A DNA stretch of 64,000 nt from Tridacna crocea (Eukaryota > Mollusca > Bivalvia > Cardiida > Cardiidae). The notes beneath the pieces were generated by a model, which was not told the origin of the DNA, searched no databases, and worked only from the letters and a program-made list of their open reading frames with translations. Shown one piece after another: positions 1-64,000 of the stretch. Numbering within the stretch: position 1 is the first letter of the stretch; every line of letters begins with the position of its first letter. Where the stretch lies: positions 40,768,728 through 40,832,727 of the forward strand of contig OX031069.1 in NCBI GenBank assembly GCA_943736015.1, read 5' to 3'. Position numbers and translations under genes: made by a program.

Positions 1-290
1 TGGTTGATTGACTTCATGTGTTTAACACCGTTTTCAACGATATTCGGGTTATAATGCGGCGGCCAGTACTCTTGCTTATGCGTTCCTGTAGTTTCAGTAA
101 CTAGTACTTCTCACGATATTCTTCCCAAGCCATTGACTGCTTTTCCACATTATTATAGTCAAAATTGCTGTTCAGAAAAGTTAATGCTACCACAGTGAGT
201 ATCATCAACTCTCGGAAAGAAATGACCGAGCAGGGGATACAAACCAGCCAAGCCTTGCCTTAAGTTCCGGGCAATGTGGACCGAATGCCT
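1..290 (-). mobile_element. SINE-derived block a
   Basis: The block begins with the reverse complement of a SINE tail (ttgattga repeats at the left) and core (gtttaacaccgttttcaacg, then gcggcggccagt). It ends with a decayed tRNA-like head around 215-290. The same core is seen in many bivalve tRNA-derived SINEs; this family assignment is from memory. The block recurs at +7548 and +15096 and in units 4, 5 and 6. Confidence 0.6.
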
Positions 291-377
291 TTTTAAAGAA
301 TCATTGGAAGATGAAGACAATGTGTTGATTTGAAAATGCTGTGAAGTATTTCAGGTAAATAAAAGAAGAGGGACTGA

Positions 378-680
378 ATTGGTTGATTGATTGATTGCTT
401 GATTGCATGTGGTTTATTACCGTTTTCAACAATATTTCAATTATATCGCGGCGGCCAGTGCACGTACCCATACTTTACTGAAGGTTCAGTAACCAGTCCT
501 TTGTACGATATTTTCCAGATGCAATTTACTCCTTTTCAACATAACTATTATCAAAAGTACTTTTGAGAGGCTAGCGAAGAATCAATCCTGTCGCAAAAAT
601 TATTATCAAAAGACATGGCCGAGTAGGGGAATCAAACCAGCTAACCCATGTCTCAAGTTCTATAAGCTATCGACCAAATT
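378..680 (-). mobile_element. SINE-derived block b
   Basis: A second copy of the same core in the same orientation. It shows a TTGA-repeat tail at 380-400, tcaacaatatttcaattata and gcggcggccagtgcac in the core, and a degenerate head that still contains ggggaatcaaacc, the reverse of a pol III B box. It is diverged from block a, so the two are independent or anciently duplicated insertions. Confidence 0.6.
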
Positions 681-1423
681 GATATTCGAAAATCTCTGTT
701 GTCAAAAGGTTTGAATTTGGAATGGTGTGATTTTCAGATTTATGAAAGAAGGTAACTAATTTGAATGGAAAAAAAGATGTTTTCCTGAACTCTTAATTGC
801 TTTGATGATGATGATATTGATGATTATAATAATGGTGATGGTAGTTTCGATGATTGAGTTGGTAGTGATGGTGTTAAAGCCGATACCGGATTTACTAGTG
901 GAGATAAATGTGTTTGTTTTCTTGGTATTTTAAGGCCAACTTGAACATTACTTGAATGTTACTAATTGTGCCCCTGGATTTTTAGAGACATTAAAACCGA
1001 GAGACAGCAACAGAGAGGCAGTGAGTGTGAGAGGGAGTGAGTTTGAGAAAGGTTTTGAATTTTTACTTTATAGTGGAAAGGTTGTATTGTGGATGAAGAA
1101 ATCGTTAAATATGTAAGGCTAATGACAGAAAAGCGAAATATCTATACTATAGATTTCAGTAGGCATGTGTTGGCCTTGATATGTGTTAACTGCATTGAAT
1201 GAAGGATCCATTAACTGAGATATCCGTGTTGTTATAAAAGATAGTGATTTCGAGGGCTGGCAGTAAGGGGAGGTGGAGGCCAGAGAAATTCATCGGACTT
1301 TGGTAAAATTTGAATTTGTTTTGTTGCTTTTAGTCTATTGTGTTTTAAGTCATATTAGATTTCAGTAATATCAGATATACCAGGGCGTCATTTGCATCTA
1401 TCCAAGCTGTGTCAGTATTTTAT

Positions 1424-1640
1424 TTACCAGTACCTTTGCACATTATTCCAAACCAATGGACGCTTTCCTATTTAAATGTTTTGGGGAAAAAACTGTATGT
1501 GACGAGAAAGTAATATATCATGTCGCAATGACTAATCAAACCTCGGATAAAAATTTTAACAGCTTGGGAATCGAACCTGTGAACCCCTATTTACAGCCGC
1601 CGTTTGTCATGAGGTGAGCAACCAAGCTTAGAATTATGCT
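1424..1640 (-). mobile_element. SINE-derived block c (no tail)
   Basis: A fragment with the middle and head of the SINE in reverse: tttaccagtacctttgcac, a run ending in gtcgcaatgac, then gggaatcgaacctgtgaacc, which reads as a B box on the minus strand. The tail and core are missing. Equivalent blocks lie at +7548 and +15096. Confidence 0.5.
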
Positions 1641-1925
1641 GATGAAGTTTCTTGCACTTCATCAGATGTTAAAGCCATGTCAACGTAAATGAAAGTTACC
1701 ATTTGAAACATTGATATGAGGAGAGAATATTGAAATCTGTCGCTATGAACTTAATCCTAAAAAGGAAATTGGATTTGCCGAGATCCGAACTAAAGAACCT
1801 TGGGCTTTAAGCATTCGGCCGACTGATACTGAGAGATAAGGTGATTGTTTGAATTTAAACGTTGCACTTCATTTCTTGAGGATTATTCAATGGGAGAAGC
1901 AATTGTAACATTTTGTAAAGAAAAT

Positions 1926-2228
1926 GACTGATTTGATGGATTGATAGCATGTGTTTACCACCGTTTTCAACAATATTTCAATTATATCGTGGCGGCCAGT
2001 GCACCTACCCATACTTTACTAAAGTTCCAGTAACCAGTCCTTTGCTCGATATTTTCCAGATGTTAATGACTCTTTTTCAACATAACTATTATCAAAAGCG
2101 CTTTTAAGAGGCTACCGAAGAATCAATCCTGTCCCAAAAATTATCATCAAACCTGGTAAGAAATGGCCGAGTAGGGGAATCAAACCAGCTAACCCATGTC
2201 TCAAGTTCTGAAGGCTATCGACCGAATT
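1926..2228 (-). mobile_element. SINE-derived block d
   Basis: Reverse-oriented SINE remnant close to block b in sequence (tttaccaccgttttcaaca, ggcggccagtgcacctac, ggggaatcaaaccagc). Its head is degraded. The similarity to block b suggests that a segment carrying the SINE was duplicated inside the ancestral unit. Confidence 0.6.
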
Positions 2229-2599
2229 GCTATTGAAATATCTCTGTAGTCAAAGAAAAAGTTTTGTTTTTGGAATGGTATGAAAGATTTTCAGATTTAT
2301 CAAAGAAAAGTAACTCATTTGAATGGAAAAAGATGTTTTCTTGAACTCTTCAAGAGTTTGCTATAACTTAACACAAAGCTATGGCGTTTTTAATGTTTTT
2401 TAATTATTGCTTTGATGATGATGATGTTGATGATTACAATAATGGTGATGGTTGTTTCGATGGTTGAGTTGGTTGTGACGGTGGTAGTCCCGATACCGGA
2501 TTTATTAGTGATGATAGTTGTGTTTGTTTTCTTAGTGTTTTAACGCCGACTTGAACATTACTTGAATGTAACTAATGGTGCCTGTGGATTTCTATAGAT

Positions 2600-4165
2600 A
2601 TGAAAACCGAGAGACAGCAAAACAGAGGCAGTGAGGGTGGGAGGGAGTTTAAGAAAGGTTTAGAGTTTGACATTTTTACTTTAGAGTGGAAAGATTATAT
2701 TGTGGATGAAGAAATTGATAAATGTGTGAGGCTAATGAAAGATTGTAATAGGCATGTGTTGGGTTTAATAAGTGTTACCTGCATTGAATGAAGGATTCAT
2801 TCAATTAGATATCCATATTGTTATAAAAGATGGTGATTTCAAGGGCTGGCTGTAAGGGGACGTGGAGGCCAGGGGAATAACCTTTTACCAGTACTTCGCA
2901 CAATATTGTTCCCATTGACACTGACAGCCTTTCTCACATAGCCTCGTCGAAAGAATTATGAGTGGTGAGATAAGATTAAATCCTGTCGCAATAATTGTCA
3001 TGATTTCTATAGAGCATATTTTCAGTCTAAATAAATGTATCCTTAGTCCGCAGATTTTACTTTCACTTGAGGAAAGGAGTTTAAGAAAGGTTTTGATTTT
3101 GACATTTTTACTTTAGAGTGGAAAGATTGTATTGTGGATGAAGAAATTGATAAATGTGTGAGGCTAATGAAAGATTGTAATAGGCATGTGTTGGGTTTAA
3201 TAAGTGTTACCTGCATTGAATGAAGGTTTCATTAAATGAGATATCCATGTTGTTATAAAAGATGGTGATTTCAAGGGCTGGCTGTAAGGGGAGGTGGAGG
3301 CCAGGGGGATAACCTTTTACCAGTACTTCGCACAATATTGTTCCCATTGACACTGACAGCCTTTCTCACATAGCCTCTTCGAAGGAATTATGAATGGTGA
3401 GATAAGATTAAATCCTGTCGCAATAATTGTCATGAATTCTATAGATCATATTCTCAGTGTAAGCAAATACATGTTAGGATTCATTAAATGAGATATCCAT
3501 GTTGTTATAAAAGATGGTGATTTCAAGGGCTGGCTGTAAGGGGAGGTGGAGACCAGGGGAATAACCTTTTACCAGTACTTTGCACAATATTGTTCCCATT
3601 GACACTGACAGCCTTTCTCACATAGCCTCGTCGAAAGAATTATGAATGGTGAGATAAGATTAAATCCTGTCGCAATAATTGTCATGATTTCTATAGAGCA
3701 TATTTTCAGTCTAAATAAATGTATCCTTAGTCCGCAGATTTTACTTTCACTTGAGGAAGGGAGTTTGAGAAAGGTTTTGATTTTGACATTTTTACTTTAG
3801 AGTGGAAAGATTGTATTGTGGATGAAGAATTTGATAAATGTGTGAGGCTAATGATAGAAAAACCTAGTGCTAGATTGTTGAAGGCATGTGTTGGGTAAAT
3901 GAGATATCCATGTTGTTATAAAAGATGGTGATTTCAAGGGCGGGCTGTAAGGGGAGGTGGAGGCCAGGGGGATAACCTTTTACCAGTACTTCGCACAATA
4001 TTGTTCCCATTGACACTGACAGCCTTTCTCACATAACCTCGTCGAAAGAATTATGAGTGGTGAGATAAGATTAAATCCTGTCGCAATAATTGTCATGAAT
4101 TCTATAGATCATATTCTCAGTCTAAGCAAATGTATGCTTAGTCCGCAAATTTTAATTTCACCTAG
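2600..4165. repeat. Nested subrepeats of ~430 bp in unit 1
   Basis: The phrase taccagtacttcgcacaat (or a close variant) recurs near 2886, 3315, 3567 and 3978, with a more diverged final copy near 4400. Spacings are about 429, 252 and 411 bp, so the third interval carries a deletion. Each copy runs from this SINE-derived phrase through gtgagataagattaaatcc to a block ending gggaggtggaggccagg. Equivalent arrays lie at about 10148-11713 and 17696-19261. Short open frames inside the copies exist on both strands and change mostly by replacement, so I do not call them genes. Confidence 0.9.
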
Positions 4166-5820
4166 GGAGATACATTTCCAGTCTGTATTTATTTATTCCT
4201 TGAGGGTTATGTGCAAAAAGACAATGTAACTGTTTGTAAAGTACAATGATGGAAAAAACGAAATTTGTGAGCACTAGATTTTGATAGCCACGTGTTTAGA
4301 ATTTGCAGAAGTTAATTTCAAGCGGATGGATATTTTCTGGACAGTTTTGAATCAATTAAAAAAAGTTATAAGCTATTTAGAGGGAGATCAGTGCCTTCTT
4401 TTACCAGTACTTCGCACAATATTGTTTCCATTGGCACTTGCTGCTTTCTTTGATCCGAGTCGACAAACGCTTGAGAATCAACCAGGTCCTTGTTTCTGTA
4501 CTTCATTCAGCTTTAATGTTAGTCACTGAGATAAAACCTACCTCTGGAAATTATTCGATATGATTAACCGCTTTTAACCGCTTTTGGTCCCTTGTATGTG
4601 TGTTTCTGTAAGATGTATCGTCGGTCTGTGAAATGCAAGTGACTAGAAATTTGATTTTATTTTCAATTTAAGGAAATGCCACGCGTTAGCCCCTTCCGTT
4701 TGTTCGATTTACCTTTAATGTTGTACATTTAGTCCGAGAAATATTTCTTTTTGTTTGAGTTTTCACCTTTTTAGCTGTAACTGCTTGAAATCGCTTGTCA
4801 TTAGGCCCTAAAACTGTATTTCTACCTTTCTTTGACTGCACAAGTTCTTAAGCCAGTACCCCCAGTGGGCGATTTCATACCCACAGCGCCTAAAACCAAC
4901 CAGCAGGCCGTTGCAAGCATATTGGGCCCTGAGATTGTACCCTCAGTTCGTGGAATGTTTCCCCAATCTATTTCATATCCTCGTAGACTTTGAAATTGTT
5001 CTATACTCAGTTGAATGAACACCCAGGCCCTAAACCACTGCCTCACTCTCGTGGTATTGTTTGCAGAGTTTGCCCATACACTTTTTTCCTGACATGTACT
5101 TAAAATCTGTAAGAGTAATTTCAGAGAGAATCCCAAATTTAACTTGTCTTCCAGTCTTAAAACATTAGTCAGCGCATTGAACCCAAGTTAGCAACTGAAC
5201 ACCTCCAGTCTATGAGTCCCTCGGATACACCATAAGGCCCCGAAGCAGTGTTCTGTCTTAAAATTCACCCGTTTTCAATTCCCTTGCCTTCTTGATGTAC
5301 CCACAGTTCGAAGATGTCCATTGGTTACTGCATCAGCTTGCGTTATGTTATTTTAGGAATCGAGATGGTAGCCTTGGTGAGATGTCACAACAACAGTTTG
5401 CGTTATGGTATTTTAGGAATCGAGATGGTAGCCTTGGTGAGATGCATCAGTAAGCTATAAACCTGTGTCCTTCCAGAGATTTTACTCCCTACCTGTTAGC
5501 CTGCAACGTCCTTGTACTTCCTCTCAGACGGTGAAAGACATTCTCAGTTTGATGTTCCTTCCAATCCTGTAACAATTTCCCTTCTATTATTTCAAACCAA
5601 TGCCGTATGCCTGTATCCGTGGTTGGTAATATTTTCTGTCAGTATTTACAACTATGCCCTCACCCCTAATGTAGCCCCAGTCAGTTAGCTTGTTTATTCT
5701 GCTTCCTTCAAATTAGAACCTAATTTAATTGAATGTACCTTCCAACGATAAAGCTATGCCCCTGTTGTTTCACCGATAAGTCTTCTTTATGATCTTAACC
5801 CTTAGTCTGAACGGTCTGAA
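4166..5820. other. Unit spacer without recognisable gene
   Basis: This stretch lies between the subrepeats and the pyrimidine tract. It includes the last SINE-like phrase near 4400. It also holds a minus-strand frame of 104 codons (4822-5136) that persists in shortened form in unit 5. About 11 of 13 differences between those copies change the amino acid, which fits neutral drift better than a protein. A 60-bp tandem duplication lies near its right end. I see nothing else. Confidence 0.5.
5338..5444. repeat. 60-bp direct duplication
   Basis: Two copies of a block starting ttgcgttatg and ending ccttggtgagatg lie at 5338 and 5398. Both copies are present in units 1-4, with a slightly different spacer in unit 4 (near 29967 and 30024). 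Only one copy is present in unit 5 near 37418. The duplication therefore arose before the expansion of units 1-4 or was lost from unit 5. Confidence 0.8.
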
Positions 5821-5823
5821 ATA

Positions 5824-6480
5824 ATGTATTCGCCCTCATTTCTGTCATCTCACACACTCTATCTCTTCTCCTTTTCTTTATCTATTTCTATCCCTCTTTT
5901 CGCAATTTTTGTCTTTGTTCACCTCTCTCCATTTAATTTTGTGTATCTCTATTGTTTCTCTTTCTCTCTTTATATCTCACACTCTATATACTGCCTTCCG
6001 AACTCTTTTTTCTTACTCTCTGTCACTCATTTTATCATTTAATCATTTTATCTTTTTGTCTTTCTCTCAACACTGTTTTCCACGCTGTCTCTCCGTCTGT
6101 CTGTCTATCTGTCTCTCTCGCTTTCTGTCTTTCTCTCGCTCTGTGTATCACTCTCTATCCCTTCCCATTTCTCTTCCTTTTCTTCTTTTATTTCTCTCCT
6201 CTTTCTACCTCTATCTTACTGCCTTCTTTCACAGTCTCTCTATCTCTGTTGCTTTCTGTCTCTTCCGCTATTCCACCATCCTGTGTCTCATTTTTCTATC
6301 ACTCCCTATTCTGTTATGTTCTGTCTGTCTCTCTGTTTCTCTCTCCTTCCTGCAAACTTTACTCTTGTCTTTCCATCCTATCAATCTCTTTCGCTTTTTT
6401 TCCCTTTTATCTATCATACTACCTATATATCTATCTCAATCTATCTATCTATCAATCTATCAATCTATCTATCTATAAAG
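5824..6480 (+). repeat. Pyrimidine-rich tract of ~650 bp with TCTA microsatellite
   Basis: The plus strand is overwhelmingly C and T for about 650 bases and ends in TCTA/TCAA tetranucleotide repeats at 6423-6477. All open frames here translate to Ser/Leu/Phe/Ile-rich low-complexity strings and are composition artefacts. Equivalents lie at 13372-14028, 20920-21576 and 30507-31100 (shortened). A stub is at about 37890-38070 in unit 5. Confidence 0.9.
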
Positions 6481-6933
6481 ACTGTTTTCTCTGACCACGA
6501 TGTCCATCCTTTTATTCCAAAAAATGTACTACCTACAATAAATTAGCTTCCTTTCTTCATATCTTCCTCAGTCTGCATGATTAATCGTTATTCATCCTAT
6601 ATGATGCTCCTTCAGTCCGTAATTTAGAGTGTAATCTAATTATATTATCCTTTGAATATTTTAGAATGAAATGTTATGGTGTTATTAGCACATTTGAGAC
6701 ATCCTGGAAAGATCTTACAAAATTATGTAACCACCCTGTACATTTCTACATACAACCAATTTAAATTCTGTATCAACCTGAGCTATTTACCTAATGAATG
6801 CCGAAAAAGCCAAGGTTCCCATTTTATGATCTAAAGCATCTATCTATTGAAAATAAGTCATAAAAATGAACGTAAGATTCTGAATGCTATAAGTATGCAG
6901 TATTGATTGAAGAGTGTTAAAACGTCGTTTACA

Positions 6934-7190
6934 ATATTATTTCAGTTCATATTGCGGCGGCCTGTGAACTTATCCTCTCCTGGAATTACTTTTACCAGTA
7001 TTCAGCACAATATTCTTTCCAAGGCACTGACTACTTTCCAACATAATCGTCGAAATAATGATAAAGGTTGAGAAATGAATGAATCATATAGCAATGACTG
7101 TAAGCAATTTTCGGAAGAAATGGACTGAGCCGGGAATCAAAGTAGTAGCTCCCTGTTCTCAAATTTTTATGGTTTTCTTTATCCAGTGCT
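6934..7190 (-). mobile_element. SINE-derived block e
   Basis: Reverse-oriented SINE remnant with core tattgcggcggcctgtgaac, middle ttttaccagtattcagcac and head remnant gagccgggaatcaaag. The TTGA tail is not clear. In unit 4 (near 31550) and unit 5 (near 38240) the same block carries private substitutions. Confidence 0.55.
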
Positions 7191-7354
7191 CATCATAATA
7201 TTATATCCACTGGCTGCTGTCTCACATGCTCAATGTCATAAACATCAAAACATTATTCACAAGAAAGTGTTAAGTTTGGAAAGATTAATGACAGAAAAGA
7301 CAATTTTAATAGGCATGCGTTAAACAGTGTTCTAAAAGTAAATATAAGAGTTAA

Positions 7355-7545
7355 TCTTTTAGCCGTTGGCCTCTTTCCACGTAATTATCGTTAAAGACAA
7401 TGAACAGTACTGAGACAGAAGACTTGCAATTAATTTAATCAAATATGGGAACAAATCTTGCGAACTAGGGATTGGCGACCCCTTGTTTCTAGAGCTACGG
7501 ATAAACGACTGAGGTATCGAACTAGTCTTTGACAATCGATTGGTT
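7355..7545 (-). mobile_element. SINE-derived block f adjoining block a of the next unit
   Basis: Diverged reverse-oriented SINE middle and head (gccgttggcctctttccac, then gcgaactagggattggcgacc and ggtatcgaac). It lies directly against the TTGA tail of block a in the following unit, so two SINE remnants meet at the unit junction I chose. In unit 3 this block has lost 6 bp (near 22591), which makes that unit 7,542 bp. Confidence 0.45.
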
Positions 7546-7548
7546 GAG

Positions 7549-10500
7549 TGGTTGATTGACTTCATGTGTTTAACACCGTTTTCAACGATATTCGGGTTAT
7601 AATGCGGCGGCCAGTACTCTTGCTTATGCGTTCCTGTAGTTTCAGTAACTAGTACTTCTCACGATATTCTTCCCAAGCCATTGACTGCTTTTCCACATTA
7701 TTATAGTCAAAATTGCTGTTCAGAAAAGTTAATGCTACCACAGTGAGTATCATCAACTCTCGGAAAGAAATGACCGAGCAGGGGATACAAACCAGCCAAG
7801 CCTTGCCTTAAGTTCCGGGCAATGTGGACCGAATGCCTTTTTAAAGAATCATTGGAAGATGAAGACAATGTGTTGATTTGAAAATGCTGTGAAGTATTTC
7901 AGGTAAATAAAAGAAGAGGGACTGAATTGGTTGATTGATTGATTGCTTGATTGCATGTGGTTTATTACCGTTTTCAACAATATTTCAATTATATCGCGGC
8001 GGCCAGTGCACGTACCCATACTTTACTGAAGGTTCAGTAACCAGTCCTTTGTACGATATTTTCCAGATGCAATTTACTCCTTTTCAACATAACTATTATC
8101 AAAAGTACTTTTGAGAGGCTAGCGAAGAATCAATCCTGTCGCAAAAATTATTATCAAAAGACATGGCCGAGTAGGGGAATCAAACCAGCTAACCCATGTC
8201 TCAAGTTCTATAAGCTATCGACCAAATTGATATTCGAAAATCTCTGTTGTCAAAAGGTTTGAATTTGGAATGGTGTGATTTTCAGATTTATGAAAGAAGG
8301 TAACTAATTTGAATGGAAAAAAATATGTTTTCCTGAACTCTTAATTGCTTTGATGATGATGATATTGATGATTATAATAATGGTGATGGTAGTTTCGATG
8401 ATTGAGTTGGTAGTGATGGTGTTAAAGCCGATACCGGATTTACTAGTGGAGATAAATGTGTTTGTTTTCTTGGTATTTTAAGGCCAACTTGAACATTACT
8501 TGAATGTTACTAATTGTGCCCCTGGATTTTTAGAGACATTAAAACCGAGAGACAGCAACAGAGAGGCAGTGAGTGTGAGAGGGAGTGAGTTTGAGAAAGG
8601 TTTTGAATTTTTACTTTATAGTGGAAAGGTTGTATTGTGGATGAAGAAATCGTTAAATATGTAAGGCTAATGACAGAAAAGCGAAATATCTATACTATAG
8701 ATTTCAGTAGGCATGTGTTGGCCTTGATATGTGTTAACTGCATTGAATGAAGGATCCATTAACTGAGATATCCGTGTTGTTATAAAAGATAGTGATTTCG
8801 AGGGCTGGCAGTAAGGGGAGGTGGAGGCCAGAGAAATTCATCGGACTTTGGTAAAATTTGAATTTGTTTTGTTGCTTTTAGTCTATTGTGTTTTAAGTCA
8901 TATTAGATTTCAGTAATATCAGATATACCAGGGCGTCATTTGCATCTATCCAAGCTGTGTCAGTATTTTATTTACCAGTACCTTTGCACATTATTCCAAA
9001 CCAATGGACGCTTTCCTATTTAAATGTTTTGGGGAAAAAACTGTATGTGACGAGAAAGTAATATATCATGTCGCAATGACTAATCAAACCTCGGATAAAA
9101 ATTTTAACAGCTTGGGAATCGAACCTGTGAACCCCTATTTACAGCCGCCGTTTGTCATGAGGTGAGCAACCAAGCTTAGAATTATGCTGATGAAGTTTCT
9201 TGCACTTCATCAGATGTTAAAGCCATGTCAACGTAAATGAAAGTTACCATTTGAAACATTGATATGAGGAGAGAATATTGAAATCTGTCGCTATGAACTT
9301 AATCCTAAAAAGGAAATTGGATTTGCCGAGATCCGAACTAAAGAACCTTGGGCTTTAAGCATTCGGCCGACTGATACTGAGAGATAAGGTGATTGTTTGA
9401 ATTTAAACGTTGCACTTCATTTCTTGAGGATTATTCAATGGGAGAAGCAATTGTAACATTTTGTAAAGAAAATGACTGATTTGATGGATTGATAGCATGT
9501 GTTTACCACCGTTTTCAACAATATTTCAATTATATCGTGGCGGCCAGTGCACCTACCCATACTTTACTAAAGTTCCAGTAACCAGTCCTTTGCTCGATAT
9601 TTTCCAGATGTTAATGACTCTTTTTCAACATAACTATTATCAAAAGCGCTTTTAAGAGGCTACCGAAGAATCAATCCTGTCCCAAAAATTATCATCAAAC
9701 CTGGTAAGAAATGGCCGAGTAGGGGAATCAAACCAGCTAACCCATGTCTCAAGTTCTGAAGGCTATCGACCGAATTGCTATTGAAATATCTCTGTAGTCA
9801 AAGAAAAAGTTTTGTTTTTGGAATGGTATGAAAGATTTTCAGATTTATCAAAGAAAAGTAACTCATTTGAATGGAAAAAGATGTTTTCTTGAACTCTTCA
9901 AGAGTTTGCTATAACTTAACACAAAGCTATGGCGTTTTTAATGTTTTTTAATTATTGCTTTGATGATGATGATGTTGATGATTACAATAATGGTGATGGT
10001 TGTTTCGATGGTTGAGTTGGTTGTGACGGTGGTAGTCCCGATACCGGATTTATTAGTGATGATAGTTGTGTTTGTTTTCTTAGTGTTTTAACGCCGACTT
10101 GAACATTACTTGAATGTAACTAATGGTGCCTGTGGATTTCTATAGATATGAAAACCGAGAGACAGCAAAACAGAGGCAGTGAGGGTGGGAGGGAGTTTAA
10201 GAAAGGTTTAGAGTTTGACATTTTTACTTTAGAGTGGAAAGATTGTATTGTGGATGAAGAAATTGATAAATGTGTGAGGCTAATGAAAGATTGTAATAGG
10301 CATGTGTTGGGTTTAATAAGTGTTACCTGCATTGAATGAAGGATTCATTCAATTAGATATCCATATTGTTATAAAAGATGGTGATTTCAAGGGCTGGCTG
10401 TAAGGGGAGGTGGAGGCCAGGGGAATAACCTTTTACCAGTACTTCGCACAATATTGTTCCCATTGACACTGACAGCCTTTCTCACATAGCCTCGTCGAAA

Positions 10501-13500
10501 GAATTATGAGTGGTGAGATAAGATTAAATCCTGTCGCAATAATTGTCATGATTTCTATAGAGCATATTTTCAGTCTAAATAAATGTATCCTTAGTCCGCA
10601 GATTTTACTTTCACTTGAGGAAAGGAGTTTAAGAAAGGTTTTGATTTTGACATTTTTACTTTAGAGTGGAAAGATTGTATTGTGGATGAAGAAATTGATA
10701 AATGTGTGAGGCTAATGAAAGATTGTAATAGGCATGTGTTGGGTTTAATAAGTGTTACCTGCATTGAATGAAGGTTTCATTAAATGAGATATCCATGTTG
10801 TTATAAAAGATGGTGATTTCAAGGGCTGGCTGTAAGGGGAGGTGGAGGCCAGGGGGATAACCTTTTACCAGTACTTCGCACAATATTGTTCCCATTGACA
10901 CTGACAGCCTTTCTCACATAGCCTCTTCGAAGGAATTATGAATGGTGAGATAAGATTAAATCCTGTCGCAATAATTGTCATGAATTCTATAGATCATATT
11001 CTCAGTGTAAGCAAATACATGTTAGGATTCATTAAATGAGATATCCATGTTGTTATAAAAGATGGTGATTTCAAGGGCTGGCTGTAAGGGGAGGTGGAGA
11101 CCAGGGGAATAACCTTTTACCAGTACTTTGCACAATATTGTTCCCATTGACACTGACAGCCTTTCTCACATAGCCTCGTCGAAAGAATTATGAATGGTGA
11201 GATAAGATTAAATCCTGTCGCAATAATTGTCATGATTTCTATAGAGCATATTTTCAGTCTAAATAAATGTATCCTTAGTCCGCAGATTTTACTTTCACTT
11301 GAGGAAGGGAGTTTGAGAAAGGTTTTGATTTTGACATTTTTACTTTAGAGTGGAAAGATTGTATTGTGGATGAAGAATTTGATAAATGTGTGAGGCTAAT
11401 GATAGAAAAACCTAGTGCTAGATTGTTGAAGGCATGTGTTGGGTAAATGAGATATCCATGTTGTTATAAAAGATGGTGATTTCAAGGGCGGGCTGTAAGG
11501 GGAGGTGGAGGCCAGGGGGATAACCTTTTACCAGTACTTCGCACAATATTGTTCCCATTGACACTGACAGCCTTTCTCACATAACCTCGTCGAAAGAATT
11601 ATGAGTGGTGAGATAAGATTAAATCCTGTCGCAATAATTGTCATGAATTCTATAGATCATATTCTCAGTCTAAGCAAATGTATGCTTAGTCCGCAAATTT
11701 TAATTTCACCTAGGGAGATACATTTCCAGTCTGTATTTATTTATTCCTTGAGGGTTATGTGCAAAAAGACAATGTAACTGTTTGTAAAGTACAATGATGG
11801 AAAAAACGAAATTTGTGAGCACTAGATTTTGATAGCCACGTGTTTAGAATTTGCAGAAGTTAATTTCAAGCGGATGGATATTTTCTGGACAGTTTTGAAT
11901 CAATTAAAAAAAGTTATAAGCTATTTAGAGGGAGATCAGTGCCTTCTTTTACCAGTACTTCGCACAATATTGTTTCCATTGGCACTTGCTGCTTTCTTTG
12001 ATCCGAGTCGACAAACGCTTGAGAATCAACCAGGTCCTTGTTTCTGTACTTCATTCAGCTTTAATGTTAGTCACTGAGATAAAACCTACCTCTGGAAATT
12101 ATTCGATATGATTAACCGCTTTTAACCGCTTTTGGTCCCTTGTATGTGTGTTTCTGTAAGATGTATCGTCGGTCTGTGAAATGCAAGTGACTAGAAATTT
12201 GATTTTATTTTCAATTTAAGGAAATGCCACGCGTTAGCCCCTTCCGTTTGTTCGATTTACCTTTAATGTTGTACATTTAGTCCGAGAAATATTTCTTTTT
12301 GTTTGAGTTTTCACCTTTTTAGCTGTAACTGCTTGAAATCGCTTGTCATTAGGCCCTAAAACTGTATTTCTACCTTTCTTTGACTGCACAAGTTCTTAAG
12401 CCAGTACCCCCAGTGGGCGATTTCATACCCACAGCGCCTAAAACCAACCAGCAGGCCGTTGCAAGCATATTGGGCCCTGAGATTGTACCCTCAGTTCGTG
12501 GAATGTTTCCCCAATCTATTTCATATCCTCGTAGACTTTGAAATTGTTCTATACTCAGTTGAATGAACACCCAGGCCCTAAACCACTGCCTCACTCTCGT
12601 GGTATTGTTTGCAGAGTTTGCCCATACACTTTTTTCCTGACATGTACTTAAAATCTGTAAGAGTAATTTCAGAGAGAATCCCAAATTTAACTTGTCTTCC
12701 AGTCTTAAAACATTAGTCAGCGCATTGAACCCAAGTTAGCAACTGAACACCTCCAGTCTATGAGTCCCTCGGATACACCATAAGGCCCCGAAGCAGTGTT
12801 CTGTCTTAAAATTCACCCGTTTTCAATTCCCTTGCCTTCTTGATGTACCCACAGTTCGAAGATGTCCATTGGTTACTGCATCAGCTTGCGTTATGTTATT
12901 TTAGGAATCGAGATGGTAGCCTTGGTGAGATGTCACAACAACAGTTTGCGTTATGGTATTTTAGGAATCGAGATGGTAGCCTTGGTGAGATGCATCAGTA
13001 AGCTATAAACCTGTGTCCTTCCAGAGATTTTACTCCCTACCTGTTAGCCTGCAACGTCCTTGTACTTCCTCTCAGACGGTGAAAGACATTCTCAGTTTGA
13101 TGTTCCTTCCAATCCTGTAACAATTTCCCTTCTATTATTTCAAACCAATGCCGTATGCCTGTATCCGTGGTTGGTAATATTTTCTGTCAGTATTTACAAC
13201 TATGCCCTCACCCCTAATGTAGTCCCAGTCAGTTAGCTTGTTTATTCTGCTTCCTTCAAATTAGAACCTAATTTAATTGAATGTACCTTCCAACGATAAA
13301 GCTATGCCCCTGTTGTTTCACCGATAAGTCTTCTTTATGATCTTAACCCTTAGTCTGAACGGTCTGAAATAATGTATTCGCCCTCATTTCTGTCATCTCA
13401 CACACTCTATCTCTTCTCCTTTTCTCTATCTATTTCTATCCCTCTTTTCGCAATTTTTGTCTTTGTTCACCTCTCTCCATTTAATTTTGTGTATCTCTAT

Positions 13501-15096
13501 TGTTTCTCTTACTCTCTTTATATCTCACACTCTATATACTGCCTTCCGAACTCTTTTTTCTTACTCTCTGTCACTCATTTTATCATTTAATCATTTTATC
13601 TTTTTGTCTTTCTCTCAACACTGTTTTCCACGCTGTCTCTCCGTCTGTCTGTCTATCTGTCTCTCTCGCTTTCTGTCTTTCTCTCGCTCTGTGTATCACT
13701 CTCTATCCCTTCCCATTTCTCTTCCTTTTCTTCTTTTATTTCTCTCCTCTTTCTACCTCTATCTTACTGCCTTCTTTCACAGTCTCTCTATCTCTGTTGC
13801 TTTCTGTCTCTTCCGCTATTCCACCATCCTGTGTCTCATTTTTCTATCACTCCCTATTCTGTTATGTTCTGTCTGTCTCTCTGTTTCTCTTTCCTTCCTG
13901 CAAATTTTACTCTTGTCTTTCCATCCTATCAATCTCTTTCGCTTTTTTTCCCTTTTATCTATCTTACTACCTATATATCTATCTCAATCTATCTATCTAT
14001 CAATCTATCAATCTATCTATCTATAAAGACTGTTTTCTCTGACCACGATGTCCATCCTTTTATTCCAAAAAATGTACTACCTACAATAAATTAGCTTCCT
14101 TTCTTCATATCTTCCTCAGTCTGCATGATTAATCGTTATTCATCCTATATGATGCTCCTTCAGTCCGTAATTTAGAGTGTAATCTAATTATATTATCCTT
14201 TGAATATTTTAGAATGAAATGTTATGGTGTTATTAGCACATTTGAGACATCCTGGAAAGATCTTACAAAATTATGTAACCACCCTGTACATTTCTACATA
14301 CAACCAATTTAAATTCTGTATCAACCTGAGCTATTTACCTAATGAATGCCGAAAAAGCCAAGGTTCCCATTTTATGATCTAAAGCATCTATCTATTGAAA
14401 ATAAGTCATAAAAATGAACGTAAGATTCTGAATGCTATAAGTATGCAGTATTGATTGAAGAGTGTTAAAACGTCGTTTACAATATTATTTCAGTTCATAT
14501 TGCGGCGGCCTGTGAACTTATCCTCTCCTGGAATTACTTTTACCAGTATTCAGCACAATATTCTTTCCAAGGCACTGACTACTTTCCAACATAATCGTCG
14601 AAATAATGATAAAGGTTGAGAAATGAATGAATCATATAGCAATGACTGTAAGCAATTTTCGGAAGAAATGGACTGAGCCGGGAATCAAAGTAGTAGCTCC
14701 CTGTTCTCAAATTTTTATGGTTTTCTTTATCCAGTGCTCATCATAATATTATATCCACTGGCTGCTGTCTCACATGCTCAATGTCATAAACATCAAAACA
14801 TTATTCACAAGAAAGTGTTAAGTTTGGAAAGATTAATGACAGAAAAGACAATTTTAATAGGCATGCGTTAAACAGTGTTCTAAAAGTAAATATAAGAGTT
14901 AATCTTTTAGCCGTTGGCCTCTTTCCACGTAATTATCGTTAAAGACAATGAACAGTACTGAGACAGAAGACTTGCAATTAATTTAATCAAATATGGGAAC
15001 AAATCTTGCGAACTAGGGATTGGCGACCCCTTGTTTCTAGAGCTACGGATAAACGACTGAGGTATCGAACTAGTCTTTGACAATCGATTGGTTGAG
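7549..15096. repeat. Macrosatellite unit 2 (7,548 bp)
   Basis: Full-length copy with the layout of unit 1: subrepeats at about 10148-11713, pyrimidine tract 13372-14028 and SINE blocks at +7548. Private changes are visible in the pyrimidine tract, such as ctcttactctc near 13506. It has no indels relative to unit 1 that I can find. Confidence 0.95.
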
Positions 15097-18000
15097 TGGT
15101 TGATTGACTTCATGTGTTTAACACCGTTTTCAACGATATTCGGGTTATAATGCGGCGGCCAGTACTCTTGCTTATGCGTTCCTGTAGTTTCAGTAACTAG
15201 TACTTCTCACGATATTCTTCCCAAGCCATTGACTGCTTTTCCACATTATTATAGTCAAAATTGCTGTTCAGAAAAGTTAATGCTACCACAGTGAGTATCA
15301 TCAACTCTCGGAAAGAAATGACCGAGCAGGGGATACAAACCAGCCAAGCCTTGCCTTAAGTTCCGGGCAATGTGGACCGAATGCCTTTTTAAAGAATCAT
15401 TGGAAGATGAAGACAATGTGTTGATTTGAAAATGCTGTGAAGTATTTCAGGTAAATAAAAGAAGAGGGACTGAATTGGTTGATTGATTGATTGCTTGATT
15501 GCATGTGGTTTATTACCGTTTTCAACAATATTTCAATTATATCGCGGCGGCCAGTGCACGTACCCATACTTTACTGAAGGTTCAGTAACCAGTCCTTTGT
15601 ACGATATTTTCCAGATGCAATTTACTCCTTTTCAACATAACTATTATCAAAAGTACTTTTGAGAGGCTAGCGAAGAATCAATCCTGTCGCAAAAATTATT
15701 ATCAAAAGACATGGCCGAGTAGGGGAATCAAACCAGCTAACCCATGTCTCAAGTTCTATAAGCTATCGACCAAATTGATATTCGAAAATCTCTGTTGTCA
15801 AAAGGTTTGAATTTGGAATGGTGTGATTTTCAGATTTATGAAAGAAGGTAACTAATTTGAATGGAAAAAAAGATGTTTTCCTGAACTCTTAATTGCTTTG
15901 ATGATGATGATATTGATGATTATAATAATGGTGATGGTAGTTTCGATGATTGAGTTGGTAGTGATGGTGTTAAAGCCGATACCGGATTTACTAGTGGAGA
16001 TAAATGTGTTTGTTTTCTTGGTATTTTAAGGCCAACTTGAACATTACTTGAATGTTACTAATTGTGCCCCTGGATTTTTAGAGACATTAAAACCGAGAGA
16101 CAGCAACAGAGAGGCAGTGAGTGTGAGAGGGAGTGAGTTTGAGAAAGGTTTTGAATTTTTACTTTATAGTGGAAAGGTTGTATTGTGGATGAAGAAATCG
16201 TTAAATATGTAAGGCTAATGACAGAAAAGCGAAATATCTATACTATAGATTTCAGTAGGCATGTGTTGGCCTTGATATGTGTTAACTGCATTGAATGAAG
16301 GATCCATTAACTGAGATATCCGTGTTGTTATAAAAGATAGTGATTTCGAGGGCTGGCAGTAAGGGGAGGTGGAGGCCAGAGAAATTCATCGGACTTTGGT
16401 AAAATTTGAATTTGTTTTGTTGCTTTTAGTCTATTGTGTTTTAAGTCATATTAGATTTCAGTAATATCAGATATACCAGGGCGTCATTTGCATCTATCCA
16501 AGCTGTGTCAGTATTTTATTTACCAGTACCTTTGCACATTATTCCAAACCAATGGACGCTTTCCTATTTAAATGTTTTGGGGAAAAAACTGTATGTGACG
16601 AGAAAGTAATATATCATGTCGCAATGACTAATCAAACCTCGGATAAAAATTTTAACAGCTTGGGAATCGAACCTGTGAACCCCTATTTACAGCCGCCGTT
16701 TGTCATGAGGTGAGCAACCAAGCTTAGAATTATGCTGATGAAGTTTCTTGCACTTCATCAGATGTTAAAGCCATGTCAACGTAAATGAAAGTTACCATTT
16801 GAAACATTGATATGAGGAGAGAATATTGAAATCTGTCGCTATGAACTTAATCCTAAAAAGGAAATTGGATTTGCCGAGATCCGAACTAAAGAACCTTGGG
16901 CTTTAAGCATTCGGCCGACTGATACTGAGAGATAAGGTGATTGTTTGAATTTAAACGTTGCACTTCATTTCTTGAGGATTATTCAATGGGAGAAGCAATT
17001 GTAACATTTTGTAAAGAAAATGACTGATTTGATGGATTGATAGCATGTGTTTACCACCGTTTTCAACAATATTTCAATTATATCGTGGCGGCCAGTGCAC
17101 CTACCCATACTTTACTAAAGTTCCAGTAACCAGTCCTTTGCTCGATATTTTCCAGATGTTAATGACTCTTTTTCAACATAACTATTATCAAAAGCGCTTT
17201 TAAGAGGCTACCGAAGAATCAATCCTGTCCCAAAAATTATCATCAAACCTGGTAAGAAATGGCCGAGTAGGGGAATCAAACCAGCTAACCCATGTCTCAA
17301 GTTCTGAAGGCTATCGACCGAATTGCTATTGAAATATCTCTGTAGTCAAAGAAAAAGTTTTGTTTTTGGAATGGTATGAAAGATTTTCAGATTTATCAAA
17401 GAAAAGTAACTCATTTGAATGGAAAAAGATGTTTTCTTGAACTCTTCAAGAGTTTGCTATAACTTAACACAAAGCTATGGCGTTTTTAATGTTTTTTAAT
17501 TATTGCTTTGATGATGATGATGTTGATGATTACAATAATGGTGATGGTTGTTTCAATGGTTGAGTTGGTTGTGACGGTGGTAGTCCCGATACCGGATTTA
17601 TTAGTGATGATAGTTGTGTTTGTTTTCTTAGTGTTTTAACGCCGACTTGAACATTACTTGAATGTAACTAATGGTGCCTGTGGATTTCTATAGATATGAA
17701 AACCGAGAGACAGCAAAACAGAGGCAGTGAGGGTGGGAGGGAGTTTAAGAAAGGTTTAGAGTTTGACATTTTTACTTTAGAGTGGAAAGATTGTATTGTG
17801 GATGAAGAAATTGATAAATGTGTGAGGCTAATGAAAGATTGTAATAGGCATGTGTTGGGTTTAATAAGTGTTACCTGCATTGAATGAAGGATTCATTCAA
17901 TTAGATATCCATATTGTTATAAAAGATGGTGATTTCAAGGGCTGGCTGTAAGGGGAGGTGGAGGCCAGGGGAATAACCTTTTACCAGTACTTCGCACAAT

Positions 18001-21000
18001 ATTGTTCCCATTGACACTGACAGCCTTTCTCACATAGCCTCGTCGAAAGAATTATGAGTGGTGAGATAAGATTAAATCCTGTCGCAATAATTGTCATGAT
18101 TTCTATAGAACATATTTTCAGTCTAAATAAATGTATCCTTAGTCCGCAGATTTTACTTTCACTTGAGGAAAGGAGTTTAAGAAAGGTTTTGATTTTGACA
18201 TTTTTACTTTAGAGTGGAAAGATTGTATTGTGGATGAAGAAATTGATAAATGTGTGAGGCTAATGAAAGATTGTAATAGGCATGTGTTGGGTTTAATAAG
18301 TGTTACCTGCATTGAATGAAGGTTTCATTAAATGAGATATCCATGTTGTTATAAAAGATGGTGATTTCAAGGGCTGGCTGTAAGGGGAGGTGGAGGCCAG
18401 GGGGATAACCTTTTACCAGTACTTCGCACAATATTGTTCCCATTGACACTGACAGCCTTTCTCACATAGCCTCTTCGAAGGAATTATGAATGGTGAGATA
18501 AGATTAAATCCTGTCGCAATAATTGTCATGAATTCTATAGATCATATTCTCAGTGTAAGCAAATACATGTTAGGATTCATTAAATGAGATATCCATGTTG
18601 TTATAAAAGATGGTGATTTCAAGGGCTGGCTGTAAGGGGAGGTGGAGACCAGGGGAATAACCTTTTACCAGTACTTTGCACAATATTGTTCCCATTGACA
18701 CTGACAGCCTTTCTCACATAGCCTCGTCGAAAGAATTATGAATGGTGAGATAAGATTAAATCCTGTCGCAATAATTGTCATGATTTCTATAGAGCATATT
18801 TTCAGTCTAAATAAATGTATCCTTAGTCCGCAGATTTTACTTTCACTTGAGGAAGGGAGTTTGAGAAAGGTTTTGATTTTGACATTTTTACTTTAGAGTG
18901 GAAAGATTGTATTGTGGATGAAGAATTTGATAAATGTGTGAGGCTAATGATAGAAAAACCTAGTGCTAGATTGTTGAAGGCATGTGTTGGGTAAATGAGA
19001 TATCCATGTTGTTATAAAAGATGGTGATTTCAAGGGCGGGCTGTAAGGGGAGGTGGAGGCCAGGGGGATAACCTTTTACCAGTACTTCGCACAATATTGT
19101 TCCCATTGACACTGACAGCCTTTCTCACATAACCTCGTCGAAAGAATTATGAGTGGTGAGATAAGGTTAAATCCTGTCGCAATAATTGTCATGAATTCTA
19201 TAGATCATATTCTCAGTCTAAGCAAATGTATGCTTAGTCCGCAAATTTTAATTTCACCTAGGGAGATACATTTCCAGTCTGTATTTATTTATTCCTTGAG
19301 GGTTATGTGCAAAAAGACAATGTAACTGTTTGTAAAGTACAATGATGGAAAAAACGAAATTTGTGAGCACTAGATTTTGATAGCCACGTGTTTAGAATTT
19401 GCAGAAGTTAATTTCAAGCGGATGGATATTTTCTGGACAGTTTTGAATCAATTAAAAAAAGTTATAAGCTATTTAGAGGGAGATCAGTGCCTTCTTTTAC
19501 CAGTACTTCGCACAATATTGTTTCCATTGGCACTTGCTGCTTTCTTTGATCCGAGTCGACAAACGCTTGAGAATCAACCAGGTCCTTGTTTCTGTACTTC
19601 ATTCAGCTTTAATGTTAGTCACCGAGATAAAACCTACCTCTGGAAATTATTCGATATGATTAACCGCTTTTAACCGCTTTTGGTCCCTTGTATATGTGTT
19701 TCTGTAAGATGTATCGTCGGTCTGTGAAATGCAAGTGACTAGAAATTTGATTTTATTTTCAATTTAAGGAAATGCCACGCGTTAGCCCCTTCCGTTTGTT
19801 CGATTTACCTTTAATGTTGTACATTTAGTCCGAGAAATATTTCTTTTTGTTTGAGTTTTCACCTTTTTAGCTGTAACTGCTTGAAATCGCTTGTCATTAG
19901 GCCCTAAAACTGTATTTCTACCTTTCTTTGACTGCACAAGTTCTTAAGCCAGTACCCCCAGTGGGCGATTTCATACCCACAGCGCCTAAAACCAACCAGC
20001 AGGCCGTTGCAAGCATATTGGGCCCTGAGATTGTACCCTCAGTTCGTGGAATGTTTCCCCAATCTATTTCATATCCTCGTAGACTTTGAAATTGTTCTAT
20101 ACTCAGTTGAATGAACACCCAGGCCCTAAACCACTGCCTCACTCTCGTGGTATTGTTTGCAGAGTTTGCCCATACACTTTTTTCCTGACATGTACTTAAA
20201 ATCTGTAAGAGTAATTTCAGAGAGAATCCCAAATTTAACTTGTCTTCCAGTCTTAAAACATTAGTCAGCGCATTGAACCCAAGTTAGCAACTGAACACCT
20301 CCAGTCTATGAGTCCCTCGGATACACCATAAGGCCCCGAAGCAGTGTTCTGTCTTAAAATTCACCCGTTTTCAATTCCCTTGCCTTCTTGATGTACCCAC
20401 AGTTCGAAGATGTCCATTGGTTACTGCATCAGCTTGCGTTATGTTATTTTAGGAATCGAGATGGTAGCCTTGGTGAGATGTCACAACAACAGTTTGCGTT
20501 ATGGTATTTTAGGAATCGAGATGGTAGCCTTGGTGAGATGCATCAGTAAGCTATAAACCTGTGTCCTTCCAGAGATTTTACTCCCTACCTGTTAGCCTGC
20601 AACGTCCTTGTACTTCCTCTCAGACGGTGAAAGACATTCTCAGTTTGATGTTCCTTCCAATCCTGTAACAATTTCCCTTCTATTATTTCAAACCAATGCC
20701 GTATGCCTGTATCCGTGGTTGGTAATATTTTCTGTCAGTATTTACAACTATGCCCTCACCCCTAATGTAGCCCCAGTCAGTTAGCTTGTTTATTCTGCTT
20801 CCTTCAAATTAGAACCTAATTTAATTGAATGTACCTTCCAACGATAAAGCTATGCCCCTGTTGTTTCACCGATAAGTCTTCTTTATGATCTTAACCCTTA
20901 GTCTGAACGGTCTGAAATAATGTATTCGCCCTCATTTCTGTCATCTCACACACTCTATCTCTTCTCCTTTTCTTTATCTATTTCTATCCCTCTTTTCGCA

Positions 21001-22638
21001 ATTTTTGTCTTTGTTCACCTCTCTCCATTTAATTTTGTGTATCTCTATTGTTTCTCTTTCTCTCTTTATATCTCACACTCTATATACTGCCTTCCGAACT
21101 CTTTTTTCTTACTCTCTGTCACTCATTTTATCATTTAATCATTTTATCTTTTTGTCTTTCTCTCAACACTGTTTTCCACGCTGTCTCTCCGTCTGTCTGT
21201 CTATCTGTCTCTCTCGCTTTCTGTCTTTCTCTCGCTCTGTGTATCACTCTCTATCCCTTCCCATTTCTCTTCCTTTTCTTCTTTTATTTCTCTCCTCTTT
21301 CTACCTCTATCTTACTGCCTTCTTTCACAGTCTCTCTATCTCTGTTGCTTTCTGTCTCTTCCGCTATTCCACCATCCTGTGTCTCATTTTTCTATCACTC
21401 CCTATTCTGTTATGTTCTGTCTGTCTCTCTGTTTCTCTTTCCTTCCTGCAAACTTTACTCTTGTCTTTCCATCCTATCAATCTCTTTCGCTTTTTTTCCC
21501 TTTTATCTATCTTACTACCTATATATCTATCTCAATCTATCTATCTATCAATCTATCAATCTATCTATCTATAAAGACTGTTTTCTCTGACCACGATGTC
21601 CATCCTTTTATTCCAAAAAATGTACTACCTACAATAAATTAGCTTCCTTTCTTCATATCTTCCTCAGTCTGCATGATTAATCGTTATTCATCCTATATGA
21701 TGCTCCTTCAGTCCGTAATTTAGAGTGTAATCTAATTATATTATCCTTTGAATATTTTAGAATGAAATGTTATGGTGTTATTAGCACATTTGAGACATCC
21801 TGGAAAGATCTTACAAAATTATGTAACCACCCTGTACATTTCTACATACAACCAATTTAAATTCTGTATCAACCTGAGCTATTTACCTAATGAATGCCGA
21901 AAAAGCCAAGGTTCCCATTTTATGATCTAAAGCATCTATCTATTGAAAATAAGTCATAAAAATGAACGTAAGATTCTGAATGCTATAAGTATGCAGTATT
22001 GATTGAAGAGTGTTAAAACGTCGTTTACAATATTATTTCAGTTCATATTGCGGCGGCCTGTGAACTTATCCTCTCCTGGAATTACTTTTACCAGTATTCA
22101 GCACAATATTCTTTCCAAGGCACTGACTACTTTCCAACATAATCGTCGAAATAATGATAAAGGTTGAGAAATGAATGAATCATATAGCAATGACTGTAAG
22201 CAATTTTCGGAAGAAATGGACTGAGCCGGGAATCAAAGTAGTAGCTCCCTGTTCTCAAATTTTTATGGTTTTCTTTATCCAGTGCTCATCATAATATTAT
22301 ATCCACTGGCTGCTGTCTCACATGCTCAATGTCATAAACATCAAAACATTATTCACAAGAAAGTGTTAAGTTTGGAAAGATTAATGACAGAAAAGACAAT
22401 TTTAATAGGCATGCGTTAAACAGTGTTCTAAAAGTAAATATAAGAGTTAATCTTTTAGCCGTTGGCCTCTTTCCACGTAATTATCGTTAAAGACAATGAA
22501 CAGTACTGAGACAGAAGACTTGCAATTAATTTAATCAAATATGGGAACAAATCTTGCGAACTAGGGATTGGCGACCCCTTGTTTCTAGAGCTAAACGACT
22601 GAGGTATCGAACTAGTCTTTGACAATCGATTGGTTGAG
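15097..22638. repeat. Macrosatellite unit 3 (7,542 bp)
   Basis: Near-identical third copy, 6 bp shorter because acggat is missing near 22591. A substitution near 19622 (caccgag for cactgag) removes a stop and lengthens one small frame, an example of how ORF length varies here by chance. Confidence 0.95.
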
Positions 22639-25289
22639 TGGTTGATTGACTTCATGTGTTTACCACCGTTTTCAACGATATTCGGGTTATAATGCGGCGG
22701 CCAGTACTCTTGCTTATGCGTTCCTGTAGTTTCAGTAACTAGTACTTCTCACGATATTCTTCCCAAGCCATTGACTGCTTTTCCACATTATTATAGTCAA
22801 AATCGCTGTTCAGAAAAGTTAATGCTACCACAGTGAGTATCATCAACTCTCGGAAAGAAATGACCGAGCAGGGGATACAAACCAGCCAAGCCTTGCCTTA
22901 AGTTCCGGGCAATGTGGACCGAATGCCTTTTTAAGAATCATTGGAAGTTTAAGAATCATTGGAAGATGAAGACAATGTGTTGATTTGAAAATGCTGTGAA
23001 GTATTTCAGGTAAATAAAAGAAGAGGGACTGAATTGGTTGATTGATTGATTGCTTGATTGCATGTGGTTTATTACCGTTTTCAACAATATTTCAATTATA
23101 TCGCGGCGGCCAGTGCACGTACCCATACTTTACTGAAGGTTCAGTAACCAGTCCTTTGTACGATATTTTCCAGATGCAATTTACTCCTTTTCAACATAAC
23201 TATTATCAAAAGTACTTTTGAGAGGCTAGCGAAGAATCAATCCTGTCGCAAAAATTATTATCAAAAGACATGGCCGAGTAGGGGAATCAAACCAGCTAAC
23301 CCGTGTCTCAAGTTCTATACGCTATCGACCAAATTGATATTCGAAAATCTCTGTTGTCAAAAGGTTTGAATTTGGAATGGTGTGATTTTCAGATTTATGA
23401 AAGAAGGTAACTAATTTGAATGGAAAAAAGATGTTTTCCTGAACACTTAATTGCTTTGATGATGATGATATTGATGATTATAATAATGGTGATGGTAGTT
23501 TCGATGGTTGAGTTGGTAGTGATGGTGTTAAAGCCGATACCGGATTTACTAGTGGAGATCAATGTGTTTGTTTTCTTGGTGTTTTAAGGCCAACTTGAAC
23601 ATTACTTGAATGTTACTAGTTGTGCCCCTGGATTTTTAGAGACATTAAAACCGAGAGATAGCAACAGAAAGGCAGTGAGTGTGAGAGGGAGTGAGTTTGA
23701 GAAAGGTTTTGAATTTAACATTTTTACTTTATAGTGGAAAGGTATTGTGGATGAAGAAATTGTTAAATACATGTATGTAAGGCTAATGACATGAAAGCGA
23801 AATATTTATACTACAGATTTCAATAGGTATGTGTTGGCTTTGACATGTGTTACCTGCATTGAATGAAGGATCCATTAAATCAGATATCCGTGTTGTTATA
23901 AAATATGGTGATTTCAAGGGCAGGCAGGAAGGGGAGGTGGAGGCCAGGGAAAGTCATCGGACTTTGGTAAAATTTTTATTTGTTTTGTTGCTTTTAGTCT
24001 ATTGTGTTTTTAGTCATATTAGATTTCAGTCATGTCGGATATACCAGGGCGTCATTTGCATCTATCCAAGCTGTGTCAGTATTTCATTTACCAGTACCTT
24101 TGCACATTATTCCAAACCAATGGACACTTTCCTACTTAAATGTTTTTTGGGAAAAAAACTGTATGTGACGAGAAAGTAACATATCATGTCACAATGACTA
24201 ATCAAACCTCGGATAAAAATTTTAACAGCTTGCGAATCGAACCTGTGAACCCCTATTTACAGCCGCCGTTTGTCATGAGGTAAGCAACCAAGCTTAGAAT
24301 TATGCTGATGAAGTTTCTTGCACTTCATCAGATGTTAAAGCCATGTCAACGAAAATGAAAGTTACCATTTGAAACATTGATATGAGGACAGAATATTAAA
24401 ATATGTCGCAATGAACTTAATCCTAAGAGGAAATTAGATTTGCCTAGATTCGAACTAAAGAACCTTGGCCTTTAAGCAATTTGCTGACTGATACTGAGAG
24501 AGAGAGAGATTAATTGTTTGAATTTAAACGTTGCACTTTATTTCTTGAGGATTATTCTTTGGGAGAAGCAATTGTAACATTTTGTAAAGAAAATGACTGA
24601 TTTGATGGATTGATAGCATGTGTTTACCACCGTTTTCAACAATATTTCAATTATATCGTGGCGACCAGTGCACCTACCCATACTTTACTAAAGTTCCAGT
24701 AACCAGTCCTTTGCTCGATATTTCCAGATGTTAATGACTCCTTTTCGCTATAACTATTATCAAAAGCGCTTGTAAGAGGCTACCGAAGAATCAATCCTGT
24801 CTCAAAAATTATCATCAAACCTCGGTAAGAAATGGCCGAGAAGGGAAATCAAACCAGCTATCCCTTGTCTCAAGTTCAGTAGGCTATCGACCGAATTGAC
24901 ATTGAAATATCTCTGTAGTCAAAGAAAAAGTTTTTATTTTGGAATGGTATGAAAGATTTTCAGATTTATCAAAGAAAGGTAACTGATTTGAATGGAAAAA
25001 GATGTTTTCTTGAACTCTTCAAGAGTTTGCTATAACTTAACACAAAGCTATGGTGTTTTTCATGTTTTTTAATTATTGTTTTGATGATGACGATGTTGAT
25101 GATTACAATAATGGTGATGGTTGTTTTGATGCTTGAGTTGGTAGTGACGGTGGTAGTCCCGATACCGGATTTATTAATGATGATAGATGTGTTTGTTTTC
25201 TTGGTGTTTTAACGCCGACTTGAACATTACTTGAATGTAACTAATGGTGCCTGTGGATTTCTATAGATATGAAAACCGAGAGACAGCGA

Positions 25290-28200
25290 AGCAGAGGCAG
25301 TGAGTGTGGGAGGGAGGGAGTTTAAGAAAGGTTTAGAGTTTGACATTTTTACTTTATAGTAGAAAGATTTTATTATGGATGAAGAAATTGATAAATGTGT
25401 GAGGCTAATTACAGAAAAGCTAGTGCTAGATTTTAATAGGCATGTGTTGGGTTTAATATCTGTTACTGCATTGACTGAAAGATCCATTAAATGAGATATC
25501 CATGTTGTTATAAAAGATGGTGATTTAAAGGGCTGGCTGTAAGGGGAGGTGGAGGCCAGGGGGATAACTTTTTGCCAGTACTTCGCACAATATTGTTCCC
25601 ATTGACACTGGCAGCCTTTCTCACAGCCTTTCTCGTCGAAAGAATTATGAGTGCTGAGATAAGATTAAATTCTGTCGCAAAATTCGTCATTAATTCTATA
25701 GATTATATTCTCGGTCTAAGCAAATGTATTCTTAGTCCCCATATTTTACTTTATTCTCAGGAATGATGTTTGAGAAAGGTTGTGATTTTTACATTTTTAC
25801 TTTATAGTGGAAGGATTGTATTGTGGATGAAGAGATTGATAAATGTGCAAGGCTAATGACAGAGAAGCTAGTGATAGATTGTAATAGGCATGTGTTTAGT
25901 TTAATAAGTGTTACCTGCATTGAATGAAAGATCCATTAAATGAGAATGAATGTTGTTATAAATGATGTTGATCTAAAGGGCTTGCTACAAGGGGAGGTGG
26001 AGGCCAGGAGGGATAACTTTTTACCAAATACTTCGCACAATATTATTCCCATTGACACTGGCAGCCTTTCTCACATAGCCTCCTCGAAAAAATGATGGGT
26101 GCTGAGATAAGATTAAATCCTGTTGCAATAATCGTCATCAATTCTATGGAGCATATTCTTAGTCGAAGCAAATGTATCCTTAGTCTGCAGATTTTACTTT
26201 CACCTGAGGAAGGGAGATTGAGAAAGATTTGGATTTTGACATTTTTACTTTATAGTGGAAAGATTATATTGTGAATAAAGAAATTGATAAATGTGTGAGG
26301 CTAATGACAGAAAAGCTAGTGCTAGATTCTAATAGCCATTTGTTGGGTTTAATAAGTTTTACCTGCATTAAATGAAGGATCCATGAAATGAGATATCCAT
26401 GTTGTTATAAAAGATGGTGATTTTAAGGGCTGGCTGTAAGGGGAGGTGGATGCCAGGGGGATAAGTTTTTACCAGTACTTCGCACATTATTTTTCCCATT
26501 GACACTCGCAGCCGTTCTTACATTGCCTCGTCGAAAGAATTATGAGTGATGAGATAAGATTAAATTCTGTCGCAATATTCGCCATCAATTCTATAGAGCA
26601 TATTCTCAGTCTAAGCTAATATATCCTTAGTCCGCATATTTTACCATCTACTGAGGAAAGGTCTTTGAGAAAGAATTTGATTTTGACATTTTTACTTTAT
26701 AGTGGAAAGATCATATTGTGGATGACGAAATTGAGAAATGTTCATTTTTACTTTATAGTGGAAAGTTTCTATTGTGGATGAAGAATTGGTTGTATTGAGG
26801 TTTAACGCCACTTTAACAGCTAAGGTCATATCATGGCGCTCGGTGACGCATATGTGTTTCCTGGCTTTCTCACACCGGTGCTTTTACACTACTTTCTTTC
26901 CAAAGCCACCGACTACTTTTTTCACTTGCTTCAGCAGAGGTGAGAGGCGAAAATACCGGGTATCGAACTCACAGCCACCAGATCATGAGTCCGACATGCT
27001 CACCACTGAGCCAACCGGGTGGGCTTGTGGATGAAGAAATCGATAAATGTTAAGAGTAATGATAGACAAGCTAATGCTAGATTGTAATAGGCATGTGTTG
27101 GGTTTAATAAATGTTACCTGCATTGAATGAAGGACCCATTAAATGAGATATCCATGTTGCTATAAAAAGATGGTGATTTAAAGGGCTGGCTGTAAGGGGA
27201 GGTGGCGGCCAGGGCGGTAACTTTTTACCAGTACTTCGCAGAATATTGTTCCCATTGACACTGGCAGCCTTTCTCACATAGCCTTGTCGAAAGAATTATG
27301 AGTGCCGAGATGAAATTAAATCCTGTGGCAATAATCGTCATCAATTTTATAAAGCATATATTCTCAGTCTAAGCAAATGTATCCTTAGTCTGCAGATTTT
27401 ACTTTCACCTGAGGAAGTGAGTTTGAGAAAGGTTTTGATTTTTACTTTATAGAGGAAAGACTATATTGTGGATGAAGAAATTGATAAAATGTGTAAGGGT
27501 AATGACAGAAAAGCTAGTGCTAGATTGTAATTGGCATGTGTTGGATTTAATAACTGTTATCTACTTTGAATGAAGAATCCTTTAAATGAGATATCCATGT
27601 TGTTATAAAAGATGGTGATTTAAAGGGATGGCTGTAAGGGGAGGTGGAGGCCAGGGGGATAAGTTTTTACCAGTACTTCGCACAATATTGTTCCCATTGA
27701 CATTGGCAGCCTTTTTCACATAGCCTCGTCGAAAGAATTATAAGTGCTGAGATAAGATTAAATCCTGTCGCAATAATCGTCAACAATTCTAAAGAGCATA
27801 TTCTCAGTCTAAGGAAATGTATCCTTAGTCCCCAGATTTTACTTTCACTTGAGGAAGGGTGTACGAGAAAGGATTTGATTTTGACATTTTTACTTTATAG
27901 TGGAAAGATTGTATTGTGGATGAAGAAATTGATAGATGTCTAAGGCTAATGACAGAGAAGCTAGTGCGAGATTCCAATAGCCATGTGTTGGGTTTAATAA
28001 GTGTTACCTGCATTGAATGAAAGATCCATTAAATGAGATATCCATGTTGCTATAAAAGATGATGATTAAAAAGGCTCGCTTTAAGGGGAGGTGGATGCCA
28101 GGGGGATAACTTTTTACCAGTACTTCGCACAATATTGTTCCCATTGACACTGGCAGCCTTTCTCACATAGCATTATCGAAAGAATTTTGAGTGCTGAGAT

Positions 28201-29200
28201 TAGATTCAATCCTGTTGCAATAATCGTCATCAATTCTATAGAGCATATTCTCAGTCTAAGCAAATGCATCCTGGGTCTGCAGATTTTACTTTCACCTGAG
28301 GAAGGGTGTTTGAGAAAGGTTTCGATTTTGACATTTTTTCTTTATAGTGGAAAAATTGTATTGTGGATGAAGAAATGAACAAATGTTTAAGGCTAATGAC
28401 AGAAAAGCTGATACTAGATTGTAATAGGCATGTGTTGGGTTTAATAAGTGTTACCTGCATTGAATGAAGGATCCATGAAATGAGATATCCATGTTATAAA
28501 AGATGGTGATTTAAAGGACTGGCTGTAAAGGAAGGTGGAGGCCAGGGGGATAAATTTTTTCCATTACTTCGCACAATATTGTTCCCATTGACACTGGCAG
28601 CCTTTCTAATATAGCCTCGTCGACAGAATTATGAATGGTGAGATAAGATTAAATCATGCTGCAATATTCGTCGTCAATTCTATAGAGCATATTCTCACTC
28701 TAAGCAAATGTATCCTTAGTCCTCATATTTTACTTTTTTCTGAGGAAAGGTGTTTGAGAAAGAATTTGATTTTGACATTTTACTTTATAGTGGAAAAATT
28801 CTATTGTGGATGAAGAAATTGATAAAATGTGTAAGGGCAATGACAGAAAAGCTAATGCTAAATTGCAATAGGCAAGTGTTGGGTTTAATAAGTGTTACCT
28901 GCATTGAATGAAGGATCCATCAAATGATACATCGATGTTGCTATAAATGATTGTGATTAAAAGGGCTGGCTGTAAGGGGAGGTGGAGGCCCGGGGGATAA
29001 CTTCTTACCAGTACTTCGCACAATATTTTTCCCATTGACACTGGCAGCCTTTCTCACATAGCCGCGTCGAAAGAATTATGAGTGCCGAGATAAGGTTAAA
29101 TCCTGTCCCAATAATCGTCATGAATTCTATAAAGCATATTCTCAGTCTAAGCAAATGTATCCTTAGTCTGCAGATTTTACTTTCACCTGAGGAGAATACA
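25290..29200. repeat. Expanded nested subrepeats in unit 4
   Basis: Copies of the cagtacttcgcacaatattg phrase start near 25574, 26024, 26468, 27226, 27667, 28115, 28557 and 29006, with the diverged terminal copy near 29431. Most spacings are 440-450 bp. The 758-bp gap between the third and fourth is explained by the SINE at 26786-27024 and by a partial duplication of the tttactttatagtggaaag phrase near 26686-26765. The copies differ from each other by far more than units 1-3 differ from each other. Confidence 0.9.
26772..27038 (-). mobile_element. tRNA-derived SINE with intact target-site duplication
   Basis: A 239-bp SINE body (26786-27024) lies in reverse between two 14-bp copies of ttgtggatgaagaa at 26772-26785 and 27025-27038. 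On the minus strand it starts with a tRNA-like head: A box tggctcagtggt (about 27000-27015) and B box gagttcgatacc (26959-26970). It ends with a gcgttaaacc-type 3' end and a short tail. It is absent from the matching place in every other subrepeat, so it inserted after the subrepeats had multiplied. It is much fresher than the SINE blocks that make up the unit itself. Confidence 0.92.
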
Positions 29201-32200
29201 TTTCCAGTCTTTATTTTTTTTATTCCTGGAGAGTTGTAATGTGCAAAAAGACATTGTAAACGTTAGTAAAGAACAATGATGGAAAAAAAGAAATTTGTGA
29301 GCACTAGAATTTGATAGCCACGTGTATAGAATTTGCAGAAGGTAATTTCAAGAGGATCGATATTATCTGGACAGTTTTGGATTCAATTAAAAAAAGTTAT
29401 AGGCTATTGAGTGGGAGATAAGTGCCTTCATTTACCAGTACTTCGCACAATATTGTTCCCATTGGCACTTGCTGCTTTCTTTGATCCGAGTCGACAAACG
29501 CTTGATAATCAACCAGTTCCTTGTTTGTGCACTTCATTCATTTTTACTATTAGTCACCGAGATAAAACTTACCTCTGGAAATTATTCGATATGATTAACC
29601 AATTCTAACCATTTTTTTGTTCGCTTGTATAGGTGTTTCTGTAAGATGTATCGTTGGTCTGTGAAATGCAAATGTCTAGAAATTTGTGTTTTCTTTTCAA
29701 TTTAAGGAAATGCCATGCGTTACCCCCTTCAGTTTGTTCGATTTAGCTTAATTCGAAGTGTTGTACATTTAGTCCGAGAAATATTTCTTCTTGTTTTAGT
29801 TTACACTTTAGCTGTAACTGTTTGGAATTGCATGTGAATAGGCCCTAAAACTGTATTTCTACCTTTCTTTGACTGCACAAGTTCTTAAGCCAGTACCCCC
29901 AGTCGGCGATTTCAAATTAGCAACTAAACACCCCCAGTCTATGAGTTCCTCGGATACATATATTTCGTTATGTTATTTTAGGAATCGAGATGGTAGCCTT
30001 GGTAAGATGTTCCTGCAACAGTTTGCGTTATGGTATTTTAGGAATCGAGATAGTAGCCTTGGTGAAATGTATCAGTAAGCTATAAACCTGTATCCTTCCA
30101 AAGATTCCACTCCCTACCTGTTAGCCTGCAACGCCAGTCGGAAAGATGTTCTCTTGGTTCCTTGTACTTCCTTTCAGACGGTGAAAAGCATTCTCAGTTT
30201 GATGTTCCTTCCAATCTTGTAACAATGTCCCTTCTATTATTTCAAATCAATGCCGTATGCCTGTGTCCGTGGTGGGTAATAGTTTCTGTCAGTTGGACAG
30301 ATATCCTCAGTATTTACAACTATGCCCTCACCCTTAATTTAGGTCCAGTCAGTTAGCTTGTTTATTCTGCTTCCTTCAAATTAGAACCTAACTTAATTGA
30401 ATGAACCTTCCAACGATAAAGCTATGCCCCTGTTGTTTCACCGGTAAGTCTTTGGCCTCAACGTCTTCTTTATGATCTTAACCCTTATTCTGAACGGTCT
30501 GAAATAATGTATTCGCCCTCATTTCTGTCATCTCACACACTCTATCTCCTCTCCTTTTCTTTATCTATTTCTATCTCTCTTTTTGCAATTTCTGTCTTTC
30601 TTCACCTCTCTCCATTTAATTTTGTGTATCTCTATTGTTTCTCTTTCTCTCTTTGTATCTCACCCTCAATCTACTGCCTTCCGAACCCTTTGTTCTTACT
30701 CTCTGTCCCTCATTTTATCTTTCTCTGAACACTGTTTTCCACGCTCAGTCTCTCGCCGTTTCTCTGTCTGTCTGTCTATCTCGCTTTCTGTCTTTCTCTC
30801 GTTCTGTGTATCACTCTCTATCCCTTCCTATTTCTCTTCTCTTCTTTTATTTCTCTCCTATTTCTACCTGTATCTCACTGCCTTCTTTCACACAGTCTCT
30901 CTATGTCTGTTGCTTTCTGTCTCTTCCGCTATTGCACCATCTTCTGTCTCATTTTCCTATCACTCCCTATTCTGTTACGTTCTCTCTGTATGTCTTTTTT
31001 TCTCTTTCCTTCCTGCAAACTTTACTCTTGTCTCTCTATCCTATCAATCTCTTTCGATTTTTTCCCTTTTTTTCTCTATCTATCGATCTATCTATAAAGA
31101 CTGTTTTCTCTGATCACGATGTCCACCCTTTTCTTCCAAAAAATGTACTTCCTACAATAAATTAGCTTCTGTTCTTCATATCTTCCTCAGTCTGCATGAT
31201 TAATTATTTCTCATTCTATTTGATGGTCCTTTAGTCCGTAATTTTGAGTGTAATATAACTATATTATCCTTCGAATATTGAGAATGAAATGTTATGGTGT
31301 TACTAGCACATTTGAGACATCCTGGCAAGATCTTACAAAATTATGTAATCACCCTGTACATTTCTACGTAAGACCGATTTGAATTCCGTATCAACCTCAG
31401 CTATTTACCTAATGAATGCCGAAAAAGCCAAGGTTCCCAATTTATGATCTAAAGCATCTATCTATTGAAAATAAGTCATAAAAATGAAAGTAAGATTCTC
31501 AATACTATAAGTATACAGTATTGATTGAAGAGTGTTAAGACGTCGTTTATAATATATTTTCAGTTCATATTGCGGCAGCCCGTGAACTTATCCTCTCCTT
31601 CAATTACTTTTACCAGTATTCCGCACAATATTCTTTCCAAGGCATTGACTATTTTCCAACATAAGAATCGTCAAAATAATGATAAAGGTTGAGAAATGAA
31701 TTAATCATATCGCAATGACTGCAATTCTCGGAAAAAATCGACCGAGCCGGGAATCAAACTAGCGCCTCCTTGTTCTCGAACCTTTTATGGTTTTCTTTAT
31801 CCAGTGCTCATCGTAATATTATATCCACTGGCTGCTGTCTCACATACTCAACGTCGTAAACATCAAAACATTATTCACCAGAGAGAGAGAGAGGGGAGAG
31901 CTTGTTAAAATGGAAAGTTGGAAAGTGCTTTTGATTTCGACACTTTTACCTTATAGTAGCAGGGTTGCCCTGTGGATAAAGAAATTGTGAAGTTCGGAAA
32001 GATTAATGACAGAAAAGACAAATTTATATTTCGTGCTATTTTAATAGGCACGCGTTCAAAAGTGTTCTGAAAGTAAATATAAGAATTAATTTTTTAGCCG
32101 TCGGCCTCTTTTCCACGTAATTATCGTTAAAACAATGAACAGCACTTAGATAGCAGACTTGCAATTACTTTCATCAAATATGGGAACAAATCTTGCGAAC

Positions 32201-32284
32201 TAGGGATTGGCGATCCCCTTGTCTCTAGAGCTGCGGATAAACGACTGAGGTATCGAACTAGTCTTTGACAATCGATTGATTGAG

Positions 32285-35200
32285 TGGTTGATTGACTTCA
32301 TGTGTTTAACACCGTTTCAACGATATTCTGGTTATATTGGTGCGTCCAGTACTTTTGCCTATGCGTTCCTGTAGTTTCAGTAACCAGTACTTCTCACGAT
32401 ATTCTTCCCAAGCCATTGACTGCTTTTCCACATAATTAAAGTCAAAACTGCTGCTCAGAAAAATTAAAGCTACCACAGTGAGTATTATCAACTCTCGGAA
32501 AGAAATGACCGAGCAGGGGATACAAACCAGCCAAGCCTTGCCTCAAGTTCCGGGCAATGCGGACCGAATACCTTTTTAAGAATCTTTGGAAGGTGAAGAC
32601 AATGTGTTGATTTGAAAATGCTGTGAAGTATTTCAGGTAAATAAAAGAAGGGGGACTGAATTGGTTGATTGATTGATTGCTTGATTGCATGTGGTTTATT
32701 ACCGTTTTCAACAATATTTCAATTATATCGCGGCGGCCAGTGCACGTACCCATACTTTACTGAAGGTTCAGTAACCAGTCCTTTGTACGATATTTTCCAG
32801 ATGGAAATTACTCCTTTTCAGCATTACTATTATCAAAAGTGCTTTTGAGAGGCTAGCGAAGAATTAATCCTGTCGCAAAAATTATTATCAAACCTCGGAA
32901 AGACATGGCCGAGTAGGGGAATCAAACCAGCTAACCCAAGTCTCATGTTAACCAGGGCGTTTTTAACGCTTCTTAATAATTGCTTTGATGATGATAATGA
33001 TGATTATAATAATGGTGATGGTAGTTTCGATGGTTGAGTTAGTAGTGATGGTGGTAAAGCCGATACCAGATTTAATAGTGGAGATAAATGTGTTTGTTTT
33101 CTTGGTTTTTAAGGTCGGGCGACTTGAACATTACTTGAATGTTACTAATTGTGCCCCTGGATTTTTACAGACATGAAAACCGAGAGCAGCAACAGAGAGG
33201 CAGTGAGTGTGAGAGGGAGTGAGTTTGATAAAGGTTTTGAATATAACATTTTTAACTTTATAGTGGAAAGGTTGTACTGTGGATGAAGAACTTGTTAAAT
33301 TTGTAAGGTTAATGACAGAAAAGCTAAATATCTATACTCTGCCAGATTTCAATAGGCATGTGTTGGCTTTGATATGTGTTACCTGCATTGAATGAAGGAT
33401 CCATTAAATCAGATATCCGTGTTGTTATAAAAGATGGTGATTTCAAGGGCTGGCTGTAAGGGGAGGTGGAGGGCAGGGAAATTCATCGGACTTTGGTAAA
33501 ATTTGAATTTCTTTTGTTGAATTTAGTCTATTGTGTTTTTAGTCATATTAGATTTCAGTCATATCAGATACATCGGGGCGTCATTTGCATCTAACCAAGT
33601 TGTGTCGGTATTTTATTTACCAGTACCTTTGCACATTATTCCAAACCAATGGATGGATGCTTTCCTACATAATTGCTTTTGGGAAAAAAACTTTCTGACG
33701 AGAAAGTAATAAATCATGTCGCAATGACTAATCAAACCTCGGATAAAAATTGCAACAGCTTGGGAATCGAACCTGTGAATCCCTATTTGCAACCGTCGTT
33801 TGTCATGAGGTGAGCAACCAAGCTAAGAATTATGCTGATGAAGTTTCTTGCATTTCATCAGATGTTGAAGCCATGTCAACGGAACTGAAAGTTATCATTT
33901 GAAACAAAAATATGGGGAGAGAATATTGAAATCTGTCGCTATGAACTTAATCCTAAAAAGAAAATTAGATTTGCCGAGATTCGAACTACAGAACCTTGGG
34001 TTTTAAGCAATCGGTTGACTGATACTGAGAAAGGGAGTAATTATTTGAATTTAAACGTTGCACTTCATTTCTTGAGGATTATTCTATGGGAGAAGCAATT
34101 GTAACATTTTGTAAAGAAACTTGACTGATTTGATGGATTGATAGCATGTGTTTACCACCGTTTTCAGCAATATTTCAATCATATCGTGGCGGCCAGTGCA
34201 CCTACCCATACTTTACTAAAGTTCCAGTAACCAGTCCTTTGCTCGATATTTTCCAGATGTTAATGACTCCTTTTCAACATAACTATTATCAAAAGCGCTT
34301 TTAAGAGGCTACCTAAGAATCAATCCTGTCGCAAAAAATTATCATGAAACTTTGAAAAAAAAATGGCCGAGTAGGGGAATCAAACCAGCTAACCCATGTC
34401 TCAAGTTCTATAGGCTGTCGACCGAATTGATATTAGAATATCTCTGTAGTCAAAGAAAAAGTTTTGATTTGAGAATGGTATGGAAGATTTTCAGATTAAT
34501 CAAAGAAAGGTAACTCATTTGAATGGAAAAAGATGTTTTCCTAAAATCTTCAAGAGTTTGCTATAAATTAACACAAAGCTATGGAGTTTTGACTGAAGGA
34601 TCCATTAAATGAGATATCCATGTTGTTATAAAAGATGGTGATTTAAAGGGCTTGCTGTAAGGGGAGGTAGAGGTCAGGAGGATAATTTTTACCAGTACTT
34701 TGCACAATGTTGTTCCCATTGACACTGGCAGCCTTTCTCACATAGCCTCGTCGAAAGAATTATGAGTGCTGAGATAAGACTAAATTCTGTCGCAATAATT
34801 GTCATCAGTTCTATAGATCATATTCTCAGTCTAAGCAGATGTATTCTTAGTCCCCAGATTTTACTTTCTTCTAAGGAAGGGTGTTTGAGAAAAGTTTTGA
34901 TTTTGACATTTTTACTTTATAGTGGAAAGATTGTATTGTGGATGAAGAAATTGATAAATGTGCAAGGCTAATGACAGAAAAGCTAATGCTAGATTGTAAT
35001 AGGCATGTGTTGGATTTAATAAGTGTTACCTGCATTGAATGAAAGGTCCATTCAATGAGATATCGATGTTGTTATAAAAGATGTTGATTTAAAGGGCTGG
35101 CTATAAGGGGAGATGGTGGGCAGGGGATAACTTTTTACCCGTACTTCGCTCAATATTGTTCCCATTGACACTGGCAGCATTTCTAACATAGCCTCGTCGA

Positions 35201-38200
35201 AAGAATTATGAGTGCTGAGATAAGATTAAATCCTGTTGCAGTAATCGTCATCAATTCTATCGAGCATATTCTCAGTCGAAGCAAATGTATCCTTAGTCCG
35301 CAGATTTTACTTTCACCTGAGGAAGGGAGTTTGAGAAAGGTTTGGATTTTGACATTTCTACTTTATAGTGTAAAGATTATATTGCGGATAAAGAAATTGA
35401 TAAATGTGTAAGGCTAATGACAGAAAAGCTAATGCTAGATTGTAATAGGCATGTGTTGGGTTTAATAAGTGTTACCTGCATTGAATAAAGGATCCATGAA
35501 ATGAGATATTCATGTTGTTATAAAAGATGGTGATTTAAAGGGCTGGCTGTAAGCGGAGGTGGAGGCTAGGGGGATATCTTTTTACCAGTACTTCGCACAA
35601 TATTGTTCCCATTGACACTGTCAGCCTTTCTTACATAGCCTCGTCGAAAGAATTATGAGTGCTGAGATAAGATTAAATCCTGTTGCAATATTCGCCATCA
35701 ATTCTATAGAGCATATTCTCAGTCTAACCAAATGTATCCTTAGTCCTCATATTTTACTTTCTTCTGAGGAAGGGTGTTTGAAAACGGTTTGGATTTTGAC
35801 GTTTTTTATTTTATAGTGGAAAGTTTCAATTGTGGATGAAGAAATTGATAAAATTAATGTTAAGGGTAATGACAGAAAAGTTAATGCTAGATTGTAATAG
35901 GGATGTCTTGGGTTTAATAAGTGTTACCTGCATTGAATGAAGGATCCATTAAATGAGATATCCATGTTGCTATAAAAGATGGTGATTTAAAGGGCTGGCT
36001 GTAAGGGGAGTTGGAGGCCAGGGGGATAACTTTTTTACCAGTACTTCGCACAGTATTGTTCCCATTGACACTGGCAGGCTTTCTCACATAGCCTCGTCGA
36101 AAGAATTATGAGTGCCGAGATAAGGTTAAATCCTGTCGCAATAATCGTCATGAATTCTAAAGAGCATATTCTCAGTCTAAGCAAATGTATCCTTAGTCTG
36201 CAGATTTCACTCTCACCTGAGGAAGGGAGTTTGAGAAAGGATTTGATTTTGACATTTTTACTATATAGTGGAAAGATTGTATTGCGGATGAAGAAATTGA
36301 TAAATGTGTAAGGGCAATGACAGAAGAGCTAATGCTAGATTGTAATAGGCAAGTGTTGGGTTTAATAAGTGTTACCTGCATTGGATGAAGGATCCATTAA
36401 ATGAGATATCCATGTTGCTATAAAAGATTGTGATTTAAAGGGCTGGCTGTAAGCGGAGGTGGATTTCAGGGGGATAACTTTTTACCAGTACTTCGCACAA
36501 TATTGTTCCCATTGACACTGGCAGCCTTTCTTATGTAGCCTTGTCGAAAGAAATATGAGTGCCGAGATAAGATTGAATCCTGTCGCAATAAACGCCATCA
36601 ATTCTATAGCGTATATGTATCCTTATTCCGCATATGTTACTTTCATCTGGGGAGATACATTTCCAGGCTGTATTTATTTATTCATGGAGGGTTGTTATGT
36701 GCAAAAAGACATTGTAAGTGTTAGTAAAGAACAATGATGGAAAAAAACGAAATTTGTGAGCACTAGATTTTGATAGCCACGTGTTTAGAATTTGCAGAAG
36801 TTAATTTCAAGAGGATCGATATTTCCTGGACAGTTTTGGATTTAATTCAAAAAAGTTATAAGCTATTTAGAAGGAGATCAGTGCCTTCTTTTACCAGTAC
36901 CTCACACAATATTGTTCCCATTGGCACTTGCTGCTTTCTTTGATCCGAGTCGACAAACGCTTGATAATCAACCAGTTCCTTGTTTCTGTACTTCATTTAT
37001 TTTTACTATTAGTCACTGAGGTAAAACTTACCTCTGGAAATTATTCGATATGATTTCTAACCCACAGCGCCTAAAACCAACCAGGAGACCGTTGCATGCA
37101 TATTGGGCTCTGAGATTGTATCCTCAGTTTGTAGAATGTTTCCCCAATCTATTTCATATCCTCGTAGACTTTGAAATTGTTCTATACTCAGTTGAATGTA
37201 CATCCAGGCCCTAAACCACTGCCTCACTCTCATGGTATTGTTTGCAGAGTTTGCCCATACACATTTTTCCTGACATGTACTTAAAATCTGTAGGAGTAAT
37301 TTCAGAGAGAATCCCAAATTTAACTTGCCTTCCAGTCTTAAAACATTGGTCAGTGCATCGAACCCAAGTTAGCAACTGAACACCCCCAGTCTATGAGTTC
37401 TTTGGATAGATTTATTGCGTTATGTTATTTTAGGAATCGAGATGGTAGCCTTGGTGAGATCAGTAAGCTATAAACCTCTGTCCTTCCAGAGTTTTTACTC
37501 CCTACCTGTTAGCCTGCAACGCCAGTCGGAAAGATGTTCTCTTGGTTCCTTGTACTTCCTCTCAGACGGTGAAAGACATTCTCAGTTTGATGTTCCTTCC
37601 AATCTTGTAACAATGTCCCATCTATTATTTCAAACCAATGCCGTATGCCTGTATCCGTGGTGGGTTATATCTTCAATCAGTTGGACAGATATATCCTCAG
37701 TATATACAACTATGCCCTCACCCTTAATGTAGCCGCAGTCAGTTAGCTTGTTTATTCTGCTTCCTTCAAATTAGAACCTAATTTAATTGAATGTACCTTC
37801 CAACGATACAGCTATGCCCCTGTTGTTTCACCGATAAGTCTTTGGCCTCAACGTCTTCTTTATGATCTTAACACTTAGTCTGAATGGTCTAAAATGGTGT
37901 ATTCGCCCTCATTTCTGTCACCTCACACACTCTATCTCTTCTCCTTTTCTTTATCTATTTTTCTTTCTCATTTTGCAATTTCTGTCTTTCTTCACCTCTC
38001 TCCATTTAATTTTGTGTATCTCTATTGTTTCTCTTTGTCTCTGTCTCTCACCCTCTATCTACTGCCTTACGAACTCAACCTCAGCTATTTACCTGAATGA
38101 ATGCCGAAAAAGCCAAGGTTCCCATTTTATGATCTAAAGCATCTATCTATTGAAAATAAGTCATAAAATGAACGTAAGATTCTCAATGCTATAAGTATGC

Positions 38201-38980
38201 AGTATTGATTGAAGAGTGTTAAAACGTCGTTTACAATATTATTTCACTTCATATTTCGACGACCCGTAAACTTATCCTCTCCTGGAATTACTTTTACCAG
38301 TATTACGCACAATATTCTTTCCAAGGCACCGTCTATTTTCTAACATAAGAATCGTCGAAATAATGATAAAGGTTGAGAAATGAATTAATCATATCGCAAT
38401 GACTGTAAGCAATTCTCGGAAAAAATCGACCGAGCCGGGAATCAAACTAGCGGCTCCCTGTTCTCGAATATTTTATGGTTTTCTTTAACCAGTGCTCATC
38501 ATAATATTATATCCACTGGCTGCTGTCTCACATGCTCAACGTCATAAACATCAAAACATTATCAAAACAATATTCACTAGAGAGAGAGAGAGAGAGAGAA
38601 AGAGAGATTGTTAAATGGAAAGTTGGAAAGCACTTTTGATTTCGACCTTATAGTATCAGGGTTGCACTGTGGATAAAGAAATTGTTAAGTTTGAAAAGAT
38701 TAATGACAGAAAAGAAAAATTTGTGTTTCGTGCTATTTTAATAGGCATGCGTTAAACAGTGTTCTGAAAGTAAATATAAGAGTTAATTTTTTAGCCGTTG
38801 GCCTCTTTCCACGTAATTATCGTTAAAACAATGAACAGCACTGAGACAGAAGACTTGCAATTAATTTAAACAAATATGGGAACAAATCTTGCGAACTAGG
38901 GATTGGCGACCCCCTTGTTTCTAGAGCTACGGATAAACGACTGAGGTATCGAACTAGTCTTTGACAATCGATTGATTGAG
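32285..38980. repeat. Macrosatellite unit 5, diverged with deletions (6,696 bp)
   Basis: It aligns to the whole unit but with clear losses. A segment equivalent to about 670-770 is missing near 32945. The segment equivalent to about 2400-2780 is missing near 34587. Spacer is lost near 37055, and most of the pyrimidine tract plus about 300 bp beyond it is missing near 38075. An AG microsatellite sits at 38578-38605. Five subrepeats plus the terminal copy remain. Confidence 0.9.
34590..36650. repeat. Nested subrepeats in unit 5 (five copies)
   Basis: The ttttaccagtact phrase occurs near 34686, 35133, 35580, 36034 and 36480, with the terminal variant near 36890. The period is close to 450 bp and regular, without the shortened interval seen in units 1-3. 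Frames of 60-69 codons starting atgagtgc recur in several copies, but the opposite strand is equally open and substitutions are mainly replacements. Confidence 0.88.
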
Positions 38981-39745
38981 TGATTGATTGACTATATGTG
39001 TTTAACACCGTTTTCAACGATATTCGGGTTATAATGCGGCGGCCAGTACTCTTGCTTATGCGTTCCTGTAGTTTCAGTAACTAGTACCTCTCACGATATT
39101 CTTCCCAAGCCATTGACTGCTTTTCCACATTATTATAGTCAAAATTGCTGCTCAGAAAAGTTAATGCTACCACAGTGAGTATCATCAACTCTGGGAAAGA
39201 AATGACCGAGCAGGGGATACAAACCAGCCGAGTCTTGCCTTAAGTTCCGGGCAATGCGGACCGAATACCTTTTTAAGAATCTTTGGAAGATGAAGACAAT
39301 GTGTTGATTTGAAAATGCTGTGAAGTATTTCAGGTAAATAAAAGAAGGGGGACTGAATTGGTTGGTTGATTGATTTGTGGCTTAACACCGTTTTCAACAA
39401 TATTTCAATTATATCGCGGCGGCCAGTGCACCTACCCATACTTTACTGAAGGTTCAGTAACCAGTCCTTTGTACGATATTTTCTAGATGGAAATTATTCC
39501 TTTTCAACATAACTATTATCAAAAGTGTTCGAAAATCTCTGTAGTCAAAGAAAACTTTGATTTTGGAATGGTGTGAAAGAATTTCCGATTTTTCAAAGAA
39601 AGGTAACTGATTTGAATGGAAAAAGATGTTTTAATGAACCTTTCACGAGTTTGCTATAACTTAACACAAAGCCATGGCGTTTTTAATGCTTTTTAATAAT
39701 TGCTTTGATGATGATGTTGATGATTATAATCATGGTGATGGTAGT
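38981..39745. repeat. Truncated macrosatellite unit 6 (array edge)
   Basis: Starts like every unit (block a, then block b near 39360). It has lost roughly 125 bp near 39527 and stops matching the unit inside the GATGAT-rich stretch near 39745. Beyond this point the sequence is unrelated, so this is the right-hand end of the array. Confidence 0.88.
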
Positions 39746-39907
39746 ATGCTGAAGCCTGTGATTAATCAGTTGAAATTTCCATAACTTGTAGTTGAGTCTA
39801 GTCGTTATTTCCTCAAAATCCTGGCCAGATTGTGTTATATTTGACATTGTTTAATACTGGCGACAGTCAAGTGTGAATTGGAAAAGATTTTGTTAATGAA
39901 GAATCAT

Positions 39908-40136
39908 TAACTTTCCCGTACAACAAATTTTTAGACCATTCCAAACTGAAAGCATCTGCAGATGTCAAATTTTGAAAGTGAAACAAATGAAGTTGAATTT
40001 TTTGACAGGGAAGAAAACATTGTAGGAAAAGGAGAAAATGCTGGTAACCAGAATTTTCTCCTTTTCTAACAATAATAATTGTAAAAGCCTTCCTTCCCAG
40101 GGTCGTTTAAATAATGGATTGCTTAGTAAAGGGTTA
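39908..40136 (+). mobile_element. TTAA-flanked hairpin MITE, copy 1
   Basis: TTAA at each end, inverted termini (ctttcccgtac against gtaaaggg), the internal phrase gaaagcatctgcagatg and a central hairpin of gaaaaggagaaaatgctgg against its complement at about 40025-40065. TTAA targets with short CCC-type ends are the signature of piggyBac-like transposons. No transposase is present, so the copy is non-autonomous. The left terminus has decayed. Confidence 0.75.
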
Positions 40137-40215
40137 AATATCATACGGTCGAGTTGTTTAGCCCCGATATTCACGTGGAAATTTACGTCATTTTGTAGCG
40201 ATGATGCAATGATGA
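40137..40215. repeat. Segment also found beside MITE copy 4
   Basis: This stretch resembles 44686-44766 (shared: gagttgtttag, cccgatattcacgtggaaat, tacgtca, gatgatgcaat). Both lie directly to the right of a TTAA MITE, while the left flanks are unrelated. Either the MITE has a longer form or both MITEs entered copies of the same older repeat. Confidence 0.6.
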
Positions 40216-40349
40216 CCTTTCTTTGTCAATGAGCGAATCAGCCAACGTCATATATGGGTGAAAGGGCATTTCTTTGTGAATAGTGGATTCCTTATATGGC
40301 ACATTATTTTAGCAATCTAGATGTAATGTGGGCGGAAAAAGACTAAGTC

Positions 40350-40463
40350 AGTTAAACGCTAAGAAGTTAAAAATTAAACGATTTAAACAGCTACAGTCGG
40401 TCGCTACGCTCCCTCCTTTTGGCTGTTTAAATCGTTTAATTTTTAACTTTTTAGCGTTTAACT
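40350..40463. repeat. Long palindrome (hairpin element 1)
   Basis: Arms of about 42 bp at 40350-40391 and 40422-40463 (agttaaacgctaagaagtta against its complement with few mismatches), separated by a GC-richer loop of about 30 bp. This looks like a foldback MITE. No clear target-site duplication. Confidence 0.7.
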
Positions 40464-41286
40464 ATTACTTGGAAGTGTAAACAATAGTCATGTGTACTAC
40501 GTCATCGCACTAATGAGACGCAGTTATCACGTGACGTTCTCTATGACCTAATTGGAATATACACGAACGATAACGAAGGTTGTCTCGATCAGTGGCGTCC
40601 TTGAAATCGACAGGCTTCTCTTAGCATTTTCGCACACGCACATCAAGCCAACCAATGCAGTAACGGACGGGTTCGGGTTTTATGTGTTTGTTGTGATATA
40701 TTTTCAATTTATAAAAGTCGGAAATTTCCTATTTTTGGACTTTGCTGGGACTGTAAGGGTTAAAACACTTAGCCAGTATCCTGTGAAAACAGCTGGTTGG
40801 TCGCTTAGTTGCTTGGTTCCTTGGTTTATCGGACTATAGATTTATAGCATAGGTTAGTGGATAGATTGATTAAATCACTTAACTATATAGATTGGTTGCC
40901 ATGGCGGCTGTTAACTCTTTCACCAATGAATAAATAAATTGCGTTTTCTCAAAGGCTAAAGTTTCCTCTGCAAGATAAACTGTTTGGTAATAATCTAGAA
41001 AATAGCAGTGGACAATGTACATCAGGGATCAGACTGCACGTTCAGTGCAGTCTGAGCTTGACCTTCACTTTCCATAAAAGTTTCTCGGGTCGTCTATGAT
41101 ATGGGAAGAGTAAAGGCGCTTTTATGCCTTGCTAAAGAACTGGCTCGTATAAAAATCAAACTGCTATGAATAATTGGTATTAGACCTGTGTAAAGGACCA
41201 TCTGCATGGACATTTCGAGGTAACATAAAGCAGTAGTGAGGGTCAATAAAAAGGAACTCGCGTACTTTTAAAGAATGGAAAAGCAT
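40464..41286. other. Non-coding sequence beyond the 3' end of the MRH gene
   Basis: I see no supported gene here. A plus-strand frame at 40552-40839 has no domain, start context or splice signals that I trust. One 23-bp palindrome of the gcaggctgacc family lies at 41031-41053. Confidence 0.4.
41031..41053. repeat. Short palindrome related to the gcaggctgacc family
   Basis: agactgcac and its exact complement around ttca, followed by tgagcttgacc. It resembles the inner palindromes of the MITE at 57344-57614. Similar remnants lie at 41778-41812, 48815-48865, 54620-54660 and 57740-57790. Confidence 0.5.
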
Positions 41287-41292
41287 TTTAAT
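41287..41292 (-). promoter_or_regulatory. Possible poly(A) signal ATTAAA
   Basis: ATTAAA on the minus strand, about 175 bases past the stop codon of the MRH gene. No canonical AATAAA is visible nearer. This is position and motif only. Confidence 0.3.
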
Positions 41293-41320
41293 CCTTCAAA
41301 AAATATGCCATGTTCGCCCA

Positions 41321-41343
41321 TTCTCTCTCTCTCTCTCTCTCCC
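41321..41343. repeat. TC microsatellite
   Basis: About eleven TC dinucleotides in the probable 3' untranslated or flanking region of the MRH gene. Confidence 0.85.
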
Positions 41344-41467
41344 TGTTTTTCTCTTAGTATCTCTGTTGGATCGAGCATCGCTTGTGTTAAAGTCTTATAG
41401 TTTTATATTGTCATTATCTTTCAAAACTATATTGTCATTATCTTTCTTGAACAATCTGTCTATTTGT

Positions 41468-41561
41468 TCACAAGTTGTCATACTCCTTTTGTTTGCATAT
41501 TTTTCCTTTCATTTTAAGCACAACAAGAGTAAGAGCCACAGCCAGTCCAACAATAATCATT
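41468..41561 (-). CDS. MRH gene exon 6: transmembrane helix, tail and stop
   Basis: Acceptor ctttctttgttttcag|A, completing Val with the previous exon. Then MIIVGLAVALTLVVL, a basic KMKGKICKQK stretch, EYDNL and TGA at 41470-41468. Confidence 0.92.
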
Positions 41562-44500
41562 CTGAAAACAAAGAAAGAAAATTGGACAATACTATAGAAT
41601 TTTACATAAGAAACGTACTCTTGAAAAAGTAAGCTTAATGCATTCCCCACCCCGATTACATTATAACAAGACAGTCCTACATAATTGAGGATCAATAGAA
41701 TTAAATTGAATCATACGATAGCTTAACAATCTAGCTTGCAGAAGATTGGCCAATAGTAAAAAAATTCTACCCAGATAAGCCTGGGCTGCGTAGGCTGACC
41801 CGGGAAGAAACTTTTTGCAGATGCATGGTACACGCCCTTATAGCACTGCTCACGTCTGTAGGTCAGTAAAATTACAAAATGTAGTTGAATTTCTCACATT
41901 CGCATTGTGTCTCAAAGAGAAACTTTTGGTTTTTATAATAACCTTCTGCGACATCTGACTTCCACGTCAACTTATCTCGATATACTAACGGCTATCTTGT
42001 AGTTGTTCTACAACACATGTTAACCAAGACTTGTCGAAAATTTTATAGAAACAAAAATGCCACATATAATGCTGATACATAGCTATAAAAATTTTCTAGA
42101 ATGGTTTGGACATGTAAACTTTGATCCAACTGTCGTATAAAAGTGTTTCGCATGTCCAGCTGAATATTGCTATGGCTTTGAAATGAGCCTGATTCTCACA
42201 AGCGATCTAAAATCAAATGGGTTATGTAGATCTAGGTATGAGAATTTTTTTTCCAGAAAAATGCCTTGGGTGTAAAATGTATGACAACATAGACAACATA
42301 CATTTATGATTTCAAATTCACAACAAAACTGCGCAGAGACGGGGACAGGAACAGGGTGGCTCTTCAGAAACACAGTTGTATTTTTCTAGACTTAACCGTT
42401 TACTCCATAGATACTCTTTTCAACACATTGCTTGTAGGAGCCTTTGGAAAACATTGTGGCAAAAGGTGAAATTGCTCGTCGCGAGCAATTTCACCTTTTG
42501 TAACAATGTTTTCTATGCTATCAAAAGGTGTTATTTACACATAAGAAACGGCTTCATCCTTGCAGTCATTTAAGGCCAATTAGAGATGCCATAGAAATGC
42601 CTTATGGGGTAAAGGGTTTATATTTTTATGTCCGAATTCAAAATGTATTGCGAAAGTAACCTTTCACTCAGGAAGGCAAACAGACCGACATTTGCTTATT
42701 TAACACTTTACCAAACGAGAAATTCTAGACCCTACCAAATTGAAAGCATCTGTAGATGACAAATCTTAAAGAAATACAAATGTTATTGAAGTTTGAAAAG
42801 GTAGAAAACAAGGTCAGAAAAGGAGAAAAAGTTCGTTACTTGCGTTTTCTCCCTTTTGCACAATGTTTTCAAAAGGGTCCTTAAACTCGGGAATATGTGG
42901 TAAAGTGTTTAACAACCTACAATACACTAAAAAGTTTCCACTCAGATACTTACACAGCGCATATCAGCAAAGCTTTAAGCGTTGTTTTTGACTTGTCAGG
43001 TTTAGGTGTTGGGTTAGGATGTACTGTAGTTGCTGTCGAAGACCTAGAAATAGACGTTTTCCCTGGCGACGTCGGAGACGAAACCGTCGGTGTTTCTGAT
43101 GAGGATGGCTCCATGGTTTCTGATGACGGATGTAGGGACGTCGACATACTTGGGTTGGAGGGCTCTGAACTTGTTGGTGTTATATCAGTTGTTTTTGTTG
43201 GCTTTGATGTCTCTACACTGGTGGTTGGACCTTCGGTTGTGATCTGGCTCCTAGGACAAGCCACAGGGCTTCGTAACACAAAATACTGGAATAAAAGTCA
43301 TGAAATATCACAATTGTTCATTTTTTTCAAGGTCTGCGGCCCCTCTAACTCGCGTATTTTCAGACAGAAGCTGCCGAGATTGGCTGAATAGGCTTTAAGA
43401 AAACGTCGATGGGGTCTTAAACCGTTTACTGTCTTAGGTCTACGTAAAGGAAGTACGCTTTGCTTTGAGTTTAGATAAGTCAGTACAGATTGCGAAGTGA
43501 GAAGGAGAATCCGGGAATTAATTTATCACATAAGTATAAGTTATTGATCATATATTTCATTTGTATGAAATTAAATCGGAGGGAGGCGAAGCCGACCGAC
43601 GATTTAGTTTCATACAAATGAAATATATTAATCAATAACTAACTTACAGTTTGCCCTACTTTCTAATTGACTGACAGCTAAGGATGGTGGAAAGAACCAT
43701 ACAAGGACGACAGAAAGCTCGGTTCACCACGCCTTTTTTGATTGACGGTTGTACGAACGTGCGTTTCGAGTCGTACGGCGTTAACTATTATTTATGTTGT
43801 CCTTGAGCTAGTTTCAGGACAATTGTCTGCAGTCAGGCTCATTCGGCATATCGCGGGTGATGGTAGCCATCATATCCCTCGTCTGTATTTAGTGGATTGA
43901 TATGCAGAAGATCAGTACATTCATCGCCCGGAAATACGCCGGTTTACAGTTCTGAAAATTGCCAGGCTTCTCTTACAAAAGAAAACATGGGTTTCAATTT
44001 TCTATCGAAATCTTTCGAACTATGTTGTATAAGACAAACACTTCGTACATTAATTTTTTTATCAATTCCGATTGAAGTTTTAACCAATAGATAGGCAGAT
44101 GTTATTAACTTCATCGAGGTCGTTTATGTCGTTGCTAAACGAATCACATTGTCCTGCCATGTATAAGATCACGTGAATAGCAGTTCAAATGTAAACGACC
44201 GTATACGGACGAGGTTAGATGTAGGTACGGAATCTGCCGAATTTCATGCTCTTTGAAGTGATAGATTCAGCAATGGATGCATGCTTTGACCCCGATGACG
44301 ACGAGAAATTTTATAAAGAATTTATTTTCCCCGACACAGACGACGTCACGCTAACACAACTGTGTACATGTCCCTCTAATGTGGCTCACTGTCCATGATC
44401 TGATTTCATTTTTAACCCATACCAGATAAGCCCTCTTTTTCACTGCCCTGAGGCAGAAGGCGCGTGAAAACATTGCGGGTAGAGGAGAAAGTGCTTGTAA

Positions 44501-47500
44501 GGAGCATTTTCTCCTTTCCTGGTATGTTTCTTTTTTTTCTTTCTACAGACAAATCCCATAATTTGAGCAAATACCAAGTTGTTGTCTGCAAACGGTTTCA
44601 CATTGGACCCAAGCCAAATTTCCCAGCCTGGAAAAGACTTCCTTACCAGGGTCGTTAAAACCAGAGGTTATTTGGTAAAGGGTTAAATGCCACGTGGTCA
44701 TGTACGAGTTGTTTAGTCCCGATATTCACGTGGAAATTACGTCACTTTTTTGGTGATGATGCAATTAATTGGAATAGTCCCCGCCCCTTTTACTACAGTG
44801 TATGCATTAGATTGGTATTTACTATACAAAGACCAGCTAAAAAACTGTGGGCGGAGCATCTCGTTAACCGGGATACAACTGTATATAGGTCAACCATTTA
44901 ATAACATATTGCAACATATTGAGTCTGTATGGAATTAAATCGAGCAGTTTTGAACGAAATCCGGCGTTTTCATTGGTTTAGAAAGTAGGGCAAACTGTAA
45001 CCTCCCTTGTTTTCAGTGTAATATACCCATTACAAATTTTCTTATCTTATACATATTTCTATGACGTCATTTTGACGTCATTTTGTGCGCATTTCATACA
45101 AGTGAATGGGTCTCATGGAAAATATCGCGGGTACATTAAATTTTATGAATGTTTTTTGTATCATTTGATCTATATTTCGTGAAATATAGTTATCTGATAA
45201 AAAGAATCTGACATTCGTGGGCTTTTGAGATAGAATTTTAATAAACTCGTCAAGGAAAATGTTATTAAGCTCGCCAAAGGCTCGCTTAATAACATTTCCC
45301 TAAACTCGTTTAATAAAATTTTATCTCAAAAGCCAGCTCATGTCAGATCCATATATATCTCGAGCATATTTAACTTCCATCGTTTCGGGAGAAGAAAAAT
45401 AAATTAATAGATCATTTCTGGCAATTAGTACTAAAGGAGTTCCGTTACTGGAAGTAATCTGATGCCAGGTATAGCTAACTTATACAATGGGCTAGTTATC
45501 AAGGGCTGGTAAGATAGAATCTCCGCCAGGCTAAATCTTTCTCAGGGAGTAAAAATAGCCGTTACTGCAGAATTAATTTCTCTTCTCCTTTACCTCGCAA
45601 TCTCGACCTTTAACGTCAACGAGAAGAGAAAGTTTTTGAAATCATGATGAGAAAAGGAAAAAAATATTGGTGATCAGCATTTTTCCTTTTCTCAGATTGT
45701 ATTGTACCGTTCCCCCGAAAAAAAGAAACGAAAAAAAAATTTTTTTTTCATGAGTTACATTTATTATTGTCTCCTATAAATGCTTTGAGTTTGGGCTGGT
45801 CTTGAACTTTGACGTTCGATAGCCCTATAGAGATGGTTTAGTTTGCATGAATTGTTTAGTCTGATCTTGATTTAAATCATTCGCAAAAGTTGTTACTTTC
45901 GCATACTACGCTGACAGGATGAAATTTCTTCGAATGACTTACAAAACTGTTAGATCCAATAGGTTTCTCACCAGACGCTTCGAATGTTGTATTATCGACA
46001 TCTCCTGTTGTACATTCAAGAATCACAAAAGCCGTTCTGTTTAAAAGGAAAAGATAATTAGAGCATGCTCTACGACAAAGTGTTGAAGGAACATCGAGTG
46101 ATTTTTACTTTTCCTACAAAACAGAAAGATACGAATGTTAATTCTTTAAACATTTTTAGATATTGTTTAATTTTGAGGAAGTATTTTGTCCATCTGAAGA
46201 TCACACTTATCGAGTAGCGATTATCGAAACTTGTGATAGCTGCCAGGGATTTACTTTTCATCGCGAAATATATATATATTTTTTTTTGTCAACGGTAATG
46301 TGACATCTTCTTCCGGTTTAACCCATACTGAATTCAAAATTCATTAGCATTAAGTGAGTACACAATGAAAAAATACGCTCATTATTCAATTTGCCAATGC
46401 TGAATTTGAATTTCTGTAATATTGTTTTGATTAAAGATTTCAATAGAAATTCGGTTTGGCTCAGTGGTGAAGCGTGGGACTCGTGACTTGGAGGCCTTGG
46501 GCTTGAGCCTCTCTTGATCAACCAAGTTTTTCACATGAATGTCCTTGGAAAAGGCACTTCAGAGCTCAAGGCTAATACTGCTGAAACCAAGGAATTGCAT
46601 CATATGTGAGCTGTCGTCGTGATAAGACTGGAGTAATGCTGAAAGCAGCGTAAAATACAGTTGAAACAAACAAAAATATAAGACAGACTTTAAACATCTT
46701 ACGAACAAAGTCCATAACAAAGAAAAAGGTAAATGCATAGCTTAAGTACAAACCGCATCTGGTCGGATTCGAACCCACGAAGAACAAATACCCTCATTTT
46801 TCGAGGATTAAAAGACCAATACCATAACCACTGAGCCAAAGAGATACAGATCTCTATGACACAGTTGTCAGGTACTGTATTTACATCGGGACGAAGCTAT
46901 GCATAAAGGAGTGGTCTCCAATAACAAACATCTGCTGTCTCAGCAGACCAGACCGCTAGGCTTTGAGTTAAGAGTACGAATTTGATTCTGACTGGTCGGT
47001 CTGGAATGACCTCTTTCTAGTTGAACTTTAACGAGTGCCAAGGAACCGTAATTTAGAAGAAGTATGCATAAAGGGCATTATTGACTTACAGGGCAATACC
47101 TTTATATCTAAGTACTAATGAATGAATGAATGTTGTTTTATGGCGCATCGACAGCTTTGGTCATTTAGCGCGCATATCTATGTTAAAAGATAATAAACGA
47201 GGAGTTGTTTAAACTGAATAAAGTTTGAATGACGAGAAAAGAATTGAATTAAGAAAACTTAATGCATAAAGGGCATGATTGAGTAACAGGGCAATCCCTA
47301 TATACTCAAAAGTTTTAAATGATAAGAACTGAATTAAGAAGTATGCATAAAGGGCATTATCGAGTTACAGGGCAATCCCTATATACTCAAAAGTTTTAAA
47401 TGATAAGATTTAAGAATGTGATAAAAAGGTTTAAATTCAATGCTGGTTTGATAAAAAGAAGTTTTTAAATGAAAAGAAATATGTGTCATTTATAATGTGC

Positions 47501-50500
47501 ATATCTATGTACTGGTATAGACAAAAAAATCAAGTAGCGCATGGAAAGGTTGTCGCCAAGATGTAACTAAAACGCTGTTTAGAACTTACCAAACAAATGA
47601 GACGTGCCCCGGCAAATGGGCCTTAATAGATCCCTGTAATGCAGCACATCAAGTAAACCAACATATTGTTATCTATCAATAAAATTCATTTTGTCGAAAT
47701 ATCAACAGAGTTAAATAGAGCTAAACTGGTCCTTAGGCATATAATAAGATTGACTTTACAGCAAAAGTGTCTGCCCATGTCAGCCTGCTGTCAGCCTGCG
47801 CGAACTGTACGATACATTTTGCAAATGCAAAAAAACTCCTTTTCAGAAATCATGACTCAATTCAAGCAAAAATGAAACAAGCATACCTTACAGTTGAGCT
47901 GCCGCCTTCCTTCGAGGAGTAGATCAACTGAACAGAATTTTTCTCGGGACCTTCTGTAAAGAGTACTGTTTCTTGGATCCCAAGGGAGTATATTCTGTTG
48001 GAAGGCAAGTCGGGATGAATTTCACACATCTAAAAGAGACAGGCGTGTGTTTCATCAGTAATAAAAAGAAGCAAACACTGACTTTAAACTCTAAGGTTTT
48101 CAAAAAATCGCTGCATAAGAGAAATCAACAACAACGACGACGACAAAACTTTGATGGTTAATCCTCTGCCACATTATCAAAACTTTTGACAACCCGAAAA
48201 AGAAAATTTTGAAAAAAAATTTGTTAAAAGCAGAAAATACTTGTAACCAGCATTTTCCTCTGTTTCCTACATTGTTCCCTTAATCTAACCCCACCCCAAA
48301 AAGTAATTTCAATTTTTGAGTAACGTTGAACTTGTCGTCTGCAAATGTTTTCAGTTTGGGCAAGTCTAAAAAATCTATTGTTGTTTGGGAAAATGCTATA
48401 CCTGATTCATAAGCTTTCGCTAAAATGCATTCAATTTCAGTTTAAAAAGAATTACTTTTGAAATGTTCAACATCATAATCTTAGCCGCAAATGGTCGATA
48501 ATAACCATCCAGCCTTGTCGGTTTGACAACTGAAAACTAACAATAGAGCAAGATATTCTGAAGTGATAAAAAACAATTTGAGGAAAGGGTCCTTGTAACT
48601 GCAAAACGATCATTTGGGTAATGGTCGAATCGAGGTTTACGCTTTGCTTTATTTTCAAGCGACTTACGGCTACGTCTTCACAAGCGTTGCTAAAGTTAAA
48701 GCTGTAGCATGGATTCCATAGGAACGTGTTCTCGCTTTGTGCTGTTTGATTAAATCTGTAAATATAGATGAGCCATACTCTGTAAAAAAGTTTGTTAAAT
48801 GCAACTGCAAACAGTTTCGACTAGGTCAGCCTGCGCTGTTTGCGCAGGCTGACCTGAATCGAAACTTTTTGGATTTGAGAACAGTACTTCATGTTCACGG
48901 GCCATTTTACATGTACCTTATAAATTCAGTCGGAAATATCTTCGATTTCCGAATACCTTGAATATGTCCTCATTGCAGGTACCCTTAAGAAAAACATAAG
49001 GACCATGATGGTCCTATATCGCTCACCTGAGTATATTTGTAACTTATATGGTTTATTAAGGGTAGGCTATTAATTCTTTTCAAATAAGGCATACCCTGGG
49101 GTTTGTGACTAGAAGATGTTTACAGATTTTCTTCTTTGTCCTTGGCCAGTGGAGCTAAAAACTTGCTTATCATCAATTTTTCTCTTCACAGTGTCTTGTT
49201 CCCTTTTTGACTTGTAGTTTAACCCATTACCAGACGACAAAATTCTAGACTGGTCCAAATTGAAACAAATTGCAGACGACATTTTAAAGTGTATTCAGAA
49301 TGAAAAATAAGTGCCACATAGGGTAGAAAAGATTGTGAGAAAGGAGAAATTGCTTGTTACATTTCTCCTTTTCCCACAATGTTTTTTAGAGCTATATATC
49401 GTTAGTGCGTCAAAATGGGGCATTGTGTGGTAATGGGTTAAGTAACATTAAATTTGTCGTCTGCAATATCTTTCAATTTTGACCTGTCTAAAAATCTGTG
49501 GTTTGCCAATGGATTAATATGGTATTCTTTACGTTATTGTATTTTAATGAATGGTCATGATATTTGTGGTTTGTAGTGACACATGAAGTCGATTCCATCT
49601 CATTGTTACCCTGATAAGATTCTGTTGTACACAGCGAAATCCCCCACAGCTGGCCTTGTTCCATATAAACAAATTAGAAGCCAAAAAATCTACACATGGA
49701 ACACACTCATAAGACCCCATCTGTACATAGTGTTATTATTTTACTTTGTTTGTATGGGGTTTCAAGACCACTTTCAACAGTATTTCAGTTATATCCCTGC
49801 GGCTGGTGCACCTTATTATGGCTTCCTGTTGTTTGTCACACCAGTACAACTACAACATACTGTGACTTTGACCTAGAAGGTAGGTCACTAAATGTTGCAC
49901 TCTCGGCCTTATGGTTTGTCACAAGAAGATTTTTAAAGATTTATTTTTCCATTTTCAGCCATTTTGTTGCCATGGCAACCAGAGTTTTAGATGGAATTGA
50001 TTTTAATAGATTTCCTTCTATGGTTCTAAGTAAAATAGTGTGCACCAGGGCGCAAAGCCCAAATATAACCCCAAGGGGATAATTTTGATTATTTTCATAG
50101 AAGGTTACAAGACGATGCTACATGCAATATATGAATGCTCTAGCCCTTATGGTTTGTCACAAGAAGATTTTAAAAGTTTCCTTCTCTGTTTCTATGTAAA
50201 ATTGGGTGCGCCCGGGCAGGGCCCAAATATGACCGCAAAGGGATAATTTTAACAATTTTGGTAGACGATCATCAGATAATGCTACATACCAAATATGAAT
50301 GCTCTAGCCATTATGGTTTGTCAGAAAAAGATTTTTTAAAAGTTTCCTTCTTTCTTTCTATGTAAAATAGGGTGCGCCCGGGCAAAGTCCAAATATGACT
50401 GCAAAGGGATAATTCTAACAATTTTGGTAGAGGATCATCAGATAATGCTACATATGAATGCTCTAGCCATTATGGTTAGTCAGAAAAATATTTTATGAAA

Positions 50501-53500
50501 GTTTCCTTCTTTGTTTCCATGTAAAGTAGGGTGTGCCCGGGCAAAGCCCAAATATGACCCCAGGGGAATAATTTTAACAATTTTGGTAAGAGGTCACCCA
50601 ATGATGCTCCAAACAAATTATGAATTCTCTCCGCCTTATAATTTGTCACAAGATGATTTTTAAAGATATTAAAATAGGGTGCACCCGGGCAGAGCCCAAA
50701 TATGACCGCAGAAGGATAATTTTAACATTTTTGGTCGAGGATCATCAGATAATGCTACATACCAAATATGAATTTTCTAGCCATTATGGTTTGTCAGAAG
50801 AAGATTTTTTAAAGATTTCCTTCTTTGTTTCTATGTAAAATAGGGTTCGCCCGGGCAAAACCTAAATATTACCCCAGGAGAATAACTTTAACAATTTTGG
50901 TAAGGGGTCACCCAATGTTGCCTCAAACAAAATATGAATGCTCTTGGCCTTATGGTTTGTCACAAGAAGATTTTTAAAGATTTAAAATAAGGTGCGCCCG
51001 GACAGAGCCCAAATATGATCGCAGAGGGATAATTTTAACAATTTTGGTACAGGATCCCAAATATAACCCAAGGGGAATAATTTTAACAATTTTGGTAAGG
51101 GGTCACCCAATGTTGCCTCAAACAAAATATGAATGCTCTAGCCGTTATGGTTTGTCACAAGAAGATTTTTAAAGATTGTGAAATAGGATGCACACGGGCA
51201 GAGCCCAAATATGACCGCAGAGAGATAATTTAAACAATTTTGGTTGAGGATCATCAGATAATGCTACATACCAAATATGAGTGCTCTATCCATTATGACT
51301 TGTCAGAAAAAGAAGCTTTAAAGATTTCCTTTTTTGTTTCTATATAAAATAGGGTGCGCCCGGGCAAAGCCCAAATATAACCCCAGGGGAATAATTTTAA
51401 CAATTTTGGTAAGGGGTCACCCAATGATGCTTGATACAAAATATGAATGGTCTCGGCCTTATGGTTTGTCACAAGAAGATTTTTAAAGATTATTCCATTT
51501 TCAGCCATTTTGTTGCCATGGCAATAAGAGTTTTTGATAGAACTAAATCTTTTAACAATTTTGTAGAGCTTCACCCAAGGAACATTCCTGCCAAGTTTTA
51601 TCAAGATTGGCCATCTGGTTTTGGAGGAGAAAATTTTTAAAGAAATTGTTAACGGACAGATGGACGAGAGGACGGACAGACGGAAAGACAACGCTAAACT
51701 ATATCCCTCCGCCTTCGGCGCGGGATAATACTAATAATAATATGATGATGCTCCTGATGCTGCTGCTGCTGATGATGATGATATGCTGATGCTGCTGCCG
51801 CTGATGATGATGGTGTTGATGGTTATAATTATAATAATGATGATAATGCTAATGCTACTGCTGTTGATGATGATAATAATATGCTGCTGCTGTTGATGAT
51901 GATGATGATTGTTCCAAGCCAAACTATGACGTTGAAAATGTTCAACCCCAAAGTTCGGTCCGATGGTACATAACCTCGGGTATCCGACCGAACTATGGGG
52001 TTGGAAATTTTCAACCCCCATAGTTCGGTCAACCCCATAGTTCGGTCCAACACAGCATAGGTCTACTGTTAACCGATATTCAGATGTTTTTTTATAGTTT
52101 TTATCAAATAAAACTGTCGGTTAAATAGATCTAATAAAATCATGAAAACAGTAGATCCGCAAGAAGGATTTATTGGTCAGAAATATTTTATCTAGACCTG
52201 AACGTACATGCATTAGATCTAGATTAGACTAGTCTAACGTTATCATTTACCTTTTTTTTTTCTTTTTAGAATTCATCAAAAGACTAACACCTATCACATT
52301 TGAATTTGTTGAGAGCTGGGTATAAAATATTCAAGGTAAATAACAGTGGATTTGTTTAGGTTATAGGACGAAACTTATAGATCTTGATCTAATTCTAGTT
52401 GTCTTAGGCTGTTCATCAATTCTTGAATTAATGTAAGAAGTAAGAACTGGCTGCTGATTGGCTGAGGAAAATATCTGAGTGTATCCTAAGGCTATTCTCA
52501 GAAAAAAAACAAAAAACAACTAAAATATGAAACACGAGTAAATCAGTTTATCTTCATTATAGGTTCGAACTGCGTTTAACTCCATTTTAAAACTTTATTC
52601 AAACTATATCGCAAAGGCCAATGCTTGCCTGGGGTTTAATTTACCATGCTTCAAGAAAATATTGTGGAAAAAGGAGAAAATGCTGGTTACCTTCTTTATC
52701 CTCAATATTTTTCAAAACCTATTTCTTCATTTCCGTCAAACATGGTATTGTTTGATACAGGGTTTAGTTGACCAAATGATCTCTGTCTATAGCAGACACA
52801 CATTGTACAATGGCTGACAATATTCTATATGACAGGTCGGAGAGCGACGATGAGCAGTTGTACAGCTTACCGGATAACAGCAACGTGGACACAGAAAAAT
52901 CGGAAAAATTGAATGTGCAGTTGAAAGAAATGGGCCTTGAAGAGGGAGGAAAGGAACAAAGTGTGAGAGTTGTGTGCGAGAGAAGTATCCGTGTCGTCAG
53001 GAACCGAGGACCGAGAGGTTTGAGCGTGCGAGAGAGCTGTATGGGAGGGTGGCTGTATTTTTTTTTTGTTTTCTCTGTAAGATGTTTGTGTGTGCGGAAT
53101 GCTTGCCCAAACATGACTGGCATGAAGGAATGAAAGTGAAGAGAAAGGAGAGTGAAGGAAAAGGAGAACAGAGAGAAAGAGTGAGAAATAATAAGGGAAA
53201 GGGACTGGGTAAGAAAACTATGACAAAGCTATTGGAAACAGAGAGCGAGAGAAAGGAGAATGAGGAAAATGAGAGAGACAGAATGATAGAAAAGACAAGA
53301 GAGAGACAGAAAGCGAAGGGAGTATATTGAAAAGCTTTTTAAAAATGAGAATGAAGCCGAGAGAACAAAGAAATTTTTCACCAGCCACCGCGTTGTTTGT
53401 GGTCGATTTGAAGTAAAACAAGAATTGGATCAGAGAGATTGTGTTAAAATTGTGGTGTCCGTGGCCGTGAGGTAGAGCGTCGGCCTCATAACCTAAAGGT

Positions 53501-54454
53501 CCTTACACTCCTAAGCTATTTTCCAACGTTTCATATCAGAAAGCAAATGAAGAAAAGAAAGAAAAATTTGAATAATTAAAATTAGAACTTTCTGTCAAAG
53601 CAGAAAACATTGTTGACAATGACAAATCATTCTGAGCAATTTAGCCTTTTCCAAAAAAGAAATGTAAAAGTTTTTTGCTTTGCTATTTGGCTGTCAAAAT
53701 GTGTTTATGTGAAGTAAAAGATTAATCTTATGATTTAAAAACCTTCTATTGCTAAATTGATCATCATCTAATTGAACTTAATCATCTTTACTGCTTTAAA
53801 TATAATTATACCCATTAAGAACAGAGTTAAAAGGTATTACAATCCGAATGTTTTCTTAATCTTGGTCTTTCAGATACCTTTTAAAGTGTTTGTGATGATT
53901 CAAGGTTCTAACTGATGCTCATTGATGTGCATGTAATAAAATCTTGAATATGCACAATTTTTTAAAGAATTGATCAGGGATGTACTGCATTAACATTCAC
54001 CAGAACAGGTTACAGGTGCAAGGTTGACGTGGCTGGTGCAATATCAAACACTCAAGCGATTTAGTCACTTACACATACAATTTATTGGAAGACTACATCG
54101 GAGGAGACGTTCAGTTGTTTGCTTATTTAAAGAGGGTGATGTTGTAATAGTCTACAACACCCATTTAATATTTCTAACATCTTATCTTGCATACCAAACA
54201 ATTAATTTGATCACTTGAATGAGTAGAAAGACAATACGTGAAGATTTCGAAATACCATTAGGTAAGAACTGGTACCTCGGTTTTCCATCATCCCTTCCAA
54301 GCGGTGATAGATCTATTTCCCGGCCGTCGTCGAAAGCGCATTTGCACGGAGTTATACGGTTACAAGATCTCTGTCCCAGTACATGCTCTACATGGTAAAC
54401 TAGGATATAAGTCGCTAAACATGTCATGAAAATACCGTGGTTCAAAACAGCCAT
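41468..54454 (-). CDS. MRH-domain type I membrane protein, six coding exons
   Basis: Joined in order, six minus-strand exons give 930 nt, or 309 residues plus stop. Residues 1-28 form a signal peptide. Residues 31-178 form a mannose-6-phosphate-receptor-homology lectin domain with eight cysteines (31, 37, 39, 76, 85, 91, 145, 178) and the landmarks DDGREIDLSPLG, FLWNPC, IYSLGIQ and YFVLRSPVAC. Candidate sugar contacts in the usual Q-R-E-Y pattern are Gln108, Arg137, Glu156 or Glu160, and Tyr169. Residues 180-270 are a Ser/Thr/Pro-rich, mucin-like stalk. About 273-294 is a transmembrane helix. The tail is rich in Lys and ends YDNL, a YxxPhi sorting motif. Sequons lie at Asn62, Asn80 and Asn152. 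All junctions are GT-AG and keep phase. By family, this suggests a glycan-binding receptor cycling between Golgi, endosome and surface; the ligand is unknown. Not a clear orthologue of the classical M6P receptors or ATG27. Confidence 0.9.
42392..42620 (+). mobile_element. TTAA-flanked hairpin MITE, copy 2 (intron 5)
   Basis: Left end TTAAccgtttac, right end ggtaaagggttta. The hairpin core at about 42457-42525 differs from the other copies: aaaggtgaaattgctcg with its complement around a cgcg centre, and the usual ggagaaaatgctgg is replaced. The right TTAA is mutated. Confidence 0.7.
42701..42911 (+). mobile_element. TTAA-flanked hairpin MITE, copy 3 (intron 5)
   Basis: TTTAACACTTTACC on the left matches ggtaaagtgttta on the right. 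It has gaaagcatctgtagatgac internally and a degraded hairpin core near 42815-42865. It ends about 40 bases from the exon 5 donor of the MRH gene. Confidence 0.75.
42954..43285 (-). CDS. MRH gene exon 5: last MRH cysteine and mucin-like stalk
   Basis: Acceptor cttttattccag|TAT in phase 0, donor GCGCTGT|GTAAGT in phase 2. Starts YFVLRSPVAC, then about 90 residues dominated by Ser, Thr and Pro, and ends in the first part of the transmembrane helix (KALLICA). Many potential O-glycosylation sites. Confidence 0.92.
43286..43538. other. Intron 4 segment, nothing recognised
   Basis: Lies directly upstream (minus strand) of exon 5. A short open stretch near 43320-43390 on the minus strand has an acceptor-like cctattcag, but no donor in a usable phase. 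Confidence 0.35.
43539..43640. repeat. Long palindrome (hairpin element 2)
   Basis: Arms of 40 and 41 bp (43539-43578 and 43600-43640; agttattgat and its complement at the ends, tttcatttgtatgaaa inside) around the loop gagggaggcgaagccgaccg. It abuts the TA-flanked element that starts at 43647. Confidence 0.75.
44246..44398 (+). CDS. Small acidic Cys-containing ORF of 50 codons (uncertain)
   Basis: ATG at 44246, TGA at 44396-44398. The product is acidic (CFDPDDDEKFY, FPDTDDV) and ends CTCPSNVAHCP. It lies inside the TA-flanked element, so it may be a remnant of a captured first exon or of the parent transposon. I do not recognise it, and length alone does not exclude chance. Confidence 0.2.
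   Translation: MLFEVIDSAMDACFDPDDDEKFYKEFIFPDTDDVTLTQLCTCPSNVAHCP
44413..44685 (+). mobile_element. TTAA-flanked hairpin MITE, copy 4 (inside the TA element)
   Basis: TTAACCCATACC on the left, ggtaaagggTTAA on the right, central hairpin gaggagaaagtgcttg against agcattttctcctttcc near 44482-44520. The left half is diverged. A run of T lies next to the core. Confidence 0.75.
45000..45205. other. Intron 4 segment with repeated TGACGTCA
   Basis: Nothing coding. Two tgacgtcatttt copies lie at 45062-45085; these match the CRE octamer, but an intronic position and direct duplication make a regulatory role speculative. Confidence 0.3.
45206..45348. repeat. Long palindrome (hairpin element 3)
   Basis: Outer arms gggcttttgagatagaattt and its complement, inner arms aaatgttattaagctcg and its complement around ccaaagg. 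The whole 143 bp can fold into a nearly continuous hairpin. It lies in intron 4 of the MRH gene. Confidence 0.75.
45610..45840 (-). mobile_element. TTAA MITE relative, reverse orientation, degraded (intron 4)
   Basis: Hairpin core gagaaaaggaaaaa against ttttccttttctc at 45650-45700. On the right are remnants of the arm in reverse (aaatgctttgagtttgggctgg). An A/T homopolymer patch interrupts it at 45720-45750. The ends are not clear. Confidence 0.5.
45943..46036 (-). CDS. MRH gene exon 4: end of the lectin domain
   Basis: Acceptor ttttaaacag|A, donor AGTTTT|GTAAGT in phase 0. Encodes R|TAFVILECTTGD and a linker with one sequon (NTT). Confidence 0.9.
46449..46670 (+). mobile_element. tRNA-derived SINE, plus strand (intron 3)
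   Basis: A box tggctcagtggtgaagc at 46456, degenerate B box gggcttgagcc near 46499, then a body with cttggaaaaggcacttcag and the 3' domain ctgtcgtcgtgataagact to gaaagcagcgtaaaat, followed by an A-rich tail. This 3' domain is shared by bivalve SINEs (recalled, not searched). Confidence 0.75.
46740..46855 (-). mobile_element. tRNA-like SINE head, minus strand (intron 3)
   Basis: On the minus strand: A box tggctcagtggttatgg, B box gggttcgaatccgac. The anticodon and acceptor stems do not pair, so it is not a functional tRNA gene. The two SINE heads face each other around 46670-46740. Confidence 0.6.
47058..47504 (-). mobile_element. 5'-truncated LINE 3' end (intron 3)
   Basis: From 47117 it matches the 3' untranslated region of the LINE at 59.8-64 kb: AATG tail repeats at 47117-47132, atggcgcatcgacagctttg, two copies of the ggcaatccctatatactc phrase, and homology ending near gtgtcatttataatgtgcat at about 47504. 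A second fragment of the same 3' end lies against its tail at 47058-47113. Same orientation as the large copy. Confidence 0.85.
47887..48029 (-). CDS. MRH gene exon 3: central MRH strands
   Basis: Acceptor tgtctcttttag|ATG, donor GTAAG|GTATGC in phase 2. Encodes MCEI, IYSLGIQ and SVQLIYSS, with the GGSST loop before the conserved Arg that is completed across the junction. A nearer GTAAGG would break the frame with exon 4. Confidence 0.9.
48159..48405 (-). mobile_element. TTAA MITE relative, reverse orientation (intron 2)
   Basis: TTAATCCTCTGCCACATTA on the left resembles the family terminus. Core agcagaaaatacttgtaacc against cagcattttcctctg at 48230-48270, and the reversed arm cgtctgcaaatgttttcag at 48342-48360. 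The right end is lost. It lies wholly inside the 638-bp intron 2 of the MRH gene. Confidence 0.6.
48668..48755 (-). CDS. MRH gene exon 2: NPC region
   Basis: Acceptor ctatatttacag|A, donor GACGTAGCC|GTAAGT. It encodes FLWNPCYSFNFSNACEDVA, the conserved NPC...C part of MRH domains. An alternative acceptor 14 bases downstream (48741) pairs with the longer exon 1. Confidence 0.9.
48815..48865. repeat. Palindrome of the gcaggctgacc family (intron 1)
   Basis: tttcga..aggtcagcctgcgc and its complement around tgttt, about 23 paired bases. The sequence after it (aaactttttgg, then gtacttcatgttca) resembles that after the copies at 41778 and 54620, so this is a dispersed repeat rather than a chance palindrome. 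Confidence 0.65.
49219..49441 (+). mobile_element. TTAA-flanked hairpin MITE, copy 5 (intron 1)
   Basis: TTAACCCATTACCAGAC on the left, gtgtggtaatgggTTAA on the right. Internally it has tctagactggtccaaattga and a core of gagaaaggagaaat against atttctccttttccc at 49338-49380. Directly to its right (49445-49530) lies part of an older reversed family member, so insertions are nested. Confidence 0.85.
50035..51400. repeat. Minisatellite of about ten 145-165 bp units
   Basis: The phrase ggtgcgcccgggcaaagccc or a variant recurs near 50041, 50205, 50371, 50530, 50678, 50844, 50988, 51187 and 51350, each followed by aaatatgacc, an aattttaacaattttggt segment and ccattatggtttgtcag. One unit near 51060 has lost its GC-rich head. 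Two alternating variants (catcagataatgctacatac and cacccaatgatgctc) suggest a former higher-order dimer. Confidence 0.9.
51722..51915. repeat. ATG/CTG/ATA trinucleotide-rich tract
   Basis: An impure run of gat, gct and aat triplets over about 190 bases, directly beyond the right end of the composite element. Frames across it are triplet-repeat artefacts. Confidence 0.85.
51916..52055. repeat. Inverted and direct copies of ccccatagttcggtc
   Basis: The phrase occurs in inverted form at 51980-51996 and in direct form near 51945 (variant), 52015 and 52033. The pair around ttggaaattttcaa makes a foldback of about 15 bp per arm. Confidence 0.7.
52056..52633. other. Intron 1 segment, nothing recognised
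   Basis: A+T-rich single-copy-looking sequence inside intron 1 of the MRH gene. I find no frame, RNA or repeat that I can name. Confidence 0.4.
52634..52765 (+). mobile_element. TTAA MITE relative, partial (intron 1)
   Basis: TTTAATTTACC on the left, core attgtggaaaaaggagaaaa then tgctggttacc near 52660-52690. Much of the left arm is missing and the right end (gatacagggtttag) has decayed. Confidence 0.5.
52810..53472 (+). pseudogene. Frameshifted ORF cluster with Cys/His metal-binding pattern
   Basis: Three consecutive open stretches in shifting frames look like one broken coding sequence. Frame 1 starts ATG at 52810 and gives an acidic N-terminus (SESDDEQLYSLPDN). Near 52950 frame 2 takes over, with a CESC motif and then CFLCKMFVCAECLPKHDWH, a C-x2-C-x4-C-x2-C-x3-H-x2-H pattern like B-box-type zinc sites. 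A Lys/Glu/Arg-rich stretch follows. Frame 1 is open again from about 53290 to 53472 (IEKLFKNENEAERTKKFFTS). I do not recognise the family. It lies antisense inside intron 1 of the MRH gene. It could be a retrocopy, a degraded transposon ORF or, less likely, a spliced gene. Confidence 0.4.
53446..53510 (+). mobile_element. SINE head fragment
   Basis: gtccgtggccgtgaggtagagcg followed by tcggcctcataacc resembles the A-box half of a tRNA-derived SINE. The B box and body are missing. Confidence 0.45.
53511..54255. other. Intron 1 segment next to exon 1, nothing recognised
   Basis: A+T-rich intronic sequence. No frame or repeat that I can support. Confidence 0.4.
54276..54454 (-). CDS. MRH gene exon 1: start, signal peptide, first MRH strand
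   Basis: ATG at 54454-54452 opens a hydrophobic signal peptide, then TPCKCAFDDGREIDLSPLG. I end it at CCGAG|GTACCA (phase 2), giving KPRF, the usual MRH wording, with exon 2. A second donor at 54256 (AATG|GTATTT, phase 1) also works with a different exon 2 acceptor and gives 311 residues. Confidence 0.85.
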
Positions 54455-55063
54455 AATACGATTCGTTGAAAGATGTCACTCTGTACAATGAAGCCCGGCT
54501 GGAAAAGCGCTCTACAACGTACTAGTCAGAATTGCTGTTCTCAAATAGTTCCTGAAAGACATATAAACATTGCTCTTTGCCTAGGGGTTTGAAATATTTG
54601 CTATAAGTATCTGATAAGGTCAGACTGTGCAGTCAGCCCATGCTGACTTGGCTGAAACTTTTTGCATCTTTGTTAATTTTCTGCATGATCAAGGACCACT
54701 GTCCATGTACCTCTGGGTTAGGTACTAGACCTGTAACACGTCTAGTGCAACATGGAATAAAATTTCTTGATAGATGATAAATACGGATTTATGCTGATTT
54801 AATACTTTTGCACATTTTTAACCAACCAGAAACTCCATTGAAGTATATCTTGAAGTTATTTGTTGACACTTTTGTTAGTTTTCGAACAGGAAAGTAATTA
54901 TTATCTCCCTTTGTAATGAAAATATAGTGGTTTTAGATTTATAAATGATAATTCTAGGAAGGAAATAAAAAAAGTGGCTCGATTAAAGTAGTACAATAAT
55001 GCTCATTTTTAATTATAGCAAACTTCGGAGGATAGTATTGTTTTCTATTACGGGTCCACTACC
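54455..55063. other. Upstream region of the MRH gene
   Basis: Should contain its promoter and 5' untranslated region. I see no TATA box or initiator that I would defend. A gcaggctgacc-family remnant lies at 54620-54660. Confidence 0.35.
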
Positions 55064-55292
55064 TTAACCCTTTACCATACTTCAAAATCTAAGACCTATT
55101 TAAAATGAAAGCAATTGCAGATGATGATTTCAAAGTGGCTCAAATGGTGCATTTATTTTGTGAAAGAGTAGAAAACGTTGTGGGAAAAGGAGAAAATGCT
55201 GGTTACCAGCATTTTCTCCTTTTCCCACAACGCTTTCTAAAGGCCTCTTCCTCTTGGTCGGTAAAAGTTGTCATTGTGTGATGAAGGGTTAA
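55064..55292 (+). mobile_element. TTAA-flanked hairpin MITE, copy 6
   Basis: TTAACCCTTTACCATAC on the left and gtgtgatgaagggTTAA on the right. The central hairpin is nearly perfect: gtgggaaaaggagaaaatgc and its complement around tggttacca at 55180-55232. One of the best-preserved copies. Confidence 0.9.
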
Positions 55293-55584
55293 GTGAGTTG
55301 TTAGACATAACTGATTTTATGGATCTCCCGAGTTATAAATCGTGTCCTAACTTGATTGGTATAATGCATAACGGCGACGTGTTGTACCCCATTTTTTTTC
55401 CAGAGCGTGGCTCATATTTAAAAAAAAAAAATCCAGTTCCTAAGTTCAAAACCTTAATCAGGAGCCTAGAGATAGACATTGACCGACGGTATCAATTCAC
55501 TCAATTACGAATCCAAATATTCATTTAGTAAAAGAGGACAAACTCGAGGCAGCTATATTCTTTTATAACTTAGCTTTTCTTTAT

Positions 55585-56165
55585 TTAACCATTTACCACA
55601 AAATGTCGACTTTTAACTCCCTTGAGAAAGACGGCTTTCAAAAGCATTGTGGGAAAAGGAGAAAATGCTGGTACTAGTAACCAGCATTTTCCATTTATTA
55701 TATACCCAGCAGTGAAATCCTGGAATTTCCCAGTGTAATAAATTTTGATATCATCACTAGTGACGTTATCAACTTTCACTTTCACTTCCTGCCGTAATTT
55801 GGGAACTACTTTTTTTCCCACTACATTTTTTTTTCGACTTTCAAACGCAAAATTACAAATAATGATGTTAATAAGGTATATAATAAATAGAATAATCAAC
55901 TGGTTATTTCTGATATAAAAAATATCTCACTCGGACGCGTCGTAAGGCGTTAAAAAAACTCGTGCTGCGCACTCGTTTTTTCAACGTCCAACAACGCATC
56001 GTGAGATATTTTTCATATCAAAAACAACCAGTTGATTATCCTCTATTTATACCACAACGTTTTCTACCCTATCAAGGAAATAATTACACTATTTGAGTCA
56101 CATTGAAATTGTCGACTGCATATGCTTACAATTTGGACAAGGCTTTTATTACCAATATTAAAATA
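55585..56165. mobile_element. TTAA MITE interrupted by a hairpin element
   Basis: The left end TTAACCATTTACCACA and core gtgggaaaaggagaaaatgc are at 55585-55692. The other half resumes at 56052 (acaacgttttctacc) and runs in the expected order to cgactgcatatgctt near 56125. The 360 bp between are a separate insertion that ends in the long palindrome at 55875-56053. Confidence 0.7.
55875..56053. repeat. Long palindrome (hairpin element 4)
   Basis: Arms of about 60 bp (ggtatata..aatagaataatcaactgg against its complement near 56024-56053, and aaaaatatctcac against gtgagatatttttcat) around ctcgtgctgcgcactcg. It lies inside a TTAA MITE. Confidence 0.75.
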
Positions 56166-56445
56166 ACATTAGGAGAAATAGTTGTTGCAGCAATGACAAT
56201 GGCAAAATTAGAAGTAGTATGAGTACTAGAAGTGTCTGCTGCAGTAGTAGTAGTATCAGTAACGGAGTTTGGAATAGAAATAGCAGCAGAAGTTGTTGCA
56301 GATCAGATACTGTTAAAAAATATATTCATTTCATACGATAAATAGCCCTTCTCAACTATTATCTTTATTTAGTCAGGTGATTCTGAATCATTCACCCTTT
56401 CTTCTCGCAAAAGAATAGTGACCTATTCTGTTTGAAAAAGGGATT
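56166..56445. other. Intergenic, short AGT/GCA triplet patch
   Basis: An impure gtagtagtagtatcagt and gcagcagaagttgttgcag patch at about 56210-56305; nothing else recognised. Confidence 0.4.
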
Positions 56446-56674
56446 TTAACTCTTTACCACACAAGAAAACTTTAGAATGGTCCAAATTGAAAGCATTTGC
56501 AGATGACAAAATAAAGATGACTGAAAAACTGAAATCTGGTTTGGGAAGGGTAGAAAACATTGTGGGAAAAGGAGAAAATGCTGGTTACCAGCATTTTCTC
56601 ATTTTCCCACACTGTTTTCAAAAGGCTCCTTTCTCAGGGTCGTTAAAAGTCGAGAGTGTGTGGTGAAGAGTTAA
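56446..56674 (+). mobile_element. TTAA-flanked hairpin MITE, copy 7
   Basis: Complete copy: TTAACTCTTTACCACAC and gtgtggtgaagagTTAA termini, gtccaaattgaaagcatttg arm, and core gtgggaaaaggagaaaatgc around tggttacca at 56563-56612. Use this copy as a family reference. Confidence 0.92.
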
Positions 56675-57024
56675 GAGAAAGGGTAACACTAGCCGAAACC
56701 TTTTGTCATTTGTCCATTTTCTATATATCAAACGATAAGTCTACATCACCATTCAGACGATATTATCTGTCTAATTGGATTCGACAGATCTATTTATGCT
56801 CGACTTCCTTCCTAAAACCTAGCTTGACACCCTCTGGGTTGCTCGTTTGATTTAGGATATTATAACTTGACCAAAACTGATATTAAATAGGCCATTTATT
56901 GACATATTCATGACTGATCGAAGCATAAGGCACATAAAAAACTGTCAATATGACTAGCAAAATATAAAAATCTCAAAATATAAAAACATCAAATTTAAGA
57001 GATATTGTCCATCCGTATGTTTAC
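56675..57024. other. Intergenic, nothing recognised
   Basis: A+T-rich sequence without a frame or repeat that I can name. Confidence 0.4.
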
Positions 57025-57269
57025 TAATCGTAATCACCTAGACAAAGTACTAAATCAAAGATGGAAAATTCATTCTGAAAGCATTTGCTGACGACAAAGT
57101 AAAGTGCTGAAAATTTGAAATCTGTTTCGAGAAGGATAGAAAACACTGTGGGAAAAGGAGAAAATCCTGGAAAAGGCTGGTTACCAGCATTTTCTCCTTT
57201 TACCACAAGGTTTTCTAAAGGCTTCTTTCTCAGGATCGTCAAAAGTACGGATTGTGTGGTTATCGGTTA
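57025..57269 (+). mobile_element. TTAA MITE, degraded copy
   Basis: Arm gaaagcatttgctgacgac, core ggaaaaggagaaaatcctgg with a short internal duplication, and right end gtgtggttatcggtta. The left terminus is lost and the right TTAA is mutated. Confidence 0.7.
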
Positions 57270-57343
57270 TATGATGACTTGCTTGGTAAAATGCGTTGCC
57301 CAGGTCCATTAAGCCTCTTTTGTCAAAGCAGTTGTCAATACAT

Positions 57344-57614
57344 TATATGGAGTGCATCACGCGAAAAGGTGCATTCGGACATTTGCGTAAAGTGTCGTCC
57401 CGGATTAGCCTGCGCAGTCCGCGCAGGCTAATCCGAGACGACACTTTACGACTACATTAGATTTTGTGCTACAGTAGACTTGTGTAAAACAGAAAATCAC
57501 ATAAAATCGGAAAGTGTCGTTTCGGAATAGCCTGTGCGGACTGCACACGCTGATCCGAGATGACACTTTACGCAAATGTCCGAATGACCCTTTTCGCGTG
57601 TTGCACTCCATATA
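57344..57614. mobile_element. MITE with long inverted termini and nested palindromes
   Basis: Termini tatatggagtgca and tgcactccatata continue inwards as cacgcgaaaaggtgcattcg and cggacatttgcgtaaagtg with their complements, giving arms of about 60 bp. Within each half there is a further palindrome (tagcctgcgcagtccgcgca, or a decayed version). TA or TATA at the ends suggests a Tc1/mariner-type target. No coding capacity. Confidence 0.85.
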
Positions 57615-57990
57615 CCTTAGACATCTCACCAAACAAATGTAATTTCTAACTAATCCAAATTCAAGGCATTTTCAGGCGATAAATCAAATACGACCCATCA
57701 AGCTAAATTGGATCTTCTGGGAACCGCCAAAAGGATCAACCCTAGTCAGACTGCGTGAATCGCGCAGGCTGACCAGGATTGACTCTTTTTGCTTTAATGA
57801 CGTTTTCTGTATGAAGAGTGGTCATTGTACCTTGTTATACAACCATTTTTGAATTATCAACTTAAACTGACCTGCACTATCGTTGATCTGTTTTCATCTA
57901 AATATGTACGGAATTCCCAGATGGTCCCATTTTGCGTGATGGGTCATATATGTGTAATTGAAACGGCAAAGATTATTCTTATTATACTTG
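57615..57990. other. Intergenic, one gcaggctgacc remnant
   Basis: A remnant of the palindrome family lies at 57740-57790 (gactgcgtgaatcgcgcagg). Nothing else recognised. Confidence 0.4.
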
Positions 57991-58060
57991 GAATGACGGA
58001 AAACTGTGGGAAAATGAGATTTTTTTCTCATTTTACCGCAATGTTTTCGAAAATTATTTT
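57991..58060 (+). mobile_element. TTAA MITE hairpin core, degraded
   Basis: gtgggaaaatgag against ctcattttaccgc around a T run, followed by an aatgttttcgaaaat end of the core. The outer arms are not recognisable. Confidence 0.45.
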
Positions 58061-58305
58061 TCCAGCATTGTTGTCCCCTTTTCCAACATTGTTGATGCTA
58101 GGACCAAATAATTCTTTACTTGTACAAGCCTGATGATAGATGCTTTTTGAAAACATTCAGGGTGAATTATTAAAATAATGCAAACTAGTATTTTTTCCTC
58201 TTTCAACGTTTCATTAAAAAAGTCCATCGATTTTACATTGTGGCATGCAAAAAGGCTTTGGAAATACATGTGGATGGATCTAAAATTATATCATTGTTGT
58301 TGGAC

Positions 58306-58402
58306 AGAAAGAGAGAGAGGGAGTGAGAGATAGATAGATAGAAAGAGAGGGACAGACAGACAGACAGCGGAGGAGAGAGTGGGAGAGAGAGAGATACCTT
58401 AT
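58306..58402. repeat. Purine-rich simple repeat (GA, GATA, GACA)
   Basis: Runs of gaga, gatagatagata and gacagacagacag on the plus strand over about 95 bases. Confidence 0.85.
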
Positions 58403-58648
58403 CGGGAAAAAGTATATTCCACAGACCACAATGCTGCATCTGAGTTTCACATAAAATTATGAAAATTTAATCTACCGCAGAGATAGGGATATTAAAAAGA
58501 TACACATGTATTAAACTTACAAGCACAGTTATCTAATCATCCGTGCGATAACGATGTTTGAATTAACACAATTCAAAATTACTTAAAATCTGCCGTGTTA
58601 GCCTTAACTAGCTGATGCAAAGGTATTTGACTTTCAGTCCTGTGGTTT

Positions 58649-58775
58649 AACGACCTTGACGAAGGGTGCTTTTGAAAACATTGTGGGAAAAGGAAAAAGA
58701 AATCTGGAACCAGCATTTTCTCCTATGCCGTCGATGTTTTTGCGGTACATAGAACTGTAGAAAGGAGAACACTAA
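58649..58775 (-). mobile_element. TTAA MITE relative, partial, reverse orientation
   Basis: TTTAACGACCTTGACGAAGG resembles the region just inside the right end of the family in reverse. It is followed by ttgaaaacattgtgggaaaa and a decayed hairpin. Confidence 0.5.
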
Positions 58776-59397
58776 GTTTGATTAGAAACCTCACTTTTAT
58801 TGTATTATATGTTGTTTAGTTTTAGAGTTAAAAAGTGTTTTGGATTGTGAAATGTCACAAGCTGGTCGAAGCTTAAAAAATCCAGCATTTAGTTTTGAAG
58901 TTTCTCCTTTGTTATTTAAAAATATAACAAAATTGGCCACGAGGAATCTTTAAGTCATCATGAAACCGTGAAAGAATGGCTACTTTCGGTCTAATAAAAA
59001 AGCGAAGTTGGAGACTGGTCTCAGTACGTAGAACGATTAAATAACTACTTATTTGTGAACAAAATCGACTACAATGAAAGAAGAAGGGCTATTTTTTTTT
59101 CCTTTCGGTTTGTGGAGGTAAAGTCTACAAGCTATTTTGTCACCTACAAAACCTTGAGAAAATTCCTATAATGAGGCTAAAAAGTATAACTGGACTGGGG
59201 CAAATTCAAAATTTGCTTTTGGAGAGCTTAGCTTACCCATGCTTCTTAAAAACGTAGGTTCAATTTTTCAGACTTGAATAGTGAACATAAAACATCTGCT
59301 ATTTAAATGAAGTTTGAATTTCAAGCCTACAGATACAAAGATTATCAACAAAGTAAACATATATACATAGTATGCATGTAAATGAATAACAGCTCAT
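58776..59397. other. Intergenic, nothing recognised
   Basis: A+T-rich sequence without supported features. Confidence 0.4.
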
Positions 59398-59790
59398 GTA
59401 CCACAAGGAAAATTTGCAAGATGATAAATTTAAGTTGAGAAACTTAAAGGGCCACGAAACCAGATTTCGAAATGCAAAAATTTTAGAAAATGCTCCAATT
59501 CGGCAGTTAACTTGATTTTGTTGGGATGGACGAAGTTATCTGAGTATAATATAAAAGACTGAGGTTAAAAATCAAGAAAAACAAACCCTTTTTCGTGGGA
59601 ATTTCCTTACTTTTTTCAAAAGCGTGAACTACGCTTTTGATTCCAAATTAGAAACACGCACCTGAATATTCGCACATGCATAAACGAATAACAACAACCA
59701 GGACGCCATCTTTACCAACACGGAAATGCGATCGAGGAAAAGCGAAAGTGCAAAAAAACGTACGTTGATTGAAAGACAGGAGATATCGGT
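59398..59790. other. Possible dispersed repeat beginning gggccacgaaaccag
   Basis: This segment, up to the LINE tail, begins with gggccacgaaaccagatttc, a phrase I associate with interspersed repeats in molluscs, and contains a short palindrome (aaaagcg..cgctttt near 59620). There is no second copy in the window to prove repetition. Confidence 0.3.
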
Positions 59791-60038
59791 TGAATGAATG
59801 AATGAATGAATGTTGTTTTATGGCGCATCGACAGCTTTGGTCATTTAGCGCGCATATCTATGTTAAAAGATAATAAACGTGGAGTTGTTTAAACTGAATA
59901 AAGTTTGAATGACAATAAAAGAATTGAATTAAGAAAATTTAATGCATAAAGGGCATCATCAAGTTACAGGGCAATCCCTATATACTCAAATGTTTTAAAT
60001 AATAAGAACTGAATTAAGAAGAATGCGTAAAGGGCATT

Positions 60039-60442
60039 ATCGAGTTACAGGGTAATCCCTATATACTCAAAAGTTCTAAATGATAAGATTTAAGAATGTG
60101 ATAAAAAGGTTTAAACTCAATGCTGGTTTGATAAAAAGAAGTTTTTTTAAATGAAAAAGAAATATGTGTCATTTATAATGTGCATAAAATATGATATTGA
60201 GTGGCTGGGCATTCCCTGCCTACTCAACAGTTTTAGATATCAAGTTACAGGGCAATCCCTATATACTCAAAAGTTTTAAATGATAAGATTTAAGAATGTG
60301 ATAAAAAAGTTTAAACTCAATGCTGGTTTGATAAAAAGAAGTTTTTTTTTTTTTAATGAAAAAGAAATATGTGTCATTTATAATGCGCATAAAATATGAT
60401 ATTGAGTGGCTGGGCATTCCCTGCCTACTCAACAGTTTTAGA
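60039..60442. repeat. Tandem 200-bp duplication in the LINE 3' untranslated region
   Basis: Two copies at 60039-60238 and 60239-60442, each from gagttacaggg through atatactcaaaag and gtgtcatttataatg to cctgcctactcaacag. A smaller 80-bp duplication of gcataaagggcat...atatactc lies just to the left (59942-60070). The truncated sibling at 47 kb ends before the second copy, so it cannot show whether the duplication is old. Confidence 0.85.
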
Positions 60443-60666
60443 TTAAAAGGCAAGACCGATAATATTGTTTTTCCTTGGAAATGAGGTTAAAATTGGTAAA
60501 GATTGGAGCCTCCAATGGGATCAAATACTCCCATTAAAGAGGTCCTGTCTCCAATGAGATAAGATGCCCCCAAGAGGGCTAATCCTCCCATTAAGGAGAT
60601 GTAAACTGAATATTAAAGGAATTAAAAATGTTGTAAAAAGATAGGTAAGAAATTCAATAGTAAATA

Positions 60667-63600
60667 TCACAGTTTATTGTAAATGCCAATCTCCTTTATG
60701 AAAGCGATAATAGATTCAACGCTGACAGAATCAAAAAGATTTTTCAAACTATCAACGTTGAAATATTTTAAACGAACTGGCTGAAAGTCAATGCAATCTA
60801 GTAGGATATGTTTTACAGAAAAGGTTGCATTGCATGGTATACATTCAGGGGCATCATCGCTTGTCAAGAGCCAGGAATGTGTGATGCGTGAATGGCCTAT
60901 TCGAAGTCGTGCAATTATCACTTCTTCTCGACGAACGGATCTGTAAACGGGATACCATTCACCAAGGGATGGTTTAACTGAATGCAGTTTATTGAAAATA
61001 TCAGCATCCCACTGGGATTGCCAAGAAGATTGGATATGTGATAAAACGGAGGATTTAAAATCAGTGTGTGGAACTTTAAAATCTGAAATGGGAAGGTTAA
61101 GTGCAGATTTTGCAGACCTATCGGCATTTTCATTGCCTTTGATGCCTACATGACTTGGAAGCCAGCAGAACACCAATCTGTTCTTAGAAGAAATTTGTGA
61201 GATCCTTTCAAGTAAACTGCAGATTAAAGGATTCTCAAGTCGTTGATTTGAAAGGGCCTGTAATGTTGACAAAGAGTCTGAAAAGATAATAAAACGGTTG
61301 GAATTAGAACTTTCAACTAGATTAAGGGCAAGATCTACTGCTTTAATTTCAGCAGAGAAGATAGAGGAGTTGTTTGGAAGGCGGCATTTTAAGCTCCTTT
61401 GTCCATAAACAGCTGCAGCTGCTACAGAATTGCCTTCTTTAGATCCATCTGTATAGATGGGTTTGAAGGAAAAATAATGCTCCTTTATCTCGTTGTATCT
61501 AGCATGAAATACAGTTCTATCCGTGACAGACTTTTTGTCAGATGCAAGGTCAAATCTGAATTCTGCACTGTTTAGTGTCCATGGAGGGATTTCAGAGATT
61601 TTATAGTTGGCAATAGACTCGGTGTCTATGCCAAGGTTATCTACAATGGGCTCCATGCGGATACCAAATGGAGGAATAACATTTGGTTTCCTTTCAAAAA
61701 GACGTTTATATTCAGGTTTAAAGACAACGTTATGAGTTGGATTAAAACGATTCGACTTAAGTTTTAAAATATATTGAAGTGAGAGTTTTTCTCTCCTGTA
61801 AGAAAGGGAAGGTTCATTAGCCTCAACATAGAGACTATTGACGGGAGAAGTTCTGAAAGCTCCAAGTATAAGACGCAGACCTTCATGGTGTATAGAATCG
61901 AGAATTTTCAGATAGGATTTACGGGCCGATCCGTATACAACAGATCCATAGTCTAACTTGGAGCGAACTAAAGACCGATAAAGCCGCAAGAGGACTTTAC
62001 GGTCTGCTCCCCATTCAGAATGAGCCACAACCTTAAGAAGATTAAGAGCCTTCTTGCACTTCTTTTTAAGTGCAGTGATGTGAGGAAGGAAAGAAAGCTT
62101 TCTGTCAAAGATGACTCCAAGAAATTTAAACTCAGAAACGACTTCAATTTTAGTTTTGTCCAGATAAAGTTCAGGATCTGGATGAACACCTCGTAGATTA
62201 CAGAGGTGCATGCACTTAGTTTTGGACTTTGAAAATTTGAAGCCATTTTCATCAGACCATGTTTGCAATTTGTTGAGACATTGCTGAAGTTGTCTCTCAA
62301 TAATGTTCATATTTCGAGATCTGAAGCATATGACGAAGTCATCAACATAGAGGGAACAGTCTACACCAGGACAGATAGCTTTGACTATACTGTTTATTTT
62401 CACACTGAAAAGTGTAACAGAGAGAATACATCCTTGGGGTACACCCATCTCCTGTTCACGGGCTCCCGAGACAGTATTACCAACTCGGACGCGGAAAAGA
62501 CGTTCATCCAAGAAGGCTGAAATAAAAAGAGGAAGACGGCCTCGAGGACCAAAGTCATGCAAGTCTTTCAGAATTCCGTATTTCCAAGTTGTATCGTAAG
62601 CGCTTTCAAGGTCGAAAAAGACAGATACTACATGCTGTTTATTAATAAAGGCTTCTCTGACAAAGGTTTCAAAGCGGACAAGATGATCTATGGTGCCGCG
62701 CTGGCGACGAAATCCACTCTGTACATCAACGATGAGGTTGTTCTTCTCTAAAAACCAGACAAGTCTGTCGTTGACCATACGTTCTAGGGTCTTGCAGAGA
62801 CAACTAGTAAGAGCTATTGGCCGATAGTTAGCCGGGTCACTAGCATCTTTGCCAGGTTTTGGGATAGGAATGACAAGTGCCTCCCGCCAGGATGCAGGAA
62901 AAACACCTGACTGCCAGATATCATTAAAAATATCAAGTAAAACTGAGAGGGAAGTAAAAGGTAAGTGTGTTAAAAACTGGTAGTGAACTTTATCTGGGCC
63001 AGGAGAAGAATCATGAGCTTTATTCAGAGCAGATTTTAATTCTTTAAAAGTGAAGAGTTTATTATAATGCTCTGAATTCGAAGACTTGAAATTAAGCTTT
63101 TTCTTTTCTTCTCTAGCTTTATTCCTCTGAAACTTTTCTGAATAGTTTGCAGAGGAAGACTTTTTGCAAAAGGTGTTAGCAAGAGCATCAGCAATATCCT
63201 GGGGAGATTCCAACGAAGTATTGTTAACCTCAAGGTGACTAACAGGGGTCTGGCCTTTGCCATTGATCTTTCTGATCATATCCCAGGTTTTTTTAGTAGT
63301 AGTTCTACTATTCAAATTAGAGACATATTGTCTCCAGGCCTTGCGCTTACTTTCTTTAATGGTACGACGGGCTTTTGCCCTGGAAATACGGAATAAGTTA
63401 AGATTCTCTTTGGTAGGCCTGAGATTAAATTTTCTAAGGGCCTGTTTTCTGTCTCTGACAGCCTGTTTACAATCATCACTGTACCAAGGCTTGTCAGGTC
63501 GTTTTGGGTTTGCCGAGGTCTGAGGGACGGACTTTTCAGCTGCATCAATTAATAGGGAAGTGAAAAGTTTTGCAGGATCATCGCAATTTCCAAACTTATC

Positions 63601-64000
63601 ATGTGTAATGGTCTGTTCACATAGGGTTTCAAATTTATTCCAATTGGCTTTGGAAAGCTTCCATTTCTGCGGTCGTACACTGCTGGACGGTTGTGTAGAT
63701 GAAAAGATAATGGGGAAGTGATCACTTCCACACAAATCCTCAGTCACTTTCCAAGTAAAATTGGGAAGTAAGACTGGGCTGCATAATGTTAAATCAATGG
63801 AAGAGTAAGATCCAGTTGCTGGATGCAAGTAGGTTTTGGATTTGTCATCATTCATGAAAGACAGAGAGTTGTTGGAAATGAAGTTCTCCAACTGGAGACC
63901 TCTCTGGTTGGTGTCATTGCAACCCCACATAACATTGTGACCATTAAAGTCCCCAGCAAGAATATAGGGGGATGGCAATTGTGAAATGAGATCATTCAGA
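60667..64000 (-). CDS. LINE ORF2: endonuclease, reverse transcriptase, RNase H (5' partial)
   Basis: Open from the window edge to TGA at 60669-60667, 1,110 codons without stop or frameshift. Residue numbers below count from the TTG codon at 63978; the frame remains open upstream, so the true start is outside. The C-terminal half of an APE-type endonuclease shows GDFNGHN (9-15) and the catalytic SDHFPI (85-90). Reverse transcriptase shows NYRPIALTS (384-392), FFDLESAYD (454-462), PQGCILS (514-520) and YVDD (544-547). RNase H shows YTDGS (842-846), Glu877, Asp901 and PSHVGIKGNENAD (941-953), a complete D-E-D-D set. A CCHC motif follows (Cys1046, Cys1049, His1057, Cys1062). It would nick DNA, prime on the target and copy its own RNA in the nucleus. 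All key catalytic residues visible here are intact. Confidence 0.95.
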   Translation of the reverse strand, partial: LNDLISQLPSPYILAGDFNGHNVMWGCNDTNQRGLQLENFISNNSLSFMNDDKSKTYLHPATGSYSSIDLTLCSPVLLPNFTWKVTEDLCGSDHFPIIFSSTQPSSSVRPQKWKLSKANWNKFETLCEQTITHDKFGNCDDPAKLFTSLLIDAAEKSVPQTSANPKRPDKPWYSDDCKQAVRDRKQALRKFNLRPTKENLNLFRISRAKARRTIKESKRKAWRQYVSNLNSRTTTKKTWDMIRKINGKGQTPVSHLEVNNTSLESPQDIADALANTFCKKSSSANYSEKFQRNKAREEKKKLNFKSSNSEHYNKLFTFKELKSALNKAHDSSPGPDKVHYQFLTHLPFTSLSVLLDIFNDIWQSGVFPASWREALVIPIPKPGKDASDPANYRPIALTSCLCKTLERMVNDRLVWFLEKNNLIVDVQSGFRRQRGTIDHLVRFETFVREAFINKQHVVSVFFDLESAYDTTWKYGILKDLHDFGPRGRLPLFISAFLDERLFRVRVGNTVSGAREQEMGVPQGCILSVTLFSVKINSIVKAICPGVDCSLYVDDFVICFRSRNMNIIERQLQQCLNKLQTWSDENGFKFSKSKTKCMHLCNLRGVHPDPELYLDKTKIEVVSEFKFLGVIFDRKLSFLPHITALKKKCKKALNLLKVVAHSEWGADRKVLLRLYRSLVRSKLDYGSVVYGSARKSYLKILDSIHHEGLRLILGAFRTSPVNSLYVEANEPSLSYRREKLSLQYILKLKSNRFNPTHNVVFKPEYKRLFERKPNVIPPFGIRMEPIVDNLGIDTESIANYKISEIPPWTLNSAEFRFDLASDKKSVTDRTVFHARYNEIKEHYFSFKPIYTDGSKEGNSVAAAAVYGQRSLKCRLPNNSSIFSAEIKAVDLALNLVESSNSNRFIIFSDSLSTLQALSNQRLENPLICSLLERISQISSKNRLVFCWLPSHVGIKGNENADRSAKSALNLPISDFKVPHTDFKSSVLSHIQSSWQSQWDADIFNKLHSVKPSLGEWYPVYRSVRREEVIIARLRIGHSRITHSWLLTSDDAPECIPCNATFSVKHILLDCIDFQPVRLKYFNVDSLKNLFDSVSVESIIAFIKEIGIYNKL

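Follow-up and report, generated by a model that had tools for sequence, protein, structure and literature searches.

The question raised by this locus, which lies on the minus strand of a 64-kb window (the whole stretch of DNA analysed), is whether six short exons form a genuine gene and whether its product is the lectin receptor proposed in the preliminary description. The first part can be answered plainly: the six exons are confirmed as a real, intact-looking animal gene. Joined from position 54454 to 41468 (Table 1), they encode a type I membrane protein of 309 aa; all six have GT-AG borders and the phases run 2-0-2-0-2, in agreement with the structure described earlier, and a conserved Arg codon is split across the exon 3/4 junction. 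The length of 309 residues, also claimed before, is obtained with the exon 2 acceptor at 48755, the one picked by paralog profiles built without the 309-aa protein, and the resulting exon length of 88 nt is found in six of the nine family models. The acceptor at 48779, giving a 317-aa model with eight additional residues, was dropped because the paralog profiles pick 48755.

Table 1. Exons of the 309-aa protein gene, in positions of the window
Feature	Position	Strand	Content	Recovery by other family members
Exon 1	54276..54454	-	start codon, hydrophobic N-terminus, first three MRH cysteines (SCNRITPCKCAFDDGREIDLSPLGRDDGKP)	54370-54276 by paralog-only profile; top non-self match on chromosome C14, 48% identical
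Exon 2, 88 nt	48668..48755	-	R/FNQTAQSENTFLWNPCYSFNFSNACEDVA	
Exon 3, 143 nt	47887..48029	-	MCEIHPDLPSNRIYSLGIQETVLFTEGPEKNSVQLIYSSKEGGSSTV	paralog-only profile
Exon 4, 94 nt	45943..46036	-	R/TAFVILECTTGDVDNTTFEASGEKPIGSNSF	paralog-only profile
Exon 5, 332 nt	42954..43285	-	MRH end (YFVLRSPVACP), 91-aa S/T/P-rich stalk, start of transmembrane helix	
Exon 6, 94 nt including stop	41468..41561	-	remaining transmembrane helix, short tail KMKGKICKQKEYDNL, stop	

That open frames were joined by chance, a reading to which the weak exon 1 donor (5 of 9 consensus places) lends some colour, is extremely improbable: the MRH exon chain is recovered with a score of 161.7 by a profile of seven paralogs from the same genome, from which the 309-aa protein and its nearest relative had been left out, whereas the top score among 20 controls (12 single-base shuffles, and 8 taken from other strands or segments) was 44.6, and a second complete six-exon copy is present in the genome. 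A decaying copy whose protein is no longer produced can likewise be considered very improbable, even though two residues of the binding site are altered and AATAAA is absent within 1 kb downstream of the stop codon, where a single ATTAAA occurs at 41292. The 309 codons contain neither a stop nor a frameshift, and the terminal tetrapeptide is preserved (YDNL here, YDDL in the close paralog). Over 226 codons aligned with that paralog, positions 1, 2 and 3 differ at 88, 78 and 148 places, respectively, a pattern indicating that the protein is held by selection; at 66 of the 101 identical residues a different codon is used.

The surroundings of the gene do not bear out its earlier portrayal as hidden among transposons. 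Intron 1 contains degenerate tandem repeats, and a Pfam scan of 4 of the 36 listed open reading frames of the window revealed no transposon protein. No Rfam match at the gathering threshold and no tRNA were found.

The assignment of the luminal part to the MRH domains, asserted in the preliminary description, is upheld by profile comparison and by the paralogs. A Pfam search of the full-length joined protein gave no MRH match, and the isolated domain matched CIMR (PF00878) over its N-terminal half at 22.2 bits (E 1.6e-4), just under the cut-off of 22.5; this score is obtained with acceptor 48755, compared with 18.1 and 16.7 in earlier models. Aligned together, the protein and its close paralog match the seven relatives with an hhalign probability of 99.9% (E 1.6e-33), the seven relatives match six CD-MPR and CI-MPR domains at 98.2% (E 5e-14), and the protein with its close paralog matches the CD-/CI-MPR domains directly at 91.5% (E 8.6e-7). 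The protein alone, in the 317-aa model, reached E 5.3e-4 against known MRH domains with a probability of only 30%; in the same model its score for similarity to known MRH domains was 26.2, while the highest of 200 shuffles reached 21.9. The luminal part contains eight cysteines, as counted before. The pair matching the C132/C167 disulfide of CD-MPR is absent from the 309-aa protein, from the other eight family models and from CI-MPR repeat 5.

Several other matches were set aside. When the domain was doubled in tandem for a permuted CIMR model, the match was lost; a doubled shuffle scored 22.4 bits with an unrelated family, and the doubling test was not used because doubled shuffles gave chance matches of similar size. 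Full-length Pfam matches to DUF1180, MGC-24, Pox_A14 and SOG2 cover only the stalk and transmembrane parts, lie under the cut-off and reflect composition; FAM174 (DUF1180) reached 20.8 bits against a cut-off of 27.7 and covers only stalk, transmembrane segment and tail. A PDB search with the whole protein gave a single match, at E 0.78, taken as chance.

The family to which the gene belongs is dispersed along one chromosome. All 11 non-self matches of the MRH part at E up to 10 are on C14, which makes up 4.6% of the genome; at E up to 0.001 the MRH part alone finds only its own exons. The paralog models are biased towards the 309-aa protein, since they were first drawn with it in the profile; they were built by splice-site scoring, and spurious mini-exons arising from forced gaps were removed by hand. 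Exon phases are concordant in all nine family models as far as these extend, the paralog exon 5 donors having been selected among those of the expected phase. Among the five paralogs scanned, four (D, E1, C and B) pass the cut-offs of both ATG27 (73.2, 66.4, 53.4 and 63.0 bits, respectively; cut-off 27) and Man-6-P_recep (46.7, 57.4, 49.4 and 61.0 bits; cut-off 25.4), and the models of A and E2 drawn earlier each cleared one of these cut-offs. The close paralog stays below every MRH cut-off (ATG27 21.0 bits against 27); its MRH domain is 41% identical to that of the 309-aa protein, with 62 of 154 columns invariant. No branch of the MRH tree reaches the mark for strong support. Two CD-MPR-like genes are separate, on C17, and a CI-MPR-like gene of the same genome is on C5 (12 of 16 CIMR matches). 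The protein, with its one MRH domain, can be placed as an outlying member within an ATG27/cation-dependent-MPR-like family, and this family has probably multiplied along C14.

Beyond the MRH domain the protein departs from most of its relatives. The N-terminus is moderately hydrophobic and is probably a signal peptide, as proposed earlier, and the stalk, the transmembrane helix and the terminal YDNL of the preliminary description were all found. The stalk spans residues 180-270 (91 aa, 64% S/T/P), whereas the homologous exon of the seven relatives measured encodes a linker of 15-25 aa; the 309-aa protein is the only one of the eight models measured with a long S/T/P-rich stalk. A single strong hydrophobic segment is followed by a 15-residue tail. 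The transmembrane/tail exon is rewritten in this gene and in the close paralog about 180 kb away, whose exon 6 is 63% identical, and the 309-aa protein has no counterpart of the PN-x-x-FW block, which comes after the membrane segment in all six relatives that have this exon. The last exons of four relatives end in YSQI, YTKY, YVSM and YDVK; two of the four (B and E1) carry a strict Y-x-x-hydrophobic motif, and YTKY and YDVK are not strict. The YDNL of the 309-aa protein and the YDDL of its close paralog both conform to this motif. The earlier claim that the protein is unlike ATG27 therefore stands for the stalk and the rewritten tail exon and fails for its kin, given four relatives at 53-73 bits and the strict motif at the ends of B and E1.

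Whether the protein is a lectin is a different matter. At the positions of the four residues that we take to be the mannose contacts (Gln, Arg, Glu and Tyr), the alignment places Glu92, Arg137, Glu160 and Phe168, the placement of Glu being the least sure; Arg and Glu are thus kept, Gln is replaced by Glu and Tyr by Phe. Since two of the four presumed contacts are altered, lectin function is doubtful: judged from the alignment, the sugar site looks worn, and the protein has perhaps ceased to be a true lectin. The earlier name of lectin receptor holds as to MRH homology and is weakened as to the lectin role. A working cargo receptor, binding mannose or phosphomannose on hydrolases and carrying them to lysosomes, is nevertheless a rival reading, though an unlikely one. 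It would fit the MRH fold assigned by homology, the retained Arg and Glu and the full four-residue set read by eye in two of the nine family models (D and E1), and CI-MPR domain 5, without the same disulfide, is nonetheless described as a working carbohydrate-binding domain in the excerpt from PMC7481795. Against it stand the two substitutions, a tail (KMKGKICKQKEYDNL) without an acidic di-leucine such as that of the C17 gene ending in DENLLPM, and the statement, in the part of PMC4444583 that bears on this, that only some MRH domains bind sugar.

The reading that we consider probable as a whole is that the intact-looking gene encodes a single-pass type I glycoprotein sorted within the endo-lysosomal system and binding a ligand other than mannose. 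On leaving the Golgi, the protein would have its C-terminal YDNL read by an adaptor, and would be sorted to, and cycle between, endosomes and lysosome-related membranes, by analogy with AP-3 and yeast Atg27, whose tail ends in the tyrosine motif YSAV (PMC8008256, in excerpt). The stalk, if O-glycosylated, would extend the MRH domain outward. As the mannose-binding set is half lost, the ligand of the domain might be a protein or a non-standard glycan. The same stalk and short tail, in a layout that we presume to be like that of LAMP, could also be the working parts of a structural glycoprotein, with the MRH domain serving as no more than a folded cap. Such a protein would accord with the 91-aa S/T/P-rich stalk, the 15-residue tail ending in YDNL and the worn sugar site; it is rather improbable, because the part kept in common with the close paralog is the MRH domain, while the linker of that paralog is merely 20 aa, so that conservation does not lie in the stalk.

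On the preferred reading of a sorted MRH glycoprotein, the locus is a tangible example of how a family of M6P-receptor type multiplies along a single chromosome as its sugar site erodes and its stalk and sorting tail change. Because D and E1 seemingly keep the site in the same genome, a comparison is at hand for asking when an MRH domain ceases to be a lectin. More speculatively, and with a low likelihood, the chromosome might carry Atg27-type MRH receptors that are diversifying as a set: the mannose site would be retained by some and given up by others in favour of new ligands, and in one branch the transmembrane/tail exon would have been exchanged and a mucin stalk acquired. A lectin family would then be turning into receptors that serve recognition or the endo-lysosomal system and are directed at food, microbes or symbionts.

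Literature searches joining the MRH domain and mannose 6-phosphate receptor with invertebrate or ATG27 found nothing, and those for atg27 in molluscs returned only off-topic matches, as judged from the listing. Among known systems, ATG27 (PF09451) likewise combines a single luminal domain of MRH type with one transmembrane helix and a very short tail that ends in a tyrosine motif (YSAV in the same excerpt of PMC8008256), and paralogs D, E1, C and B pass its cut-off; the 309-aa protein differs in its stalk of 91 aa, in the missing PN-x-x-FW block and in giving no ATG27 match. CD-MPR (PF02157) is likewise a type I protein with a single MRH domain, and the same four paralogs pass its cut-off, but the 309-aa protein lacks one cysteine pair, the Gln, the Tyr and the acidic di-leucine. 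The CI-MPR repeat (PF00878) is matched by the N-terminal half of the domain, and its repeat 5 also lacks the cysteine pair, whereas CI-MPR has 15 domains and the 309-aa protein one. Expansion of MPR genes in bivalves is already known from the portion of PMC9993606 that treats it, which leaves the suggestion of a poorly described invertebrate family fair for the subtype only. Lineage-specific multiplication of these genes, the feature shared with the present family, is reported, in the relevant passages of PMC9993606 and PMC8476170, for the clam Conchocele bisecta (15 copies) and the tubeworm Paraescarpia echinospica, with 2 or 5 copies in endosymbiotic bivalves. Those passages describe copy number and expression, with no mention of a mucin-stalked subtype or of confinement to one chromosome, and it is by these two features, as far as the descriptions go, that the C14 family is set apart.

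The preliminary description had drawn six minus-strand exons between 54454 and 41468 and joined them into a 309-residue receptor; these exons are present with GT-AG borders, and in the window sequence their splice phases run 2-0-2-0-2. An exon-2 acceptor at 48779, giving 317 residues, was set aside in favour of one at 48755, 24 bases deeper into the exon, which gives 309. The latter was chosen by spliced alignment of paralog profiles built without the 309-aa protein; with it exon 2 measures 88 bases, as in six of the nine family models, and the mannose-6-phosphate-receptor-type (MRH) domain scores 22.2 bits against the Pfam model CIMR (PF00878), compared with 18.1 and 16.7 for the 317-aa model. 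On these grounds the 309-residue model as originally described is the better of the two.

The spliced-alignment script, queried with the 317-aa protein itself, gave back exactly that exon chain. A profile of seven paralogs, with the 309-aa protein and its nearest relative (the close paralog) left out, picks out the chain of MRH exons within the window with a score of 161.7, the controls reaching 26.9-37.7 in eight segments or strands and 32.1-44.6 in twelve single-base shuffles; this profile is not fully independent, the paralog models having initially been drawn with the gene's own protein in the profile. A genome search identified a first exon of 48% identity at another locus (E 5.8e-5), the match taking in the signal-peptide part, and since a single protein was the query, it stands independent of the paralog models. 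The MRH part alone as query retrieved no paralog within an E limit of 0.001. The six-exon gene is real.

The family to which it belongs lies on chromosome C14, which makes up 48.4 Mb of the 1,048.8-Mb genome. The genome-search counts that follow are lower bounds. The 317-aa protein gave at least 22 matches at E up to 10, six of them the gene's own exons; among the non-self matches (at least 16), 11 are to the signal/MRH part, all on C14 among the matches listed, and two of these fall in the close paralog, as does the one listed non-self match of the last exon. Four other listed matches, on C3, C5, C11 and C13, concern the stalk or transmembrane part only. Man-6-P_recep (PF02157) gave at least 16 matches, eight on C17 and eight on C14, and ATG27 (PF09451) at least 11, eight on C14, one on C17 and two weak ones (E 3.6 and 5.1) on C2. 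None of the CIMR matches listed (at least 16 in all) is on C14, so this model did not pick up the C14 family in unspliced DNA. Eight paralog models were built on C14 (table), five of which run to a stop codon. Their exons 2-4 come from a phase-free search, with spurious mini-exons removed by hand, and exon-5 ends were chosen among donors having the expected phase; as far as the models extend, each exon's length modulo three is constant across the nine family models.

Locations of the gene family, MRH-like matches and repeats in the T. crocea genome (G000)
Feature	Location	Remarks
309-aa gene	C14, window 54454-41468 (minus)	six exons
Close paralog	C14:40,632,488-40,625,315 (40.63 Mb)	six exons, 228 residues, complete to stop codon; ~180 kb from 309-aa gene
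A	C14 0.09-0.10 Mb	partial model
E1	C14 12.95 Mb	reaches stop codon
E2	C14 12.96 Mb	reaches stop codon
B	C14 17.36-17.38 Mb	reaches stop codon
F	C14 25.68-25.69 Mb	partial model
D	C14 33.44-33.45 Mb	reaches stop codon
C	C14 39.64-39.65 Mb	partial model
Additional single-exon matches	C14 3.64-3.66, 19.54-19.55, 25.67, 43.86 Mb	
Two adjoining CD-MPR-like genes	C17:21.18-21.23 Mb	tail DENLLPM on one; last matched exon of the other ends differently
MRH-like exon (L018)	C7:15136602-15136739 (minus)	weak CIMR match, E 4.7
Lone MRH-like exon (L015)	C8:46695475-46695600	runs straight into stop after ...TSLAC
7,548-bp tandem unit	window 1-26173	~3.5 head-to-tail copies, 98.5% identity across 18.6 kb; diverged pieces to about 39.5 kb
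446-448 bp unit	window 25320-36616	3 arrays, 85-89% matches, within the large tandem block
~166 bp degenerate tandem array	window 50001-51730	intron 1 of 309-aa gene; further diverged copies

The 7,548-bp tandem block contains no Rfam match at the gathering threshold and no tRNA, and Pfam returned no match for the 121-aa ORF repeated in it.

The close paralog has the same exon phases as the 309-aa gene, and its C-terminus reads ...LKIKGKICKKAEYDDL. In an alignment of 226 codons the pair differs at 88, 78 and 148 first, second and third positions, and a different codon encodes 66 of the 101 identical residues, which in sequence terms has the look of two long-separated, selected proteins.

The MRH assignment stands on profile comparisons, while the Pfam search proposed with it gave no MRH match for the full-length 309-aa protein. 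Its isolated MRH domain falls 0.3 bits short of the CIMR cut-off, the match disappears when the domain is doubled, and single-sequence comparison of the 317-aa model with MPR domains yields a probability of just 30%. As a profile, the 309-aa protein and close paralog match the seven relatives (99.9%, E 1.6e-33), these match six CD-/CI-MPR domains (98.2%, E 5.2e-14), and the pair matches the MPR domains directly (91.5%, E 8.6e-7). Five paralogs and earlier models of A and E2 were scored with Pfam. Four of them, D, E1, C and B, exceed the curated threshold for ATG27 (73.2, 66.4, 53.4 and 63.0 bits; cut-off 27) as well as that for Man-6-P_recep (46.7, 57.4, 49.4 and 61.0 bits; cut-off 25.4), and the close paralog is under both (21.0 and 13.9). 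The earlier model of A passes for Man-6-P_recep (39.0) and is below for ATG27 (20.0); that of E2 passes for ATG27 (35.1) and is below for Man-6-P_recep (22.1). Elsewhere in the genome, CD-MPR-like genes occur on C17, one with a DENLLPM tail, and a CI-MPR-like gene on C5; the exon on C7 may resemble ELAPOR-type proteins.

MRH lectins contact mannose through a Gln-Arg-Glu-Tyr set, whose places in the 309-aa protein we take, from the alignment, to be Glu92, Arg137, Glu160 and Phe168. Judged by eye, all four residues are retained in D and E1 and not in the other seven of nine models. Glu in place of Gln and Phe in place of Tyr argue against sugar binding. The 309-aa protein and the other family models also lack the two cysteines of one disulfide; CI-MPR repeat 5, described as a carbohydrate-binding domain (PMC7481795), is likewise without them, so this loss is no argument against binding. 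Sugar binding is reported for only some MRH domains (PMC4444583), and the lectin site of the 309-aa protein is probably worn.

The canonical transmembrane exon measures 127 bases in five of the six relatives having one (A, B, D, E1 and E2; its end in C was fixed manually), and PN-x-x-FW is present in every one of the six; a short last exon, found in four relatives, ends in YSQI, YTKY, YVSM or YDVK. In contrast, the transmembrane exon of the 309-aa gene and close paralog has 94 bases and no PN-x-x-FW, with YDNL or YDDL at its end. A linker of 15-25 residues joins the MRH domain to the membrane in the seven relatives for which it was measured (20 in the close paralog); in the 309-aa gene it is 91 residues long, 64% of them Ser, Thr or Pro.

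No description of a mucin-stalked subtype, or of confinement to one chromosome, was found in the literature covered, mostly outside subscription papers. Multiplication of MPR genes is reported from a tubeworm (PMC8476170) and from the clam Conchocele bisecta, which has 15 copies where endosymbiotic bivalves have 2 or 5 (PMC9993606). A C-terminal tyrosine motif like that of the 309-aa gene and close paralog is also described in yeast Atg27, whose location on the vacuole depends on YSAV and AP-3 (PMC8008256). The function of the 309-aa protein is one that we infer; the gene itself branches off from a known kind of receptor, its stalk and tail having been rebuilt.
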